From: Hydrogenophaga sp.
Lineage (GTDB): Bacteria > Pseudomonadota > Gammaproteobacteria > Burkholderiales > Burkholderiaceae_C
DNA: 64,000 nt
Direction of reading: 5' to 3'
NCBI GenBank assembly: GCA_011391495.1
Contig: JAABQK010000001.1
Location: 1-64,000 of the forward strand
Positions 1-64,000 of this stretch are shown here, one piece after another (positions within the stretch are counted from its first letter, which is position 1; each line of letters opens with the position of its first letter). The translations under genes and the position numbers were made by a program. Under the pieces are notes generated by a model. The model had not been told where the DNA came from, searched no databases, and saw only the letters and a list, made by a program, of their open reading frames with translations.

Positions 1-38
1 CAGTTCAATCGCCGGGCTTTTTGCTGGCTGTGCAGGCT

Positions 39-452
39 TCAGCGCAAGCCAAGGCCTGCGGCATCTTCCGCGCGCTGGATCAGCTCGATCTTGTAGCCGT
101 CCGGATCGGTGACAAAAGCGATCACGGTGCTGCCACCCTTGACCGGACCTGCCTCGCGCGTCACGTTGCCGCCAGCGGCCTTGATCTTTTCGCAGGCGGC
201 GTAGGCGTCCGGAACGCCCAGGGCGATGTGGCCGTAGGCGGTGCCCATCTCGTAGCTATCGGTGCCCCAGTTGTAGGTCAGCTCGATCTCGGCCTGGCCC
301 GGGTTGCCGCCGTCAAAGCCCAGGAACGCCAGCGAGTACTTGTACTCGGGGTTTTCCGAGGTGCGCAGCAGTTGCATGCCGAGCACCTGGGTGTAGAAAT
401 CGATCGAACGCTGGAGGTTGCCGACGCGCAGCATGGTGTGTAGGAATCTCAT
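39..452 (-). CDS. gloA: Lactoylglutathione lyase (glyoxalase I)
   Basis: Converts the hemithioacetal of methylglyoxal and glutathione to S-lactoylglutathione in the cytosol, a detoxification step. The 137-residue protein has the single-domain bacterial GloA length. The metal-site residues of the family are visible: His5 in RFLHTMLRV, Glu in [11 protein letters not shown], His in YGHIALGV and Glu in YKIELIQ near the C-terminus. The start is the only in-frame ATG that keeps His5. It stands alone, divergent from the aminotransferase that follows. The function rests on strong family resemblance. Confidence 0.95.
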
Positions 453-607
453 GCCGCCATTGTGCCGCCTTCACGAAAACCCGGCGCGATGGCGTGGCAT
501 GGCCTGCGGGCGCCGGGCCGGTCCGCCGGTGCCGGCTGCAACTGGCTCCCTGGCCGGCGCCGTCACGCACCCACAATGGCGCTCGATTCCCCGGAAGGAG
601 GCCACCC

Positions 608-2026
608 ATGTCTGCACCATCCCACGCCACCGAACTGCCCCGCGTCCAGACGCCCCTGCCCGGGCCGCGCAGCCAGGCGCTGTTTGACCGGATCGACCCG
701 CACCTGACGGGCAGCAACGCCGACCATGGCATTTACCCGCTGGCCGAGACGGGCAAACGCGGCTACCTGATCGTGGATGCCGATGGCAACACCTTTGCCG
801 ACCACATGTCGGCCTGGGGTGCCTCGCCTTTCGGTCCGACACCGCCACGCGTGAAACAGGCGATGGACGCGGCCTGGAACCAGCACGGCATGCAGATCAG
901 CGGCTGGCTGCCCAACACGGCCGCGTTTGCGCTGGTGGAAAAGCTGGCCGGCATCGCCCCCGGGCGGCTCACGCGCGTGGAGTACTCGGTTTCGGGCACG
1001 CTGGCGGTGGAGGGCGCGGTGAAGTTCATGCGCGAAGCCAGCTGCCGTCCGCTCATCATCACCTTCGGCGGCCAGTACCACGGCGAATCCACCTACATGA
1101 CCGCCGGCGCATCGAGCGACCTGTCCAACGTCTCTTCCGGCCGCACGCAGTACGTGTCGGGCATGGTGATGGTGCCGTACCCGAACCGCTTCCGCTCCGC
1201 CTTCCGGCGCGGCCCCGGACCGTTCGACGACTGCGAGGTGCTCGACTACCTGGACTACCTGCTGGTGCAGCAGATCCATCCCGGGCAGGTGGCGGGCGTG
1301 CTGATCGAACCGGTGCTCGGCGAAGGTGGCATTCATGCGCCCTCGCAGGCTTTCTGGGACCGGCTCGGCGCGCTGTGCAAGCGCTGGGGCTGGCTGCTGT
1401 GCCTGGACGAGGTGCAGACCTGCATGGGCCGGTGCGGCGAGATGTTCGCCATGCAGCGCTGGCAGGGCATCGACCCGGATCTGCTGCTGCTCGGCAAGGC
1501 CTTCGCGGCCGGTGGCCAGCCGATCGCTGCCATCCTGGGCACGGATGCCGTCATGGCCAAAACCGAGCTGCACCTGGGCAGCACCTACGGCTTCGTGCCT
1601 GCCGCCTGCGCCGGTGCGCTCGCCGGCATCGAGCTGATCGAGGCCGGTGGTGTGCTGGAGAACGCGCGCGAGCTCGAGCGGATCTTCCTGGAGGTGCTTA
1701 CCCCCCTCAAGGCCGAGGTGCCCCAGGTGGGCGATGTGCGGGCGGTGGGTGCGATGGCGGCTGTGGAGTTCGTGCAGGACCGGGCCAGCAGCACCCCGGC
1801 ACCGGCTTTCCAGTACGCGGTGCACCACGCGGTGCTGCGCCGCGGGGTGCTCGGCATCTCGCAGCGCGGCAAATGGCATTACCGCCTGCAACCGGCCCTC
1901 ACCATGCACCCGTCGGTGTTCCGGCACAGCTGCGAGGCGATTGCCGAGGCCATCCGGGAGGTGGCGAAATCCCCGCCGGTCGAGCGGGGGAGCATCCAGG
2001 AGGCGGTGGCGGACGCCCAGCGCTGA
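608..2026 (+). CDS. Class III (PLP-dependent) aminotransferase
   Basis: A 472-residue fold-type I PLP enzyme of the acetylornithine/4-aminobutyrate aminotransferase and glutamate-1-semialdehyde aminomutase group. Visible are the class III segment with LDEVQTCMGR, where Asp contacts the pyridine nitrogen of PLP, and the Schiff-base lysine in LLLGKAFAAGGQP. I chose the ATG at 608 because GGAAGGAGG lies just upstream; an upstream in-frame ATG at 494 has no such site and adds a low-complexity Arg/Pro stretch. The amino donor and acceptor cannot be told from sequence. It stands alone, 57 bases before the transpeptidase start. Confidence 0.87.
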   Translation: MSAPSHATELPRVQTPLPGPRSQALFDRIDPHLTGSNADHGIYPLAETGKRGYLIVDADGNTFADHMSAWGASPFGPTPPRVKQAMDAAWNQHGMQISGWLPNTAAFALVEKLAGIAPGRLTRVEYSVSGTLAVEGAVKFMREASCRPLIITFGGQYHGESTYMTAGASSDLSNVSSGRTQYVSGMVMVPYPNRFRSAFRRGPGPFDDCEVLDYLDYLLVQQIHPGQVAGVLIEPVLGEGGIHAPSQAFWDRLGALCKRWGWLLCLDEVQTCMGRCGEMFAMQRWQGIDPDLLLLGKAFAAGGQPIAAILGTDAVMAKTELHLGSTYGFVPAACAGALAGIELIEAGGVLENARELERIFLEVLTPLKAEVPQVGDVRAVGAMAAVEFVQDRASSTPAPAFQYAVHHAVLRRGVLGISQRGKWHYRLQPALTMHPSVFRHSCEAIAEAIREVAKSPPVERGSIQEAVADAQR

Positions 2027-2083
2027 GGCGGCGGGACGGCCCCGGTGCCGCGGCGGGTGACAGGCGACCGCGATAATGCCCGC

Positions 2084-3664
2084 ATGGTCTTCCTGCGAGT
2101 CACCCGGTCGGGCTGGAAACAGCTGCTCTGCATCATCACGCTGTGCTCGGCGGGCGCGGTGTCGGCCGCAGACCTGTCCTGGTTCGACGGCGACCGCCCG
2201 GGCCAGCCGGCGCTGGAGGCACTGACGCTGTTGCGCGATGCGGGCAGCCACGGGCTGGACCCGCAGGACTATGGGGTCGATGCACTCGCACCGGCCATCG
2301 ATGCGGCGATGCGCCGGCCGGGTGCCGACCCGGGCCGGGAACTGCTGTCGCAGGCGATCACCACCGCCATGGAACGCTACCTGAACGACCTGCACCTGGG
2401 GCGGATCGACCCGCGCCAGATGTACCAGGACTACCGCGCGCCGCAGCGCAACGGGTTCGATGCCGGCGCGGAGCTGCAGCGTGCACTGGCGTCCGGTCGC
2501 CTGGAGGATGCCGTGCGCCGGGCGGAGCCCCAGGTGTCGCAGTACCAGCGCCTGCGCGAAGCCCTGGCGCAGTACCGCGGATGGGCGGGCCACCCGGCCT
2601 GGCAGCAGCCCCTGCCGGCGCTGCCGCAGGCCCGGCAGGGGCGCTCGCGCAAGCTCGAACCCGGGCAGCCCTGGACGGGGCTTGAGCGGCTGGCGCAGCG
2701 CCTGGCCCTGCTGGGCGACCTGCCTCCTGCGGTGCCCGTGCCCGCGAGCTACGACGGCGGGCTGGTGCAGGCCGTGCAGGCGTTCCAGCGGCGGCACGGC
2801 CTGACGGCCGACGGGGTGATCGGGAGGGCCACGCTGACCCAGCTGGAGGTCACGCCGGAGGCGCGCGCGCGCCAGATCCGCCTGACCCTTGAGCGCCTGC
2901 GCTGGACGCCGGTGCTGCAGGCGCGGCGCATGGTGGTGATCAACGTGCCCGAATTCGTCCTGCGTGCCTACGAAGTGCAGGATGGCCGCATCCGGCTGCG
3001 GCAGAGCATGAAGGTGATCGTCGGCAAGGCGCTGGACACCCGCACGCCGCTGATCGATGTTGACATGCGCTATATCGAATTCAGCCCGTACTGGAACCTT
3101 CCTTCGTCGATCGCCCGCGCGGAAACGGTGCCCCGCCTGCGGCGCGACCCGGGCTACTTCGACCGCGAGGGCTTCGAGTTCGTGACACCCGGCGGCCAGG
3201 TCGAGACCGGCCTGAGCACCGCCCGGCTCGATGCCGTGATGGCGGGCGCGCTGCGCATCCGCCAGCGACCCGGCCCGCGCAACGCGCTGGGCGACATCAA
3301 GTTCGTGTTTCCCAACAGCGAAAACATCTTTCTGCACCACACCCCGTCCGTCAGCCTCTTCGAACGCGAGCGGCGCGATTTCAGCCACGGCTGCATCCGG
3401 GTGGAACGGCCGGTGGATCTGGCCTCGTTCGTGATGGAGGGCATGCCCGGCTGGAATCAGTCCGCCATCGCCGAGGCCATGGGCATGGGCACGTCATCGA
3501 CCGTGCGCCTGGCCGAACCGGTGCCGGTGCTCATCGCCTACGCCACGGCCCTCTTCAAGGAAGGGCGCATGCATTTCTTCGAGGACATCTACGGCCACGA
3601 CCGCCTGCTCGAAGCCGCTCTGTGGCTGCGTCCCGTGGCACCATCACGACCTGTCTGGAACTGA
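2084..3664 (+). CDS. L,D-transpeptidase, YcbB/LdtD type, periplasmic
   Basis: Forms 3-3 cross-links in peptidoglycan in the periplasm. The 526-residue protein begins with a signal peptide ending near VSAADL, has a long N-terminal scaffold, a peptidoglycan-binding helix bundle (VQAFQRRHGLTADGVIG) and a C-terminal YkuD domain with the motif SHGCIRVE. The catalytic cysteine is Cys437 and an upstream His lies in FLHHTPS. The order scaffold, binding domain, YkuD matches LdtD, though it is shorter than the E. coli enzyme. The ATG at 2084 gives a proper signal peptide; the upstream ATG at 2045 does not. A MepK-like peptidase starts 6 bases downstream, so the pair is probably one transcript, as with ycbB and ycbK in E. 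coli. Confidence 0.9.
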   Translation: MVFLRVTRSGWKQLLCIITLCSAGAVSAADLSWFDGDRPGQPALEALTLLRDAGSHGLDPQDYGVDALAPAIDAAMRRPGADPGRELLSQAITTAMERYLNDLHLGRIDPRQMYQDYRAPQRNGFDAGAELQRALASGRLEDAVRRAEPQVSQYQRLREALAQYRGWAGHPAWQQPLPALPQARQGRSRKLEPGQPWTGLERLAQRLALLGDLPPAVPVPASYDGGLVQAVQAFQRRHGLTADGVIGRATLTQLEVTPEARARQIRLTLERLRWTPVLQARRMVVINVPEFVLRAYEVQDGRIRLRQSMKVIVGKALDTRTPLIDVDMRYIEFSPYWNLPSSIARAETVPRLRRDPGYFDREGFEFVTPGGQVETGLSTARLDAVMAGALRIRQRPGPRNALGDIKFVFPNSENIFLHHTPSVSLFERERRDFSHGCIRVERPVDLASFVMEGMPGWNQSAIAEAMGMGTSSTVRLAEPVPVLIAYATALFKEGRMHFFEDIYGHDRLLEAALWLRPVAPSRPVWN

Positions 3665-3670
3665 ATCCCC

Positions 3671-4225
3671 ATGATCCACCTGCCTGCTTCCCGCCGCCAC
3701 TTTCTGTCCCGCAGCGCCAGCCTGGCCGTCGCGGCCGTGCTGCCCCTGGCCGCCGCGCCGGTACTGGCGACGCCGGTGCCGGCACGCGACCTCGCGCTGT
3801 TTCACGCCCATACGCAGGAAACGCTGGACGTGGTCTACGCGGTGGGCCCGCAGTACCTGCCCGATGCACTCGGCTCGCTCAACCACCTCCTGCGCGACCA
3901 CTACAGCGGCGCCATCGGGCGCATGGACCCGCAGCTCTTCGATCTGCTGCACCGCGTGCGGCAGCTGCTCGGCAACGGGAACCCGTTCGAGGTCTATTCG
4001 GCCTACCGCGAACCCGCCACCAACCAGCACCTGCGCCAGACGCGCGAAGGCGGCGTGGCTGTGCGCAGCCTACACATGGAGGGCCGGGCGGTCGACGTGC
4101 GCCTGCCCGACACGTCCCTGGCCGAGCTGCGCGATGCCGCGCTGTCGCTGCGTGCCGGCGGCGTGGGCTACTACCCCCGCGACGGCTTCGTCCACATCGA
4201 CACCGGGCGCGTGCGCAGCTGGTAG
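3671..4225 (+). CDS. mepK: DUF882 / M15-like murein endopeptidase (MepK/YcbK family)
   Basis: A 184-residue exported metallopeptidase related to E. coli MepK (YcbK), which cleaves L,D (3-3) cross-links. The N-terminus SRRHFLSRSASLAVAAVLPL is a twin-arginine signal followed by a hydrophobic stretch, consistent with Tat export known for YcbK. The M15-type zinc residues are visible in SLHMEGRAVDVR (His and Asp) and GFVHIDTGR (His). The SAYREP motif is also typical. It follows the L,D-transpeptidase by 6 bases: maker and cleaver of the same bond are encoded together. It converges on atzF with only 11 bases between stops. Confidence 0.9.
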   Translation: MIHLPASRRHFLSRSASLAVAAVLPLAAAPVLATPVPARDLALFHAHTQETLDVVYAVGPQYLPDALGSLNHLLRDHYSGAIGRMDPQLFDLLHRVRQLLGNGNPFEVYSAYREPATNQHLRQTREGGVAVRSLHMEGRAVDVRLPDTSLAELRDAALSLRAGGVGYYPRDGFVHIDTGRVRSW

Positions 4226-4236
4226 ACCGCAGGCGC

Positions 4237-6060
4237 TCAGGCCGCCTGCGCCAGCCAGGCGCGCCAGCTGCCCAGCGGCGTGATGTCGGTCCCGCCCTCG
4301 GCGCCGAGCGCCTCGCACACGAATCCGCTCACCCAGCTGCCGTCGGCCAGCTTCACCTTGCCGATGCCCAGCGGCGCGGGAATGCCGTCCACGAAGCTAC
4401 CGAAGTGTTCGGCCGGCATTTCCCAGATTTCCATGTCGATGGCACCGCCGCCGTCGGCCACGCGCACCATGCCGGGCCGCTGCACCGGGCCGCCCGCGAG
4501 CGCGTAGAACCTGTATTCCGCTGCGGACTTCACCGCGCCCAGCAGGCGCGCGCCGCGCTGCGTGAGCTGCCCGTTCAGCGGCAGGCCGCTCAGGTGCGCG
4601 CCGCAGACCGCGACTTTCACCGTGCCGGCGCCGAGCGCGCTCTTGGGCACCTCGCCGATCGCGGGCGTGTCGGCCAGTTGGACCGGTGTCGCACCCAGCG
4701 TGCCGCCGAGCGCACGGTGGAAGCGGTCGGCCAGGCGCAGCAGCGGCACGTCCTGGTGCGCCGGCGCGCCGAGCGTCACGCCCCAGGGCAGGCCCTTCGC
4801 ATCCCCCTCGGATTGAATGCCGGCGGGCACGGCCACGGCGCTGTAGTCAAGCAGGTTCATGAAGTTGGTGTAGTAGCCCAGATTGGAGTTGAGGCGGATC
4901 GGGTCGGCCTGCATCTCGGCGATGCGGTAGATGGTGCCGGCGGTGGGTGTGAGCAGGCAGTCCATGTCCTTCCACACCGCGTCGCACACGCGCTTGAGCG
5001 CCTTCAGCCGGTAGCTGGCAGCAAAGGCTTCGGCGGCGGTCTTGCCGCGCCCGCCTTCGATGATGGTGCGCGCCGGCGGGAACACCGCTTCGGGCTGTGC
5101 GTCGATGAAGTCCTTGATCGCCACGTAGCGCTCGGCCACCCACGGGCCTTCGTAGAGCAGGCGTGCGGCTTCGAGGAAGGGCGTGAGGTCCACCTCGACC
5201 GGTGTGCCGCCCAGGGCCTTGAGGCGTTCGACCGACTCGGCGAACAGCGCGGCGGCCGCAGCGTTGCCGAAGAAGGCGAGGTCCTGCGCGCGCGGCACGC
5301 CGAAGCGGAACGGGCCGGCCGAGAAGTCCACGCCGAACGGCCTGGCGGGGCGGCTGAAGGCGTCGGCCTCGTCGTAGGCCGCGGCCACCGCCAGCACGGC
5401 CTGTGCATCGGCGGCGGTGAGCGCGAAGATCGACACCGTGTCCACCGAACGGCAGGCCGGCACCACGCCGGTACCCGAGAGCAGGCCGATGCTGGGCTTG
5501 AGGCCCACCAGATTGTTGAAGCTGGCGGGCACGCGGCCCGAGCCGGCCGTGTCGGTGCCGAGTGAAAACGTGACCCACCCCTTGGCGACAGAGACCGCCG
5601 AGCCCGAGCTGGAGCCTCCCGAGATGAACGCGGGGTTGAAGGCGTTCTGGCAGGCGCCGTAGGGCGAGCGTGTGCCGTTCAGGCCGGTGGCGAACTGGTC
5701 CAGATTCGTCTTGCCCAGCGGCACCGCGCCCGCCGCGACCAACTGCTGGATCAGGAACGCACTTTCGCCGGGCGTGTAGGCGAACTCGGGGCAGCCGGCC
5801 GTGGTGGGAATGTTCGCCAGGTCGATGTTGTCCTTGATCGCGAACGGCACGCCGTAGAGCGGCAGGCTGGCCGGGTCCACGCCGTCGAGCCGTGCGAGGA
5901 AGGGCTCGATCTGTGCGTCGGTGAGGCGGTGGATGAAGGCGTGGTGGGTGTCGCTGGCGCAGCGGCGTTGGGCTTCGGCGACCACGGCGCGCACGGTGAC
6001 GCCGCCCGCGTAGGCGGCTTTGAGGCTGGCGATGTCGAATGAAAGGGCGTTCAGATGCAT
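4237..6060 (-). CDS. atzF: Allophanate hydrolase (AtzF/DUR1,2 hydrolase type)
   Basis: Hydrolyses allophanate to two ammonia and two CO2, the last step of urea or guanidine assimilation through carboxylation. The 607-residue enzyme has an amidase-signature domain (about 1-440) and the C-terminal domain of allophanate hydrolases (about 460-607). The Lys-cisSer-Ser triad is visible as Lys76 (FAIKDN), Ser150 (GGSSSGSA) and Ser174 (GTDTAGSGR); the 74 and 24 residue spacing equals that of AtzF. It is the last gene of the guanidine operon, 31 bases after the carboxylase. In this context its allophanate probably comes from carboxyguanidine rather than from urea. Confidence 0.95.
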   Translation of the reverse strand: MHLNALSFDIASLKAAYAGGVTVRAVVAEAQRRCASDTHHAFIHRLTDAQIEPFLARLDGVDPASLPLYGVPFAIKDNIDLANIPTTAGCPEFAYTPGESAFLIQQLVAAGAVPLGKTNLDQFATGLNGTRSPYGACQNAFNPAFISGGSSSGSAVSVAKGWVTFSLGTDTAGSGRVPASFNNLVGLKPSIGLLSGTGVVPACRSVDTVSIFALTAADAQAVLAVAAAYDEADAFSRPARPFGVDFSAGPFRFGVPRAQDLAFFGNAAAAALFAESVERLKALGGTPVEVDLTPFLEAARLLYEGPWVAERYVAIKDFIDAQPEAVFPPARTIIEGGRGKTAAEAFAASYRLKALKRVCDAVWKDMDCLLTPTAGTIYRIAEMQADPIRLNSNLGYYTNFMNLLDYSAVAVPAGIQSEGDAKGLPWGVTLGAPAHQDVPLLRLADRFHRALGGTLGATPVQLADTPAIGEVPKSALGAGTVKVAVCGAHLSGLPLNGQLTQRGARLLGAVKSAAEYRFYALAGGPVQRPGMVRVADGGGAIDMEIWEMPAEHFGSFVDGIPAPLGIGKVKLADGSWVSGFVCEALGAEGGTDITPLGSWRAWLAQAA

Positions 6061-6091
6061 GAAGGGCTCCGAGGGTTTTTTTGAATGGACG

Positions 6092-9000
6092 TCAGATGGC
6101 TTCGTCGATCAACACGAGCACGTTCTGCCCGGCGCTCACCGAGCCACCCTGCACGCACATGAGGCTGTGCACGGTAGCGCTGGCGGGCGCGAGCAGGTTG
6201 AACTCCATCTTCATGGACTCGATCACCATCAGCACGTCGCCGGCCTGCACCTGCTGGCCCACGCTCACCGCCACTTTCCACACGTTGCCGGGCACGCTGG
6301 TCGCGATCAGGCGGCCGCCTTCGGGCAAGTCGATCTCGCTGTCCGGGCCGGCCGCTTCCACGTCGGCCTCGCTCGCCACCTCGGCCAGGCCGGCCGCGGC
6401 CCAGCGCTCGCGCTCGGCTTCGAACGACGCCTGCTGCGTGGCCTTGAAGGCGGCGATGCTGGCCGCGTTGTCGGCCAGGAAGCGGCGGTAGTCCTTCAGG
6501 CTGAAGCTGCCTTCCTCGGTGCGCAGCGGGTAGCCACCGTGCGGGAAGTCGGCGCGGATGCGCAGCAGCTCGTCCTGGCTCACCGGGTGGAAGCGGATCT
6601 GGTCGAAGAAGCGCAGCAGCCAGGGCTGTTCGAACACCGTGCCCGCTTCGCCGTGCCGCCAGCGGTTCCACATCTGCAGCGTGCGGCCCACGAACTGGTA
6701 GCCGCCCGGGCCTTCCATGCCGTAGACGCAGAGGTAGGCGCCGCCGATGCCCACTGCGTTCTCCGGCGTCCAGGTGCGCGCCGGGTTGTACTTGGTGGTC
6801 ACCAGGCGCTGGCGCGGGTCCAGGGGCGTGGCCACTGGCGCGCCCAGGTACACGTCGCCCAGGCCCAGCACCAGGTAGGGTGCCTCGAACACGATGCGGT
6901 ACACGTCCTCGATGCTGTCCAGCCCGTTGATGCGGCGGATGAACTCGATGTTGCTCGGGCACCAGGGCGCGTCGGGCCGCACCGACTGCATGTACTTCTC
7001 GATCGCGAGCTTCGTCTGCGGGTCGTCCCACGAGAGCGGCAGGTGCACGGTGCGGCTGGGCACCACCATATCGTCCACCGGCGGCAGCGCGGCCTCGGTG
7101 GCGATCAGCACCTTGAGCAGCGCGTCGCGGGAAATCAGCGCCGGGTCGAAGTGCACCTGCAGCGAACGGATGCCGGGCGTCATGTCGATGATGCCGGGCA
7201 ATTGGCCTTGCACCTGCAGGTCTTTCAGCGCCGTCATCAGCACGTGCACGCGCAGGCGCAGCTCGATGTCCAGCACCAGCGGGCCGAACTCCAGCAGCAC
7301 GTAGCGGTCGCCGGCCTGGCGCACCACCATGGCGGGCACGTCCTCGCGCGCCGGGTCTTCGTGAATCACCGGCGTGGTGTGGGCCAGCGCATCGTCGTGC
7401 GGTGCCGCGGGCAGCGCACCGGCCAGAGAACACAGCGCCGACTCGACCGCCGCTTCGCGCTCGCCCGCCTGCGCCAGCGACAGGCGGTGGAAGCGCACCG
7501 TGTCGCCGGGGCGCAGCTGGCCCAGCTTCCACAGCTCGGCGTTCACCACCACGGCCGGGCAGACGAAGCCGCCGAGGCTGGGGCCGTCGGGCCCGAGGAT
7601 CACCGGCATGTCGCCGGTGAAGTCGATCGCACCGATGGCGTAGGCGTTGTCGTGGATGTTCGACGGGTGCAGCCCGGCCTCGCCGCCGTCGGCGCGCGCC
7701 CAGCGCGGTTTGGGGCCGATCAGGCGAACGCCGGTGCGGCTGCTGTTGTGGTGCACCTTCCAGTCGGTGGCGAAGAAAGTGGCGATGTCGTCGGGCTGGA
7801 AGAAGTCGGGCGCGCCGTGCGGCCCATACAGCACGCCCACGTCCCAGTGGTGGCTGTAGGCAGGGATCAGTGCGGCGGGTGTCGCCGCGACCACCGGCGT
7901 GGCCGTGCCCGCCAGGTGCAGGGTGTCGCCGGCGCGCAGGTGCCGCCCCGCGTGGCCACCGAACTGGCCGAGGGTGAAGGTGCTGCGGCTGCCGAGGTAG
8001 GCCGGCACGTCCAGCCCACCCGCCACGGCCAGCGCCAGGCGCACCCCCGCTTCGGTGCGGCCCACCGCCAGCGTGCTGCCCGCGTTCACTTGCAGCGCCT
8101 GCCACATCGCCACCGGCTGGCCGTCCAGCGTGAGCTTCGCTGGCGCGCCGGTCACGGCCACCACCGCGGCGGTGTTGAAGCGCAGCGTGGGGCCGGCGAG
8201 CGTGATCTCCAGCGCCGCGGCGTCGGGCGCATTGCCCACCAGCTGGTTCGCCAGGCGGTGCGCGTAGGTGTCCATCGGGCCGCTGGGCGGCACGCCCACG
8301 TCCCAGTAGCCGGTGCGGCCCGGCCAGTCCTGCACGCTGGTCTGCACGCCGGGCTCCAGCACCTCGATTGTCGCGGGCCGGTAGTCGAAGCTGTTGAGGA
8401 AGCGCGTGACCTGCCGGCCCTCGCGGAACACCGCGCTGCGCACCACCTGGCGCAGGTAGCCCAGGTTGGTCTCGATGCCGGCCAGGCGCGTCGCGTCCAG
8501 TGCGGCTTCCATCTTGCCCAGCGCCTGCTCGCGCGTGTCGGCGGTGACGATCAGCTTGGCCAGCATCGGGTCGTACCAGGCGGGCACCTCGGTGCCGCGC
8601 TCGACCCAGCCGTCCACCCGTGAGTCCGCCGGGAACACCACCTCGGTGAGCAGACCCGCGCAGGGCTGGAAGTTTTTCGCCGGGTCTTCGGCGTACAGCC
8701 GCACCTGGATGGACGCACCGCGCAGCACCGGCTGCAGCGTGGCCAGCGGTGGCAGATCACCCGCAGCGAGCTGCAGCATCCAGGCCACCAGGTCCACGCC
8801 GCTCACCTGTTCGGTCACGCCGTGCTCCACCTGCAGGCGCGTGTTCACCTCCAGGAAGTAGAAGGCACCGGTGGCCGCGTCGTAGACGAATTCCACCGTG
8901 CCGGCCGAGCGGTAGTCCACCGCCTGCGCCAGCCGCACGGCGGTGGCGTGCAGCTCGTGGCGCTGTGCGTCGCTCAGGCCCGGCGCCGGGGTTTCCTCGA

Positions 9001-9712
9001 TCACCTTCTGGTTGCGCCGCTGCACCGAGCAGTCGCGCTCGCCGAGCGCGATCACGCCGCCCGCGCCGTCGCCGAACACCTGCACCTCGATGTGGCGCGC
9101 CTGCTCCACGTACTTCTCCAGGAACAGGCCGGCGTCCTTGAAGTTGGCCTGCGCCATGCGGCCCACGCTGTCAAACGCATCGGCGAGTTCGGCCGCATTC
9201 CACACCAGCCGCATGCCGATGCCGCCGCCGCCCGCCGTGCTCTTGAGCATCACCGGGAAGCCGATACGCTGTGCCTCGGTCTGTGCCTGCGCCAGATCGC
9301 CCAGCAGGCCCGATCCCGGGAGCAGCGGCACGCCGCGCGCCTGCGCCAGATCACGCGCCGTGTGCTTCAGGCCAAAGGCGCGCATCTGCGCTGGCGTGGG
9401 GCCGATGAACGCGATGCCCGCGGCCTCGCAGGCTTCGGCGAAGCCGGGGTTTTCGGAGAGGAAACCGTAGCCGGGGTGGATGGCCTGCGCGCCGCAGTCC
9501 TGGGCGATCTGCAGGATGCGGTCGGCGCGCAGGTAGCTCTCGGCCGCAGGTGCCGGGCCGAGCAGATACGCCTCGTCGGCTTCGCGCACATGGCGCGCCT
9601 GCGCGTCGGCTTCGGAATACACGGCCACGCTCTGCACGCCCAGCTTCTTGAGCGTGCGGATGATGCGGCAGGCGATGGCGCCGCGGTTGGCAATCAGGAC
9701 CTTGCTGAACAT
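6092..9712 (-). CDS. Biotin-dependent guanidine carboxylase (annotated as urea carboxylase)
   Basis: A 1206-residue biotin enzyme that carboxylates guanidine or urea using ATP and bicarbonate. Domains in order: biotin carboxylase with ATP grasp (about 1-450), KipI/KipA-like carboxyltransferase region (about 470-1060) and a C-terminal biotinyl domain with ESMKMEF, biotin on Lys1168. I take the ATG at 9712, preceded by GGAGAC, because [11 protein letters not shown] is the canonical start; an upstream ATG at 9781 adds 23 unrelated residues. Family members next to DUF1989 pairs and behind guanidine-I riboswitches prefer guanidine (Schneider et al., 2020, from memory). Asp697 in AIDFTGD lies where I recall urea carboxylases having Asn. 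The product would be carboxyguanidine. Confidence 0.92.
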
Positions 9713-9791
9713 GGAGTCTCCGGTGCAGGCCGTCCTGCGAGTGGGCTGGAAGCTGCGGGTCGTCCCGCAGCAGCGGTTCACACAAGATCGG

Positions 9792-10478
9792 TCAGGCCGG
9801 GTTCCAGACGATGAGCTGGATGGGCGTCGGGTTGTAGGCGTTGCAGGGGTTGTTGAGCTGCGGGCAGTTGCTGATCAGCACCCACACGTCCATCTCGGCG
9901 CGCATCTCCACGTACTTGCCGGGGCCGGACACGCCGTCGTCGAACTTCAGGTCGCCGCCTTCGGTGACCGGCACGTTCATGAAGAAGTTGATGTTGGGCA
10001 CCAGGTCGCGCTTGCCCAGGCCCACGTCGGCGTGCTGCAGCGCGATCAGGTAGTTGTCGCGGCAGCTGTGCATGTACTTCTTCTGCAGCGCGTAGCGCAC
10101 CGTGTTGCTCTCTGCCGCGCAGGCGCCGCCCAGCGTGTCGTGGCGGCCGCAGGTGTCGGCCACGATGGTCAGCATGGGCCGGCCGTCGTTGCTGCGGATC
10201 ACCGAGCCCGTGGTGAGGTAGATGCCGCCCTGGCGTTGCATGGTGTCGGTGGCGCTGTAGTGCTCGGCAGGATCGTGGCGGTTGTAGAAAATCACGTCGG
10301 CGGCCTGGTTGCCTTCCAGGTCCACGATGCGCAGGGTCTGGCCGCGCTTCACCTCGAACAGGATGGGCTCGCCCGCGGGGTGGCGCTGGTTGAGCACGGC
10401 ATTCGCCGGGTCGAGCGCGCTTTCCTGGATGCGGATGTCGGTGGCGGTGTGCGGGGTGTCGGAGGTGATGGTGTTCAT
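9792..10478 (-). CDS. Urea-amidolyase-associated protein 2 (DUF1989), carboxyguanidine deiminase subunit
   Basis: A 228-residue DUF1989 protein. Such UAAP1/UAAP2 pairs were shown in other bacteria to form carboxyguanidine deiminase, which turns carboxyguanidine into allophanate plus ammonia. Visible family features are the [12 protein letters not shown] stretch, the CRDNYLIAL and [15 protein letters not shown] motifs and Cys residues in [15 protein letters not shown]. The ATG at 10478 has AAGGAGAC directly upstream; the frame stays open far upstream only as a shadow of the neighbouring gene. It lies between UAAP1 (14 bases) and the carboxylase (79 bases). The role is inferred from family and context. 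Confidence 0.88.
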
Positions 10479-10492
10479 GGCGGTCTCCTTGT

Positions 10493-11338
10493 TCACAGGT
10501 ACAGGACATCCGTGTTGTGCAGGGCGCGCGCGTTCTCCGGCCGGAAGGCGCGGCAGACATCGTTGGCCGGTGCGGCGCCGCAGCGCCAGGCCAGCATGCC
10601 CACCTTCTTCGGCGCATACACCGGCGCCGGGTCCAGCGCGTGCGGTGCGCTGGAGACGGCGAGGATCACGTCCATGTCGAAGCGCAGCTCCACGAAGTCG
10701 CCCGCCTTCGCGTGGTTGGCGGCAAAGCCGAAGCGCCCCTGCGCATCCACGCTCACCTTGCTGAACAGGTTCACCGGCGCAATCAGGTCGCGCTTGCCCA
10801 GGCCGTACTTGCCGATCTCGATCAGCAGGCCGTCCTTGCCGGATCGGTACATGGCGTTGCGGGCCTGCTCGTAGCGCTGCTCGCGGTATTGCTGGGCCAT
10901 GAGCTCGTTGTCGAGCAGGGCGCCCAGCGGGTCGTGCCAGCCCAGGCTGTCGGCGGTGAAGCTGGCCATGCTGCGGCCCATGTCGCTCATGAGCACATGG
11001 CCCCTGGTGTAGTGCGCGGTGTGCTGCGCCTTCAGGCTGTCGGGCATGTTGTAGCGCTCCAGCTTTTCCTGCGCGCTGTAGAGCACCAGGCTCAGGTTGG
11101 CGCTGGCGTCGAGCGCGACGAAGCGGATGGCGCTGCCGCGCGGCATGCGCCAGCTCCAGTGGCTGCCGCCGGGAAGCACCTCGCTCCACATCGCCCGCGC
11201 GGTGTCCACGCCGTCCAGCGAGGCTGCGGGGAAGCGTTGCCAGAAGGCGGGGGCATCCACCGGGCTTGCCTGCGGCGGGTTGGGCGGTGTCACCGTCAGG
11301 GGGTCGATCAGGGGGTCTGAAACAGGGTGGCTGTGCAT
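10493..11338 (-). CDS. Urea-amidolyase-associated protein 1 (DUF1989), carboxyguanidine deiminase subunit
   Basis: A 281-residue DUF1989 paralogue of the next gene; both share the [19 protein letters not shown] block and a C-terminal half with the same layout. It has an N-terminal extension of about 40 residues rich in Pro and Thr. With UAAP2 it probably forms the deiminase acting on carboxyguanidine. It follows the ABC ATPase by 18 bases in the riboswitch-led operon. The function comes from work on homologous pairs, not from active-site residues that I could verify here. Confidence 0.88.
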
Positions 11339-11356
11339 GGTGTGTCTCCGAAAAAA

Positions 11357-12223
11357 TCAGACGGTCTCGGCCGTGGCGCCCGACAGGCGCTGCAGCTGCT
11401 CCAGGTCGGTCTTCATGCCGGACGTCTCGCGGATGCGGTCCAGGATGTCGCGCTTGAGGCGCACGAACTCGGGCGCGTGCTTCAGGTCCTGCGTGCGCTG
11501 GTCGCCGAAGGGCACCTCGTAGATGGTGTCGATGCGGCCCGGGCGTGGCGACATCAGCACCACGCGCTGGCCCAGGTAGAGCGCCTCTTCCACGTCGTGC
11601 GTGACGAAGACGATGGTGGCCTTCTCCAGCCGGTGCACATACCGGATCAGGTCGTGCATCACCTCGCGCGTCTGCGCGTCGAGCGCGCCGAAGGGCTCGT
11701 CCATCAGCACGATGTCGGGCCGGCCCATCAGGGCGCGGGCAATGGCCACGCGCTGCTGCATGCCGCCCGAGAGCTGGTTGGGCCAGGCGCCGGCCACGTT
11801 CTGCAGGCCCATCAGGCGCAGCAGCGCGTCGGCCCGGCCCGAGGCGGCCTCCACGTCGCCCGAGGTGCGGTCCTGCGTGTGCGCGGCGAGCTGGCGGCAG
11901 AACCTGATGTTTTCCAGCACCGACATCCAGGGGTAGAGGCTGTAGTGCTGGAACACCATCGCGCGGTCGATGCCCGGGCCGTTCACGGTGCGGCCGTCCA
12001 CCAGCAGCTCGCCGGCGGTCTGCACCTCCAGCCCGCCGATGGTGCGCAGCAGGGTGCTCTTGCCGCAGCCCGAGGCGCCCACGAAGGTGACGAACTCGTT
12101 GGCGGCGATGTCCAGGTCGATGTGCTCCAGCGCGTTGATGGTGGCACCGTCAAAGCGCTTGTACAGGCCGCGCACGGCGATCTTGGGCAGGGTGCCCGCG
12201 GGGGAATGGATGGTGGTGCTCAT
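11357..12223 (-). CDS. ABC transporter ATP-binding protein, nitrate/taurine type (probable guanidine import)
   Basis: A 288-residue cytoplasmic ATPase of the SsuB/TauB/NrtD group. Walker [10 protein letters not shown] is at about 49-57, the signature is LSGGMQQR, Walker B with D-loop is [12 protein letters not shown], and the switch His is in [11 protein letters not shown]. It starts 3 bases after the permease stop. In guanidine-I riboswitch regulons this transporter class is linked to guanidine uptake. This operon has no substrate-binding protein; the likely partner starts at 31964 behind the second riboswitch. Confidence 0.93.
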
Positions 12224-12226
12224 GGC

Positions 12227-13087
12227 TCAGCCCTTCAGATACAGCCAGGGGAAGGCGCGGCGGTGCGCCCAGCGGAACAGCTGGTCCGTCACCAGCCCGA
12301 TGAGACCAATGACGATGATGCCGGCGAAGATGGTGTCGGTCTGCAGGAAGCGCTGCGCGCGCAGGATGGCGTAGCCCAGGCCCGAGTTGGCGGCCACCAG
12401 CTCGGCCACCACCAGGTAGGTCCAGGCCCAGCCCATGGTGATGCGCATCGTGTCCAGCAGGGCCGGCTTGGCGCTGGGGAAGATCACCTTCTCGATCAGC
12501 TCGCTGCGGTTCGCGCCCATGGTCTGCGCCGCTTCCACCTGCGCGGCGGGCACGCGGCGCACGTCTTCGGCCACCATCAGCACCATCTGGAAGAAGGTGC
12601 CGATGAAGATGATGGCGATCTTCGAACTCTCGTCGATGCCCACCCACAGCATCACCAGCGGAATGAAGGCCACCGCCGGCATGTAGCGGATGAAGTCGGT
12701 CAGCGGCTCCAGCAGCGCCTGCACCGCCCGGTACGACCCGATCAGCAGGCCCAGTGGCAGCGCGATCACGGCCGAGAGCAGAAAGCCCGCTACCACCCGG
12801 TAGATGCTGATGCCCATGTCTTCCATCAACCCGGTTTCCATGGCCCAGGTCCAGGTCTTGTTCAGCACCTGCAGCGGCGCGGGCAGGAAGGTCGGGTCCA
12901 TGCCGCCCCAGGCCGCCAGCATGGCCCACAGCAGCAGCGGCGTGACCAGGCCGGTGAGCGCCAGCACCCAGTAGCTGCGGCGCGAAATGGGTGCACGCAC
13001 CGTCCACAGGCTAGAGCGCCGCTGCGGCTTCGGCGGCGGGCCGGCGGGCTGGATCGCCTGGACGGCGGGGGAAAGGGGCTGGGTCAT
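12227..13087 (-). CDS. ABC transporter permease, nitrate/taurine type (probable guanidine import)
   Basis: A 286-residue inner-membrane permease of the BPD_transp_1 family. About six hydrophobic segments follow a polar, Pro/Arg-rich N-terminus of about 35 residues, and the EAA-type loop that meets the ATPase is visible (EAAQTMGANRSELIEKVIFPSAKP). It is the first gene of the operon. The start has AGGAG 6 bases upstream and lies 54 bases after the conserved 3' edge of the guanidine aptamer. Import of guanidine is inferred from riboswitch and neighbours. Confidence 0.92.
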   Translation of the reverse strand: MTQPLSPAVQAIQPAGPPPKPQRRSSLWTVRAPISRRSYWVLALTGLVTPLLLWAMLAAWGGMDPTFLPAPLQVLNKTWTWAMETGLMEDMGISIYRVVAGFLLSAVIALPLGLLIGSYRAVQALLEPLTDFIRYMPAVAFIPLVMLWVGIDESSKIAIIFIGTFFQMVLMVAEDVRRVPAAQVEAAQTMGANRSELIEKVIFPSAKPALLDTMRITMGWAWTYLVVAELVAANSGLGYAILRAQRFLQTDTIFAGIIVIGLIGLVTDQLFRWAHRRAFPWLYLKG

Positions 13088-13106
13088 GCGGGCTCCTGGG
13101 CTGGGA

Positions 13107-13148
13107 CGAAAAGCGGAGAGGCTCGTGCGGTGGCACGCGAGCGTCTCC
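13107..13148 (-). terminator. Intrinsic terminator that overlaps the riboswitch (expression platform)
   Basis: On the minus strand GGAGACGCTCG (13148-13138) can pair with CGAGCCTCTCC (13125-13115), 10 of 11 positions matching. The stem is followed by GCTTTTCG. The left arm overlaps the GGGAGA that ends the conserved guanidine aptamer, so the two structures exclude each other. This is the expected layout of an ON switch: bound guanidine holds the aptamer and transcription reads into the permease gene. Pairing was done by eye. Confidence 0.7.
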
Positions 13149-13246
13149 CGGGCTTTTGTCCCTCCGTGGAGCCACGCGATGGTGGCCGACTGCTCTCGGA
13201 CCAGACGGCTCAGACGGTGTGACGGTCTGGGCCCGGAACCCTAGCG
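13141..13246 (-). ncRNA. Guanidine-I (ykkC) riboswitch aptamer, copy 1
   Basis: The minus strand carries all three conserved blocks of the guanidine-I class in order: CTAGGGTTCCGG at the 5' end, CTGGTCCGAGAG in the middle and GGAGGGACAAAAGCCCGGG near the 3' end. It sits in the leader of the ABC/DUF1989/carboxylase/allophanate hydrolase operon, which is a known target set of this riboswitch. It senses guanidine and normally turns expression on. Confidence 0.95.
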
Positions 13247-13299
13247 GTCTTCAAGGCAAGCGGCGTGCGCTGGCACGGCGCCTCTCTGTCTCAGGGAGT

Positions 13300-13316
13300 A
13301 AGCAACTTCGGTGCCA
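13300..13316 (-). promoter_or_regulatory. Sigma-54 promoter of the guanidine operon
   Basis: The minus strand reads TGGCACCGAAGTTGCTT, which matches the sigma-54 consensus TGGCACG-N4-TTGCW except for one base, with the essential GG and GC spaced 10 bases apart. The predicted transcript would start near 13290, about 45 bases before the riboswitch. Sigma-54 control means an activator such as NtrC is needed. Confidence 0.85.
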
Positions 13317-13345
13317 GAGCGGCAGGGGGTGGGTGGCGGGGTGGA

Positions 13346-13362
13346 TGCACCAAAGTGGTGTT
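13346..13362. promoter_or_regulatory. NtrC-like enhancer site
   Basis: TGCACCAAAGTGGTGTT has the NtrC pattern GCACC-N5-GGTGC with 9 of 10 arm bases. It lies about 45 bases upstream of the sigma-54 -12 box. Together they suggest that the guanidine operon is opened under nitrogen limitation. The distance is short for an enhancer but within the range seen for NtrC. Confidence 0.65.
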
Positions 13363-13525
13363 GCGCGCCCCAACGGGGGGCGGGGAGGGGTGGTCGATCG
13401 GTGGGCGGGTTTGGCCAAAAACGGTCGTTGGATGCTCTGGAGCCAAGCGGACGCCAATCAGACCAAAGGACCAGCCGGGGCTGTCTAGCCGTTGACGCCG
13501 ATCAATGAGCCGACGCTCGCTGCGA

Positions 13526-13540
13526 CCTAGAATCTCTAGG
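13526..13540. promoter_or_regulatory. Palindrome upstream of the redox operon
   Basis: CCTAGAATCTCTAGG is a perfect 6-base inverted repeat with a 3-base centre. It lies 43 bases before the start of the flavoprotein gene, so it could be an operator or overlap the promoter. The binding protein is unknown. Confidence 0.35.
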
Positions 13541-13583
13541 TGATGTTCTTGCTGGACATCGTTCCTCACAGACACTTCGATCG

Positions 13584-14828
13584 ATGACCGCTGCCGAGCT
13601 CCTTGCCTTGATCTCGGCCGCGTTGCTCTTGCAGTTGGCGGCTGGGATTGGCTGGGCGGTCTGGCGAAATCGCTCCGTTGTTGCCAGCGCTTTGCCGGTG
13701 ACCCCGGCCTTGAAACCCGTCAGGTTCGATGCGGCGTGGGCGGGTTGGCGCGAGTTCCGCGTCGCGCAGCGTGCGTTCGAGGATGCAGCGAGGTCGCAGT
13801 GTTCGTTCTACTTGCAGCCAGTCGACGGCCAGCCGTTGCCTCCGTTCAAACCCGGCCAGTTCCTCACCTTCGCACTGGAGGTCGCGGCTCGCAGCGCGGA
13901 CAAGGCGGCAGGCACACGTTCGATCACCCGCTGCTACTCCCTGTCGGACCGACCGGAGCCGGCGCACTACCGGGTGACGATCAAGCGTGTGCCTGCACCT
14001 GCCGACCATCCCGGGTTCGACCCCGGTCTGTCGTCGAACCACTTTCATGACCATGTTCAGGTCGGCGACATCCTGCGCGTGAAAGCCCCGTCCGGGCACT
14101 TCTTCATCGACTCCGATCCGAATGTGCCCGCGGTGCTGATCGGGGGCGGCATCGGCATCACACCGATGATGAGCATGCTTCGCTGGTGCATGGCCCAGCA
14201 GCCGCAGCGAGTGGTTCACCTCTACTACGGGCTGCGCAACAGTGGCGAGCATGCCTTCAAGCAGCCGCTTGAAGCGATGGCCGCCTCGCACCCGGCGCTG
14301 CGTCTGAACATCGTCTACAGCCGCCCGGGCGAAACTGACCTCCTGGGGCGCGACTATCAGTACCACGGCCATGTGGACGTCGAACTGCTTAGACGCACGC
14401 TGCCGCATGGACGCCACCAGTTCTACGTCTGCGGACCTCCTGCGATGATGCAGGCGCTCGTGCCGGCGCTGGCCGAGTGGGGTGTGCCGGTCGGCGACAT
14501 TCACTACGAGGCTTTCGGTCCGGCTTCGATCAAGCTGCCAGGCACGCCCGAAGTCACGGCGACGGCCACCTCCGCGGTCGAAGTCCGGTTCCAGCGCTCT
14601 GGTCGCACCCTGATCTGGGATGGACGGGACGCGTCGTTGCTGGACTTTGCCGAGCGGCACGGCATTGCGGTCGAGTCCGGTTGTCGATCCGGCGGCTGCG
14701 GGAGTTGCGAAACCCGAATGTTCGAAGGCAAGGTGCAGTACGAGCACGCGCCGGACCACGATATCGCGCCGGGCCACTGCCTTCTCTGCGTGGGCCGCCC
14801 CTCATCACCGCTGCTGCTGGAAGCATGA
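13584..14828 (+). CDS. Membrane-anchored FAD/2Fe-2S NAD(P)H oxidoreductase
   Basis: A 414-residue electron-transfer flavoprotein. It has one N-terminal membrane segment (about 5-27), an FNR-type FAD domain with RCYSLSDRPEP (about 120), an NAD(P)-binding domain with GGGIGITPMMSML and YVCGPPAMMQAL, and a C-terminal plant-type 2Fe-2S ferredoxin domain with Cys in SGCRSGGCGSCE and HCLLC. It resembles the reductase parts of phenol hydroxylase or HMP-like proteins, but here the ferredoxin is C-terminal. The stop overlaps the next start (ATGA). It probably feeds electrons from NAD(P)H to the membrane protein and the decaheme cytochrome that follow. Confidence 0.88.
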   Translation: MTAAELLALISAALLLQLAAGIGWAVWRNRSVVASALPVTPALKPVRFDAAWAGWREFRVAQRAFEDAARSQCSFYLQPVDGQPLPPFKPGQFLTFALEVAARSADKAAGTRSITRCYSLSDRPEPAHYRVTIKRVPAPADHPGFDPGLSSNHFHDHVQVGDILRVKAPSGHFFIDSDPNVPAVLIGGGIGITPMMSMLRWCMAQQPQRVVHLYYGLRNSGEHAFKQPLEAMAASHPALRLNIVYSRPGETDLLGRDYQYHGHVDVELLRRTLPHGRHQFYVCGPPAMMQALVPALAEWGVPVGDIHYEAFGPASIKLPGTPEVTATATSAVEVRFQRSGRTLIWDGRDASLLDFAERHGIAVESGCRSGGCGSCETRMFEGKVQYEHAPDHDIAPGHCLLCVGRPSSPLLLEA

Positions 14829-15412
14829 TGCCCGCGCCTGCCAGACTCCTCAGCCGCGAGGTACTGCCCTTCCTGAGCAGCTTCGTTGCGCTGGCACTGG
14901 TCGCCCTGGCTCTCGACGGCCTGCTGCATCTCTTCGATCTGCTGTGGATCGGCCGCTGGCTCGGCATTCCGGGCACCTTGTTGATCATCGGATCCACCGC
15001 CTACTCGCTTCGAAAGCGCAAGCTGATCCGGCGCGGGCACCCGGCCAGGCTGCTGCGCTGGCACGAGGTGCTGGCGTGGGTCGGATCGCTGCTGGTGCTG
15101 GTACACGCGGGCGTGCACTTCAACGCCATCCTTGGCTGGCTTGCCGTGTGGGCCATGCTGATCAACGTGGGCAGCGGGCTGACGGGCAAGTTCCTCCTGG
15201 ACCGCTCGCGCCGGCGCATGGAGGAGGCCCGCCAGCGCATGCGTGAGCGCGGACTCAACGACGAGGAACTGGAGGACCGCCTCTACTGGGACAGCCTGAC
15301 CTTCGACGTGGTCAAGCAGTGGCGCGTGGTGCACTTCCCGATCACGCTGGCCTTCACCGTGCTGGCGTTGGCCCACATCGTGGCCATCTTTCTGTTCTGG
15401 GGCTGGAAGTGA
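14825..15412 (+). CDS. Small membrane protein, possible b-type cytochrome of the redox operon
   Basis: A 195-residue protein with about four hydrophobic segments (about 15-35, 45-60, 80-120 and 170-193). Histidines lie inside or at the edge of helices: HEVLAWVG, LVHAGVHFN, VVHFPITL and LALAHIVAI. Paired helix histidines are what a diheme cytochrome b needs, so a quinone- or heme-based relay is plausible, but no family is certain. A charged Arg/Glu-rich loop lies between helices three and four. It overlaps both neighbours by 4 bases, so translation is coupled. Confidence 0.75.
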   Translation: MMPAPARLLSREVLPFLSSFVALALVALALDGLLHLFDLLWIGRWLGIPGTLLIIGSTAYSLRKRKLIRRGHPARLLRWHEVLAWVGSLLVLVHAGVHFNAILGWLAVWAMLINVGSGLTGKFLLDRSRRRMEEARQRMRERGLNDEELEDRLYWDSLTFDVVKQWRVVHFPITLAFTVLALAHIVAIFLFWGWK

Positions 15413-16278
15413 AGAAGCGCCCGGTCTTGCTGATCGTCATCGCGCTCAACCTGCTCGTGCTGGTTGCGCTGGCCTTCATCTACCCGCACCTCATGATCAG
15501 CCCGGGGCCTCTGGTCAAGGGGCATGCCGAACTTTCCACCGACTGCTTTGCGTGCCATGCGGCGTGGCGGGGTGCGTCGTCTGTGCGGTGCATCGAGTGC
15601 CACGCTGTTGCGGATGTCGGCCTGAAGACGACAAAGGGCGTGCCCATCGCCAGCGGAACCATCAGGGGTTCGTTCCACCGGGATCTGATCGAGCAGGACT
15701 GCATGGCCTGCCACAGCGACCACCAGGGCCCCAAGCTCACCAAGCGCAGCCGCAAATCCTTCTCGCACGAACTGCTGAAGGTGGCGGTGCGGGACACATG
15801 CTCCTCATGCCACGCACCGCCGAAGGACACCGTGCACCGCGGTCTCAAGGTCGAATGCGCAAAGTGCCATGAGAGCAAGGCCTGGAAGCCCGCGCACTTC
15901 GAACACGCACTGCTGGCCCCAGCGGCACTGGATCGATGCGAGAGCTGCCACAACGCGCCGACCGACCGGCTGCATCGCCAGATTCAAGGCAGTTGCAAGT
16001 CGTGCCACAAGACCGAGGCCTGGAAGCCGGCGACCTTTGATCACAACAAGTACTTCGTGCTCGATCGAGACCATGAAGCGACCTGCGACACCTGCCACAA
16101 GAACAACGACTACAGCCGCTACACCTGCTATGGCTGCCACGAGCACTCTCAGGCGAAGGTCCGGGCCGAGCACGTCGAGGAAGGCATCCGGAACTTCGAG
16201 AACTGTGTCGAGTGCCACCGTGACCCAGGCGTCGAACCCGAAATGCCGGGGGAGCGGGGCCGACGGGAGCGAGACTGA
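15409..16278 (+). CDS. Decaheme c-type cytochrome, membrane-anchored
   Basis: A 289-residue protein with an N-terminal hydrophobic anchor (about 5-27) and ten CxxCH heme motifs: CFACH, CIECH, CMACH, CSSCH, CAKCH, CESCH, CKSCH, CDTCH, CYGCH and CVECH. Several come in the spaced pairs of the cytochrome c3/c7 family, and extra His residues could be distal ligands. The start is GTG at 15409, overlapping the preceding stop as GTGA. It should sit on the periplasmic side and receive electrons from the two upstream products. The final acceptor is not encoded nearby. Confidence 0.88.
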   Translation: MKKRPVLLIVIALNLLVLVALAFIYPHLMISPGPLVKGHAELSTDCFACHAAWRGASSVRCIECHAVADVGLKTTKGVPIASGTIRGSFHRDLIEQDCMACHSDHQGPKLTKRSRKSFSHELLKVAVRDTCSSCHAPPKDTVHRGLKVECAKCHESKAWKPAHFEHALLAPAALDRCESCHNAPTDRLHRQIQGSCKSCHKTEAWKPATFDHNKYFVLDRDHEATCDTCHKNNDYSRYTCYGCHEHSQAKVRAEHVEEGIRNFENCVECHRDPGVEPEMPGERGRRERD

Positions 16279-16845
16279 GGTCATTGCTGCGCGCTCACCG
16301 AAGATCGCGCTCCATGCAGTTTTCGCACGAACTCGGGCACCAGCGGGCCTGACAGGCCCACCGATCCCGGGAAACCGCCCTGTCCGACGGCTGCGGATCG
16401 AGAGCACCAGTTGGCGCTACCGGTCAGCCGATGCTCCTGCGACGTCAAACTCTTAGCGCATTGGCAAGGTCGGCAGTTCCCTCGAAACCGGCCGCCGGCG
16501 CCCGTATGACAGCCATGTGGCGGAGACCGAGGGTTGAGGGTGCGGCAGTCACCGTCAGCAACCGCTGCTCACCAGTTGTTGACGTCGGTACGTCGACCGA
16601 CCGCAGTGGGTCGGGAGCGCCTGCTCATCAGCTGGTGCTTTCGGCCAGGAGCAGTCTCTCGGGGGGGCAAATTCGAGGACTGCTTCAGACCATTGCAACC
16701 CGCGGATCTCGCAACAACTTGTTCCAAAGTCGACTGTGACGTTGCTGACGTATGTTTGAGACGCAACGCCTGGCTTCGTATGGTCGAACCTCCTTTCTCC
16801 GAAGCCAGAGGCATGAATTTCAAAGCTGGCACACCGGCCCGTATG
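16279..16845. other. 567-base gap without a recognisable gene
   Basis: Several short open frames overlap here but none has a recognisable product or good codon pattern. A perfect hairpin GGGCCTGACAGGCCC lies at 16346-16360, without a T run, and may end the cytochrome transcript. The stretch around 16590-16660 resembles loosely the one at 20975-21030 (both have GGGTCG followed by CTGCT and CAGCTG or CAGTTG), suggesting an old shared repeat. Confidence 0.4.
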
Positions 16846-17229
16846 TCAAACCCGAACCACTTCCGCCTTCATGGACCACAGTACGCCGAGTACCTCGTTG
16901 CGAACCGGCGCCTCCACGCCGCAGGTCTCCAGCGCCGCCATGGCGTCGTCGAGCACGCTGACAAATTCCTGCTCGCTGATGTTCATGCCACGGTGGGTGT
17001 TCAACATGTCTTGGCCGGCGTAGTTGTTTGGCCCGCCCGAGCCGGCGCAAAAGAAGTCGATGACATTGCGCTCGGTCTTGTCCATGTCCTTGATCTGGGC
17101 GTAACGGGTTTGCACCAGGGGGTTGGCCAGGTGGTTCTTGATCAACTCGCGCGAAATGCGCGTGATACCGTCGCGGCGGCCCAGACGGTCGTACAAAGTG
17201 GTTGTGGTGGATGTGGCGGTTTCACTCAT
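16846..17229 (-). CDS. Truncated haemoglobin, group 1 (TrHbN-like)
   Basis: A 127-residue globin, the usual length for the 2-on-2 fold. Visible are LYDRLGRRDGITRI at the A/B helices and the proximal heme His in LNTHRGMNIS. Such proteins bind O2 or NO and often protect against nitric oxide. The ATG at 17229 has AAGGAGAATGAC upstream. It follows a 71-residue small protein by 65 bases on the same strand. Both are divergent from a large BTAD regulator. Confidence 0.88.
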   Translation of the reverse strand: MSETATSTTTTLYDRLGRRDGITRISRELIKNHLANPLVQTRYAQIKDMDKTERNVIDFFCAGSGGPNNYAGQDMLNTHRGMNISEQEFVSVLDDAMAALETCGVEAPVRNEVLGVLWSMKAEVVRV

Positions 17230-17294
17230 GTCATTCTCCTTGGGTGGATGAATAGAGGGTGGTGTCGAGGATGGTTGCGGGAACCGGAGAAACG

Positions 17295-17510
17295 TCAATG
17301 GGCCATGGCGGCAAGCCGTTGCAGCCACGACGCGTATTCGATTTGCCCAGGCTCGATCGCGTCGCCGCCGGATTCGCGCTGCAGATCGCGCAGCGCCACC
17401 GTCAGCGAGCACTCCAGCGCTGCCAGTGCCTCTGGCGGCAACTTCTGGGGCAGCGTCAGCACGGCGTGCCCGTTGCCGGGCAAGGGGAAGGTTATTTGTC
17501 TGGCGTTCAT
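17295..17510 (-). CDS. Small conserved protein upstream of truncated haemoglobin
   Basis: A 71-residue protein that I do not recognise. It is acidic, with a hydrophobic first part (ITFPLPGNGHAVLTLPQKL) and a helical second half; there is no cysteine and no signal peptide. The ATG at 17510 is favoured because GGAG lies 6 bases before it; an ATG at 17522 is possible. The position directly before the globin suggests a shared transcript and a linked job. Confidence 0.6.
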   Translation of the reverse strand: MNARQITFPLPGNGHAVLTLPQKLPPEALAALECSLTVALRDLQRESGGDAIEPGQIEYASWLQRLAAMAH

Positions 17511-17641
17511 TGTGTGCTCCACATGCGTTTGGCGGGCCGGAATTGACCCGCTGCATGCATCTTGGTGACGCGCCGTTCCTCAAGTGTTCCTGGCTGCCCA
17601 GGCACTTGCGGGTGCCAAGCAACTGCCTCAGACTGGCCGAC

Positions 17642-20600
17642 ATGGAAACGCTTTTGCCCCGGATCGATGGCGGTGATCCGCCAGCAAGACTTGAGATCGC
17701 CCTGCTGGGTCGATTCGAGGCGAGCGTCGAAGGCATGGCCATCGCCGCAGACCGCTGGCCCAGCCTGCGCGCCACCCACCTGGTGCAGATGCTCAGCCTG
17801 CAGCCGGGCCACCGCATCTCGCGTGATCTCGCCATCGACGCCTTGTGGCCGCAGCTGGACCAGGAGGCTGGCGCCGCCAACTTGCGCAAGGCCATGCACC
17901 ATGGCCGTCAGGCGCTGGGTCGACACGACGCCATCACCCTGCAGGCCGGCGAGTTGATGCTCTGGTCTGAGCGCCCCGTGGTGGTCGACACCGTTACCTT
18001 CGAGGCCCGCGCGTCGGTGGCCTTGCGCCATCGTGACCCGGCCGAATGCGCGGACGTGGCCGGCGCTTATGGCGGCGACTTGCTGCCGGGCGCCCGCTAC
18101 GAGGCCTGGACCGAGCCCCACCGCGAACGCCTGCGCGCGCTCTACCTGGATCTGCTGCGCACCAGCGCCCAGTGGGAGCGCCTGGCCCAGCACGAGCCGA
18201 CCGACGAAGCCGCGCATCGGGCTCTGATGCAGCGCGAACTGGAAGCCGGCAACCGCGCCGCCGCATTGCGCTGGTACAGCCGCCTGCGCGAGTCGCTGCA
18301 ACAGTCCCTGGGTGTGACGCCCGACCCGCGCACCGAGGCGGTATACGAGCGCTGCGTGGCCGGCCTGCAAGCCGTGGGACCGCCCTTCGTGGGGCGCTCG
18401 CAGGCGCTGGGCCAGGTGACGGCCTGGCTTGGCATGCCGGTCGGCAAACGACCCGGCGGCGTCGTGTTGCGCGGGCCTGCCGGTGTCGGCAAGAGCGCGC
18501 TGTGCACCGAGATCTGCGCCCAGGCGCGCCGCCGGGGCTGGACGGTTCTGCGGCTGGACGCCGCAGACACTGGCCGAGCCTATGGCGCCATGGCATCGAT
18601 TGCCGAACGCCTGATGCTTGAAGACCGCAGCGTGCTCGACCGAATCGGCGCACCGGCCCGCGCTGTGTTGGCCTTGCTGAGCCCACTGGCCGTGCCCGCC
18701 AACGAGGCGCAGGGACCGCTGGGGCGGCATCAGGTGGTCGGTGCTGTTCGTCGCCTGTTGCTGGCGGCCGCGCCCGACACCGATCTCTTGTTGCAGGTGG
18801 ACGACGCCCACCTGATCGACGACGCCGATGTTGAGGTGCTGGTGCAGCTGGCCATGGCGGGTGGGCCGCTGTGCCTGCTCATCGCCACCCGGCCGGTCGC
18901 CGCGACCACTGCGCTGGGGCGTGGCGTGGCGCGGCTGCAGCGCGCTGGCGTGTTGCGCCCGCTCGATCTGGAGCCGATGGACGCCGAAGAAAGCCGCCGC
19001 CTGGTGACCCTTGCGCTCCCCGCTCCCTTACCCGACGTTGAGGTGGATCGCATTGTGCAGGCCGCCGACGGCAACCCGTTCGCTGCCATCGAGCTGGCGC
19101 GCTGTTCGGGGGGCGACGGCAAGCGCTTGCCCGGCAATGTTGCCGAGGCCATCACCGAGCGGCTGTGCGATGTGCCATCGGACGCACTGGCGCTGCTGCG
19201 CTGGCTGGCATTGAGCGGCGGCGAATGGAGCGTTCGCACGGTGGAGGCTCTTGCCACGATGGCGCTGGTGCCTACCTATGCCGCGCTCGACCGCGCGCTG
19301 GACGCCAGGGTCTTGGTGTTCGCGGGCGGCCGCTACCGTTTCCGCCACGAACTGGTGCGCCAGGCGCTGCTGGACCAGGTGCCGCCCCACCACCGTCTGA
19401 AGATGCACCGCGAGATCGCCGCTCAGCTGGCCGACATGGACGCGGTACCGGCCAACATCGCCCGCCACTGGCTGGAAGGCGGTCGGCCGAGCGACGCCAT
19501 GCCCTGGCTGATGGCCGCCGCACGCGACGCCGCGCGCCTCGCGGCCTTCAGCGATGCTTTGCGTCACCTCGCCCCGGTGCTCGCGTTCCAGCCTGGCCAT
19601 GCCGAAGCACTGCGCCTGCGCGCCGAAGCGCTGGACGCCATGGGCGACCCGGGCGCCATGGCGGCATACCGACTGGCGGCCCAAGCCGCGGGCGAGCCGG
19701 ACAGCCACAACCTGCTCGCCAAGGCCGCGCTGGCCCAGGTGAAACAAGGCGATCCCAAGGGAGCGCTGGAAGCGCTGCAAGGCGTATTGCCCACGTCCGT
19801 GGACGGTCGCCTGAGCGAAGCCCTTGCCTACGCAGGCGCGGCCGCGCTCGGTGCCGCCGACCCTGCCATGGGAACCGCCAAAGCCGCTGTGGCGCGCCGG
19901 CTGGCGCTGGAATCAGGCGACACCGCGTCACTGGTGATTGCCTCCTGGGCACAAGCGGCCGCAGCGCATGCGCGCGGCGAACTGCACCGCAGCGTGTGGG
20001 CCGATTTGCAGGAAACCAGCCACGTGCCGCACCTGGCCCTGCGTGTGTTCGACGGCCACTTGTGCATCACGCAGCGCTTCCTGTACGGTGCACGGCCGTA
20101 TGCCGAAGTGATCGAATTTGCTGATGCACTGGCCACCGAAGCCCAGCGCCTGGGAGCTGCTCGCGGTCATGCATTTGGCATCACCCTGCGCGGCGAGGCC
20201 GAGTGGCTGGCCGGCGATCTGGTGGCGGCGCGCGAGCACTTGCGCGAAGGCACCCGCCTGCACCGGACCATCGGAGGCTCGGTGGGCGAAGCCTTGTCGT
20301 TGCAGCGCTTGGCCGAGGTGTCGCTGCACGAAGGTCGGCGCGACGAAGCCCGCGCGCTCATCGATGAAGCGCTCGATGTGGCACGCCAGACGGACATCGG
20401 TTTTCATCTGATGGATCGCATTTACGGTACCCGCATCAACCTGCACCAGGACGATCCCGCCGCCGCGCTGTACGTGATGGAAGACGCCAGCGAATCGGTG
20501 CGCGGCCCACTGGAAACCTGTCCTGGCTGCCGCATCACCTTTGCCGTTCCGGCGGCGATTGCGGCGGCGCGCGCAGGCGAACTGGACTTGGCCGACAAGC

Positions 20601-20833
20601 ATGAGGAACAGTGTGCCTATCTCGCCAATGTGGTCATGCGGCTGCCCGCGTGGTACGCGGCGCACGAAGAGGTGAAGGGCCACATCGCTGCCGCACGGAC
20701 CCCACGCACCGATGAGGCGGTGAGCCAATTTTCGGCGGCTGCAGCCCGCTTCAGACAGGCTGGGCAGCCACTGGACGCTCAGCGTTGTGAGCGGCTCGCG
20801 ATAGACGCCATGCGCGGCAATAGCTTGCGTTGA
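17642..20833 (+). CDS. Large transcriptional regulator: BTAD, AAA ATPase and TPR domains
   Basis: A 1063-residue regulator of the AfsR/MalT-like class. The N-terminus (about 15-240) has an OmpR-type winged helix (LGRFEASVEG onward) and a bacterial transcriptional activation domain (YGGDLLPGARYEAW). An AAA/STAND ATPase follows, with Walker A GPAGVGKS near 277-284 and a Walker B-like LLLQVDDAH. The C-terminal half is helical repeat (TPR-like). I chose the ATG at 17642, just before the conserved winged-helix segment; it lacks a strong ribosome site. It is divergent from the small protein and globin, 131 bases apart, so it may control them. The ligand is unknown. Confidence 0.85.
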   Translation: METLLPRIDGGDPPARLEIALLGRFEASVEGMAIAADRWPSLRATHLVQMLSLQPGHRISRDLAIDALWPQLDQEAGAANLRKAMHHGRQALGRHDAITLQAGELMLWSERPVVVDTVTFEARASVALRHRDPAECADVAGAYGGDLLPGARYEAWTEPHRERLRALYLDLLRTSAQWERLAQHEPTDEAAHRALMQRELEAGNRAAALRWYSRLRESLQQSLGVTPDPRTEAVYERCVAGLQAVGPPFVGRSQALGQVTAWLGMPVGKRPGGVVLRGPAGVGKSALCTEICAQARRRGWTVLRLDAADTGRAYGAMASIAERLMLEDRSVLDRIGAPARAVLALLSPLAVPANEAQGPLGRHQVVGAVRRLLLAAAPDTDLLLQVDDAHLIDDADVEVLVQLAMAGGPLCLLIATRPVAATTALGRGVARLQRAGVLRPLDLEPMDAEESRRLVTLALPAPLPDVEVDRIVQAADGNPFAAIELARCSGGDGKRLPGNVAEAITERLCDVPSDALALLRWLALSGGEWSVRTVEALATMALVPTYAALDRALDARVLVFAGGRYRFRHELVRQALLDQVPPHHRLKMHREIAAQLADMDAVPANIARHWLEGGRPSDAMPWLMAAARDAARLAAFSDALRHLAPVLAFQPGHAEALRLRAEALDAMGDPGAMAAYRLAAQAAGEPDSHNLLAKAALAQVKQGDPKGALEALQGVLPTSVDGRLSEALAYAGAAALGAADPAMGTAKAAVARRLALESGDTASLVIASWAQAAAAHARGELHRSVWADLQETSHVPHLALRVFDGHLCITQRFLYGARPYAEVIEFADALATEAQRLGAARGHAFGITLRGEAEWLAGDLVAAREHLREGTRLHRTIGGSVGEALSLQRLAEVSLHEGRRDEARALIDEALDVARQTDIGFHLMDRIYGTRINLHQDDPAAALYVMEDASESVRGPLETCPGCRITFAVPAAIAAARAGELDLADKHEEQCAYLANVVMRLPAWYAAHEEVKGHIAAARTPRTDEAVSQFSAAAARFRQAGQPLDAQRCERLAIDAMRGNSLR

Positions 20834-21117
20834 ACGGATCTGACCTGCCATCGAGCCAATTCTCAGGCGACTACAAATAGACAGACTTGGTGCTCACGCG
20901 GCTGAAGGTTGTGTCTGAGCTCTTAAAGTGCAGCCGATGGCAACCGGCTGGTGACGCCATAGAGCGGTCGCTGCCGCCAGGACTTCGACCGGCCGGAGCG
21001 GGTCGTCTGCTGCCAGTTGCACGTCTCGCCAGTCTCAGTGTCGTCAATGTTCGGCCAGGTCTCGACATCACGTACCCTTGGAAGCTTCCGGCCGATGCCC
21101 GTCAACATTTCACACCC
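20834..21117. other. 284-base gap with a possible degenerate repeat
   Basis: I see no convincing gene here. The open frame of the ankyrin gene extends upstream through it, but without a start site or ankyrin similarity. The part from 20975 to 21030 is loosely like one near 16590-16660. No terminator with a T run follows the BTAD gene. Confidence 0.35.
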
Positions 21118-21537
21118 ATGACCTCCTGGAAACTCCAGCAAATGATCAAGGCCTCCGGCTGGCCGCTGGCGCCGGAGCATCTTGCCCCCGGCGCCGATTT
21201 CAACGCCCGGCTGGACGGCGGGCTGGTGCCGCTGCACTGGGCCTGCCGGGCGGGCAAGGCCGGGGTGGTGAAGCACATGATTCAGCACGGTGCCAACGTG
21301 ATGGACGCCTCCGACGACGGGCAGACACCGCTGGCCATGGCGGTTCAATCGGGCAGTTTCCAGACGGTGATGCTGCTGGTCGACCGGCTCAAGGCCCTGG
21401 CCGCGCCGCCGCCCGCCGAAGCGCTGCGCAGACAGATGACCGATGCCTTCAGCCAGGGCCACACGGACGCGAAGAACCGCCTGCAGCAGACGCTGAAAGA
21501 CTGGGACCGCATCGCCCGGAAGCCGCGGCAAGCCTGA
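21118..21537 (+). CDS. Ankyrin-repeat protein
   Basis: A 139-residue cytosolic protein with about two ankyrin repeats. The repeat hallmarks are visible as GLVPLHWACRAGKAGVVKHM followed by a GANV turn, then DDGQTPLAMAVQSGSFQTV. The N-terminus (MTSWKLQQMIKASGWPL) resembles a family of small ankyrin proteins of Burkholderiales. Ankyrin repeats bind proteins; no partner is evident. The ATG at 21118 is preferred because the upstream open frame has no ankyrin pattern. Confidence 0.75.
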   Translation: MTSWKLQQMIKASGWPLAPEHLAPGADFNARLDGGLVPLHWACRAGKAGVVKHMIQHGANVMDASDDGQTPLAMAVQSGSFQTVMLLVDRLKALAAPPPAEALRRQMTDAFSQGHTDAKNRLQQTLKDWDRIARKPRQA

Positions 21538-21736
21538 GCCCGGTACGGTGGCGGTCTGATCCCCTTGACCTGGATCAACGGGTTTGGGCCGTGCCGCATA
21601 AAAATGGCGGGGGCGCCGGTATGTCCAGGATGGTGGTTTTCAGGAATCCGTCTGCCACCGGCCGATGCAGCGTCGCACGCTGCTCCCTGTGCTGCCGAGC
21701 CCGTGCGCAGCAGACAACACCGTGGAAGGAACGACG

Positions 21737-22846
21737 ATGAACCGGCTCACACGCAGGCAGTTGCTGGCTGCCACGCCTGGGGTGCTCGGTGGCGCCGCAG
21801 GGTTCGGGGCCAGCCCTTTGGCCTGGGCCGCCGAGAGTTACGAAGCGGCTGCTGCTCGCATCTGGCGGACGGGCCCCTTGCAGGGCCTCTCGGGTGCCGC
21901 GCTGGGCCAGGAGCTGGTGCGCTACGCGACCCTGGCGCCGTCCAGCCACAACACGCAGTGCTGGAAGTTCGCGTTGGACGGACAGGGCATCACCATCCTG
22001 CCCGACCTGTCGCGCCGCTGCCCGGTGGTGGACCCGGACGACCACCACCTCTTCGTCTCGCTGGGCTGTGCCGCCGAGAACCTGGTGCAGGCGGCACAGG
22101 CCTTGGGTCTGGCGGGCGAGGTGCGCTTCGATGCGGCGCGCGACGCCGTGGTGGTCAGGCTGTCGCCCACGCCCGCCGTCATCACCCCGCTGTTCAAGGC
22201 GATCCCCGAGCGGCAGTCGACGCGTGGCGAGTACGACGGCAAACCCCTGAGCACCCAGGACCTGGCCCTGCTTGAGCGCGCGGGCAGCAGCGAGCGGGTG
22301 CGCCTGCTCCTGCTCACCGGCAAGACCGCCATCGACCAGGTGCTGGACTTCGTCGTGCAGGGCAACACCGCGCAGCTGAACGACAAGGCTTTCGTCAAGG
22401 AGCTGAAGTCCTGGATCCGCTTCAGCGCGTCGGACGCGGTGGAGCGGGGCGACGGCCTGTTTGCCAAGTCGTCGGGCAACCCCGCGGTCCCGTCCTGGCT
22501 GGGCAAGCTCATGTTCGACTTCGTGGTCACGGCCGGGTCGGAGAACGAGAAATACACCCGGCAGCTGCGCAGCTCGGCCGGCGTGGCGGTGTTCGTGGCC
22601 GCGCAGGAGGACAAGGCCCACTGGGTGGACGTCGGGCGTGCCTTTGAGCGCTTCGCGCTTCAGGGGACCGTGATGGGCGTTCGCAATGCGCATGTGAACA
22701 TGCCGGTCGAGCTGGCGACCTTGCGGCCCCGGTTCGCCAGCGCACTCGGCCTGGGGGCCATGCGGCCGGACCTGGTGGTCCGCTTCGGGCGCGGGCCGAC
22801 CCTGCCCGCATCGCTGCGCCGGCCGGTGCAGGCGGTGCTGGTGTGA
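21737..22846 (+). CDS. Tat-exported nitroreductase-like protein (Acg family)
   Basis: A 369-residue protein of the FMN nitroreductase superfamily, Acg branch. It starts with a twin-arginine signal (LTRRQLLAATPGVLGGAAG), so it is probably exported folded with its cofactor. The segment LAPSSHNTQCWKF is the typical FMN-contact region, and RQSTRGEYD is a second conserved block. The ATG at 21737 has GGAAGGA upstream and gives the Tat signal; an upstream ATG at 21665 breaks it. The alpha/beta hydrolase follows by 10 bases. The substrate is unknown. Confidence 0.82.
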   Translation: MNRLTRRQLLAATPGVLGGAAGFGASPLAWAAESYEAAAARIWRTGPLQGLSGAALGQELVRYATLAPSSHNTQCWKFALDGQGITILPDLSRRCPVVDPDDHHLFVSLGCAAENLVQAAQALGLAGEVRFDAARDAVVVRLSPTPAVITPLFKAIPERQSTRGEYDGKPLSTQDLALLERAGSSERVRLLLLTGKTAIDQVLDFVVQGNTAQLNDKAFVKELKSWIRFSASDAVERGDGLFAKSSGNPAVPSWLGKLMFDFVVTAGSENEKYTRQLRSSAGVAVFVAAQEDKAHWVDVGRAFERFALQGTVMGVRNAHVNMPVELATLRPRFASALGLGAMRPDLVVRFGRGPTLPASLRRPVQAVLV

Positions 22847-22856
22847 GGTGACCGTC

Positions 22857-23825
22857 ATGGGGCAGGCCACCGTCATGGGCTTCGGTGTCCTGGGCCTGCT
22901 GGCCGCCGCCGGGTGGGTGGGCTGGCACTTCCAGCACGACATCGAACGGGCCGCGGCGCGGGCATCGGCGGGCAGCCGGGTGGTGGACACGCGCTGCGGT
23001 GCGATCGAGGTCGAGGAAGCCGGCACTGGCATCCCGCTGTTGATGGTTCACGGCAGCGGCGGCGGGCACGACCAGGGCATGGCCTGGGCGCGACCGCTGG
23101 TGGGGGAAGGCGTGCGCGTGATCGCCATGTCGCGCTTCGGCTACCTGCGCACACCCCGGCCTGCCGACGCCTCGCCCGAGGCGCAGGCCGATGCCCATGC
23201 GTGCCTGCTCGATGCGCTCGGCATCGGGCGAGCGGCCGTGATGGGCGTCTCCGCGGGTGGCCCGTCGGCGATGCAGCTGGCGATCCGGCATCCCGAGCGC
23301 GTCAGCGCGCTGGCGCTGGTGGTGCCGATTACCTACATGCCCGGCGATCGGGTGCCGACCGTGCCACCGGTGTCCGACGCGAAGGACGCGATGCTGCTGC
23401 GCCTGCTGGGCTCGGACTTCCTGTTCTGGTCGGCGCTGCATGTGGCGCGGAATCGGGTGATCCGGCACGTGCTGGCCACGCTGCCCGGGCAGGTGGCTTC
23501 GGCCAGCGACGCCGAGCGCCAGCGCGTGAACGACCTGGCGGAACGCATCCTGCCGGTGTCCGCCCGCGCTGCCGGGCTGCGCGATGACACGCGGCTGGGC
23601 AAGGGGCTCAAGCCCTATGCGCTGGCTGCCATCCAGGCGCCCACGCTCGTGGTCAGCGCACGCGATGATGGCTTCGGCACCTACGCGCCCGCCGAGTACA
23701 CAGCCAGCCAGATCGCTGGCGCGAAGTTTCTCGGTTTCGAGCGGGGTGGCCACCTGCTGGTGGGGCATGACGAGACCGTGCGCGCCGCCGTTCTGTCACT
23801 GCTGCGCTCGACCGACCCGCCATGA
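22857..23825 (+). CDS. Alpha/beta hydrolase with N-terminal membrane anchor
   Basis: A 322-residue serine hydrolase. One hydrophobic segment lies at about 5-22, then an alpha/beta fold with the oxyanion stretch VHGSGGGHDQG, nucleophile Ser in GVSAGGPSAM, an acid probably in VSARDDGFG and His in RGGHLLVGH. The ATG at 22857 has GAGGTG 4 bases upstream; a GTG at 22848 is possible. It is probably co-transcribed with the nitroreductase. The substrate is unknown. Confidence 0.85.
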   Translation: MGQATVMGFGVLGLLAAAGWVGWHFQHDIERAAARASAGSRVVDTRCGAIEVEEAGTGIPLLMVHGSGGGHDQGMAWARPLVGEGVRVIAMSRFGYLRTPRPADASPEAQADAHACLLDALGIGRAAVMGVSAGGPSAMQLAIRHPERVSALALVVPITYMPGDRVPTVPPVSDAKDAMLLRLLGSDFLFWSALHVARNRVIRHVLATLPGQVASASDAERQRVNDLAERILPVSARAAGLRDDTRLGKGLKPYALAAIQAPTLVVSARDDGFGTYAPAEYTASQIAGAKFLGFERGGHLLVGHDETVRAAVLSLLRSTDPP

Positions 23826-23877
23826 ACCCCGCCGACGCATCCCCGGCATCCCTTTGCCTGCAGCGCCTGCAGGCCAC

Positions 23878-23922
23878 CGAGACCCATCACGCGGCTACTG
23901 CGGTGGCAGGGTGTGGGTCTCG
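23878..23922. terminator. Inverted repeat between convergent genes
   Basis: CGAGACCCA at 23878-23886 pairs perfectly with TGGGTCTCG at 23914-23922, with a 27-base loop. It lies between the stop of the hydrolase (plus strand) and the stop of the unknown gene (minus strand), where a bidirectional terminator would be expected. No T run follows, so a factor-dependent or processing role is possible. Confidence 0.4.
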
Positions 23923-23973
23923 AACGCCAGCCCGGGACCGAGCCCGGTCATGCGGGTCCTGGTGCGGGGCCTG

Positions 23974-24732
23974 TCAGTCGGCCCACTCCAGCGCCAGCCA
24001 CTCCCCCGCGAGGTGAGCGCCAGCCACCTGCACCCGGCTGCCGTCCAGGCGCTGCAGCTGGCAGGGCAGAGCCTGCCCCTCCCTGGCGGGCAGGGTGGAA
24101 CGCTCCACGGTCCACAGGCCCTGGTCCAGCAGGCCGAAGCTGATCTCGAAGTCGAGCAGGGCCGCGGCATCGGCCGGATGGCGCTGCACCAGGTCGGCCA
24201 GTGTCTCGTCCGGCGCCAGGTCAGACGGCCAGGCCGCGGTGCGCGGGCGCAGGTGCATGAGGTACTGACCCGCCAGCAGCAGGCGCTCGGCCGTGGGCTG
24301 GCAGTGTGCATCGACGCGCGCGAGCGCTATGCGCCGGCCGAGCGAGGCGGGCAGGCGTTCCCACACTTCCAGGTACTGGCCGTGGATGCCGGTCTCGATG
24401 ACGCGCTCGCTGGTTTCGAACACCATGTGGCCGGCGTCGGGGGTGCTGCGCGGGGGCTGGAAGTCGATGCGGCGTTGCCAGGTGCAGACCTCGGGCTGGT
24501 CGGGGTCGGGCCGGGTGATGGTGGTGACGCCGCCAAAGCCCTGCTGCAGCGCCAGGCCTTCGGGCGTGTGGCGGTCGGCGCCGGGCGGCACGCGCAGGTC
24601 GCCGTGCCAGCGGCCGGTCTGCAGCCAGCGCACCCAGGTGCGGGTGTCGCGGCCTTCGGGCGTTTCCAGCAGGGTGCGCGCCCACACGCCCTGGTAGCGG
24701 CCTGAAACCGTTTCGATCGGTGGCGGGCTCAT
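23974..24732 (-). CDS. Conserved protein of unknown function, last gene of guanidine locus 2
   Basis: A 252-residue soluble protein that I cannot assign. It has no signal peptide or membrane segment. The sequence is rich in Trp and beta-type alternation (GRYQGVWARTLLETP, TWVRWLQTGRWHGDLRVP, FGGVTTI, CTWQRRIDFQPP), which suggests a beta-barrel or lipocalin-like fold. It starts 61 bases after the metallo-beta-lactamase and runs in the same direction, so it is probably part of the riboswitch-led cluster. A binding or isomerase role is possible but not shown. Confidence 0.65.
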   Translation of the reverse strand: MSPPPIETVSGRYQGVWARTLLETPEGRDTRTWVRWLQTGRWHGDLRVPPGADRHTPEGLALQQGFGGVTTITRPDPDQPEVCTWQRRIDFQPPRSTPDAGHMVFETSERVIETGIHGQYLEVWERLPASLGRRIALARVDAHCQPTAERLLLAGQYLMHLRPRTAAWPSDLAPDETLADLVQRHPADAAALLDFEISFGLLDQGLWTVERSTLPAREGQALPCQLQRLDGSRVQVAGAHLAGEWLALEWAD

Positions 24733-24793
24733 CGGAGTACCTTGCCCTGCGGGCTGCGGCGCGAGCTGGCTTGGGAGCGGACCGGCGCTGCGC

Positions 24794-25600
24794 TCATGCG
24801 ATGGCCTGCGGAAAAGCGGGCAGGCGGCGGTAGAAGGCCATGTCGTGGTTGGGCCAGAGCTGTGCCCCGGTTTCCCGGGCCAGGCGTTTCAGCTTGCGGA
24901 TGCTGTCAATGGCGAGCTGTTCCTGGTCCTGCCAGAGGCCGCCGGGCGCCACCTCGTCGTCGATGTTCTCCTGCAGGTCGGCCGCGTCGCCGGCCAGCAG
25001 CACGGGCGGCCCCTTGGGCAGTTCGATCAGCATGGACATGTGGCCCGCGGTGTGGCCGGGCGTGGCCACGGCCGTCACGCCGGGCAGCACGCTGTATTCG
25101 CCGCGCCGCAGGCGGAACTGCAGCGGCGCGCCGGCGTCGTCGGTCAGGTCGTCGGGGAACACGGCGCCGTCCTGTCCGCTGGAGGCGGCGTCCCACTCGT
25201 CCTGCTGTACATGGATTTCGGCGCCGCAGCCACAGCGGCGCAGCTCTTTCAGGCCGCCCGCGTGGTCGAAGTGCAGGTGGCCGATGAAGATGAGGTCCAC
25301 GTCGGCCGGGGTGAGGCCCAGGCGCGCCAGGTGGTGGGGAATGCGCTGCTCCTCGCGCATGTCGGGCGCGCCCATGGCGAAGCTGGCAGGGTCGTAGTGG
25401 CGCGCGCGCAGGGCCGGGTCGCTGATCTTGCGGTGGTCGCAGCCCACGTCGTACAGGATGCGGCCCTGCTTCGTTTCAACGAGGTAGGCCAGGATGGGCG
25501 CTTCGATGATCTCGCCCTGCCCACGCCGGTAGGTGGAGATGCTCTTGTCGTAGCGGTGGGTGGCGGTGAGCAGCGGCCAGAGGCGGGTGGCTTGGGTCAT
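24794..25600 (-). CDS. Metallo-beta-lactamase fold hydrolase, lactonase type (AttM/AiiB-like)
   Basis: A 268-residue zinc hydrolase of the N-acyl homoserine lactonase family. The metal motif HLHFDH is complete, with further ligands in PGHTAGH, LAGDAAD and the C-terminal WPNHD. There is no signal peptide, so it is cytosolic. It lies 15 bases downstream of the cysteine hydrolase, in a cluster of amide and ring hydrolases. Hydrolysis of a lactone or cyclic intermediate of the catabolic route fits better than quorum quenching, but this is inference. Confidence 0.85.
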   Translation of the reverse strand: MTQATRLWPLLTATHRYDKSISTYRRGQGEIIEAPILAYLVETKQGRILYDVGCDHRKISDPALRARHYDPASFAMGAPDMREEQRIPHHLARLGLTPADVDLIFIGHLHFDHAGGLKELRRCGCGAEIHVQQDEWDAASSGQDGAVFPDDLTDDAGAPLQFRLRRGEYSVLPGVTAVATPGHTAGHMSMLIELPKGPPVLLAGDAADLQENIDDEVAPGGLWQDQEQLAIDSIRKLKRLARETGAQLWPNHDMAFYRRLPAFPQAIA

Positions 25601-25615
25601 GGGTCGGGTTCGGGT

Positions 25616-26296
25616 TCAGGTTCCGGTGGATGCCGGTGCGCGGGCCAGCAGGGCCAGGTCTTCCACGCATTCGGCGGTGCTGCACACGCGGCCGAAGAGG
25701 CCGCCTTCCACGCCGATCATGGCCAGTGCCGGGGCCTGCAGTTCGGGCTGGCTGGCGGCGGTGGCGTCGCCCACGGTGGTGCAGGCGTAGCCGCGGTCCA
25801 CCGCCTCGCGCAGGGTGGAGTGCACGCAGACCTCGGTGGTGACGCCGCAGAGGATGAGCCGCTGCACGCCGTGGCGCGCGAGCACGCTGCCCAGGCGCGT
25901 GAGGTGGAAGGCGCCGTAGCCGGGCTTGTCGATCACCTCTTCGCACAGCAGGGGGCGCAGCGCAGGCACGAAATCGTGACCCTGTTCGCCGCGCACCAGC
26001 AGCCGCCCGAGCGGGCCGTGGCTGCCGATGGGTGCACCGGCTGCCACGCTGCGCGCCAGCTTGGCGGGCGGGCAGTCGGACAGGTCGGGCAGGTGCCCTT
26101 CGCGGGTGTGCACCACCAGCAGGCCGGCGTTGCGCGCAGCCTGCAGCAACCGCTGCACCTGGCCCACCACCGCCTGCATGCGGCTGATGTCGATGCCGGC
26201 CTGGTGCGCGTAGCCGCCGGGGCTGCAGAAGTCGCGCTGCATGTCGATGACGAGCAGCGCGGTAGCCGCAGGGGACAAGGCGGTGTCGGCGGGCAT
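25616..26296 (-). CDS. Isochorismatase-like cysteine hydrolase, biuret/guanylurea hydrolase type
   Basis: A 226-residue amidohydrolase. The Asp-Lys-Cys triad is Asp19 (LLVIDMQRDF), Lys124 (VIDKPGYGAF) and Cys157 (GVTTEVCVHSTLREA). The spacing of 105 and 33 residues nearly equals that of biuret hydrolase (106 and 33, from memory). The loop HTREGHLPDLSDCPPAKL is also typical of the biuret/guanylurea hydrolase branch and not of isochorismatases. Such enzymes cleave biuret to allophanate or guanylurea to guanidine; either product would enter the first operon. The start is 5 bases after the creatininase stop. The exact substrate is open. Confidence 0.85.
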   Translation of the reverse strand: MPADTALSPAATALLVIDMQRDFCSPGGYAHQAGIDISRMQAVVGQVQRLLQAARNAGLLVVHTREGHLPDLSDCPPAKLARSVAAGAPIGSHGPLGRLLVRGEQGHDFVPALRPLLCEEVIDKPGYGAFHLTRLGSVLARHGVQRLILCGVTTEVCVHSTLREAVDRGYACTTVGDATAASQPELQAPALAMIGVEGGLFGRVCSTAECVEDLALLARAPASTGT

Positions 26297-26301
26297 GCTG
26301 C

Positions 26302-27099
26302 TCAGGGGCGCGTGAAGCCCGTCTGGATCGCCTCGGCCATGCGGCGTGCCACCTCGTCTGCCAGCAGGCGGCCCTTGGTGGCATCCGATCCCCTGGCCGA
26401 CGAGAGCACGCCCGAGGCGGGCACCCAGTCGGTGCGCGGCGGGTACATGTCGTAGGGCGGAAAGTCGGCCGGGCCGTCGTCGGGCAGCAGGTCCATGCGC
26501 ACCAGGCCGGGGTGGTGGTGCAGCATCATGGACGTTTCCAGCACGGCGGCGTGTTCCAGTGCGAAGCCGGGGAAGCCCTCGGGGAACACGTCGCCCAGGG
26601 TCTCGGGCGTCATGAAGTCCCAGTACTCCAGCCGCATCACCTGCAGTGCACACGCGGGGTCGGCGGCCCTGGCGTCGCGCAGGCCGAGGTCGATGCCTTC
26701 GATCAGGAACCACTGGTTTTCATAGTGACCGTTGACGATGACGAGCTTCGTCAGGCCGTGGCGTGCGAACTCGCGCACCGCGTCGCGCACCTGGCCGATG
26801 AGCGTGGCGGCGTCCACGCTGGTGGTGCCGCAGAAGTGTTGTCCGCCGCCGCACTTGGGCTGCGACTTGTAGCCGTAGCTCAGCGTGGGCGCCACCAGCC
26901 CGCCCACGCGTGCGGCGGTGTCGGCCGCGACGGCGCTGGCGAGCAGGCCGTCGGTGCCCAGCGGCAGGTGCGGGCCGTGCTGCTCCAGCGCGCCCACCGG
27001 CAGCAGCACCGGCGGCTGGTCGCGCTGGATGCGCTGCTGGTAGTCAACCCAGGAGAGCTGGTTCATCCAGACGGTGGGGATGTCGGTGCGGGTAGTCAT
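26302..27099 (-). CDS. Creatininase (creatinine amidohydrolase) homologue
   Basis: A 265-residue enzyme very like Pseudomonas creatininase, which opens the creatinine ring to creatine. All metal ligands align: Glu39 and His41 (GALEQHGPH), Asp50, His125 and Glu127 (NGHYEN). Trp160 (EYWDF) and His183 (LEHAA) also align with catalytic-site residues, but the ring-stacking Trp174 of the Pseudomonas enzyme is Phe179 here (my alignment, numbering from memory). The substrate may thus be a different cyclic or linear guanidino amide. The ATG at 27099 has AAGGAG upstream; the same 13-base leader GAACAAGGAGACC-like block precedes the DUF1989 gene at 10478. Confidence 0.88.
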   Translation of the reverse strand: MTTRTDIPTVWMNQLSWVDYQQRIQRDQPPVLLPVGALEQHGPHLPLGTDGLLASAVAADTAARVGGLVAPTLSYGYKSQPKCGGGQHFCGTTSVDAATLIGQVRDAVREFARHGLTKLVIVNGHYENQWFLIEGIDLGLRDARAADPACALQVMRLEYWDFMTPETLGDVFPEGFPGFALEHAAVLETSMMLHHHPGLVRMDLLPDDGPADFPPYDMYPPRTDWVPASGVLSSARGSDATKGRLLADEVARRMAEAIQTGFTRP

Positions 27100-27113
27100 G
27101 GTGGTCTCCTTGT

Positions 27114-28037
27114 TCATGCGCCGGGGTGGGCCGCGCTGGCGGCGGGGGTCGGCCTTGCATCGGGTGCACTGCCCAGGGCTTCCACCAGGGCGGCCGTCGC
27201 AATCAGCGCGCCACCGGCCCAGCCCATGGGGGTGAGGCTTTCGCCGCCGAACCACAGGGCGGTGAGCACGGCCACCACCAGCTCGGCCAGCAGAATCACG
27301 CCGGCGCGGCTGCTTTCGAGGTGCGTCACGCCGAACTGCCAGGTGGCGGTGGCCAGCAGCAGCCAGCCGAAGCCATAGGCCAGGATGCCGAACCACACGA
27401 GCGCACCCATGGCCGGCACGCTGTGGCCCAGTGCGCTGGTGGCAGCGAGCGAAATCAGGCCGCAGCCGGCGAATACGGCCAGCGTCTTGGTGCGCATGGG
27501 CACGGCTTGCGCGGCGCGCGCGAGGATGTTGTTGGCCGCAAAAGCGAAGCCGGCCGAGAGGGCGAGGAAGTCCACGAAGCTGAGCGAGAGGCTCGCGGCG
27601 CCCGGCCCGCCCAGCACCATCCACAGGCCCACGATGGCGGCCACCACGGCGGCCCAGCGCGTGGGCGGAATGCGCTCCTTCAGGAACAGCCTGCCACCGA
27701 GCACCGACCACACGGGCGAGAGGTAGAACAGGAACATCACCCGCACCACGTCGCCCATCATCAGGGCGTTGACAAAGGAGGTGTTGGCCCAGCCGCCCAC
27801 CAGCGCCAGCGCGAGCACAAAGCCCCACTGCGCTCGCCAGGCCGCGCGGTCGCGCCAGATGAAGGGCAGCGCACACAGGCCCACCAGGCCATAGGACAGC
27901 AGCGACACCACCGGCCCGCTCAGGCCCTGCGCGATGAACCACTTGAGCGGTATCCACGACAGGCCCCACAGCGAGGCGGAGAACAGCAGCACGCCGGTGG
28001 CGACGCGGTCGGAGGGGTGAACGGGCAGGCGTGTCAT
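27114..28037 (-). CDS. EamA (DMT superfamily) transporter
   Basis: A 307-residue inner-membrane protein with about ten hydrophobic helices arranged as two EamA repeats (about 15-145 and 160-285), as in drug/metabolite transporters such as RhaT and YdcZ relatives. Its stop lies 14 bases before the creatininase start. A role in export of a product, such as methylamine-like or toxic guanidino compounds, or import of the substrate, is inferred from the cluster only. Confidence 0.85.
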   Translation of the reverse strand: MTRLPVHPSDRVATGVLLFSASLWGLSWIPLKWFIAQGLSGPVVSLLSYGLVGLCALPFIWRDRAAWRAQWGFVLALALVGGWANTSFVNALMMGDVVRVMFLFYLSPVWSVLGGRLFLKERIPPTRWAAVVAAIVGLWMVLGGPGAASLSLSFVDFLALSAGFAFAANNILARAAQAVPMRTKTLAVFAGCGLISLAATSALGHSVPAMGALVWFGILAYGFGWLLLATATWQFGVTHLESSRAGVILLAELVVAVLTALWFGGESLTPMGWAGGALIATAALVEALGSAPDARPTPAASAAHPGA

Positions 28038-28081
28038 CGGTTATCCATGGCACCGGAGCACTGACACCCAGGGGCACCGAG

Positions 28082-28150
28082 GAACCGGCTTCGCCGGGCC
28101 TCTGGTGCCGCCCCCCTTGAGGGGGGTGACGCGAAGCGGCGCAGGGGGTG
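28082..28150. repeat. Intergenic palindromic repeat, copy A
   Basis: A GC-rich element with the hairpins CCGGCTTCGCCGG and CCCCCCTTGAGGGGGG followed by GCGAAGCGGCGC. It matches over about 65 bases the element at 29750-29820, in the same orientation. Both lie in gaps of the minus-strand cluster. Such elements are common between genes of Comamonadaceae and may stabilise or end transcripts. Confidence 0.7.
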
Positions 28151-28158
28151 TTTCATCC

Positions 28159-28920
28159 TCATGGCATCACCGAGCCGCCGTTGGGGCCGAGCACCTGGCC
28201 GCAGTAAAAGCGCGACAGGTCGGACGCGAGGAACAGCACGCTGGCCGCGATCTCCGCCGGATCGGCCAGCCGGTGCTGCGGGATGGCGAGCTCTTTTTCC
28301 ACCCACTCGGGGCTCATGTGTTCGAGCGACACCATGGCGGTGGCCACCGGCCCGGGCGCGATGGCGTTGATGCGAATCTGCTGCGGCGCGAACTCGCGCG
28401 CCAGCGAGCGGGTGAGCCCGATCACGCCGGCCTTGGCGGCGCAGTAGGGCGCGTAGCGCTCGCGCCCGAGGATGCCCAGATCGGACGCGATGTTGACGAC
28501 GACGCCGCTGCCCCGTGCCACCATGCCGGGCAGCACCGCGCGGCACACCAGGAAGACCGACTTGAGGTCGGTGCCGAGCATGCGGTCCCAGTCCTCTTCG
28601 CTGGTGTCGAGGAAGGGCTTTTCCTGCAGGATGCCGGCGTTGTTGACCAGGATGTGGATGGGGCCTGCCGCTTCGTTGGCTTCGCGGACCAGACGTTCCA
28701 CGTCCACGGCCCGGCTCACGTCGGCGCTGAGGGCCAGCGCCTGGCCACCCGCGGTGGTGATCTCGTCCACCAGCGCCTGCGCGGCCTGTGACTGGTGCAG
28801 GTGGTTCACCACCACGCGCGCGCCGGCCTGTGCGAGCAGCAGCGCGGTGGCGCGGCCGATGCCGGTGGCCGCGCCGGTGACCAGCGCGGTCTGGCCCTGC
28901 AGTGAAATGGGGACGTTCAT
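28159..28920 (-). CDS. Short-chain dehydrogenase/reductase (FabG-like)
   Basis: A 253-residue SDR. The cofactor motif is TGAATGIG, the structural motif LVNNAGI, and the catalytic Tyr and Lys lie in YAPYCAAKAG with the Ser in VVVNIASD. His/Asn at the end of the second strand (VVNHLHQSQ) suggests NADP(H), though not firmly. The start ATG at 28920 overlaps the stop of the preceding SDR (ATGA), so the two are translationally coupled. It should oxidise an alcohol or reduce a ketone of the pathway. Confidence 0.87.
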   Translation of the reverse strand: MNVPISLQGQTALVTGAATGIGRATALLLAQAGARVVVNHLHQSQAAQALVDEITTAGGQALALSADVSRAVDVERLVREANEAAGPIHILVNNAGILQEKPFLDTSEEDWDRMLGTDLKSVFLVCRAVLPGMVARGSGVVVNIASDLGILGRERYAPYCAAKAGVIGLTRSLAREFAPQQIRINAIAPGPVATAMVSLEHMSPEWVEKELAIPQHRLADPAEIAASVLFLASDLSRFYCGQVLGPNGGSVMP

Positions 28921-29705
28921 GCCATCACCTCGCCGTGGCTGGCCACCAGGCACTGGCCGGTGAGCGGGGCGGCGCCTTCGCTGGCGAGAAAGAGAAAGAC
29001 GCCGCCGAGTTCGTCGGGTGTGAGCATCTGCGGCACGGCCTGGCGTGCCAGGAGGTCCCGCTCGACCTCGGCCTCGGTTGTTCCTTGCTCCTGCGCCATG
29101 GCGCTGAGCGACCGAAGGGCCGCCTCGGTGCGTACCCAGCCGGGGCAGACCGCGTTGACGCGGATGCCCCGCGGGCCGAGCTCCAGCGCGAGCGAGCGCG
29201 TGAGGCCCACCACCGCGTGTTTGCTCGCGCTGTAGGCCGAGAAACCGGCCACGCCGATGCGGCCCCAGATGGAGCTCTGGTTGATGATGCTCGCGCCGCG
29301 TGGCAAGAGTGGCAGCAGCGCCTGCGTGAGCCGGACCATGCTGCTCACGTTGTTGTCGAGCAGGCCAGCCCAGCGCGCCATGGCGTCGGGCGCGGTGCTG
29401 TCCATGGGCGTCGGGTATTCGGCGCCGGCGTTGTTCACCAGCACATCAAGCTGCCCGAAGCGTTCTTTCACGCGGGCCGCTACGGCCGCCACCTCGGCGT
29501 CGCTGCCGAGGTCGCACACGGCGCTGTGCACCAGGCTGCTGTGCAGCGACTCCACCAGTGCGTCGAGCGGCGCGGCGGCGCGGTCCAGCAGCATGAGCTG
29601 CGCACCCTGCGCGAGGAAGGCCCGCGCCAGCGCGCTGCCAATGCCGCCGGCCGCACCGGTGATCAGCACCGTTTTGCCCTGCAGGCCATAGCTGGGTAGA
29701 GACAT
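28917..29705 (-). CDS. Short-chain dehydrogenase/reductase
   Basis: A 262-residue SDR with TGAAGGIG, LVNNAGA and a catalytic YSASKHA. The end of the second strand carries Asp (LMLLDRAAA), which usually means NAD(H). The ATG at 29705 has AAGGTG upstream; an ATG at 29723 is possible. It follows the di-iron hydroxylase across a 117-base gap that holds repeat copy B, and overlaps the second SDR. Together the two could convert a hydroxylated intermediate to a carbonyl or acid. Confidence 0.86.
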   Translation of the reverse strand: MSLPSYGLQGKTVLITGAAGGIGSALARAFLAQGAQLMLLDRAAAPLDALVESLHSSLVHSAVCDLGSDAEVAAVAARVKERFGQLDVLVNNAGAEYPTPMDSTAPDAMARWAGLLDNNVSSMVRLTQALLPLLPRGASIINQSSIWGRIGVAGFSAYSASKHAVVGLTRSLALELGPRGIRVNAVCPGWVRTEAALRSLSAMAQEQGTTEAEVERDLLARQAVPQMLTPDELGGVFLFLASEGAAPLTGQCLVASHGEVMA

Positions 29706-29749
29706 GTCAGGCACCTTGCGCACGAGGGGTGGCCCACCGGGAACACCGC

Positions 29750-29820
29750 CGGGCCGGCTTTGCCGGACGGCTGGTGTTGCCCCCTGGGGGGTAGCGCCGA
29801 AGGCGCTGCGGGGGGAGCGT
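29750..29820. repeat. Intergenic palindromic repeat, copy B
   Basis: Contains CCGGCTTTGCCGG, CCCCCTGGGGGG and GCGCCGAAGGCGC. It is the same element and orientation as at 28082-28150. It lies between the hydroxylase and the first SDR and could split the cluster into differently expressed parts. Confidence 0.7.
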
Positions 29821-29822
29821 CA

Positions 29823-30833
29823 TCACACCGCTGTCAGGAATGAAACACCCACGGCACCGACGAACCCGTCGGCTCGGTGGGCTGCGCCGGGTGGCAGCAC
29901 CGCGCCGTAGTCGCTGGCGAGCACGCGGGTCACGCGGTGGCGGTGGTAGGCACACAGCAGCTCGCCCACCGTGACCACCTGGGCGTTGCCCTCGGGGTAC
30001 AGCTCGCGGTGCAGCTGCGGCAGCTGGTACCAGGGCGCGACAGGCCTCTCGTGGTGCGCGTTGTGGAAGCCGAAGTTGAGCCAGACCAGGTTGAGCCACG
30101 TCGCGTCGACGCTGACCACATCGCTGTAGGTGTTGGCCTGCTCGTAGGCACGGTCGCGCACCTTGTCTTGCGGGATCGGCTTGTCGTCCAGGATAGGGTA
30201 GGCGTCGTAGGTGTGCTGGAAGCAGTCGGCAAAACGCAGCAGGTGCACGAACAGCAGGTAGGCCAGCGCGTAAAGGGCCAGGGCCTTGAGCGACCACCAG
30301 GCCAGCAGCGCCCAGGCCGCTAGCCGGACGGCGGCGACACCGATCACACGGCCGCGCGCCTCCTTCTTGCGCTCGCCCATGAAGGGCAGCGCAATCACGA
30401 AGCCGCGCATGACGAACTCCACCGCGGGGATGTAGGCCCATTCGAGTGCCAGCACCACCCGGCGCACCAGCGGGTGGGCGCGCAGGAAGCCCTGCAGGTC
30501 GAAGGTGATGACGTCGGCGCGTTCGACGTGGTGGCGCATGTGCTTGCGGCGCAGGTCGGCGAAGCTGGCATAGCAGCTGCCGTTGAGCCAGCTCATGAAC
30601 TTGCCCCATCGCTCGTTCGCCTGCGGTGTCCTGAAGATGGCTTGGTGCGCGAACTCGTGGATGAAGTAGGCCGACCAGGTGAGCGTGAGCGCCACCAGCA
30701 GCACGCCCAGCGCGTTGATCGCCCAGTACGCCTGACCGAGCAGGGCGATGCCCAGTGGCCAGCCGAGCACGGTGAAGGCCAGGGCGAGGGTGTTGGGCAA
30801 CACGCCGTCGGCGTGTCGGAAAACCGGTTTCAT
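29823..30833 (-). CDS. Membrane di-iron fatty-acid-desaturase-like hydroxylase
   Basis: A 336-residue integral membrane protein of the fatty acid desaturase/alkane hydroxylase superfamily. The three histidine boxes are complete: His59 and His63 (HEFAHQ), His98, His101 and His102 (HMRHH), His257, His260 and His261 (HNAHHE). Hydrophobic segments flank them. Such enzymes hydroxylate or desaturate using O2 and outside electrons. It is the first gene after the binding protein behind the second guanidine riboswitch. A lipid desaturase would be odd there, so an oxygenase acting on an N-alkyl or substituted guanidine is a better guess. No dedicated reductase is in the cluster. Confidence 0.85.
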   Translation of the reverse strand: MKPVFRHADGVLPNTLALAFTVLGWPLGIALLGQAYWAINALGVLLVALTLTWSAYFIHEFAHQAIFRTPQANERWGKFMSWLNGSCYASFADLRRKHMRHHVERADVITFDLQGFLRAHPLVRRVVLALEWAYIPAVEFVMRGFVIALPFMGERKKEARGRVIGVAAVRLAAWALLAWWSLKALALYALAYLLFVHLLRFADCFQHTYDAYPILDDKPIPQDKVRDRAYEQANTYSDVVSVDATWLNLVWLNFGFHNAHHERPVAPWYQLPQLHRELYPEGNAQVVTVGELLCAYHRHRVTRVLASDYGAVLPPGAAHRADGFVGAVGVSFLTAV

Positions 30834-30885
30834 GGGAGGTCTCTCACAGCGGTTGCACAGGGGATGCGGGAGGCCGCGGCGCAGC

Positions 30886-30916
30886 GCGCCAGCACCCTGT
30901 TGACGGGCGCTGGCGC
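30886..30916 (-). promoter_or_regulatory. Strong hairpin between binding protein and hydroxylase genes
   Basis: GCGCCAGC at 30886-30893 pairs perfectly with GCTGGCGC at 30909-30916, extended by CCC/GGG after one mismatch, around a 7-base loop. No T run follows. Hairpins at this place often protect the binding-protein part of an ABC operon mRNA and lower downstream expression. Confidence 0.5.
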
Positions 30917-30929
30917 AGCGGCGGAGGGC

Positions 30930-31964
30930 TTACTTCGCCAGGGCCTTGACCAGGCTGGCGTCGAACGTGGCCTCGGTGGCCGGGATCGTGGTGATCTGGC
31001 CCTTGGCCTTGAGCAGCTCGGCAATGATCTCGCCGCTGGCGTAGTACGAGGTGGTTTCCTTGGCCTTGGTGAAGGCCTTGGGCATCTCGGCCAGCGGGAT
31101 GTTGTAGACACCGCTGAGCTGTTCCTTCACTTCCGATGCGGACACGCCCATGAACTTGCCGATGATCTTGGCGGCGTCGTCGGGCTTGGCCTTCATGTAG
31201 GCCAGGCCGTCGAGGTAGGCCTTCATGATGCCGGTGATCTCGGCCGGCTTGGCCTTGATGACCTTGTCGTCGAACACCAGCACGTCGGCGATCAGGCCGG
31301 GCGCGTTCTTCGACGAGAACACCACCTTGAACTTCTTGCCGCCGCCCTGGCCGAGGATCTGCGACAGGCTGGGCTCGTAGGTCACGCCTATCGGCAGCGC
31401 ACCGGAGGCCATGGCCGCGGGCACGGCTTCGGGCGTCATGCTCACCGGGCTGATGTCCTTCTCGCCCAGGCCGTTGATCTTGAGCGCATAGGACAGCAGG
31501 AAGTCGCTGGGAGACAGCGGGTTGTAGCCAATCTTCTTGCCCTTGAAATCGGTGACCTTAGTGACCGAGCTGTCGGCCACGATGGCGTCGCCACCGTTGG
31601 AGTAGTCGATGGGCATGACCACCTTCATGGCGCGGCCGGCGGCCACCTGGCCGACCACCTGGTCGTAGGTCAGCATGCCGCCGTCCACCGCACCCGAGGC
31701 AATGGCGGAGGGGATGAGCGCCGGGTCGTTGAAGACCTGCAGCGAAACCTTGAGCTTGTACTTCTTGTAGAGGTCGAGCGCGTCGGCCACGTAGAAGGGT
31801 CCGTAGCCGATCCACACCACGGTGGCCAGTTTCATGGGCGCTGGCGCCTGCGCGAATGCGCCGGCGGTGGCCAGCGACAGCGCCAGGCCCAGGGCCGGCT
31901 TGAGGAAATGGTGGCGCCGCGAGGAAGAAAGCAGGCTGCTGGCGGTGGGGGCGGTGTTTTTCAT
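30930..31964 (-). CDS. ABC transporter periplasmic substrate-binding protein, nitrate/taurine type
   Basis: A 344-residue SsuA/TauA/NrtA-like (NMT1) binding protein. The N-terminus has a signal peptide ending near GAFAQAPAP; the mature protein shows VWIGYGPFYVADAL and SGAVDGGMLTYDQVV, typical of the fold. The ATG at 31964 is chosen because the open frame further upstream lies in the riboswitch. It is led by the second guanidine-I riboswitch and has no permease or ATPase beside it. The permease/ATPase pair at 11357-13087 has no binding protein, so these three are probably one guanidine (or guanidino-compound) importer. Confidence 0.9.
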   Translation of the reverse strand: MKNTAPTASSLLSSSRRHHFLKPALGLALSLATAGAFAQAPAPMKLATVVWIGYGPFYVADALDLYKKYKLKVSLQVFNDPALIPSAIASGAVDGGMLTYDQVVGQVAAGRAMKVVMPIDYSNGGDAIVADSSVTKVTDFKGKKIGYNPLSPSDFLLSYALKINGLGEKDISPVSMTPEAVPAAMASGALPIGVTYEPSLSQILGQGGGKKFKVVFSSKNAPGLIADVLVFDDKVIKAKPAEITGIMKAYLDGLAYMKAKPDDAAKIIGKFMGVSASEVKEQLSGVYNIPLAEMPKAFTKAKETTSYYASGEIIAELLKAKGQITTIPATEATFDASLVKALAK

Positions 31965-31995
31965 CAGAGGACTCCAGGGGTTGGTGGGACGTGCA

Positions 31996-32021
31996 GAAGA
32001 AGCGATCGGTGATCGTTCTCC
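31996..32021 (-). promoter_or_regulatory. Candidate expression-platform hairpin of riboswitch copy 2
   Basis: On the minus strand GGAGAACGATC (32021-32011) can pair with GATCG(C)TTCTTC (32007-31996), one bulged C and one G-U pair, loop ACC. As in copy 1, the left arm uses the GGGAGA end of the aptamer, so the two folds compete. No strong T run follows. The weak site makes this less certain than in copy 1. Confidence 0.45.
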
Positions 32022-32107
32022 CGGGCTTTTGTCCCTCCGTGGAGCCTGCGATGAGGCCGGCACACTCTCGGACCAGACATCACGCCTGCGTGACCGGAAC
32101 CCTAGTG
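32015..32107 (-). ncRNA. Guanidine-I (ykkC) riboswitch aptamer, copy 2
   Basis: The minus strand has the conserved blocks CTAGGGTTCCGG, CTGGTCCGAGAG and GGAGGGACAAAAGCCCGGG in the right order, identical to copy 1 in these blocks, while the variable stems differ. It leads the binding-protein gene by 50 bases. This places the locus-2 genes in the guanidine regulon. Confidence 0.95.
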
Positions 32108-32170
32108 CACCTGTGCGGCTGAGGAATTGTGGCTGCGCTCACAAATCGCTCTTCTTGCGGTGTGAGGGTG

Positions 32171-32186
32171 AGCAGAAAGCGTGCCA
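32171..32186 (-). promoter_or_regulatory. Sigma-54 promoter of guanidine locus 2
   Basis: The minus strand reads TGGCACGCTTTCTGCT. The -24 box is perfect, the -12 box has CTGC for TTGC, and GG and GC are 10 bases apart. The predicted start near 32160 is about 53 bases before the aptamer, as at locus 1. A half NtrC site TGCACC lies further upstream near 32227-32232. Confidence 0.78.
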
Positions 32187-32331
32187 GGTCCTGGAGCGGT
32201 GCTGCCCGCCTGGGTGGCGGATGCCGTGCACCAAAAAGCGCCATGCGCGCACGGCTGGCGGGGCGCTCGGCCAGGGCAGGCTGCACGGGCGCCCTGTTGT
32301 GGTGCTCTGGCGGCCGGTATTCAGTCGGCTG

Positions 32332-32865
32332 TCAGTCGGCGCGGTAGCGCTGCAGGTTCCGGTAGCCGACGCCGGGAACCGAAGACACCAGCGCATAGCT
32401 GTGGACCCGCCAGCGCACCGGTGTGGCCACGGCGGGGGGAACGACACCGGTGGCGTGTCGGGCCAGCGTCACATGCGGGGCATAGGGGCGGACATCAACG
32501 GGCTGTTGAATGCCCCTCAGCGCTTGCGTGAGCCGCTGGTGCAGGTCGAGCAGCGCCGGTTCGGGCTCGGCCAGCAGCACGGCCATGCCGCGCTGCCAGA
32601 TCGCCTCGCCGGTCAGGCGCAGCACAAACGGCCGGAACGGCACCTGCAGCCGGTCCCGGAGCGAGGGCAGACGATCGGTGGCCACGGGCCCCAGGAAGTG
32701 CAGCGTGAGGTGCAGTTTGTCGGGCGGCGTCGGACGCGCGCCGGCGGGCCAGGACCAGCGCGCCGCCTCGCGCACCAGCGCTGCCCGGCCGGCCGCCGTG
32801 GGCCAGATCGCCAGAAAAAGGCGGGAGCTCGCGGCGGACGCGGGCTGGCCGGGCGCTTCGGGCAT
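32332..32865 (-). CDS. thpR: RNA 2',3'-cyclic phosphodiesterase (2H superfamily)
   Basis: A 177-residue ThpR/LigT family protein. The two HxTx motifs of the 2H fold are visible as HLTLHFLG (about 52-59) and HVTLARHA (about 133-140). The family opens 2',3'-cyclic phosphates on RNA and was first known as 2'-5' RNA ligase. It lies between the riboswitch promoter and an SDR. Its start is 33 bases after the SDR stop, so it may be the last gene of that transcript. Confidence 0.88.
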   Translation of the reverse strand: MPEAPGQPASAASSRLFLAIWPTAAGRAALVREAARWSWPAGARPTPPDKLHLTLHFLGPVATDRLPSLRDRLQVPFRPFVLRLTGEAIWQRGMAVLLAEPEPALLDLHQRLTQALRGIQQPVDVRPYAPHVTLARHATGVVPPAVATPVRWRVHSYALVSSVPGVGYRNLQRYRAD

Positions 32866-32898
32866 GGGGTGTTTCCGTTGCCGGGGTTCAGCGCCCGC

Positions 32899-33690
32899 TC
32901 ACACGGGCACCGTGTAGTTCAGCGCCATGCGGCCCCCGTCCACGGTGACGATCTCGCCGGTGATGTAGCTGGCCGCATCGCTGGCCAGCCAGGCCACCAC
33001 GTCGGCAACCTCGGCCGGCTCGCCCAGGCGCTTGAGCGGCGTGCGGCTGAGGATCTTGTGCTTCGCCTCTTCGCTGGTGAGCACCGCCTGCGCCGCGAGT
33101 TCGGTGGCGATGGTGCCGGGCGCCACCGCGTTGACGCGGATGCCCTGGTCGGCCAGGGCCAAGGCCATCGCGCGCGTGAGCTGGTTGACGCCGCCCTTGC
33201 TCACGTTGTAGCTGGCGATGTTGGGGATGGCGAGCACGCCGTTGACCGAACTCATGTTCACGATCGCGCCGCCGCCGGTGGCCACCATGGCACGCGCCAC
33301 CGCCTGGCCCATCAGGAAGGAGCCCTTGAGGTTGACGCGCAGCACGGCGTCGAAGTCTTGCTCGCTCACCGCGAGGAAATCGGCGGCCTTGAAGATGCCG
33401 GCGTTGTTGACCAGGATGTCGATCCGGCCGTGCCGGGCCAGGGTGTGCGCCACGGCGGCGTCCACATCGGCCTTGTGGCCGACGTCGCAGTGCAGGTACA
33501 GCGCGCCCAGCTCGTCGGCCAGCATCTGGCCGCGCGCGTCGGCCACATCGGCGATGACCACGCTGGCGTTCTCGCGCGCGAAGCGGCGGGCGCAGGCTTC
33601 GCCGATGCCCTGGGCACCGCCGGTGACGATGACGACCCGGCCCTGGTGGCCGAAGTGCACGGGAGAGGGAAGGCGGGCGGTGGTGTTCAT
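32899..33690 (-). CDS. Short-chain dehydrogenase/reductase (glucose-1-dehydrogenase/FabG-like)
   Basis: A 263-residue SDR with TGGAQGIG, Asp after the second strand (VVIADVADA, suggesting NAD), LVNNAGI, Ser in VNMSSVN and catalytic YNVSKGG. The C-terminal GEIVTVDGG is typical of classical SDRs. The ATG at 33690 lies 26 bases after the LysR stop on the same strand. The substrate is unknown. Confidence 0.87.
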   Translation of the reverse strand: MNTTARLPSPVHFGHQGRVVIVTGGAQGIGEACARRFARENASVVIADVADARGQMLADELGALYLHCDVGHKADVDAAVAHTLARHGRIDILVNNAGIFKAADFLAVSEQDFDAVLRVNLKGSFLMGQAVARAMVATGGGAIVNMSSVNGVLAIPNIASYNVSKGGVNQLTRAMALALADQGIRVNAVAPGTIATELAAQAVLTSEEAKHKILSRTPLKRLGEPAEVADVVAWLASDAASYITGEIVTVDGGRMALNYTVPV

Positions 33691-33716
33691 GGCCGCATGG
33701 TAGCGGCAGCGGGGCC

Positions 33717-34649
33717 TCAGCCGTGGTCGCAGGCGGTCAGCGCGCTGGCCACGTTGCGCCGCGTCTGCTCGGTCAGGTAGTCGAGAAACACGCGCGTGCG
33801 CTGGGGCATGAACTTGCGGCTGGGCAGAGCGGCGTACAGCGTGAAGCGCCCGGCGATCCAGGGACTGAGCACGCGCACCAGCGCACCGCTGGCCAGGTGC
33901 GGTACGGCCAGTTCCACCGTGGTGGCGGTGATGCCGGCACCGTCCAGCGTGGCCTGCAGCAGGGTGTCGGTGTGGTTGGCCCAAAGCACCGGCTGCACCT
34001 CCAGCTCGACCTGCTCGGCGCTGTCGTCCGAACGGAACAGGTGCCAGCTGCGCTTGCGCAGGCTGTCGGGCCGGATGCGCAAGCAGTCGTGCTGCGCCAG
34101 GTCGGCCGGCACCAGGGGTGTCCCTTTGCGCGCCAGGTAGGTGGGCGCCGCGACCAGGATCGCTTCGGTCGAGATCACCTTGCGCGCGATCACTTTGGCG
34201 TCGTAAGCCGAGTTGACGCCCAGCAAGGTGATGTCGAAGTCCTCGATCGGGGGCTCGTCGTGCGCCGCCACTTCAACATCGAGCACGATGTCCGGGTAGT
34301 GCTGGCGGAACCCCGCCACCAGCGGGGCCAGCACGTGCGTGGCCAGCACCGGCGGCGCGAGGATGCGCAACACGCCCGAGAGCGCCTCGGTGTGCGAGCT
34401 GACCAGCGCGTTGGCTTCGTCGAGGTCCTGCAGGATGAGGCGCACCCGCTGCAGGTAGAGCTCGCCGGCTTCGGTGAGCGACTGGCGACGGGTGGTGCGC
34501 TGCAACAGGCGCGTGCCCAGGTGGTCTTCCAGATCGGCCACCAGCCGGGTCACCACGGCGGGGGACATGTCGAGTGCCCGCGCGGCGGCCGCAAAGCCGC
34601 CCTCGTCGATCACTCGCAGAAAGACGCGCATCGAGGTCAGACGGTCCAT
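33717..34649 (-). CDS. LysR family transcriptional regulator
   Basis: A 310-residue LTTR. The N-terminal winged helix (MDRLTSMRVFLRVIDEGG, then FAAAARALDMSPAVVTRLV) is of the DsdC/PA0477-like group, followed by the effector domain (about 90-300). The gene is divergent from the DUF4148 repeat protein and upstream of the SDR. Dyads at 34684-34710 are candidate sites. The effector is unknown. Confidence 0.9.
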   Translation of the reverse strand: MDRLTSMRVFLRVIDEGGFAAAARALDMSPAVVTRLVADLEDHLGTRLLQRTTRRQSLTEAGELYLQRVRLILQDLDEANALVSSHTEALSGVLRILAPPVLATHVLAPLVAGFRQHYPDIVLDVEVAAHDEPPIEDFDITLLGVNSAYDAKVIARKVISTEAILVAAPTYLARKGTPLVPADLAQHDCLRIRPDSLRKRSWHLFRSDDSAEQVELEVQPVLWANHTDTLLQATLDGAGITATTVELAVPHLASGALVRVLSPWIAGRFTLYAALPSRKFMPQRTRVFLDYLTEQTRRNVASALTACDHG

Positions 34650-34683
34650 AGAGCGATGGGTGGGAAGTTCAAGTGGCTTATTG

Positions 34684-34710
34684 TTGCTGAATCGGCAACG
34701 TAGTGACGTT
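34684..34710. promoter_or_regulatory. Two dyads between LysR and DUF4148 genes
   Basis: TTGCTGAATCGGCAA (34684-34698) and AACGTAGTGACGTT (34697-34710) are adjacent perfect inverted repeats. The first fits the LysR T-N11-A rule. They lie 35-61 bases upstream of the LysR start, in an AT-richer stretch, so they may bind LysR or another regulator of the divergent genes. Confidence 0.45.
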
Positions 34711-34853
34711 GTTTTGGTGGTTTTTCTTTGGAAAGAGAAATTTTAAAGTTCACCCATCGCAGCAACCAACACCTCCCGGTTGCTTCGATGCTGGTCAGAC
34801 CGGTCTGTGTTTTGCGGCCTTCCAGCATGTTCAACCTCTCAAGGAATGTCACC

Positions 34854-35474
34854 ATGAAATCCGCTTACGTTTCCGCCATCGCTCTCGCCATCGCAGCCCT
34901 CTCCGCCGGTCAAACCCTGGCCGACGATGCCGCCCCCAAAACCCGTGAACAGGTCCGCGCCGAACTGCTGGAAGCCCAGCGCAGCGGCGACATCTTGGGC
35001 GACGGTGAAACCGGCATGAAGCTCAACCAGCTGTACCCGCACCGCTACCCTGCCGCTATCGTGGCCCAGGGCAAAAGCCGTGCTGACGTTCGCGCCGAAC
35101 TGAGCGATGCCCAGCGCACGGGCGACATCGTGGCCGACGGCGAAACCGGCCGCAAGCTCAACGAGCTGTTCCCGGCGCAGTACCCGGCGAAGGTCGTGAC
35201 CGCGGGCAAGAGCCGCGCCGAAGTCCGCGCCGAACTGGCCGATGCCCAGCGCACGGGCGACATCGTGGCCGACGGTGAAACCGGCCGCAAGCTCAACGAG
35301 CTGTTCCCGGCGCGCTACCCGGCGAAAGTCGTGACCGCGGGCAAGACCCGCGCCGAAGTCCGCGCCGAACTGGCCGAGGCCCAGCGTACGGGTGACATCC
35401 TGGCCGATGGCGAGACCGGCCGCAAGCTCAAGGACATCTACCCGAACCGCTACCCCGCCGCATCGGTGAACTGA
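34854..35474 (+). CDS. Exported DUF4148 protein with four tandem repeats
   Basis: A 206-residue protein with a signal peptide cleaved near TLADDAAP, then four near-identical repeats of 45, 45, 45 and 41 residues, each with the DUF4148 core RAEVRAELAxAQRTGDI and DGETGRKLNELFPxxYP. Most DUF4148 proteins of Burkholderiales carry one copy. The function is unknown; it should be periplasmic or cell-surface. The ATG at 34854 has AAGGA upstream and gives the signal peptide. It is a single gene with its own terminator. Confidence 0.88.
   Translation: MKSAYVSAIALAIAALSAGQTLADDAAPKTREQVRAELLEAQRSGDILGDGETGMKLNQLYPHRYPAAIVAQGKSRADVRAELSDAQRTGDIVADGETGRKLNELFPAQYPAKVVTAGKSRAEVRAELADAQRTGDIVADGETGRKLNELFPARYPAKVVTAGKTRAEVRAELAEAQRTGDILADGETGRKLKDIYPNRYPAASVN
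34944..35471 (+). repeat. Tandem 135-base coding repeat (four units)
   Basis: Units begin at 34944, 35079, 35214 and 35349, each 135 bases except the last. Units 2 and 3 are nearly identical at the DNA level, while 1 and 4 differ more. This pattern suggests recent duplication of the inner units. Confidence 0.9.
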
Positions 35475-35493
35475 AGCACGGCGCTTGGAGACG

Positions 35494-35530
35494 ACGGCCT
35501 GGTGACCTCGCGGTCGCCAGGCCGTTTTGT
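35494..35530 (+). terminator. Rho-independent terminator of the DUF4148 gene
   Basis: ACGGCCTGGTGACC pairs with GGTCGCCAGGCCGT over 14 positions (one G-U) around the loop TCGC and is followed by TTTTGTT. It starts 19 bases after the stop codon. It is the clearest plus-strand terminator in the window. Confidence 0.92.
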
Positions 35531-35580
35531 TGTGGCGCGCGAGGGGTCTGGTACAACACTCGCCAACCCAGGAGACCCGC

Positions 35581-35964
35581 ATGCATGTTTTCAACAAAGT
35601 GGTGCTGTTCACCGGCACCGACGGCCGCGCGGCTTTCCGCGAGGAGATCGTGGACCTGAGCGAGGGCACGCCTGCGGCGCGCCTGTCGCCGCTCATGCCC
35701 TCGGGCGGCTACCAGCTGCGCGAGAGCCCGGTCGGTTTTCGCAGCACCTTTCACTGCACCGGCGCCCCGCAGTGGCTGTTCGTGCTGCAGGGGCAGATGG
35801 AGATCGGCCTGCAGGACGGCAGTTCGCGCACCTTCGGCCCGGGCGATCATTTCTATTCGGCCGACACGCTGCCCGAAGGCGCCACGTTTGACCCCACGGT
35901 GCACGGCCACTGGAGCCGGCAGCTGGGTGACCAGCCGCTGGTGACGCTGTTCGTGCGCGGCTGA
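35581..35964 (+). CDS. Small cupin-fold protein
   Basis: A 127-residue single-domain protein of cupin type. The stretch WLFVLQGQMEIGLQDGSSRTF is the usual first cupin strand pair and GPGDHFYSADTLP the conserved turn. The usual metal-binding His set is incomplete (HCTGAPQ and DHFYS only), so it may bind a ligand without metal. The ATG at 35581 has GGAGAC upstream. No partner gene is next to it on this strand. Confidence 0.75.
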   Translation: MHVFNKVVLFTGTDGRAAFREEIVDLSEGTPAARLSPLMPSGGYQLRESPVGFRSTFHCTGAPQWLFVLQGQMEIGLQDGSSRTFGPGDHFYSADTLPEGATFDPTVHGHWSRQLGDQPLVTLFVRG

Positions 35965-35982
35965 ACCCGCGAACGGGCCGCC

Positions 35983-36792
35983 TCAGCGGCGCCAGCCGCG
36001 CTGCATCAACACCTGTTCGTCAGACGGGTCCAGTGCCTGCCCCAGGGTGTGCTGCTGGCGGTAGCGATCCAGGGTTTCGTGCTGGTGGTCGCTCGCGGTG
36101 CGGTAACCGCCATGACCGGCATCGGCCGGGCGTTCTTCGCTGCTGAGCACCGCCAGCGTCCAGTCGCCCGTGGGCTCCCGGCAGGCCAGGCCAAGGTGGT
36201 CCACCGGTTCGCCCTCGCGCAGGCTGCTGTTGAACTCGCGGCAGATGCGGCCGTCGCGGTGCTGGAAGCTGGCCAGCAGCTCGATCTGCCGGCCCGCGGC
36301 CTCCACCACCCGCCCGCTGGGCAGGCTCTCCAGCGCGACCAGCAGGGCGCGGTCGGCCACCGGCTGGTGCTGCGCCAGCCGTGACTGCTCGCCGCTGGTC
36401 AGCATGGACAGGCCCAGCCACAGGCCCACGCCCAGCGCGGCGGCCGAGGCCAGCGCGCTGGGCATCCAGGGGCTGTTGACCGTGCCGAACCAGCGGGACA
36501 GCCAGCCGCTCAGCGAGAACGCCGATGGCGCCGGGAGGGAGGCGGCCGGTGTCGAACGGGTGCGCGGAGCCGGCGCCGCCAGGATCGCCTGCACCAGCCG
36601 CGGCGGCACCGCTTCCTCGGCCACGCCCGCGTAGCTGGCGCGCAGCTGCTCGCCGGTTTCCACCAGCCGCTGCAGGCGCAGGCGCAGCGCAGGGTGGACC
36701 TCCAGGGCCTGCTCCACCGCGTCCATGCCGCTGGCGTCGAGCTCGGCGTCCAGATACGCGATCAGGGTTTCGTCGTTCACAGGGGTGTTCAT
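35983..36792 (-). CDS. Anti-sigma factor, single membrane span
   Basis: A 269-residue protein. The N-terminal 80 residues (ETLIAYLDAELDASG onward) look like an anti-sigma zinc-finger-type domain, but without the Cys/His set. One membrane span lies at about 133-152, followed by a periplasmic part with two Cys. The ATG at 36792 has GAGGAG 6 bases upstream; it overlaps in transcription with the sigma gene, 10 bases after its stop. It should hold the sigma factor inactive until an envelope signal arrives. Confidence 0.82.
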   Translation of the reverse strand: MNTPVNDETLIAYLDAELDASGMDAVEQALEVHPALRLRLQRLVETGEQLRASYAGVAEEAVPPRLVQAILAAPAPRTRSTPAASLPAPSAFSLSGWLSRWFGTVNSPWMPSALASAAALGVGLWLGLSMLTSGEQSRLAQHQPVADRALLVALESLPSGRVVEAAGRQIELLASFQHRDGRICREFNSSLREGEPVDHLGLACREPTGDWTLAVLSSEERPADAGHGGYRTASDHQHETLDRYRQQHTLGQALDPSDEQVLMQRGWRR

Positions 36793-36802
36793 CACCATCT
36801 CC

Positions 36803-37297
36803 TCAGGCTGCCAGGCCATCCAGCAGACGCAGCCGCGCACGGGCCAGGCGGCTCATCACGGTGCCCACCGGCACGCCCAGGGACCGGGCCGCGTCGCGGT
36901 AGGACAGGCCGTCCACCGTCACCATCATCAGCACGGTGCGCTGCTCGTCGGGCAGGGTTTCCATCACCGCCTGCACCCGCCGGGCTTCGCTGCGGCGCTC
37001 CAGCAGTTCGCGGCCATCCTCGCCGGGCAGTTCGGGCAGCTCGTCGCCGACCGTGTCGGTGGCGTGGCGCTGGCGCCTGCGGTATTCGTCCAGCCAGGTG
37101 GTCTGGACGATGCGAAACAGCCAGGCCGCCAGGTTGCTGCCGGGTTCGAACTGGTGCCAGCGCTCCAGTGCCTTCAGGCAGGCCGCCTGCACCAGGTCGT
37201 CGGCCTGGTGGCGATCGTGCGTGAGGCCGTGGGCAAAACGCCGCAAGCGGGGCAGCAGGCTGATGAGCTGGGCTTTGGGGTCGTGTTCGGGTGTCAT
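36803..37297 (-). CDS. ECF RNA polymerase sigma factor
   Basis: A 164-residue ECF sigma factor. Region 2 is visible as HDRHQADDLVQAACLKALERW and AWLFRIVQTTWLDEYRRR, and region 4 as LPDEQRTVLMMVTVDGLSYRDAA. There is no extra C-terminal domain. It is followed by its anti-sigma gene and is divergent from the S8 protease. Matching promoter motifs face both ways in the gap, so it probably controls both itself and the protease. Confidence 0.92.
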   Translation of the reverse strand: MTPEHDPKAQLISLLPRLRRFAHGLTHDRHQADDLVQAACLKALERWHQFEPGSNLAAWLFRIVQTTWLDEYRRRQRHATDTVGDELPELPGEDGRELLERRSEARRVQAVMETLPDEQRTVLMMVTVDGLSYRDAARSLGVPVGTVMSRLARARLRLLDGLAA

Positions 37298-37307
37298 GGC
37301 TTGGTGG

Positions 37308-37336
37308 GACAACGCGGCCGGTGGGTGTTTTATTCC
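37308..37336 (-). promoter_or_regulatory. ECF-type promoter of the sigma/anti-sigma operon
   Basis: On the minus strand GGAATA (37336-37331) and CGTTGTC (37314-37308) are 16 bases apart. The GGAAT -35 box is typical of ECF sigma factors. It lies just upstream of the sigma start codon, so the leader would be very short. Confidence 0.6.
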
Positions 37337-37345
37337 AGGGCGCCG

Positions 37346-37373
37346 GGAATATTCTGGTCGCCCGTGCGTTGTG
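37346..37373 (+). promoter_or_regulatory. ECF-type promoter of the S8 protease gene
   Basis: GGAATA (37346-37351) and CGTTGTG (37667-equivalent box at 37367-37373) are 15 bases apart. Both boxes match the divergent motif in front of the sigma gene, and the two -35 boxes lie back to back as TATTCC...GGAATA. This suggests that one sigma factor reads both promoters. Confidence 0.6.
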
Positions 37374-37445
37374 CTGGCAGGACGCCCCACGCGATGCCCC
37401 TGCGACCGCAGGGACACCAGGCCCCCGCTAAGCTGATCCTTGACC

Positions 37446-38825
37446 ATGCATCCTTTTTCGTCTGCATTCCCGTCCCGCCGCGTGCGCGCACGCACCTGGC
37501 TGCTGTGCGGTGTGCTGTTCGTGCACGGCTGGGCCTGGGTCGGCGCGGGCGAGGACAGCGTTGCTGCGCCGCCGCTGGCCTGGATGGGCAGCGCCTGGGC
37601 CGACGACGATGGCAACGACGGGGGGGATGACGGCGACGACGGTGCCGGCGGGGGGCCATCGGCCGGTGGTGGCGCTGGTGGCGGCGGTGGTTACGACATG
37701 GACGCAGGCGCGCCCCAGGCTGCGCCGCAGGCCGAGGGCGAGAGCTTCTGGGCCGACGAGTTGCTGGCGCTGGACCCCACGCCCGCGGCCTTGCAGCGCG
37801 CGCAGCGCTGGGGCGCGCGCGTGGTCGAGAGCGTGCCGCTGAACCGGCTGGGCCAGCGGCTGGTGCGGATGCGCCTGCCGCCGGGGCTGGATGCACGCAC
37901 GGCGCGCGAGATCACCGAAGAGCGCGACCCCGGTGTGTTCGACCTGCACCGCCTCTACCGGCTGGATCAGGCGCCCGAGCCTTCCAGCTGCGCGGGAGGT
38001 GATTGCGCGCCACCGGCAGGCAGCGGGTTGCCCAGCTGGCCCGCTGAGCGGCAGCGTTGCGGCGCTGGCCAGGTGCTGGGCCTGGTGGATACCGAACCGG
38101 CCGCCGATGCGCCTGCGCTGCGCGGGGCCGCTCTGCGTTCGCGCCGCTTTGTGGAGGCGGGTTGGGTGCCGGCCGATGCCGCGCACGGCACCGCGGTGGC
38201 TGCGCTGCTGGTGGGCCAGGCCCGCGGTGGGTTTGCCGGGCTGGTGCCGCGCGCGCAGGTGCTGGCGGCGGCACCTTTTTTCCAGTTGCCCTCGGGCAGC
38301 ACCATGGCCGACGCGGCCGGGCTGATTCGCAGCCTGGACTGGCTGGTGGGCGAGGGCGCGCGCGTGGTGGGCATGAGCCTGTCGGGCCCTCCCAGTGCTC
38401 CGCTGGAAACCGCGGTGCAGCGCGCCCAGGCGCGCGGGGTGCTGGTGGTGGCGGCCGCGGGCAACGGCGGTCGCAACGCAGCGCCGGCCCACCCGGCCGC
38501 GCTGGCCGGTGTGCTGGGTGCCACCGCGATTTCGCAGGACCGCCGCGCCTACTGGCGCGCCGGGCAGGGCGAGCACGTCGACTTTGCGCTGCCGGGCGTG
38601 GACCTGCCGCTGCCCGATGCGAGCGGGCGGCTGGCTGCGCGCAGCGGCACGTCGTACGCGGTGCCTCACCTGGTGGCGGTGGTGTCGCAGTCGCTGCACG
38701 AATCGCTGCTGGCACCGGCCGACTGGCTGGACGGGCGACGTGTACCGGTGCAGGACCTGGGCAGCAGCGGGCGCGACCCGGTGTTCGGCTGGGGCTTGCC
38801 CCAGCCCGCGGTGCGCTGCCCTTGA
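37446..38825 (+). CDS. Subtilisin-like (S8) serine peptidase, exported
   Basis: A 459-residue protein with an N-terminal hydrophobic signal (about 16-35), an Asp/Gly-rich linker (about 52-85) and a divergent S8 domain. The triad is Asp215 (LGLVDTEP), His247 (AAHGTAVAA) and Ser403 (SGTSYAVP); the oxyanion Asn is in AAGNGG. The pro-part is probably 90-200. It is divergent from the ECF sigma factor with matching promoters, so it may belong to the same envelope response. The ATG at 37446 is preferred. Confidence 0.85.
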   Translation: MHPFSSAFPSRRVRARTWLLCGVLFVHGWAWVGAGEDSVAAPPLAWMGSAWADDDGNDGGDDGDDGAGGGPSAGGGAGGGGGYDMDAGAPQAAPQAEGESFWADELLALDPTPAALQRAQRWGARVVESVPLNRLGQRLVRMRLPPGLDARTAREITEERDPGVFDLHRLYRLDQAPEPSSCAGGDCAPPAGSGLPSWPAERQRCGAGQVLGLVDTEPAADAPALRGAALRSRRFVEAGWVPADAAHGTAVAALLVGQARGGFAGLVPRAQVLAAAPFFQLPSGSTMADAAGLIRSLDWLVGEGARVVGMSLSGPPSAPLETAVQRAQARGVLVVAAAGNGGRNAAPAHPAALAGVLGATAISQDRRAYWRAGQGEHVDFALPGVDLPLPDASGRLAARSGTSYAVPHLVAVVSQSLHESLLAPADWLDGRRVPVQDLGSSGRDPVFGWGLPQPAVRCP

Positions 38826-38837
38826 AGGGCGGCCCGT

Positions 38838-39575
38838 TCAGGGCACGGATTGCAGGCGCTGCAGCACGCGGGCGATGCGCTCGGGCGTGGCCAGTTCGGC
38901 GGGCAGCGCGGCCGAGAGTTGGGTCTCGCGCTGGCGGCCGTTGTCCATCCAGGTGCGGCGCACGTAATGACCGGCCGAGGGGGCGTAGTCCCAGCTGAGC
39001 ACCTGCGTGGGCAGGGGAAAACGATCGAGCCGGGCACGGCAGGTCACCGGGTAGGTGGCGAAGTCACCCGCGTGCACGCTGACCGTGCGGGCAGGTCCCA
39101 CCTCGCAGGTCCAGCGGTACAGGCGCTCGGCCGCGCCGGGGCGTGCCGGACGGCGCCATTCGTCGAAGCTGGCGCGGCGGCCCGCCTGCAGCGGCCAGAG
39201 CGAGCCCTGGCGGTTGGCGATGCGGCTGACCGGGGCATCGGTGCGGCCGGGAAAGTCCAGCACCGGTGCGAAGAGGTCGGGCGATGTGCGGTAGGTCTGC
39301 ACCTCGTCGCCAGCGGCCGCGCTGCCGCTGCGCCAGGTGACGGCGCCAGGCGCGACGGCACTGACGCTGCGCACGCTGCCGCGGCCAAAGACGAAGCTGT
39401 CCCCCACCCGGTAGAGCGGGCGCGGCGCGGGTGGCAGCACCACCGGGGCACGCTCGGCCGGGTCGTCCGCTTTCAGACCGCGCTGCACATCGCCCAGCAG
39501 GCCCGAAGGCAGGCTCTGGCAGCCGGCGAGCGTGGCCAGCAGCGCCAGTGGCCCGAGGGGGTGCAAGCGCTTCAC
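38838..39575 (-). CDS. Putative lipoprotein of unknown function
   Basis: A 245-residue protein with a lipobox (LATLAGCQS, lipidated Cys at about 19), so it should be anchored in the envelope. The rest is beta-rich with Trp and Arg and one Cys pair (WTCEVG, VTCRAR). No known domain is evident. The start is GTG at 39575, overlapping the upstream stop as GTGA, so the two genes are translationally coupled. Confidence 0.72.
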   Translation of the reverse strand: MKRLHPLGPLALLATLAGCQSLPSGLLGDVQRGLKADDPAERAPVVLPPAPRPLYRVGDSFVFGRGSVRSVSAVAPGAVTWRSGSAAAGDEVQTYRTSPDLFAPVLDFPGRTDAPVSRIANRQGSLWPLQAGRRASFDEWRRPARPGAAERLYRWTCEVGPARTVSVHAGDFATYPVTCRARLDRFPLPTQVLSWDYAPSAGHYVRRTWMDNGRQRETQLSAALPAELATPERIARVLQRLQSVP

Positions 39576-40276
39576 CGCCGCTCCCGCGCTTCCTTCCGGT
39601 ACCAGCCGTCGCCCGCGCTGGTGGCGCGCAGGATGCGCTGGCGCTCGGCCGCTTCTTCGGGTGTCTCGGCGCGCACCGTGCCCGGCAGTTGCAGGTCGTC
39701 GCGGCGGAAGGGAATCACCTGCACCAGCGGCGTGCCTTTCTCCAGTGTGTACAGGCCGTCGGGTGCGGTGGCGAAAAACGGGAAGTGGATCAGCGAGGTG
39801 TACTCGTCGGTGTCCACGATGCCGGCGGCGATCTCGATCACGCCGTTGGGCTGGTTCATCGGCGGGATGAACAGGCAGCTCCAGCCCTTGGGGGTGCGGA
39901 TGGTCCAGTGGTTGTGGATCTTGCACGGCGGGCGCGGCTGCATCGGGTGGCCGTTGACCTGGTAGGGGTGGTGGTTGCTCACCATGGTCTTGTCGAAATC
40001 CCAGCCGGTATCCACGGTCTGGCCGTTGTCGCGGATGTCGATGCGCACCGTGGCCGCCAGCGGCAGGATCCAGCCGGCCATGAGCGCGTCCAGAAACGGC
40101 ATGCAGCGTTTGACGGTGAGCGCGTTATCGGTCGTGGACAGGTGGTTCTTGTCCACCGGCGCCAGGCGGCGGAACCAGTCGGGCAGGGCCTCGCGCGCGG
40201 GCACCGGCGCGGCGATCACGCCCAGGTCTTCGGGCGCGCAGAGGAATTCAATCTGGGGAGCATCGGTGGGTGACAT
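39572..40276 (-). CDS. Conserved hypothetical protein (DUF6065-like)
   Basis: A 234-residue soluble protein that I do not recognise with confidence. Its blocks WDFDKTMVSNHHPYQ, KIHNHWTIRTPKGWSCLF and HFPFFATAPDG resemble a family of uncharacterised proteins related to DUF6065, which has a jelly-roll-like pattern. No signal peptide. It overlaps the lipoprotein gene by 4 bases. Confidence 0.65.
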   Translation of the reverse strand: MSPTDAPQIEFLCAPEDLGVIAAPVPAREALPDWFRRLAPVDKNHLSTTDNALTVKRCMPFLDALMAGWILPLAATVRIDIRDNGQTVDTGWDFDKTMVSNHHPYQVNGHPMQPRPPCKIHNHWTIRTPKGWSCLFIPPMNQPNGVIEIAAGIVDTDEYTSLIHFPFFATAPDGLYTLEKGTPLVQVIPFRRDDLQLPGTVRAETPEEAAERQRILRATSAGDGWYRKEARERR

Positions 40277-40334
40277 GGCGTGGGGCCCGGCAGGCGGTGG
40301 CGCGGGACGGCGGGCCGCCGAGCCACCGCGTGGG

Positions 40335-40805
40335 TCAGCGGCTGCTGTTGGAACTGGAGTTGGACGAGCTGTTCGAGGAACTGTTCGAGCTGGAATTGCT
40401 GGAACTGTTGGATGAACTGTTCGAACTCGAATTGGACGAGCTGTTCGACGAGCTGTTGGAGCTGGAGTTCGAGGAACTGTTCGAGGAGCTGTTGGATGAA
40501 CGGTTGGAACTGGAGTTGCCCGAGCTGTTGGCGCTGCGGTTGCTGGAGCTGTTCACGCTCGAATTGGACGAGCGGCGTGTGCCCGCGTCGGCCCCGTTGC
40601 TGTTGCGATTGCGGTCGTTCTCCAGGCCCACGGCGCGGGCCGCGCTGTTCAGGCCACGTTCCCAGGCGTTGAAGAAGCCGTGCACGGGCGTCGGGGCGCG
40701 CGTTTCGGCCTGGCGTTCGGCAGCCGAATCGTCGGCCTGCACCGTGGTGGCCGCCAGGGCGCCCACCATCGCGGCCGTCACCATGGCGCTGTGTTTCGTG
40801 TTCAT
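40335..40805 (-). CDS. Exported Asn-Ser repeat protein
   Basis: A 156-residue protein with a signal peptide (cleavage near TTVQADD), a short helical part with ERGLNSAARAVGLEND and a C-terminal tail of about 75 residues made almost only of NSSS units. Ser and Asn codons vary (AGC, TCC, TCG, AAC, AAT), so the tail is kept at protein level. It should be an extracytoplasmic flexible or adhesive tail. No homology is recognisable. Confidence 0.72.
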   Translation of the reverse strand: MNTKHSAMVTAAMVGALAATTVQADDSAAERQAETRAPTPVHGFFNAWERGLNSAARAVGLENDRNRNSNGADAGTRRSSNSSVNSSSNRSANSSGNSSSNRSSNSSSNSSSNSSSNSSSNSSSNSSSNSSSNSSSNSSSNSSSNSSSNSSSNSSR

Positions 40806-41017
40806 GCTTCACCTCTTTCGTTGGTCGTGTGACGATGGAGCCACCGAAGCCGTTCCACGGCGCGGCGCTCCGCCAGTGCACCGTGCGCGGCGGGTCGCCA
40901 GAACTGTACGGTGCCTACGAAGAACGGGCGCGGGCGATGGATATTCCGCAGCGATCTGTAAAGGTCTGTAAGCGCGCCAGGCCACCGGCTGTGGTGTCTG
41001 GTGCTGCGGCCGGCGAA

Positions 41018-42085
41018 TCAGGTCGCGGCTGCGATGTCCGGCAGCCGCAGGCGCAGCAGCGCCCGCACGAAGCCGTGGTCGCTGCGGCTGCGGTCGCGGC
41101 CTTCGAACAGGTGGTCGTTGAACACGTCCACGCGCCGCACGTCGCCGATGGCGGCGCGGCTGGTGGCCACGAACTCCTCGCTCACGAGCACCTGGTCCAG
41201 CACCTCGGGGTAGCCCTGGTGGATGTGGGAATAGGCCACGTCGCGCCGCAGCGCGGCTTCGCCCTGCACGTCCCAGGCGCTGTAGAGCGCGTTGTCGCGC
41301 GCGCCCTTGTCGTAGGCGGCCTGCGAGGTGGCTGCGATCAGCTGCGTGGTGACGCTGTGGGGTCCGTCGTTCAGGTCGCCCATCACGATCAGCGGCAGGC
41401 GCGTGCGGTGCAGCAGCTCCACCACCTTCAGCCTCAGGGCGAGCGCTTCGCCGGCTCGCATGACGAGCGAACGCAGGGATGCCACCGCCTGCACGGCCGG
41501 GTCCTCGGGGTCCTCCAGCGGGTTGCCGCTCGCATCCTGCAAAAACTTGGGCCGTTTGGATTTCAGGTGCGCGGTGATCACGGCCACTTCCTGACCGTGT
41601 TTCAGGCGCAGCGTGGCCAGCAGGGGCGGGCGCTCGAAGCGCGTATGCGGGCCAAGACCGGGCACCTGCACCACGGCAGCGGCAGGGAAGTCGGTGAGCG
41701 ACCCGACCGACTCGACCTTGAGGCGTGTGACCAGACCGACGCGCGGTGTGCCCTGCGCGCCGTGCTGCCCGGGGCCGTTTTCCGCGCCGGGCACGCTGAC
41801 GAAACCGTATTGCAGGCCGCTGCGTGCCACGGCTGCCCTCAGCGCGACCTCGTCCCACACCTCCTGCACCGCGAGCACATCGGCGTTCAGCACCTTGAAG
41901 CGCGCGCCCAGCCAGTCCACCTTGCGCTCGAACTCGTTCTGGCTGTAGGGGTCCTGCCCCTCGTAGAAAAGGCGCCCGGGTTGCGCCAGGTTGAGCAGGT
42001 TGGCGGTCGCCAGCATCAGCGTGGCATAGCGCGGGCTGTTACCGTTGGTGCCGCGTGGGTCGGTGGAACTGGCTGGGGTTTGCAT
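41018..42085 (-). CDS. Endonuclease/exonuclease/phosphatase family protein
   Basis: A 355-residue EEP-fold enzyme. The metal and catalytic motifs are visible: ATANLLNL (Asn), LAVQEVWD (Glu), VITAHLKSK (His), VMGDLNDGPHS (Asp-x-Asn) and SDHGFVRA (Asp-His) at the end. It has no clear signal peptide. The ATG at 42085 is chosen; a GTG two codons upstream is possible. The substrate (nucleic acid, phosphoinositide or other phosphodiester) cannot be told. Confidence 0.82.
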   Translation of the reverse strand: MQTPASSTDPRGTNGNSPRYATLMLATANLLNLAQPGRLFYEGQDPYSQNEFERKVDWLGARFKVLNADVLAVQEVWDEVALRAAVARSGLQYGFVSVPGAENGPGQHGAQGTPRVGLVTRLKVESVGSLTDFPAAAVVQVPGLGPHTRFERPPLLATLRLKHGQEVAVITAHLKSKRPKFLQDASGNPLEDPEDPAVQAVASLRSLVMRAGEALALRLKVVELLHRTRLPLIVMGDLNDGPHSVTTQLIAATSQAAYDKGARDNALYSAWDVQGEAALRRDVAYSHIHQGYPEVLDQVLVSEEFVATSRAAIGDVRRVDVFNDHLFEGRDRSRSDHGFVRALLRLRLPDIAAAT

Positions 42086-42104
42086 CGGCACACTGTAGGC
42101 GAAT

Positions 42105-43175
42105 TCACGCCGGCGAGAAGGCCTGTGCCAGGGGTGTCACGGTGCCCGAATGCCGCGAGTCGTAGCCGGGCAGGGCGTCCACCGACGACTTGAACGCCGG
42201 GTCCGCCAGGATGCGCAGGATTTCCTGCATGACCGGGTGCTGCAGGATCGGCGCGCGGCAGATCAGGACGTAGCGCTCGTTCACCATGGGGATGAAATCG
42301 AGCTGGAAATAGCGGGCCGGACGCTCGAGTCCGAAGCCGGCGTCGGCCAGTCCGCTGGCCACAAAGGCCGCCACCGACGCGTGCGTGGCCTCGCTCTGCT
42401 CGAAGCCGTGGATGGCGCCGCTGGCAATGCCCTGTTCGGCGAGCAGGCCTTCGAGCAGGAAGCGCGTGCCCGAGTCGGCGGGCCGGTTGATGAACCTCAC
42501 GTCGGCGCGCGCGAGATCGTTCAGCTCGTAGATTTTTTTCGGGTTGCCGGGTGCCAGCATCAGGCCCTGGCGGCGCGTGGCGATGTCGATCACCAGCAGG
42601 TCCTCGCAGCCCAGCCATTGGGCGTAGTGCGTCAGCGCGCGCGCCTGCTGCGAACCGATGGGGATGTGGATGCCGCAGGCGTCGCAGTGGCCGTCGTGCA
42701 GGGCAGCCGCGGCGGCTGTGCTGCTGGCGTAGCGGCGCTCGATCTCCTGCCCGGAACCGATCAGCGCTTCGATCAGTTTCTCGACCGAAAAACCGTAGCT
42801 GGCGTGCAGGCGGAAGGCGTTGCCGCCGCGCTGTGAGATCCTGGCAATCTCGGTCTGGAGTTCGGACGCGAGCGAGTCGAGGATCGGTTGCAGCCGGGCC
42901 AGGATGCGGTGATCGGCCCACACCAGTTTCTCGGCCAGCGGCGACAGCGTGGACCCCTTGCCGCGTTCCATGTGCAGCAGCGTGGTGTTGAAATGGTTTT
43001 CGCCGCCCCGCACCAGGTCCCAGCCGTGCCGGTACGACAGGCCCAGCTTCTGGCAGGCAGCGAGCAGGCTGCCCTCCTGGTGCACGGAGCTCAGCAGTTC
43101 GATCAGCCGCGGCGACAGGGTTCCGCTCTCGGTGCTCTGGATGGTCCAGACCGGTTTGATCGATATCTTGTTCAT
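42105..43175 (-). CDS. ModE-like HTH regulator with periplasmic-binding-type domain
   Basis: A 356-residue regulator. The N-terminus (about 20-100) has a ModE/LysR-like helix-turn-helix (GSLLAACQKLGLSYRHGWDLV), and the rest (about 120-350) is a type-2 periplasmic binding fold as in molybdate- or tungstate-sensing proteins. Next to the formate dehydrogenase operon it may sense formate, molybdate or tungstate. A perfect dyad, TATGCG-N6-CGCATA, lies 15 bases before its start. It is divergent from the transporter. Confidence 0.82.
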   Translation of the reverse strand: MNKISIKPVWTIQSTESGTLSPRLIELLSSVHQEGSLLAACQKLGLSYRHGWDLVRGGENHFNTTLLHMERGKGSTLSPLAEKLVWADHRILARLQPILDSLASELQTEIARISQRGGNAFRLHASYGFSVEKLIEALIGSGQEIERRYASSTAAAAALHDGHCDACGIHIPIGSQQARALTHYAQWLGCEDLLVIDIATRRQGLMLAPGNPKKIYELNDLARADVRFINRPADSGTRFLLEGLLAEQGIASGAIHGFEQSEATHASVAAFVASGLADAGFGLERPARYFQLDFIPMVNERYVLICRAPILQHPVMQEILRILADPAFKSSVDALPGYDSRHSGTVTPLAQAFSPA

Positions 43176-43189
43176 CAGGGAAGACCTTT

Positions 43190-43207
43190 TATGCGACGCA
43201 GCGCATA
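43190..43207. promoter_or_regulatory. Candidate operator of the formate dehydrogenase regulator
   Basis: TATGCGACGCAGCGCATA is a perfect 6-base inverted repeat with a 6-base centre. It lies between the divergent regulator and transporter. A ModE-like half site TATAACG also occurs near 43288-43294. Self-repression and control of the fdh operon are likely but untested. Confidence 0.55.
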
Positions 43208-43323
43208 TGGCTGTGGCGACGGGGCTCATATTGCCACGCACCTGCGAGCCGGTGATGATTCGCCGGACAACGGTTCAGCCTTGGGTATAACGGAACTTTT
43301 ATTTCAATGCCGAGGAAGATTCC

Positions 43324-44997
43324 ATGGGTTCACAGGTAGCAGATCCAGGCGCGATCCAGGGCGAAGACACGGGCGGCTTCCTGTCCAGGGAGCGCATCAT
43401 CGCCGGCCCCGGATTCAACCGCTGGCTGGTGCCGCCGGCGGCCCTGGCGATCCACCTGTGCATCGGCATGGCCTACGGCTTCTCGGTGTTCTGGCTGCCA
43501 CTGTCCAAGGCCATTGGCCTGAGCGCGGCGCAGGCCTGTCCCCCGGACATGAGCCTGTGGGCCGAGCTCTTCACCACCAGCTGCGACTGGCGCATCTCCA
43601 GCCTGGGCTGGATGTACACCCTGTTCTTCGTGCTGCTCGGTTCGTCGGCCGCGCTGTGGGGCGGCTGGCTGGAACACGCCGGCCCGCGCAAGGCGGGTGT
43701 GGTGTCGGCGCTGTGCTGGTGCGGCGGCCTGCTGGTCTCGGCGCTGGGCGTTCACTGGCACCAGCTGTGGATGCTCTGGCTGGGCTCGGGCGTGATCGGC
43801 GGCATCGGCCTGGGGCTGGGCTACATCTCGCCGGTGAGCACGCTGATCAAGTGGTTCCCGGACCGCCGCGGCATGGCCACCGGCATGGCCATCATGGGCT
43901 TCGGTGGCGGCGCCATGATCGGCTCGCCGCTGGCGGCCGAGCTGATGAAACTCTTTTCGTCGGCCACCAGCGTGGGCGTGGTGCAAACCTTCGTGGTCAT
44001 GGCGGCGGGCTACTTCGTTTTCATGATGGGCGGCGCGCTCAGCTACCGCGTGCCGCCCACGGGCTGGAAGCCGGCCGGCTGGACGCCGCCACCCGCACAG
44101 GCCCACAACGCCATGATCACGCAGCGCCACGTGCACGCCAGGAAGGTCTGGGGCATCCCGCAGTTCTGGCTGCTGTGGATGGTGCTGTGCATGAACGTGT
44201 CGGCCGGCATCGGCGTGATCGGCATGGCCAGCCCCATGCTGCAGGAGGTGTTCGGCGGCAGCCTGATCGGCGTGGACGCGAGGTTCGGCGCGCTCGACAA
44301 GGAGCAGCTGACCGCGATCGCCGGAGTGGCCGCGGGCTTCACCGCGCTGCTCTCGCTGTTCAACATCGGTGGCCGCTTCTTCTGGGCCAGCCTGTCCGAC
44401 AAGCTGGGCCGCAAGATGACCTACGTGGTCTTTTTTGTGCTCGGTGGCGCGCTGTACGCGAGCGTGCCGGGCAGCGCCGTGGCGGGCAGCACGCTGCCGT
44501 TCGTGGCCGCGTTCTGCGTCATCCTCAGCATGTACGGTGGCGGCTTCGCCACCATCCCCGCTTACCTGGCCGACCTGTTCGGCACCCAGATGGTGGGTGC
44601 CATCCACGGCCGCCTGCTCACCGCCTGGGCCACGGCCGGCATTCTGGGTCCGGTGGTGGTGAACTACATGCGCGACTACCAGCTGGGCCTCGGCATGCCG
44701 CGCGAGCAGGTGTACAACCAGACCATGTACATCCTGGTCGGCATGCTGCTGGTGGGCCTGGTCTGCAACCTGCTGGTGCGCCCGGTGGCCGACAGACACT
44801 TCATGACCGACGCCGAGCTGGCCGAAGAGAAACGCCTGGCGCACGAGCGCGCCACAGCGGCCGAGGTGGGCCTGGGCCGCGCCGGCGTCGGACAGACCAG
44901 ACCGGTGCTGGTCTGGCTGGCCTGGGCCGCGGTCGGCATTCCGCTCGCCTGGGGGGTGTACCGCACCGCGCTGAGCGTGGGCAAGTTCTTCCACTGA
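43324..44997 (+). CDS. OFA-family MFS transporter (oxalate/formate antiporter type)
   Basis: A 557-residue membrane protein with about twelve hydrophobic helices, of the major facilitator OFA family. The inter-helix motif SPVSTLIKWFPDRRGMATGMA is the family hallmark. AGGAAG precedes the start. It is 20 bases upstream of the formate dehydrogenase beta gene and probably imports formate or exchanges oxalate for formate. The larger size relative to OxlT comes from loops and a polar C-terminus. Confidence 0.88.
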   Translation: MGSQVADPGAIQGEDTGGFLSRERIIAGPGFNRWLVPPAALAIHLCIGMAYGFSVFWLPLSKAIGLSAAQACPPDMSLWAELFTTSCDWRISSLGWMYTLFFVLLGSSAALWGGWLEHAGPRKAGVVSALCWCGGLLVSALGVHWHQLWMLWLGSGVIGGIGLGLGYISPVSTLIKWFPDRRGMATGMAIMGFGGGAMIGSPLAAELMKLFSSATSVGVVQTFVVMAAGYFVFMMGGALSYRVPPTGWKPAGWTPPPAQAHNAMITQRHVHARKVWGIPQFWLLWMVLCMNVSAGIGVIGMASPMLQEVFGGSLIGVDARFGALDKEQLTAIAGVAAGFTALLSLFNIGGRFFWASLSDKLGRKMTYVVFFVLGGALYASVPGSAVAGSTLPFVAAFCVILSMYGGGFATIPAYLADLFGTQMVGAIHGRLLTAWATAGILGPVVVNYMRDYQLGLGMPREQVYNQTMYILVGMLLVGLVCNLLVRPVADRHFMTDAELAEEKRLAHERATAAEVGLGRAGVGQTRPVLVWLAWAAVGIPLAWGVYRTALSVGKFFH

Positions 44998-45017
44998 CCG
45001 AACCCTTTGCTTGAAGC

Positions 45018-46805
45018 ATGAAAACCGCTGAAGTGCCCGTGACCACACCCGAAGCCTTGCGCGGCCAGCTGCGCCGCCGCAGCCAGCTCAAGGGCCGCCA
45101 GCCCGACGACACTTCTCTGGCCGAGGTGCGCTCGCTCATCGGCGCCGGCCCGCACCAGCGCGACCTGCTCATTGAACTCCTGCACGCGCTCAACGACGCG
45201 CACCACGGCCTGCTGGAGCGCCACCTCGTGGCCCTGGCCGCGGAGATGCGCCTGTCGATGGCCGAGGTGTATGAGGTGGCGAGCTTCTACCACCACTTCG
45301 ACGTGATCGGGGAGGGCGAAACCCCTGCCGCGCTCACCGTGCGCGTGTGCGATGGCCTGAGCTGTTCGATGGCCGGTGCCCGGGACCTGCTGGTGAAGTT
45401 GCCTGCGGTCCTGGGCCGCGAGGTGCGCGTGATCCCCGCGCCCTGCGTGGGTCGCTGCGAGCAGGCGCCGGTGGCCGTGGTGGGGCAGGCACCGGTGCTG
45501 CGGGCCGATGCGGCTGCGGTGCAGCGCGCCTGCGCAGCCGGAGCCACGGTGCACCCCGCCGCGCGCGTCGACGCTGTGTTCGACCCCGCGGCACAAGCCC
45601 CCTGTGCCATCACCCATGGCCTGGAAGCTGTGGCGCCGGCCTGCGTGGGGTACGCCGCCTACCGGGCGCAAGGCGGCTACGCGCTCGCCGCCGCCGTGGT
45701 CAACGGGGAAGAGGATGGCGAGGCGGTGCTGAAAGCGATGGAGGACTCGGGCCTGCGCGGTCTGGGCGGCGCGGGTTTCCCGGCCGGTCGCAAGTGGCGC
45801 ATCGTGCGCGATCAGCCCGCACCGCGCCTGATGGCGGTGAACATCGACGAAGGCGAACCCGGCACCTTCAAGGACCGCAGCTACCTGGAGCGCGATCCTC
45901 ACCGTTTCCTCGAAGGTCTGCTGGTGGCGGCGCAGGTGGTGGGCATCGAGGCCGTCTACATCTACCTGCGCGACGAGTACCACGGCGCGCGCGCGATCCT
46001 GCAGCAGGCCCTGGCCGCGCTGGTGGCCGACCCGCCGTGCCCGCTGCCGATGATCGAGCTGCGGCGCGGCGCCGGTGCCTACGTCTGTGGCGAAGAGTCC
46101 GCGATGATTGAGAGCATCGAAGGCCGGCGTGGCGAGCCGCGCCTGCGCCCGCCCTACATCGCGCAGGTCGGCCTGTTCGGCCGGCCGACGCTGGAGCACA
46201 ACTTCGAGACGCTCTACTGGGTGCGTGACATCGTGCAGCGCGGACCGGCCTGGTTCAGCGGCTTTGGTCGCCATGGCCGCCAGGGCCTGCGCTCGTTCAG
46301 CGTCAGCGGCCGCGTGCAGCAGCCTGGCGTCAAGCTCGTGCCCGCTGGCATCACGCTGCGCGAGCTGATCGACGGGTTCTGCGGCGGCATGGCCGAGGGG
46401 CACACGCTCTACGCCTACCTGCCCGGCGGCGCGTCGGGCGGCATCCTGCCCGCTTCGCTGGCCGACGAGCCACTGGACTTTGACACGCTGCAGCCGCACG
46501 GCTGCTTCATCGGCTCGGCCGCGGTGGTGGTGCTCAGCCAGGCCGACAGCGCGCGCGACGCCGCGCTCAACGCCATGCGTTTCTTTGCGCACGAAAGCTG
46601 CGGCCAGTGCACGCCCTGCCGGGTCGGCACGGAAAAGGCCGTGGCCTTGATGGAACAATCAGGCGACTGGGATGTGGCAACGCTGGAGGACCTGGCCGTG
46701 GTGATGGCCGATGCGTCGATCTGCGGTCTCGGCCAGGCCGCACCCAACCCGATGCGCTGCGTGGTGACGTATTTTCCGCATGAAGTGTCGGGAGCCTCGG
46801 TATGA
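45018..46805 (+). CDS. NAD-dependent formate dehydrogenase beta subunit (NuoE-NuoF fusion)
   Basis: A 595-residue diaphorase subunit. The first 160 residues are NuoE/FdsG-like with 2Fe-2S Cys in CDGLSCSMAG and CVGRCEQAP. The rest is NuoF/FdsB-like with GLGGAGFPAGRKW (FMN), GAGAYVCGEESAMIESIEG (NADH) and the 4Fe-4S set in CGQCTPCRVGTE plus Cys in ASICGLGQ. The fused layout equals Fdh1B of Methylorubrum. It passes electrons from the alpha subunit to NAD+. The stop overlaps the alpha start (ATGA). Confidence 0.92.
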   Translation: MKTAEVPVTTPEALRGQLRRRSQLKGRQPDDTSLAEVRSLIGAGPHQRDLLIELLHALNDAHHGLLERHLVALAAEMRLSMAEVYEVASFYHHFDVIGEGETPAALTVRVCDGLSCSMAGARDLLVKLPAVLGREVRVIPAPCVGRCEQAPVAVVGQAPVLRADAAAVQRACAAGATVHPAARVDAVFDPAAQAPCAITHGLEAVAPACVGYAAYRAQGGYALAAAVVNGEEDGEAVLKAMEDSGLRGLGGAGFPAGRKWRIVRDQPAPRLMAVNIDEGEPGTFKDRSYLERDPHRFLEGLLVAAQVVGIEAVYIYLRDEYHGARAILQQALAALVADPPCPLPMIELRRGAGAYVCGEESAMIESIEGRRGEPRLRPPYIAQVGLFGRPTLEHNFETLYWVRDIVQRGPAWFSGFGRHGRQGLRSFSVSGRVQQPGVKLVPAGITLRELIDGFCGGMAEGHTLYAYLPGGASGGILPASLADEPLDFDTLQPHGCFIGSAAVVVLSQADSARDAALNAMRFFAHESCGQCTPCRVGTEKAVALMEQSGDWDVATLEDLAVVMADASICGLGQAAPNPMRCVVTYFPHEVSGASV

Positions 46806-49642
46806 GCACAACCAGCATCTCTTTCAAGCTCGACGGTGTCGAGCTGCAGGCCCACGCGGGCGAGACCGTGCTGAAGGCCGCGCAGCGCCTTGGTGTCGAG
46901 ATTCCGCACCTCTGCTACACCGACGGCCTGCGCGCCGATGGCAACTGCCGCGCCTGCGTGGTGGAGGTGGCGGGCGAGCGCACGCTCGCGCCTTCGTGCT
47001 GCCGCGCCGTGACGCCGGGCCTGGACGTGAAGGCGAAAAGTGAACGCGCCCTGAAAAGCCAGAAGCTGGTGCTGGAGCTGCTGCTGGCGGACCGGCCCGA
47101 TGCCGGCCACAAGTGGGCCGACGAGCGTGGCGAGCAGCCGCACGGCGAGCTCAGCCACTGGGCGAATGCGCTGGGCGTGACGGCACGGCCCGAACTCAAA
47201 GCACTTCGTGCGCAGGGGCCTGCGCCCGACCTCAGCCACCCCGCGATGGCGGTGAACCTGGACGCCTGCATCCAGTGCACGCGTTGCGTGCGCGCCTGCC
47301 GCGAAACGCAGATGAACGACGTCATCGGTGTGGCGCACCGCGGTGGCCACGCCCAGATCGTGTTCGACCTCGGCGACCCCATGGGCGAGAGCAGCTGCGT
47401 GGCCTGTGGCGAATGCGTGCAGGCCTGCCCCACCGGCGCGCTCAGCCCGAAGACCCTGCTGGGCGACCAGCGCGTGGACAAGACCGTGGACTCGGTCTGC
47501 CCCTACTGCGGCGTGGGCTGCCTGCTGACCTACAAGGTCAGGGACAACACCATCGTGGCGGTGGACGGCCGCGACGGCCCGGCGAACCACGGCCGTTTGT
47601 GCGTCAAAGGCCGTTTTGGCTTTGACTACGCGCACCACGCGCAGCGCCTCACCCAGCCGCTGATCCGCAAGGCCGGTGTGCCCAAGGACCCGGCCAGCAC
47701 CGCACGGCCCGGCGACTGGCGTGAGGTGTTTCGCGAGGCGAGCTGGGAAGAAGCGCTGGAAGCTGCGGCCGGAGGCCTGAAGGCGCTGCGTGACACCCAT
47801 GGCAAAAAGGCGCTCGCGGGCTTTGGCTCCGCCAAGGGCAGCAACGAGGAGGCCTACCTGTTCCAGAAACTGGTGCGCACCGGCTTTGGCAGCAACAACG
47901 TGGACCACTGCACCCGGCTCTGCCACGCCTCCAGCGTGGCCGCGCTGCTCGAAGGCGTGGGCTCGGGCGCGGTGAGCAACCCGGTGAACGACGTGGAGCA
48001 CGCGGCGTTCGTGATGGTGATCGGATCCAACCCCACCAGCAACCACCCGGTGGCCGCCACCTGGATGAAGAACGCCGCTGCGCGTGGCACCCGGATCGTG
48101 CTCGCCGACCCGCGCCGCACCGACCTGCACCGCCACGCCTGGCGCACGTTGCAGTTCAGGGCCGACACCGACGTGGCCCTGCTCAACGCGATGCTGCACG
48201 TGGTGATCGAAGAAGGCCTGACCGACGCCGATTTCATTGCCCGCCGGGTGGACAACTTCGAGGCGATCCGCGCGCAGGTCCAGCACACGACCCCCGAGGC
48301 GATGGCGCCCATCTGCGGCATATCGCCCGAGACCATTCGCGAAGTGGCGCGTGCCTACGCCACGAGCCAGGCGTCCATGATCCTCTGGGGCATGGGCGTG
48401 AGCCAGCACACCCACGGCACCGACAACGTGCGTTGCCTGATCGCGCTCGCCAGCATCACCGGCCAGATCGGCCGCCCCGGCACGGGTCTGCATCCGCTGC
48501 GCGGCCAGAACAACGTGCAGGGCGCGAGCGACGCGGGCCTGATCCCGATGATGTACCCCAACTACCAGCGCGTGAACACACCCGAGGTGCACGACTGGTT
48601 CGAGGACTTCTGGGGCATGGAGCTGGACAACCAGCCCGGCCTGACGGTGGTCGAAATCCTGCACAAGGCCAAGGCACCCGCGAGCGATCCGCAGAAGGTC
48701 TGGGGCATGTACATCATGGGCGAGAACCCGGCGATGAGCGACCCGGACCTGAACCACGCGCGCGAGGGGCTGGCCAGTCTGCAGCACCTGGTGGTGCAGG
48801 ACCTGTTCATGACCGAAACCGCCTGGCTGGCCGACGTGGTGCTGCCTGCCAGCGCCTGGCCCGAAAAGACCGGCACGGTGACCAACACCGACCGCATGGT
48901 GCAGATGGGTCGTCGTGCTCTCGATTTGCCGGGCGACGCCAGACCCGATCTGTGGATCATTCAGGAAATGGCCAGGCGGATGGGCTTGGCGTGGCGCTAC
49001 GAAGGCGAAGAATCCGGCGTTGCCGCGGTGTATGAAGAACTGCGCCAGGCCATGCACGGGGTGATCGCCGGTGTGAGCTGGGAGCGGCTGGAGCGCGAGG
49101 ACAGCGTGACCTACCCTTGCCTGAGTGCCGACGATCCAGGCCAGCCCATCGTCTTCACCGACCATTTCGCCACGGCGGATGGCCGTGTGCAGCTGGTACC
49201 GGCCGGCTTCAAGCCGGCGGCCGAACGGCCCGATGCCGAGTACCCGATGGTGCTCATCACCGGGCGCCAGCTCGAGCACTGGCACACCGGCAGCATGACG
49301 CGCCGCAGCCAGGTGCTGGACGCGGTGGAGCCGCACGCCACCGTGAGCCTGAGCGGCGCCGAGCTGGCGCGTCTGGGCGTGCAGGCGGGTGACGTGGTGA
49401 CGGTGCGTTCGCGGCGCGGCAGCGTGGCGCTGCACGCGCGCCGCGACGACGGCACGCCGCCGGGCACGGTCTTCATTCCCTTCGCCTACGCCGAGGCCGC
49501 CGCCAACCTGCTGACCAACCCCGCGCTGGACCCGTTCGGCAAGATCCCGGAGTTCAAGTACTGCGCGGTCGCGGTGGAGGCGGGCGGTGCGCTGCACGAC
49601 GGCGTGGGCTACGGTGGGGGCGCGGCCGTGGCGAGGTCGTAG
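46802..49642 (+). CDS. NAD-dependent formate dehydrogenase alpha subunit (Mo/W-pterin)
   Basis: Oxidises formate to CO2 in the cytosol. The 946-residue protein has an N-terminal 2Fe-2S domain (CYTDG, CRACVVEV), a His/Cys Nuo-G-like stretch, two 4Fe-4S ferredoxin motifs (CIQCTRCVRACRE, CVACGECVQACP), a CPYCGVGC cluster (about 235) and the bis-MGD domains. The metal-binding residue is Cys374 followed by His375 (RLCHASSV), a Cys enzyme and not selenocysteine. Domain order and the fused beta subunit fit the Fdh1 class, in which tungsten or molybdenum can serve; sequence alone does not decide. No FdhD or FdsC is next to it. Confidence 0.93.
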   Translation: MSTTSISFKLDGVELQAHAGETVLKAAQRLGVEIPHLCYTDGLRADGNCRACVVEVAGERTLAPSCCRAVTPGLDVKAKSERALKSQKLVLELLLADRPDAGHKWADERGEQPHGELSHWANALGVTARPELKALRAQGPAPDLSHPAMAVNLDACIQCTRCVRACRETQMNDVIGVAHRGGHAQIVFDLGDPMGESSCVACGECVQACPTGALSPKTLLGDQRVDKTVDSVCPYCGVGCLLTYKVRDNTIVAVDGRDGPANHGRLCVKGRFGFDYAHHAQRLTQPLIRKAGVPKDPASTARPGDWREVFREASWEEALEAAAGGLKALRDTHGKKALAGFGSAKGSNEEAYLFQKLVRTGFGSNNVDHCTRLCHASSVAALLEGVGSGAVSNPVNDVEHAAFVMVIGSNPTSNHPVAATWMKNAAARGTRIVLADPRRTDLHRHAWRTLQFRADTDVALLNAMLHVVIEEGLTDADFIARRVDNFEAIRAQVQHTTPEAMAPICGISPETIREVARAYATSQASMILWGMGVSQHTHGTDNVRCLIALASITGQIGRPGTGLHPLRGQNNVQGASDAGLIPMMYPNYQRVNTPEVHDWFEDFWGMELDNQPGLTVVEILHKAKAPASDPQKVWGMYIMGENPAMSDPDLNHAREGLASLQHLVVQDLFMTETAWLADVVLPASAWPEKTGTVTNTDRMVQMGRRALDLPGDARPDLWIIQEMARRMGLAWRYEGEESGVAAVYEELRQAMHGVIAGVSWERLEREDSVTYPCLSADDPGQPIVFTDHFATADGRVQLVPAGFKPAAERPDAEYPMVLITGRQLEHWHTGSMTRRSQVLDAVEPHATVSLSGAELARLGVQAGDVVTVRSRRGSVALHARRDDGTPPGTVFIPFAYAEAAANLLTNPALDPFGKIPEFKYCAVAVEAGGALHDGVGYGGGAAVARS

Positions 49643-49699
49643 TCAGCCGCTGCTTACCTGGGCACGGACCGGGGGCACCCCTGCACGTGGCCGTCGCAC

Positions 49700-49727
49700 C
49701 AAAAAAACAGCGGACCGAAGTCCGCCG
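49700..49727 (-). terminator. Rho-independent terminator of rhlE
   Basis: On the minus strand GCGGAC-TTCG-GTCCGC (49725-49710) is a perfect stem with a stable tetraloop, followed by TGTTTTTTTGG. A second stem, CCCTGAACCC/GGGTTCAGGG, lies before it at 49735-49756. They lie between the stops of formate dehydrogenase and rhlE. Confidence 0.92.
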
Positions 49728-49775
49728 TGATGGACCCTGAACCCAGGGGTTCAGGGCTGGGCGCCGGCTGCGTGC

Positions 49776-51542
49776 TCAGCGGATGCGGCCGTAGTTGGTG
49801 CGCAGCGGATCGGCCGGACCACCACCTCGCGGGGCATCGCCACGGGCCGGACCACCACGTCCACCGCGGTTGCCGTTGCCGCTGCGCGCTCCACGCGCGC
49901 CCATCGAGTCGATGCTGGTGCGCAGCGGGTCGGGCTGGCCGCCGGGTGCTGCGGCGCGTGGGCGCGGTTCGCGGATGCGCAGACTGCCCAGGTGGGCGTT
50001 CGGGCCCGGCTGGCGCTCGGCACCGGCCTCACCCCGCTCCTCGCGCGGGCCGCGGCTCGGGCGCTCACTGTTGCGCGGCTGGCCTTCACCCTGGCGCGCC
50101 GGGCGCGGGCCCTGGGCGTTGCGGCCCGGGCCGCCGGCGCGGCGACCGTCGTTGCGCTGGCCGTCGCGTGCGCCTTCGCCACGCGGCTGGCCGTCACCCT
50201 GGGCGGCTGGACGCTGGCGCTGTCCGCCACCGTTGCCGCGGCCCTGCGGCGCGTCGGCTTTTTTCTCGCGCACGCGCTGCATCATTTCCGTGCGAGCTGC
50301 CTTGGCAGCGGCGGCCATGACGTCGCGGCTTGGCGGCTTGCCGGCGCCACCCCAGATGGTCTGGCGGCCCATGGCGATCGGCTCGGCCTTCTCGCCGGGC
50401 TCGGGCATGAACTCGGGGAAGATCTGCACCGGGATCTGCTGCTTGGTGAAGCGTTCGATGTCCATCATGAAGCCTTCTTCGTCCAGGCTCACGAGGTTGA
50501 CGGCTTCACCGCTCTTGCCCGCGCGGCCGGTGCGGCCGATGCGGTGCACATAGTCTTCGCTGACGTTCGGAATCTCGTAGTTCACCACGTGCGGCAGCTC
50601 GTCGATGTCGATGCCGCGGGCCGCGATGTCGGTCGCCACCAGGGCGCGGATGTCGCCGCTCTTGAAGCCGGCGAGCGCCTGGGTGCGCGCACCCTGGCTC
50701 TTGTTGCCGTGCAGCGCCATCGCCTGGATGCCGTTTTTCGTCAGGAACTCGGCGACGTTGTTGGCACCGAACTTGGTGCGGGTGAACACCAGCACCTGGC
50801 TCCAGTTGTGCTGGTTGATGATGTGCACCAGCAGGGCCTTCTTCTTGCCGCGACCGACCGGGTGGATCACCTGGGTGATGCGCTGCACCGTGGTGTTGCG
50901 CGGGGTCACCTGGATGTGCAGCGGGTCCTTCAAAAGCGCGCTGGCGAGGTCGCGGATCTCGTCGCTGAAAGTGGCGGAGAACAGCAGGCTCTGCTTTTCT
51001 TTCGGCACCAGGGCCAGGATCTTCTTCACGTCGTGGATGAAGCCCATGTCGAGCATGCGGTCGGCTTCGTCCAGCACCAGCATCTGCACGCCGGAGAGGT
51101 CGAGGAAGCCTTGCTGTTGCAGGTCAAGCAGGCGGCCGGGGGTGGCGACCAGGATGTCCACGCCGCGCTTCATGGCGTTGATCTGCGGGTTCATGCCGAC
51201 GCCGCCGAAGATCACGGTGGAGGTCAGCGAGAGGTGCTTGCCATACACACGCACCGATTCTTCGACCTGCGCCGCGAGTTCGCGGGTGGGGGTGAGCACC
51301 AGGGCTCGGATGGCTACACCGCCGAAACGGTTCTTGGCGCGTTCGCCTTCGCTCAGGCGCTGCAGCATGGGCAGGGTGAAGGCGGCGGTCTTGCCGGTGC
51401 CCGTCTGGGCGCCACCGAGCAGGTCGCGCCCGGCCAGCACGGCGGGAATCGCCTCGGTCTGGATCGGGGTGGGGGTTTCGTAACCATGCTCGCGCACAGC
51501 TTGCACAATGGCCGGGGCCAGTTTCAGATCGTCAAAGTTCAT
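49776..51542 (-). CDS. rhlE: DEAD-box RNA helicase, RhlE type
   Basis: An ATP-dependent RNA helicase of 588 residues. Motifs in order: Q motif [10 protein letters not shown], motif I AQTGTGKT, Ia [37 protein letters not shown] and [12 protein letters not shown]. The C-terminal 190 residues are Arg/Gly/Gln/Pro-rich and probably bind RNA. The ATG at 51542 gives MNFDDLKL, the canonical start. It is involved in RNA remodelling, such as ribosome assembly or cold growth. It is divergent from ettA. Confidence 0.93.
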
Positions 51543-51553
51543 TGCTTGATGAG

Positions 51554-51570
51554 GCGCCCTTCCAGGGCGC
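51554..51570 (-). promoter_or_regulatory. Hairpin in the rhlE leader
   Basis: GCGCCCT-TCC-AGGGCGC is a perfect 7-base stem with a 3-base loop ending 11 bases before the rhlE start codon. No good ribosome site is seen in the remaining spacer, so the stem may affect translation in a temperature-dependent way. Confidence 0.45.
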
Positions 51571-51797
51571 TGGGGGCATCGGCCACTCCAGTTGTCGCTT
51601 CGTTGTCTGGAAGCGGCGCCTGGCCAGTCTGGGGCAGATGGATTCAAGAGTTTGGTGGCTGCAAGCGGGTTGCGCACACCCCAGCAAAGGGCTGGTGCTG
51701 AGCCAACTGATGTACTCAACAGCGCATATTGTCGCATGCTGGGATAATTATGGGTTGCGCGGCCTTCCGGCTGCAGATTCCTCAAGTACACATCGCA

Positions 51798-53459
<1,662 letters not shown>

Positions 53460-53464
53460 TTTGA

Positions 53465-53515
53465 CGCCCCCCGCGCTGCGCCTGCGGCCTGGCAAAGCCA
53501 GTTCCGCGGCGTTCT
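53465..53515. repeat. Partial intergenic repeat, inverted copy
   Basis: CGCCCCCCGCGCTGCGCC and CTGGCAAAGCCAG resemble the reverse complement of the elements at 28082 and 29750, without the central C/G hairpin. It lies between ettA and the DUF1415 gene. Confidence 0.5.
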
Positions 53516-53553
53516 CGGTTTGCTCCCCTTCTTTCGATTTGCGCCTTCTTTCT

Positions 53554-54099
53554 ATGACCGACGAACAAGTTCTGGCCGACACCCGCCACTGGATCGAGAA
53601 GGCCGTGATCGGCCTGAACCTGTGCCCCTTTGCGCGTTCGGTCTATGTGAAGAACCAGGTTCGCATCGTGGTCAGCCATGCGCGACACCTGGATGCGTTC
53701 CTGGACGAGCTGGACCGTGAGCTGGACCTGTTGGTGAACACCCCGGCGGAAGAGATCGACACCACGCTGCTGGTGCACCCCACGCTGTTCCCGGACTTCT
53801 TCGTTTTCAACGACTTCCTGAACGTGGTGGACGACGTGGTGGCCGAGCACGAGCTCGTAGGCGTGATCCAGGTGGCCAGCTTTCATCCGTTGTTCCAGTT
53901 TGAAGGCGTCGAGCCCGAAGACATCAGCAACGCGACCAACCGCGCTCCCTATCCGGTGCTGCACCTGCTGCGCGAAGCAAGCGTGGAACGCGCCGTGGCG
54001 ACCGAAGGGGGCGATGCCGAAGTGATCGTGGAGCGCAACATCGCCACCCTGCGCGAACTGGGCGCTGCTGGCTGGCAGGCACTGCTCGCAAAGCCCTGA
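53554..54099 (+). CDS. DUF1415 family protein
   Basis: A 181-residue cytosolic protein of the DUF1415 family, common in proteobacteria and without a known function. The family's conserved WIEKAVIGLNLCPFA block with its single Cys is at about 13-28, and a second block is FHPLFQFEG. The ATG at 53554 starts at the conserved part. It is probably co-transcribed with the DUF1631 gene 105 bases downstream. Confidence 0.88.
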   Translation: MTDEQVLADTRHWIEKAVIGLNLCPFARSVYVKNQVRIVVSHARHLDAFLDELDRELDLLVNTPAEEIDTTLLVHPTLFPDFFVFNDFLNVVDDVVAEHELVGVIQVASFHPLFQFEGVEPEDISNATNRAPYPVLHLLREASVERAVATEGGDAEVIVERNIATLRELGAAGWQALLAKP

Positions 54100-54204
54100 A
54101 CTGTCGGCTTTTTGCCGTTTCATCCGGGCTTTGCATGGGGCCGGGCTGTCCACAATCCGGGGGAAGACACACACGCTCTTTCCGCCATTCCCCCAGCCCC
54201 TGCC

Positions 54205-56298
54205 ATGAACGCCCGTGCCGAATCTCCCTACGACGCCTGCCTGGCGGAGGCGCTGGCGCAGTCGCGCGAATGGGTTCCACGCTGGCTGGGCAAGCTGAAC
54301 GAGGCGCTGCAGCAGCGCGAGGCGGCGGCTCCCAGCCTGCAGGAAAAGCAGGTTTTCATCCAGGCACGCACGGTGCTGGCAAGTCACCGCGAGATCGTGG
54401 CCGAGCGCTTCCTGTCAGCGCTGGGCGAGATGCTGAACGGCGCCCGGCCCGCAGGCGGGTCGGGTAGCGGCAGCCCGTCGCCGGTGGCCCGCAAACTGCA
54501 AACGCTCAGCTTCGATGACCTGGAGCTGATGGACGACCAGCAGGTGCAGGAGACGGTGGACCATGCGCGCGTGCAGCAGGTCGTGAAGATGGCGGCCGAT
54601 GACGACCTGGTGGCCTTGAGTGCCCGCCTGAGCCGGGCCCAGGGACTCGACGTGGTGCGTGTGGATGCCAACCCGCTGCGCCCGGAGGAAATCCTGTCGG
54701 CCCTGATGCGAGCGCTCTCCACCCTGCATGTGGACGAGTCGGTGCGTTCGCGCTGGCTGAACACCGGCGCGGTCCCGCTGGGACAAGCCCTGCAGCAGTT
54801 TTACCAGCACCTTTCTGGCCTGCTGGACGCCTGGGGCGTGCAGCCTGCGGGCTATGCGGTGATCCAGGCACCCGAATCGCGCGGGGTGCTGGCTGCGGCT
54901 GGCAGCGCACGGCGCGGCGACAGCGTGCCGGCGGCATCGCTGCTGGGCAGCGATGCCTTGCTCACACTCGACCACCTGCACCAGTTGCTGGTGGGCAACC
55001 TCGACCAGAGCGGCACCGGCGTGTCGGACCAGGGGGCTTCCGGCTCGGGCAATGCCATGGTGCGAACGCTGGCGGCCGAGGTGGTGACGCTCCTGCTGCG
55101 GCGGATCGCGGAAGACACGCGGCTTCTGCGGCCGGTGCGGGAGATGATTCAGGACCTCAAGCCCGCGCTCATTCAGCTGGCGCGATCCGATCCGCGCTTC
55201 TTTGCCGACCGACAGAACCCGGCGCGGCGCCTGCTGGATGCCATCACGGCGCGCAGCCTGGCGTTCACCAGCGAACAGGACGCGGGCTTCGCGCCATTTG
55301 CCGAGCTCCTGCGCGACACCGTGCAGACCTTGCAGGCGCCAGGTCCCCATCTGCCCGAGCGTTTTCCCGAGGTGCTCAGGCGCTTCAACCAGGCGCAGGC
55401 CCCGGCCAAGGAACCGGCGCGCGGCCTTGCGGTCCAGACCCTGGTGCGGGTGGAGCAGCGCAACCTGCTGGCCGAGCGGGTGGCGGGAGAGCTGCAGGCC
55501 CGCAACGACTTTGCGCGTGCGCCTGGCGTGGTGCGGCGTTTCCTGACCGGGCCGTGGGCCCAGGTCGTGGCGCAGGCGCGACTGCAGGCTGCGGCCGGAG
55601 ATCCGGACCTGCCCGGCGACGCGGCCGCCCTGCGGTTCATGGACATCCTGCCCGATCTGCTGTGGTCCAGCCAGCTGGCCCAGGCCAGCCGCAACCGGCC
55701 CCGCCTGATCAAGGTGATTCCGCCACTGCTGCGCACGCTGCGCGAGGGGCTGGATTCGATCGACTACCCGCGCCCGCAGTCCGAGGCGTTTTTTCAGGCG
55801 CTCATGGGTCTGCATGAAGCGGCCTACAAGACGCAGCACAGCGAACTCGTGTCCGCGTCCGACAGCCCGCCGAGTTGCCAGATGGACCTGCCCGCCGAGC
55901 CCTGGATGCAGGCGACCGAAGCGCGCAACTCGGGCTTCATGGACGACATGGACATCGATACCCAGCCGGCGTTCCAGGACACCGAACCGATGGCCAGCGA
56001 CTGGCAGGCACTTCGGGCGGAGCCCGCGCGCGACGCCGCACAGTTGCTGCCCGTCGGTACCTGGGTGGACCTGCGGGAGGAGCACAACACCGTGCGCTGC
56101 CAGCTCACCTGGGCCAGCCCACACGGCACCCTGTTCCTGTTTTCAGGTTCCGGTGGCCGATCCTTGTCGCTGACCCGGCGCGGCCTGGAGCGTCTGCAGG
56201 GACTGGGCCGCCTGCGCGTGGTGGCCGACCACGGCGTGGTCGAAGAGGCGCTGGACGAGGTGGCTCGGCTGGCCTTGCAGAACTCGGGCAGAAGCTAG
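54205..56298 (+). CDS. DUF1631 family protein
   Basis: A 697-residue cytosolic protein of the DUF1631 family found in beta- and gammaproteobacteria. The family is linked to c-di-GMP/PilZ-type signalling by context only; the C-terminal part (about 610-690, GTWVDLREEH onward) has a beta pattern that may be PilZ-like. Most of the protein is helical. No catalytic motif is visible. The ATG at 54205 is chosen because the upstream extension is not conserved in type. Confidence 0.82.
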   Translation: MNARAESPYDACLAEALAQSREWVPRWLGKLNEALQQREAAAPSLQEKQVFIQARTVLASHREIVAERFLSALGEMLNGARPAGGSGSGSPSPVARKLQTLSFDDLELMDDQQVQETVDHARVQQVVKMAADDDLVALSARLSRAQGLDVVRVDANPLRPEEILSALMRALSTLHVDESVRSRWLNTGAVPLGQALQQFYQHLSGLLDAWGVQPAGYAVIQAPESRGVLAAAGSARRGDSVPAASLLGSDALLTLDHLHQLLVGNLDQSGTGVSDQGASGSGNAMVRTLAAEVVTLLLRRIAEDTRLLRPVREMIQDLKPALIQLARSDPRFFADRQNPARRLLDAITARSLAFTSEQDAGFAPFAELLRDTVQTLQAPGPHLPERFPEVLRRFNQAQAPAKEPARGLAVQTLVRVEQRNLLAERVAGELQARNDFARAPGVVRRFLTGPWAQVVAQARLQAAAGDPDLPGDAAALRFMDILPDLLWSSQLAQASRNRPRLIKVIPPLLRTLREGLDSIDYPRPQSEAFFQALMGLHEAAYKTQHSELVSASDSPPSCQMDLPAEPWMQATEARNSGFMDDMDIDTQPAFQDTEPMASDWQALRAEPARDAAQLLPVGTWVDLREEHNTVRCQLTWASPHGTLFLFSGSGGRSLSLTRRGLERLQGLGRLRVVADHGVVEEALDEVARLALQNSGRS

Positions 56299-56476
56299 GC
56301 CGTTGAAGGCCGTCGCTCGGTGGCTGCGCTGTGCGCTGGAAGCGGATGCGCCCGTCGTCACCACCTGCTGAAGACGGCACGCTGGCCTGGTCCTTCGACG
56401 CTTGAACTCGCTCCGGACGGGTGCGGCTCTCGGCCTCTCGGTCCGAATGGAAGTGGCGGCTTGCTACGGTCTGCCA

Positions 56477-58903
56477 TCAGACGTTCAATGCCCGCAACAC
56501 CTCTTCCGCCGTGGCTGGCGCGTTCATCGCCTCCGGCTTTCCACCCGCCTGCGCCACCGCATCGCGCAGCGCCTCCAGCACGCTGATGGCCAGCATGAAC
56601 GGTGGCTCGCCCACGGCCTTGCTGCCGTGCACGTTGTCCTCGCGGTTGGCTTCGGGCCAGAGATCGACCTTGAAATGCGCGGGCACGTCGCCGGTGGCGG
56701 GGATCTTGTAGGTGCTGGGCGCGTGGGTTTGTAGATAACCTTTGCCGTTCCAGACGAGTTGTTCCGTCGTCAACCAGCCCATGCCCTGCACGAAACCACC
56801 TTCGATCTGGCCGATGTCGATCGCCGGGTTGATGCTGCGGCCCACGTCGTGCAGGATGTCCACCTTGAGTACGCGGCTCTCGCCGGTCAGTGTGTCGATA
56901 GCCACTTCGCTGACCGCCGCGCCGTACGAGAAGTAATAGAACGGCCGGCCGGTCAGCGTGGTCTTGTCGTAGTGGATCTTGGGCGTGCGGTAGAAGCCAT
57001 CGCTCCAGAGCTGGATGCGGTTGGCGTAGGCGGCGTGCACCACGTCTTCAAACCGGCGGATGGACTTGTCCGTGATGACCTGGCCACCTTCGAAGCGCAC
57101 CGCGCCGGCGCCCACGCCATCCAGCCCGGCCACGAAAGCGGCGAGGTTGTCGCGCACGTGGCGTGCGGCGAACTGCGCGGCGCGGCCGTTCAGGTCGGTG
57201 CCGCTGCTGGCCGCCGTGGCGCTGGCGTTGGGCACCTTGCTGGTGTCGGCTGCGGTGCTCAGGACCCGCTCGAACGGAATGCCCAGTTCGTCGGCCACGA
57301 TGGCCGCCACCTTGGTGTTCAGGCCCTGGCCCATCTCGGTGCCACCGTGGTTCACCATCACGCTGCCGTCGGTGTAGACGTGCACCAGCGCACCGGCCTG
57401 GTTGAACAGCGTGGCCGTGAAGCTGATGCCGAACTTGACGGGCGTGAGCGCCAGTCCCTTCTTGATGATGGGGCTCTGCGCGTTGAAGGATGCGATCTGC
57501 TCGCGCCGTTCGCGGTAGCCACTGGTCAGGGCCAGGGTGTTGATCAGCGGGTCGAGGATGTTGTCTTCCACCTTCATCTGGTAGTGGGTGACGTTCCTGT
57601 CTTCGATGCCGTATAGGTTGCGCAGCCGCACGTCCAGCGGGTCCAGGCCGAGCTGGCGCGCGATGTCGCTCAGGATGCGCTCGATCACGATCACCCCCTG
57701 TGGGCCGCCGAAGCCGCGGAAGGCGGTGTGGCTTTGCGTGTTTGTCTTGCAGCGGTAGCTGGCGATGGCGACGTCTTCGAGGAAGTAGGCGTTGTCCGCG
57801 TGGAAGATGGCGCGGTCGGCCACCGGGCCGGAGAGGTCCGCACTGAAGCCGCAGTTGGCCAGCATCTCCAGCTCCAGCCCGCAGAGCAGGCCGGTGTCGT
57901 CAAAGCCCGCGCGGTAGTGATACGCAAACGGGTGGCGTTTGCCCGTGATCAGGAAATCGTCGTCCCGGTCCAGCCGCAGCTTGACGGGACTCTTCAGTTG
58001 GTTCGCCGCGATGGCGGCCCACACGGCCAGGTGACCGGCCTGCGTTTCCTTGCCGCCGAAGCCGCCGCCCATGCGCCGGCACTCCACCGTGACCGCGTGG
58101 TTTGGCAGAGCCAAGGCATGCGCTACCCAGTGCTGCACCTCGCCGGGGTGTTGCGTGCTGCTGTAGACCCACCACTGGTTCTGTTCCAGCGGCAGCACGT
58201 AGGCGATCTGGCCTTCCAGGTAGAAGTGCTCCTGCCCGCCGACTTCAAATGCGCCTTCGATCTGGTGCGGTGCGCGCTTCAGGGCCGCCTGCGCGTCGCC
58301 GCGTTGTACATGCACCGGGGGCAGCACATAACTTTCCAGCGCATGGGCCTCGTGCACCGTGAGCACCGGATCCAGCGCTTCGATGTCCCATGTCACCAGT
58401 CGGGCCGCTCGGCGCGCGGTCATCACATCGTCGGCGACGATCAGGCCACCGACCTGGCCCAGGAACTGCACCGTGCCCTGTGCGAACACCGGCTCGTCGT
58501 GCGCAAAGGCCGCGAGGGTGGTGTCGCCGGGAATGTCGGTTGCACCGATGAAGGCCCGGACGCCAGGCAGGGCCAGCGCGGCCGACGCGTCGAGCTTGCG
58601 CAGGATGCCGTGCGCCACCGGCGAACACACCGGCGCCGCGTGCAACGTGCCGCGTACCTCGGGGATGTCGTCGATGTAGGTGGCAGCGCCGGCCACCTGG
58701 GCGCGGGCGCTTTCGTGGAATCGGGACACCCCTGCGGCGGGAGCCACGCCCCCGCGCTCCTCCGCTGGCGCGTGTCGCTGCCCCAGCACCGGGGAGGGAC
58801 CCGGTGCCTCCCGGTTCCCGGGGCTGACCCCACCTTGGGGCGGCCCGGCGGTGGGGTCGGCCGTGGTGTTGTCCACCACCAGTTTCAGATCAGGAGCGTT
58901 CAT
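56477..58903 (-). CDS. xdhB: Xanthine dehydrogenase molybdopterin-binding subunit
   Basis: The 808-residue large subunit of XDH, which oxidises hypoxanthine and xanthine to urate with the help of XdhA. It has the aldehyde oxidase/xanthine dehydrogenase a/b hammerhead (about 60-170) and Moco-binding domains: GGGFGGKET (Moco), FRGFGGPQG, and the active-site Glu probably in VGEPPFMLA. Residues about 15-59 are Gly/Pro-rich and encoded by a repeat-like stretch, absent in usual homologues. The ATG at 58903 overlaps the xdhA stop (ATGA). Confidence 0.92.
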   Translation of the reverse strand: MNAPDLKLVVDNTTADPTAGPPQGGVSPGNREAPGPSPVLGQRHAPAEERGGVAPAAGVSRFHESARAQVAGAATYIDDIPEVRGTLHAAPVCSPVAHGILRKLDASAALALPGVRAFIGATDIPGDTTLAAFAHDEPVFAQGTVQFLGQVGGLIVADDVMTARRAARLVTWDIEALDPVLTVHEAHALESYVLPPVHVQRGDAQAALKRAPHQIEGAFEVGGQEHFYLEGQIAYVLPLEQNQWWVYSSTQHPGEVQHWVAHALALPNHAVTVECRRMGGGFGGKETQAGHLAVWAAIAANQLKSPVKLRLDRDDDFLITGKRHPFAYHYRAGFDDTGLLCGLELEMLANCGFSADLSGPVADRAIFHADNAYFLEDVAIASYRCKTNTQSHTAFRGFGGPQGVIVIERILSDIARQLGLDPLDVRLRNLYGIEDRNVTHYQMKVEDNILDPLINTLALTSGYRERREQIASFNAQSPIIKKGLALTPVKFGISFTATLFNQAGALVHVYTDGSVMVNHGGTEMGQGLNTKVAAIVADELGIPFERVLSTAADTSKVPNASATAASSGTDLNGRAAQFAARHVRDNLAAFVAGLDGVGAGAVRFEGGQVITDKSIRRFEDVVHAAYANRIQLWSDGFYRTPKIHYDKTTLTGRPFYYFSYGAAVSEVAIDTLTGESRVLKVDILHDVGRSINPAIDIGQIEGGFVQGMGWLTTEQLVWNGKGYLQTHAPSTYKIPATGDVPAHFKVDLWPEANREDNVHGSKAVGEPPFMLAISVLEALRDAVAQAGGKPEAMNAPATAEEVLRALNV
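58727..58861. repeat. Repeat-like GC-rich insert within the xdhB N-terminus
   Basis: The stretch holds ACGCCCCCGCGCT, CACCGGGGAGGGACCCGGTG and CCCCACCTTGGGG hairpins in the style of the intergenic repeats nearby. It keeps the reading frame of xdhB and encodes about 45 low-complexity residues before the first conserved segment. Confidence 0.55.
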
Positions 58904-60402
58904 GCCAGGGCCTCCACGGTCTTGAGGCTGTCCAGGTTGATCGCCGCCATGCCTTGGCTTTCCAGCCAGAAGCGCTGCATCAGGTTGCCCAGCACGGTCT
59001 GTCGGTAACTGGCACTGGCGCGCATGTCGCTGATGGGCTGGAACTCGGCGCGCAGCGCGGCGGCGGCCGCCATCACGGTGTCGGCGTTCCAGGGCTGGCC
59101 GAGCAGGGCGGCCTCGGTCTGGCGGGCGCGCGCCGGCATGGCGGCCACGCCGCCGGCGCCGATGGAGACCTGCTGCACCACGCCGCCTTTCACCGTCATC
59201 TGGATCGCCAGGCAAACGGCGGAGATGTCGTCGTCGAAGCGCTTGCTGATCTTGTAGACCTTTTCCAGAGCGTGGCCTGTGGGCCGCGGCACCTTGATCC
59301 AGCACAGCAGCTCGTCCGCCCGCATCACGTTCGTGCGGTAGCCGGTGTACAGGTCTTCCAGCCGCAGTTCGCGGTGGGCGATCCCTTCGCCAGAGGCGGT
59401 CCTTTTCCAGCGCATCAGCACCACGCTGGCGCCCAGCGCGATCAGCAGCGGCATGGTGTCACCGATGGGCGAACCGTTGGCCACGTTGCCGCCCAGCGTG
59501 CCGGAGTTGCGCACCGGCAGCCCCGCGAAACGCTGGCTGAAGGTCTTGAGTTGCGGGCGCTCGGCCACCAGCGCGGCGAAGGCGTCGCCCAGGCTGACCG
59601 CGGCGCCCATGGCGATGTGCTGCGGGTAGGTTTCCACGCGCTGCAACTCGCGCGCGGCCGTCACGTCCAGTACCTGCGTGAAACGCTGGTGCTGCTTGGT
59701 GACCCACAGGCCCACGTCGGTGCAGCCTGCCACGACCTGCGCTTTCGGGTGTGAGGCGCGGGCCTGCAGCAGGGCGGCCAGGGTGCTGGGACGCAGGTAG
59801 GTCTCATCCCCCTTCTGCTGGGTCTTCAGGCCCTTGAGCGCCGCGACCGTGGACGCCTCGTCCACCGCACAGCCGGCGGGCAGTGGGAGGCTGGCCATTT
59901 TTTCAGCGGCATCGAGGATCGGGCGGTAGCCGGTGCAGCGGCAGAGATTGCCCGAGAGGTCGGCCTGGGCCTGTTCCCGGGTGATGCCCCGGCCGCCCTT
60001 CGTGTTCTGGTACATGCCGAACAGGCTCATGACGAAGCCCGGCGTGCAGAAGCCGCACTGGCTGCCGTGGCACTGCACCATGGCTTCCTGTGCTGGATGC
60101 AGTTCGCCGGATTCACCGGATGCGATGTCTTCAGCGGTCCAGACCGCCATGCCGTCCACCGAATGGGCCAGCCGGATGCAGCTGTTGATGGCCTTGTAGC
60201 GGAGCTTGCCGTTGACCGCCTCACCCAGCACCACGGTGCAGGCACCGCAGTCGCCTTCGCCACAGCCTTCCTTGGTGGCGGTGAGGTGCAGGTCCTCGCG
60301 CAGCACCTCCAGCAGGGTGCGGTCGGGTGCTACATTGCCCAGCGCCACGACCTGGCCGCGCCGGATGAATCTCAGGGTTTGTGCGGATTTTTGAGCTTGC
60401 AT
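58900..60402 (-). CDS. xdhA: Xanthine dehydrogenase iron-sulfur/FAD subunit
   Basis: A 500-residue small subunit. 2Fe-2S domains are visible: plant-type CGEGDCGACTVV, then the second with CHGSQCGFCTPGF and LCRCTGYRPI. The FAD domain follows (about 190-370; NVANGSPIGDTMP). It passes electrons from XdhB to NAD+. The start is uncertain: the ATG at 60402 is used, one at 60414 is possible, and neither has a strong ribosome site. It is divergent from the LysR gene, 95 bases apart. Confidence 0.9.
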   Translation of the reverse strand: MQAQKSAQTLRFIRRGQVVALGNVAPDRTLLEVLREDLHLTATKEGCGEGDCGACTVVLGEAVNGKLRYKAINSCIRLAHSVDGMAVWTAEDIASGESGELHPAQEAMVQCHGSQCGFCTPGFVMSLFGMYQNTKGGRGITREQAQADLSGNLCRCTGYRPILDAAEKMASLPLPAGCAVDEASTVAALKGLKTQQKGDETYLRPSTLAALLQARASHPKAQVVAGCTDVGLWVTKQHQRFTQVLDVTAARELQRVETYPQHIAMGAAVSLGDAFAALVAERPQLKTFSQRFAGLPVRNSGTLGGNVANGSPIGDTMPLLIALGASVVLMRWKRTASGEGIAHRELRLEDLYTGYRTNVMRADELLCWIKVPRPTGHALEKVYKISKRFDDDISAVCLAIQMTVKGGVVQQVSIGAGGVAAMPARARQTEAALLGQPWNADTVMAAAAALRAEFQPISDMRASASYRQTVLGNLMQRFWLESQGMAAINLDSLKTVEALA

Positions 60403-60436
60403 GCGTGCCAGCATAGCTTCCGCGCACGTGGCACAA

Positions 60437-60500
60437 CATATGCTCAGGCGTATGGCGAGAATGCCCAAACCACCATCCACGCGCATAACCTCCGGGTATG
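60437..60500. promoter_or_regulatory. Two CATA/TATG dyads in the xdhA-lysR gap
   Basis: CATATGCTCAGGCGTATG (60437-60454) and CATA-N9-TATG (60484-60500) are two dyads with the same arms. The second fits the LysR ATA-N9-TAT rule and overlaps the LysR start codon. They are likely binding sites of the regulator for both directions. Confidence 0.6.
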
Positions 60501-61451
60501 AAATACGTGTCCATGTTCGACAAGATTGACCTGCACCTGATCCGCGTGCTGCACACCGTGCTGACCGAGCGCAGCGTGTCGCGGGCGGCGCTGCGCCTAG
60601 GCATGTACCAGCCGGCGGTCAGTGCCTCGCTCAAGCGCCTGCGCGAACTGGCCGGCGATCCGCTTCTGGTGCGTTCAGGCTCCGGCATGGTGCCCACGGT
60701 GGCCGGCCTGCGCATGATCGAACCGGCCGCCGACATCCTGCGCAACGCCGAGATGCTGTTTTCAGACGCCCGCAGCTTCGACCCCGCCACCGCCCACCAC
60801 ACCTTCAGCCTGGCCGCCAGCGATTACCTCGATCCGCTGTTCCTGCCCCAGCTGGTGACCCAGCTCAAGGTGCAGGCGCCGGGCTGCGGCATCGAGATCC
60901 ACCCGCTTTCGGCCGACGCCGATTACCGAACCCAGCTGGCCCAGGGTCACTACGAGGTGGTGATCGGCAACTGGCCCAAGCCGCCGGACGACCTGCACCT
61001 GGGGCGCCTGTTCGGCGACGAAGTGGTGAGCCTGGTGTCCACCCAGCACCCGGCGGCGCGCCGCGGCTGGGATGTGGAAGCCTGGCTGGCGGCCGAACAC
61101 ATCGCGCCCACGCCGACCCACCCCGGTGCGCGCGGCGTGATCGACGACCACCTGGCGAGCCAGGGGCTGGTGCGCAACATCACCGCGCGCTGCCCGCATT
61201 TCGGGTTGATCCCGGCCATGGTGGCGGGCAGCCTGCTGGTGCTGACCACCGGGCGCCAGTACGCCGAGCGCTACACCGGCGTGCTGCCGGTGCAGGTGCT
61301 GGCCTGCCCGGTGGCGTTCCCGCGCATGATGTATTACCAGCTCTGGCACGAGCGCACGCATGCGTCCAATGCCGGGCGCTGGCTGCGCGAGCAGATCAAG
61401 GGCGTGGCGGCTTCGCTGCGCCGGCCCGACGCCGAAGCGGCGGCGGCTTGA
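60498..61451 (+). CDS. LysR family regulator of purine catabolism/uptake
   Basis: A 317-residue LTTR. The winged helix is at about 8-66 (LHLIRVLHTVLTERSVSRAALRLGM), followed by the effector domain. It is divergent from xdhAB and 25 bases upstream of a purine/nucleoside-type ABC importer, so it likely controls both, with a purine as effector (inference). The start may be the ATG at 60513 instead, because a dyad overlaps the ATG at 60498. Confidence 0.9.
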   Translation: MKYVSMFDKIDLHLIRVLHTVLTERSVSRAALRLGMYQPAVSASLKRLRELAGDPLLVRSGSGMVPTVAGLRMIEPAADILRNAEMLFSDARSFDPATAHHTFSLAASDYLDPLFLPQLVTQLKVQAPGCGIEIHPLSADADYRTQLAQGHYEVVIGNWPKPPDDLHLGRLFGDEVVSLVSTQHPAARRGWDVEAWLAAEHIAPTPTHPGARGVIDDHLASQGLVRNITARCPHFGLIPAMVAGSLLVLTTGRQYAERYTGVLPVQVLACPVAFPRMMYYQLWHERTHASNAGRWLREQIKGVAASLRRPDAEAAAA

Positions 61452-61476
61452 ATCCCACAGCAAGAAGGAGATTGCC

Positions 61477-63015
61477 TTGACCACCCCCCGGCTGCAACTC
61501 ACCGGCATCACCAAACGTTATCCCGGCGTCGTGGCCAACAACGGCGTGTCGCTCAGCGTCGCGCCGGGGCAGATCCACGCCGTGCTGGGCGAAAACGGCG
61601 CCGGCAAGTCCACGCTGATGAAGATCATCTACGGCTCGGTCAAGCCCGATGAAGGCTCGGTCATGTTCAACGGCCGGCCGGTGCACGTGCGCAACCCGCA
61701 GGAGGCGCGCTTACTGGGCATCAGCATGGTGTTCCAGCACTTCAGCCTGTTCGACACGCTGACCGTGGCCGAGAACGTCTGGCTGGGCCTGGACAAGTCG
61801 CTCACGCTCTCCGAAGTCAGCGCGAGCATCACCGCCAAGGCGGCCGAGTACGGGCTCGACATCGACCCGGATCGCCCGGTGCACACGCTCAGCGTGGGCG
61901 AGATGCAGCGGGTGGAGATCATCCGCGCGCTGCTGACCAATCCGCAGCTGCTCATCCTGGACGAGCCCACTTCGGTGCTCACGCCGCAGGCGGTGGAAAA
62001 GCTCTTCATCGTGCTCAACAAGCTCGCCTCCGAAGGCTGCAGCATCCTCTACATCAGCCACAAGCTGCACGAAATCCGCGAACTCTGCACCGCCTGCACC
62101 GTGCTGCGCGGCGGTCAGGTCACGGGGGTGTGCGACCCGCGCGAGGAGAGCAACGCCTCGCTATCGCGCCTGATGATCGGCGCCGAGCCGCCTGCGCTGA
62201 ACGTGCGCGAACTCCATGCGGGTGTGACCGTCCTGGAGGTGAGCGGCCTCACGCTCGCCAGCGGCGACCCGTTCGGCACCGACCTGCACGACATGGCCCT
62301 GACCGTGCGCGCCGGCGAGGTGGTGGGCATTGCCGGCGTCTCGGGCAATGGCCAGAGCGAGCTGCTGGTCGCCCTGTCGGGCGAAGACACGCGCGCTCCG
62401 GCGGGCAGCATCCGCGTGGCCGGCCAGGACGCTTCGCGCTTCGGCCCGGGCCGGCGCCGTGCGCTGGGCCTGCATTTTGTGCCCGAAGAGCGGCTGGGGC
62501 GCGGCGCGGTACCCACGCTCTCGCTGGCGCACAACCTGCTACTGTCGCGGCGCGACGCGCTGGGCGCGGGTGGCTGGCTCAGGCTGGGCGCGCTCAAGGC
62601 CCAGGCGGCCGGCATCATCCAGCGCTACAACGTCAAGGCCAACGGGCCGGACGCGGCGGCCAAGTCGCTCTCGGGTGGCAACCTGCAGAAGTTCATCGTC
62701 GGACGCGAGATCGAGGCGAAACCGAAGCTGCTGATCGTCAGCCAGCCGACCTGGGGCGTGGACGTGGGCGCTTCGGCGCAGATCCGCGGCGAAATCCTGG
62801 CGCTGCGCGACGCTGGCTGCGCGGTGCTGGTGGTGAGCGAGGAACTGGACGAGCTGTTCGAGATCAGCGACCGCCTGCACGTGATCGCCAAGGGCCGGCT
62901 CTCGCCCAGCCTGGACCGCGCCGACGCGACCATCGAACGCATCGGTGAATGGATGTCCGGGCTCTGGGACAGCAACGACAACAAGAAGAAGGAGATCGCC
63001 CATGTTGCGGCTTGA
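61477..63015 (+). CDS. ABC importer ATPase with two cassettes (purine/nucleoside type)
   Basis: A 512-residue double ATPase of the RbsA/YufO group. Cassette 1 has GENGAGKST and a signature LSVGEMQR; cassette 2 has GVSGNGQSE and LSGGNLQK, with a Walker A that lacks Lys, as usual for the second half. The start is TTG at 61477 with AAGGAG 6 bases upstream; no ATG or GTG fits. It partners the permease that overlaps its end by 14 bases. Beside xdhAB the likely cargo is purine bases or nucleosides. Confidence 0.9.
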   Translation: MTTPRLQLTGITKRYPGVVANNGVSLSVAPGQIHAVLGENGAGKSTLMKIIYGSVKPDEGSVMFNGRPVHVRNPQEARLLGISMVFQHFSLFDTLTVAENVWLGLDKSLTLSEVSASITAKAAEYGLDIDPDRPVHTLSVGEMQRVEIIRALLTNPQLLILDEPTSVLTPQAVEKLFIVLNKLASEGCSILYISHKLHEIRELCTACTVLRGGQVTGVCDPREESNASLSRLMIGAEPPALNVRELHAGVTVLEVSGLTLASGDPFGTDLHDMALTVRAGEVVGIAGVSGNGQSELLVALSGEDTRAPAGSIRVAGQDASRFGPGRRRALGLHFVPEERLGRGAVPTLSLAHNLLLSRRDALGAGGWLRLGALKAQAAGIIQRYNVKANGPDAAAKSLSGGNLQKFIVGREIEAKPKLLIVSQPTWGVDVGASAQIRGEILALRDAGCAVLVVSEELDELFEISDRLHVIAKGRLSPSLDRADATIERIGEWMSGLWDSNDNKKKEIAHVAA

Positions 63016-64000
63016 AGTCCGTCCCCAGCCTTCGGCGCGCTGGGGCTACGCCTCGCCGCTGCTGGCGCTGGTCATCACGGTGGTGATTGGCGTGATCCTG
63101 TTCGCGCTGCTGGGCAAAGACCCGGTGCGCGGCCTGCAGGTGTTCTTCTGGGAGCCGATCAAGAGCGGCTATGCGTTGTCCGAACTGATGGTCAAGGCCA
63201 CGCCGCTGCTCATCATTGCGCTGGGCCTGGCGGTGTGTTTCCGCTCCAACGTGTGGAACATCGGCGCCGAAGGCCAGTTCGTCATCGGTGCGATCTTCGC
63301 CGCCGGGGTGGCCCTGCTGGCCGGCCCCGACACCGGGCGCTGGATCGTGGTGGCCATCCTGCTCGCGGGCGTGGCGGGCGGCATGGTCTGGGCCGGCATC
63401 ACCGCGCTGCTGCGTGACCGTTTCAATGCCAACGAGATCCTGGTCAGCCTGATGCTGGTCTACGTGGCGATCCAGCTGCTGAACTTCCTCGTCTACGGCC
63501 CCTGGAAAGATCCGCTGGGCTACAACTTTCCGCAGACCAAGACCTTCGATGCCGTGACGCAGATCCCGAAGCTGATGCAGGGCTCGCGCGTCAACGTCGG
63601 GCTGCTGCTGGCACTGGCCGGCGTGGCGGCGGTCTGGGTGTTCCTGTTCCGCACCTACGCCGGCTTTGCCCAGCTGGTGGGCGGCCTGGCACCCGCGGCG
63701 GCGCGCTACGCCGGGTTTTCATCGCGCAAGGCGCTGTGGATCGCGCTGCTCACCTCGGGCGGTGCGGCCGGTCTGGCCGGTGCGCTGGAGGTGGCGGGCC
63801 CGATCGGGCAGCTCACGCCCTACGTGCCGGTGGGTTACGGCTTTGCCGCCATCATCGTCGCCTTCGTTGGCCGGTTGCACCCGGTGGGCATCGTGTTCTC
63901 GGCCATCCTGATGAGCATGTTCTACATCGGTGGAGAGCTGGCGCAGTCGCGCCTGGGGCTGCCGAAGTCCATCACCGGGGTGTTCCAGGGCCTGCTGCTG
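63002..64000 (+). CDS. ABC importer permease (purine/nucleoside type), cut by window end
   Basis: A BPD_transp_2 (RbsC/YufP-like) permease, open to the last base of the window with 333 codons read. About eight hydrophobic helices are visible, with the family stretches CFRSNVWNIGAEGQF and NANEILVSLMLVYVA. The ATG at 63002 lies in the 3' end of the ATPase gene. A second permease and a BMP-type binding protein are expected next, beyond the window. Confidence 0.9.
   Translation, partial: MLRLEVRPQPSARWGYASPLLALVITVVIGVILFALLGKDPVRGLQVFFWEPIKSGYALSELMVKATPLLIIALGLAVCFRSNVWNIGAEGQFVIGAIFAAGVALLAGPDTGRWIVVAILLAGVAGGMVWAGITALLRDRFNANEILVSLMLVYVAIQLLNFLVYGPWKDPLGYNFPQTKTFDAVTQIPKLMQGSRVNVGLLLALAGVAAVWVFLFRTYAGFAQLVGGLAPAAARYAGFSSRKALWIALLTSGGAAGLAGALEVAGPIGQLTPYVPVGYGFAAIIVAFVGRLHPVGIVFSAILMSMFYIGGELAQSRLGLPKSITGVFQGLLL

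Follow-up and report, generated by a model that had tools for sequence, protein, structure and literature searches.

Gene content of the riboswitch-linked locus

Behind a Guanidine-I riboswitch of Hydrogenophaga sp. lie nine genes on the minus strand of the window (the whole stretch of 64,000 nucleotides that was analysed), at the position where a first-pass annotation had claimed a second riboswitch followed by a same-strand gene set. Counted from the riboswitch, the genes follow each other in the order listed.

32016..32116, minus strand, Guanidine-I riboswitch aptamer heading the nine-gene operon (Rfam RF00442, 81.5 bits, gathering score 63)
30930..31964, minus strand, ABC importer substrate-binding protein, NMT1/SsuA-like (Pfam/NCBIfam)
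29823..30833, minus strand, membrane di-iron hydroxylase-type protein (FA_desaturase family), proposed N-alkylguanidine hydroxylase (PF00487, 122.7 bits)
28917..29723, minus strand, SDR1, short-chain dehydrogenase (Pfam)
28159..28953, minus strand, SDR2, short-chain dehydrogenase that co-occurs with the creatininase-family gene (Pfam)
27114..28037, minus strand, EamA-family transporter (PF00892)
26302..27099, minus strand, creatininase-family amidohydrolase CrnA, second possible start at 27117 (TIGR04448)
25616..26296, minus strand, isochorismatase-like hydrolase (homology to guanylurea hydrolase)
24794..25600, minus strand, lactonase-type metallo-beta-lactamase-fold hydrolase, MBL (PF00753)
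23974..24732, minus strand, MgdL-family protein, proposed N-(hydroxyalkyl)guanidine lyase (hhalign to the homologue at locus L119)

About 50 bp separate the aptamer from the start codon of the binding-protein gene, and the spacing between operon genes ranges from overlap to about 120 bp. A terminator scan gave three consensus matches against 2.8 expected (on the operon strand one just behind and one upstream of the aptamer, the third on the opposite strand within the EamA gene) and permits no firm statement.

The window also holds locus 1, with the following features.

13143..13255, minus strand, Guanidine-I riboswitch (RF00442, 82.3 bits)
12227..13087, minus strand, ABC permease (PF00528)
11357..12223, minus strand, ABC ATPase (PF00005)
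10493..11338, minus strand, UAAP1 (DUF1989), carboxyguanidine deaminase-type subunit (TIGR03425, 316.9 bits)
9778..10617, minus strand, open frame where the second UAAP subunit would be expected (by position, and by tblastn matches next to UAAP1 in relatives)
9725..9771, minus strand, Guanidine-II riboswitch before the carboxylase (RF01068, 42.6 bits)
6092..9712, minus strand, urea/guanidine carboxylase, start codon inferred (TIGR02712, 1894.7 bits)
4237..6060, minus strand, allophanate hydrolase (TIGR02713, 776.8 bits)

Beyond those at 32016..32116 and 13143..13255, no further Guanidine-I riboswitch was detected in the source genome (86% complete). Locus 1 resembles the guanidine carboxylase regulon in its riboswitches, importer parts, deaminase-type subunit, carboxylase and allophanate hydrolase, but differs in that the binding-protein gene is displaced to a second operon (PMC12186494). 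Since locus 1 contains no binding-protein gene and since the operon ends with genes for a permease and an ATPase at L129, L130 and L146, the operon binding protein is, judged from sequence, probably the missing subunit of the locus 1 importer.

Conservation of the operon in relatives

Linkage to the riboswitch in relatives, the check proposed with the first-pass annotation, was found to be conserved. The hydroxylase profile was used to collect 80 loci (the best 80 of 153 relatives, so that distant ones are missing). In 74 of them a pattern search found a riboswitch core match ahead of the binding-protein gene, and an Rfam re-scan of seven of the 80 agrees with it. As to the misses, the contig begins inside the operon at L033, L045 and L089, while the operon stands behind an allophanate hydrolase gene at L051 and L099 and behind riboswitch, permease and ATPase at L075. 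The same genes in the same order are shared by many genera of the Burkholderiales and by one other family.

Gene presence was counted on the 57 of the 80 loci that run at least 700 bp beyond the last operon gene, by tblastn first and then by profiles, which gained one EamA gene and left all else unchanged. Loci L016-L024, which partly duplicate genomes of L028-L107, were left out of those counts; in the tree, gene presence of L120, L129, L130, L146, L147 and L148 was entered from separate per-locus mapping. The genome scan selects by matches to two short peptide patterns. The MgdL-type gene is present in 55 of the 57 loci and SDR1 in 43, MBL is missing at 18 (13 of them labelled Hydrogenophaga), and CrnA and the guanylurea-type gene occur together in 42, so that a reading of these two as alternatives was dropped. 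The genes linked to the guanidine riboswitch form a conserved catabolic set, plausibly oxidising and hydrolysing a guanidino compound and feeding guanidine to locus 1. In this the earlier proposal stands, but it had called the system a candidate undescribed one, and the kind of chemistry that is probably central to it was published in 2025 (PMC12508155).

The last gene encodes a homologue of MgdL

The last operon protein, which gave a single, sub-threshold Pfam match, had been listed as an unknown protein. We correct this to a homologue of MgdL, with a lyase activity proposed from sequence. It is homologous over its full length to the L119 protein (hhalign probability 99.9, E 6.5e-35), which stood in for the V. 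boliviensis sequence as reference and was assigned to the MgdL type by its operon and by its residues D49 and R51. The corresponding D-x-R pair, D45 and R47, is invariant in 62 of 62 operon MgdL-type rows. MgdL is an N-(hydroxymethyl)guanidine lyase published in 2025, in which D49 and R51 were shown to be catalytic (PMC12508155). At L119 the gene stands behind a 2OG dioxygenase gene and between gca and allophanate hydrolase genes, an order resembling that of the Vreelandella boliviensis mgdH-mgdL operon (PMC12508155). Given the MgdL-type identity, the core reactions are probably a hydroxylation and then the cleavage of a hemiaminal. MgdL is a beta-barrel; an AlphaFold2 model of the operon protein (pLDDT 96.1) is mainly or all beta, and its first structure matches are lipocalin-like, none at E <= 0.001. 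A protein search with the MgdL alignment returned mostly unnamed near relatives among the best 120 of 1107.

Thirteen MgdL-type loci (12 genomes) belong to organisms outside the order of the window. Eight have a dioxygenase directly upstream (three confirmed by Pfam, the other five 53-59% identical to that of L119), three have the di-iron protein in the cluster, two have neither oxygenase and none has both. At L116 and L117 neither oxygenase adjoins the MgdL-type gene. Matches to MgdL are weak at L131-L135 (E 2.3e-17 to 1.1e-6), and at the dioxygenase-linked L121, L131, L133 and L134 no guanidine riboswitch reached the gathering score.

A membrane di-iron protein apparently in place of a dioxygenase

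Of the nine genes, only the one for the di-iron protein is of an oxygenase type. In this protein the histidines 59, 63, 98, 101, 102, 207, 257, 260 and 261 are kept in 82 of 82 rows, and a PDB profile search with it gave no match up to E 0.1. Known PF00487 hydroxylases act mostly on lipophilic substrates. Pfam found no 2OG-Fe(II) oxygenase among the nine genes, nor did the source genome (86% complete) yield a 2OG dioxygenase at E <= 1e-15. Conversely, the di-iron protein is absent from 7 of 7 dioxygenase-type genomes, and in genus g460 the two types occur in different species, the dioxygenase pair in G803 and the di-iron operon in G1191. Strict mutual exclusion of the di-iron protein and MgdH was nevertheless rejected: two of the 14 genomes with the di-iron operon, G202 and G706, carry a dioxygenase as well (53-58% identity, 58% in G706), and the one in G202 is accompanied by a weak MgdL homologue of its own (E 2.1e-8). 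Because G202 holds both, the substrates of the dioxygenase-lyase pair and of the di-iron operon may differ. More distant dioxygenase relatives (39-40%) occur in G121, G244 and G1191. In G461 a di-iron relative and an MgdL-type gene lie on different contigs. Distant hydroxylases have a TIM-barrel neighbour, on which an NCBIfam scan was uninformative.

The operon shares with MgdH/MgdL of V. boliviensis a lyase family with the catalytic D-x-R and the tie to guanidine riboswitches and guanidine carboxylase genes. It differs in its hydroxylase, of the PF00487 membrane di-iron type where MgdH is a 2OG dioxygenase, and in its additional dehydrogenases, creatininase-type, guanylurea-hydrolase-like and lactonase-type enzymes (PMC12508155). 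The kind of chemistry, hydroxylation and hemiaminal cleavage, is known already; what differs here is, apparently, the membrane di-iron enzyme of the first step.

SDR2, CrnA and the further hydrolases

CrnA scores 352.5 bits with the TIGR04448 equivalog (cut-off 235) and matches PDB creatininase at E 5.5e-75. Its residues E39, H41, D50, H125 and E127, kept in 61 of 61 rows, align with what we take to be the metal-site residues of creatininase. CrnA resembles creatininase 1J2T, presumably of Pseudomonas putida, in family, in these residues and at the positions of Tyr121 and Trp154 (numbering and roles as we assume them). In contrast to that enzyme, it has an SDR partner, no creatinase-family protein was found with it, and the position of Trp174, presumably an active-site-loop residue, is Phe in 59 and Tyr in 2 of 61 operon CrnAs, so that Trp is kept in none. 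Pfam detected no creatinase partner among the nine operon genes and no PF01321 protein in the source genome (86% complete), the control finding PF01321 in 13 of 14 genomes. A creatinase-family gene does stand next but one, on the same strand, to a CrnA relative (48% identical) at L026, where there is no riboswitch.

SDR2 and CrnA occur together or not at all (both in 48 of 57 loci, neither in 9, discordant in none). Each changes state seven times on the hydroxylase tree; restricted to supported branches, a sign test could draw on no more than four pairs (p 0.125). In G151 (100% complete) the hydroxylase, SDR2 and CrnA are present and no MgdL homologue was detected at E <= 0.001.

Among the relatives compared, the isochorismatase-like enzyme is closest to a guanylurea hydrolase. 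It keeps D17 and C156 in 59 of 59 rows and K123 in 58 (one gap), and scores 248.9 with the biuret amidohydrolase model NF050097, under the cut-off of 370. With the guanylurea hydrolase of P. mendocina MET, the cysteine hydrolase of pMET-2, it shares 57% identity over 203 residues and the catalytic motif residues, but its gene stands in a putative alkylguanidine operon and its function is predicted from sequence (PMC9800807). The best NCBIfam model for MBL is the AiiA lactonase (143.9 bits, under the cut-off of 375). Family matches typical of fatty- or amino-acid breakdown were absent from the nine genes (Pfam/NCBIfam).

Proposed pathway

We judge it slightly better than an even chance that the operon frees guanidine from an N-alkylguanidine by hydroxylation and a lyase, a reading built on the gene content, riboswitch, conservation and MgdL homology reported here; the substrate would most likely be methylguanidine. 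The riboswitch would put the operon under control of its product. The binding protein with the locus 1 permease and ATPase would import the cation, and the di-iron protein would hydroxylate the carbon next to N to a stable hemiaminal, e.g. N-(hydroxymethyl)guanidine, which the MgdL-type protein would cleave to guanidine and an aldehyde. A second exit may lead through an N-acylguanidine, e.g. N-formylguanidine, to which SDR2 would convert the hemiaminal and from which the creatininase-type enzyme would release guanidine together with an acid. Acylguanidines may be split by the guanylurea-hydrolase-like enzyme as well. The locus 1 enzymes (carboxylase, deaminase and allophanate hydrolase) would then process the guanidine. 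More tentatively, and clearly short of an even chance, we propose that this exit is formaldehyde-free, SDR2 oxidising the hemiaminal, a recruited creatininase hydrolysing the N-acylguanidine and a di-iron oxygenase instead of a 2OG dioxygenase starting the pathway.

Counted in favour of the pathway were the match and gene order at L119, the oxygenases beside the MgdL-type gene at the 13 loci, the presence of that gene in 55 of 57 loci, the agreement of SDR2 and CrnA, G151, the two types within g460 and the riboswitch in 74 of 80 loci. Counted against it were the small sign test, the sufficiency of MgdH and MgdL in V. boliviensis, the 47 of 57 loci that keep both exits at once, L099 with neither at the locus, the lipophilic substrates of known PF00487 hydroxylases, L116 and L117, and the weak MgdL matches of L131-L135. 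The riboswitch-less L121, L131, L133 and L134 and the dioxygenases in G202, G706, G121, G244 and G1191 were also counted against it.

Where guanidine comes from in nature is an open question of riboswitch biology, with only few routes of its release described (PMC12186494). The operon is a named, testable candidate source in culturable genera such as Hydrogenophaga. If true, the pathway would explain a membrane hydroxylase and a creatininase in guanidine regulons, possibly with a first-step enzyme of a new class, and it would be a caution that automatic labels such as creatininase or fatty acid desaturase may mislead for these genes. Among the papers searched, none joins guanidine, riboswitch and creatininase and eight join guanidine, riboswitch and desaturase; the operon may be mentioned elsewhere.

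Alternative readings

In V. boliviensis, MgdH and MgdL alone demethylate methylguanidine (PMC12508155), and since these two suffice, the extra enzymes of the operon suggest another or wider substrate. If the natural substrate were a different N-alkylguanidine, larger or with a branched chain, or if acyl- and alkylguanidines served together, the chemistry would be unchanged but the aldehyde or acid released would not be a C1 unit, and SDR1 and the lactonase-type enzyme would process it. This is possible, if unlikely, and is consistent with the dioxygenase-lyase pair beside this operon in G202, with the lactonase-type fold of MBL and with the eight dioxygenase loci, where the mapping showed nothing related to SDR2, CrnA, MBL or the guanylurea-type protein and a single match to SDR1, of 32%, at L134. 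The absence of MBL from 18 and of SDR1 from 14 of 57 loci, and of breakdown families from the nine genes, argues against it.

An oxidative creatinine pathway appears rather improbable. The hydroxylase would yield 5-hydroxycreatinine (creatol) and an SDR the 5-oxo compound, the creatininase-type enzyme would open the ring, and the guanylurea-hydrolase-like enzyme would cleave oxalyl-guanidine; the freed methylguanidine would reach guanidine through hydroxylase and lyase. The hydroxylase would thus have to act twice, CrnA and SDR2 are absent from 9 of 57 loci, and in G151, which has both but neither lyase nor guanylurea-type gene, methylguanidine would be stranded. In its favour, CrnA keeps the presumed metal-site residues and Trp154, and two operon hydrolases have characterised relatives that cleave acylguanidines. 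Creatinine also gives creatol and methylguanidine abiotically (PMC3775425).

N-alkylguanidines, the substrates of our preferred reading, were among the candidates named in the first-pass annotation. Classical hydrolysis of creatinine to creatine, and by creatinase to sarcosine and urea, was rejected as very improbable despite the TIGR04448 score, as no creatinase-family protein was found in the source genome (86% complete), the creatinase-family neighbour belongs to the riboswitch-less L026, and Trp174 is replaced. Least credible of all is that unrelated genes are parked behind a transporter riboswitch with only the binding protein serving guanidine metabolism, for although L051, L075 and L099 (upstream sequence present) lack a riboswitch immediately before the binding-protein gene, the conservation of set and order across many genera and in another family led us to reject chance clustering, and 10 of 10 CrnA orthologues of at least 69% identity, among 250 family genomes searched, sit in this operon.

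Riboswitches and gene layout

Three guanidine riboswitches were found in the window by Rfam matches, all of them on the - strand:

9725-9771, -, Guanidine-II riboswitch
13143-13255, -, Guanidine-I riboswitch
32016-32116, -, Guanidine-I riboswitch heading the operon

No Guanidine-I riboswitch beyond these two was found in the genome (G000, 86% complete). Behind the second one, family matches bear out the nine-gene content proposed in the first-pass annotation: a binding protein, a PF00487 membrane hydroxylase-type protein (hereafter the di-iron protein), two short-chain dehydrogenases (SDR1 and SDR2), an EamA protein, a creatininase-family protein (CrnA), an isochorismatase-like protein, a lactonase-type metallo-beta-lactamase-fold protein (MBL) and a poorly annotated protein. 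The operon (23974-31964, -) probably terminates after the ninth gene, because the predicted gene just downstream lies on the opposite strand.

The second guanidine gene set (locus 1, about 4237-13255, -) encodes a permease, an ATPase, the carboxyguanidine deaminase-type subunit UAAP1, a carboxylase and an allophanate hydrolase; no binding-protein gene was found within it. Since permease and ATPase genes close the operon at three loci of another family, f161 (L129, L130 and L146), the operon's binding protein likely supplies the subunit absent from the locus-1 importer. Between both guanidine loci, on the opposite strand, a regulator-like frame of 1135 residues (17426-20833) carries BTAD, AAA and TPR-type domains.

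Conservation of the operon

Among 250 genomes of the window's family, 13 encode a CrnA homologue (E <= 1e-20). All ten homologues with at least 69% identity lie inside this operon; the remaining three (48, 48 and 32% identity) occur without the operon and without a guanidine riboswitch. With the hydroxylase alignment, a pattern scan over a genome collection of 84,980 species turned up 153 relatives, and the analysis used the best 80. The records of these 80 are titled as Hydrogenophaga, Polaromonas, Rhodoferax, Aquabacterium, Tepidimonas, Rhizobacter, Rubrivivax, Ramlibacter, Noviherbaspirillum, Herminiimonas, Thiomonas and other genera. The first-pass annotation had proposed looking in other genomes for the same gene set near guanidine-I riboswitches, and the linkage is kept there: at 74 of the 80 loci the binding-protein gene is preceded by a riboswitch core match, and three of the misses are contig starts. 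The closest hydroxylases on the tree, from Hydrogenophaga and similar records, share at most 92% identity. The three f161 loci likewise hold the operon behind Guanidine-I; MBL is missing from L129 and L130, and SDR1 is missing too from L130.

In G244 the creatininase gene is seemingly split: the operon holds its front part, whereas its end is found some 38 kb off, together with MBL and the MgdL-type gene (L024, 9205-9840; L136, 7261-8863). In G229 the matched creatininase stretch contains an in-frame stop (L022, 9411-10187).

The last operon gene

By sequence comparison, the ninth gene (23974-24732, -) is homologous to MgdL, the lyase that forms a methylguanidine demethylation pair with the dioxygenase MgdH in Vreelandella boliviensis. 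In PMC12508155, mgdH and mgdL are placed between gca and atzF, MgdH yields N-(hydroxymethyl)guanidine, which MgdL then splits, and MgdL has a beta-barrel model with catalytic D49 and R51. In the same paper, the Guanidine-I riboswitch of V. boliviensis is found to bind guanidine but not methylguanidine, in keeping with product control.

At locus L119, a Guanidine-II riboswitch and a carboxylase gene are followed by a 2OG-Fe(II) dioxygenase gene, an MgdL-type homologue and an allophanate hydrolase gene, with further genes between. The L119 homologue shares D49 and R51 with V. boliviensis MgdL, and in profile comparison the window's protein matches the L119 homologue with a probability of 99.9%. 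D45 and R47 are invariant in all 62 operon MgdL-type rows, as are W36, W85, E113, E122 and W124. Structure prediction gives a confident, mainly beta model; its top PDB matches are lipocalin-like but weak, none reaching E <= 0.001. A search with its profile found homologues in 7 of the 369 class genomes and in 8 of the 244 from G612's order, counts that include G000, G114 and G612. The gene is present at 55 of the 57 loci whose sequence extends beyond the operon; neither it nor SDR2 and CrnA were found at locus L099.

Oxygenases beside the putative lyase

Outside the window's order, 13 loci from 12 genomes were compared: eight have a dioxygenase gene directly upstream of the lyase gene, three encode a di-iron protein in the same cluster, and two have neither. 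Three of the eight dioxygenases are Pfam-confirmed and the other five show 53-59% identity to that of L119. No di-iron protein was found in any of the seven dioxygenase-type genomes tested, and genus g460 includes a species with the dioxygenase pair and another with the di-iron operon. Among 14 genomes with the di-iron operon, two (G202 and G706) also have dioxygenases (53 and 58% identity), that of G202 accompanied by its own weak lyase homologue, and three more have dioxygenase relatives of 39-40% identity. From this pattern, the role of the di-iron protein is most likely of the same type as that of the dioxygenase, hydroxylation next to nitrogen, but its substrate may be a different one. 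The C-terminal tail of the hydroxylase (29823-30833), GAVGVSFLTAV, is identical in all ten rows of alignment A1, and its S-F-L is kept in 80 of 80 rows reaching that far.

A possible second exit through SDR2 and CrnA

SDR2 and CrnA are never found apart: of the same 57 loci, 48 have both and 9 have neither, and profiles agree. Mapped onto a 64-hydroxylase tree, each shows seven state changes in the same pattern, with only four supported independent pairs (p = 0.125). In G151, where no MgdL-type homologue was found genome-wide at E <= 0.001, SDR2 and CrnA are retained, which suggests that they could provide an alternative route from the hemiaminal. SDR2 would oxidise the hemiaminal to an N-acylguanidine, which CrnA would hydrolyse. 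Creatinine is a cyclic N-acylguanidine, and guanylurea is likewise an N-acylguanidine. CrnA conserves the residues that align to the creatininase metal site and to Trp154; at the Trp174 position it has Phe or Tyr.

The isochorismatase-like protein shares 57% identity with a protein encoded on a plasmid in P. mendocina MET, a strain whose guanylurea hydrolase is characterised in PMC9800807; the plasmid and a neighbouring deaminase gene make that protein fit this enzyme. A relative of the guanylurea-hydrolase-like protein (64% identity) is encoded on a Nitrosospira plasmid (L137, 7900-8592).

Substrate and novelty

The operon's anatomy, the riboswitch match, the conserved linkage, the MgdL homology and the SDR2-CrnA pairing in this sample are observed; we infer that the substrate is an N-alkylguanidine, that the di-iron protein hydroxylates it and that there is an acylguanidine exit. 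Two points speak against a plain methylguanidine system: V. boliviensis uses two enzymes for methylguanidine, and dioxygenase-type and di-iron systems coexist in G202. The operon had been put forward as a candidate undescribed system, which holds in part. A riboswitch-controlled pathway in which a hydroxylase and a lyase free guanidine from an alkylguanidine was published in 2025; the operon is a new variation on it, differing from MgdH/MgdL of V. boliviensis by another oxygenase class and added enzymes. A literature search with many journals outside its coverage found no paper joining guanidine, riboswitch and creatininase.

Further gene sets

At L147 (8497-13210) and L148 (6295-11057), distant hydroxylase relatives (43-45%) have as neighbours a TIM-barrel gene resembling xylose isomerase and an ABC importer. 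No guanidine riboswitch was found at either locus, and these relatives perhaps act on a different substrate. At L116 (9349-18893), where no guanidine riboswitch was found at gathering score, a possible further guanidine gene set comprises an MgdL-type gene, EamA, a binding protein, permease, ATPase, a distant creatininase-family protein, a glutamine synthetase-like protein, a NikR-type regulator and both UAAP genes.
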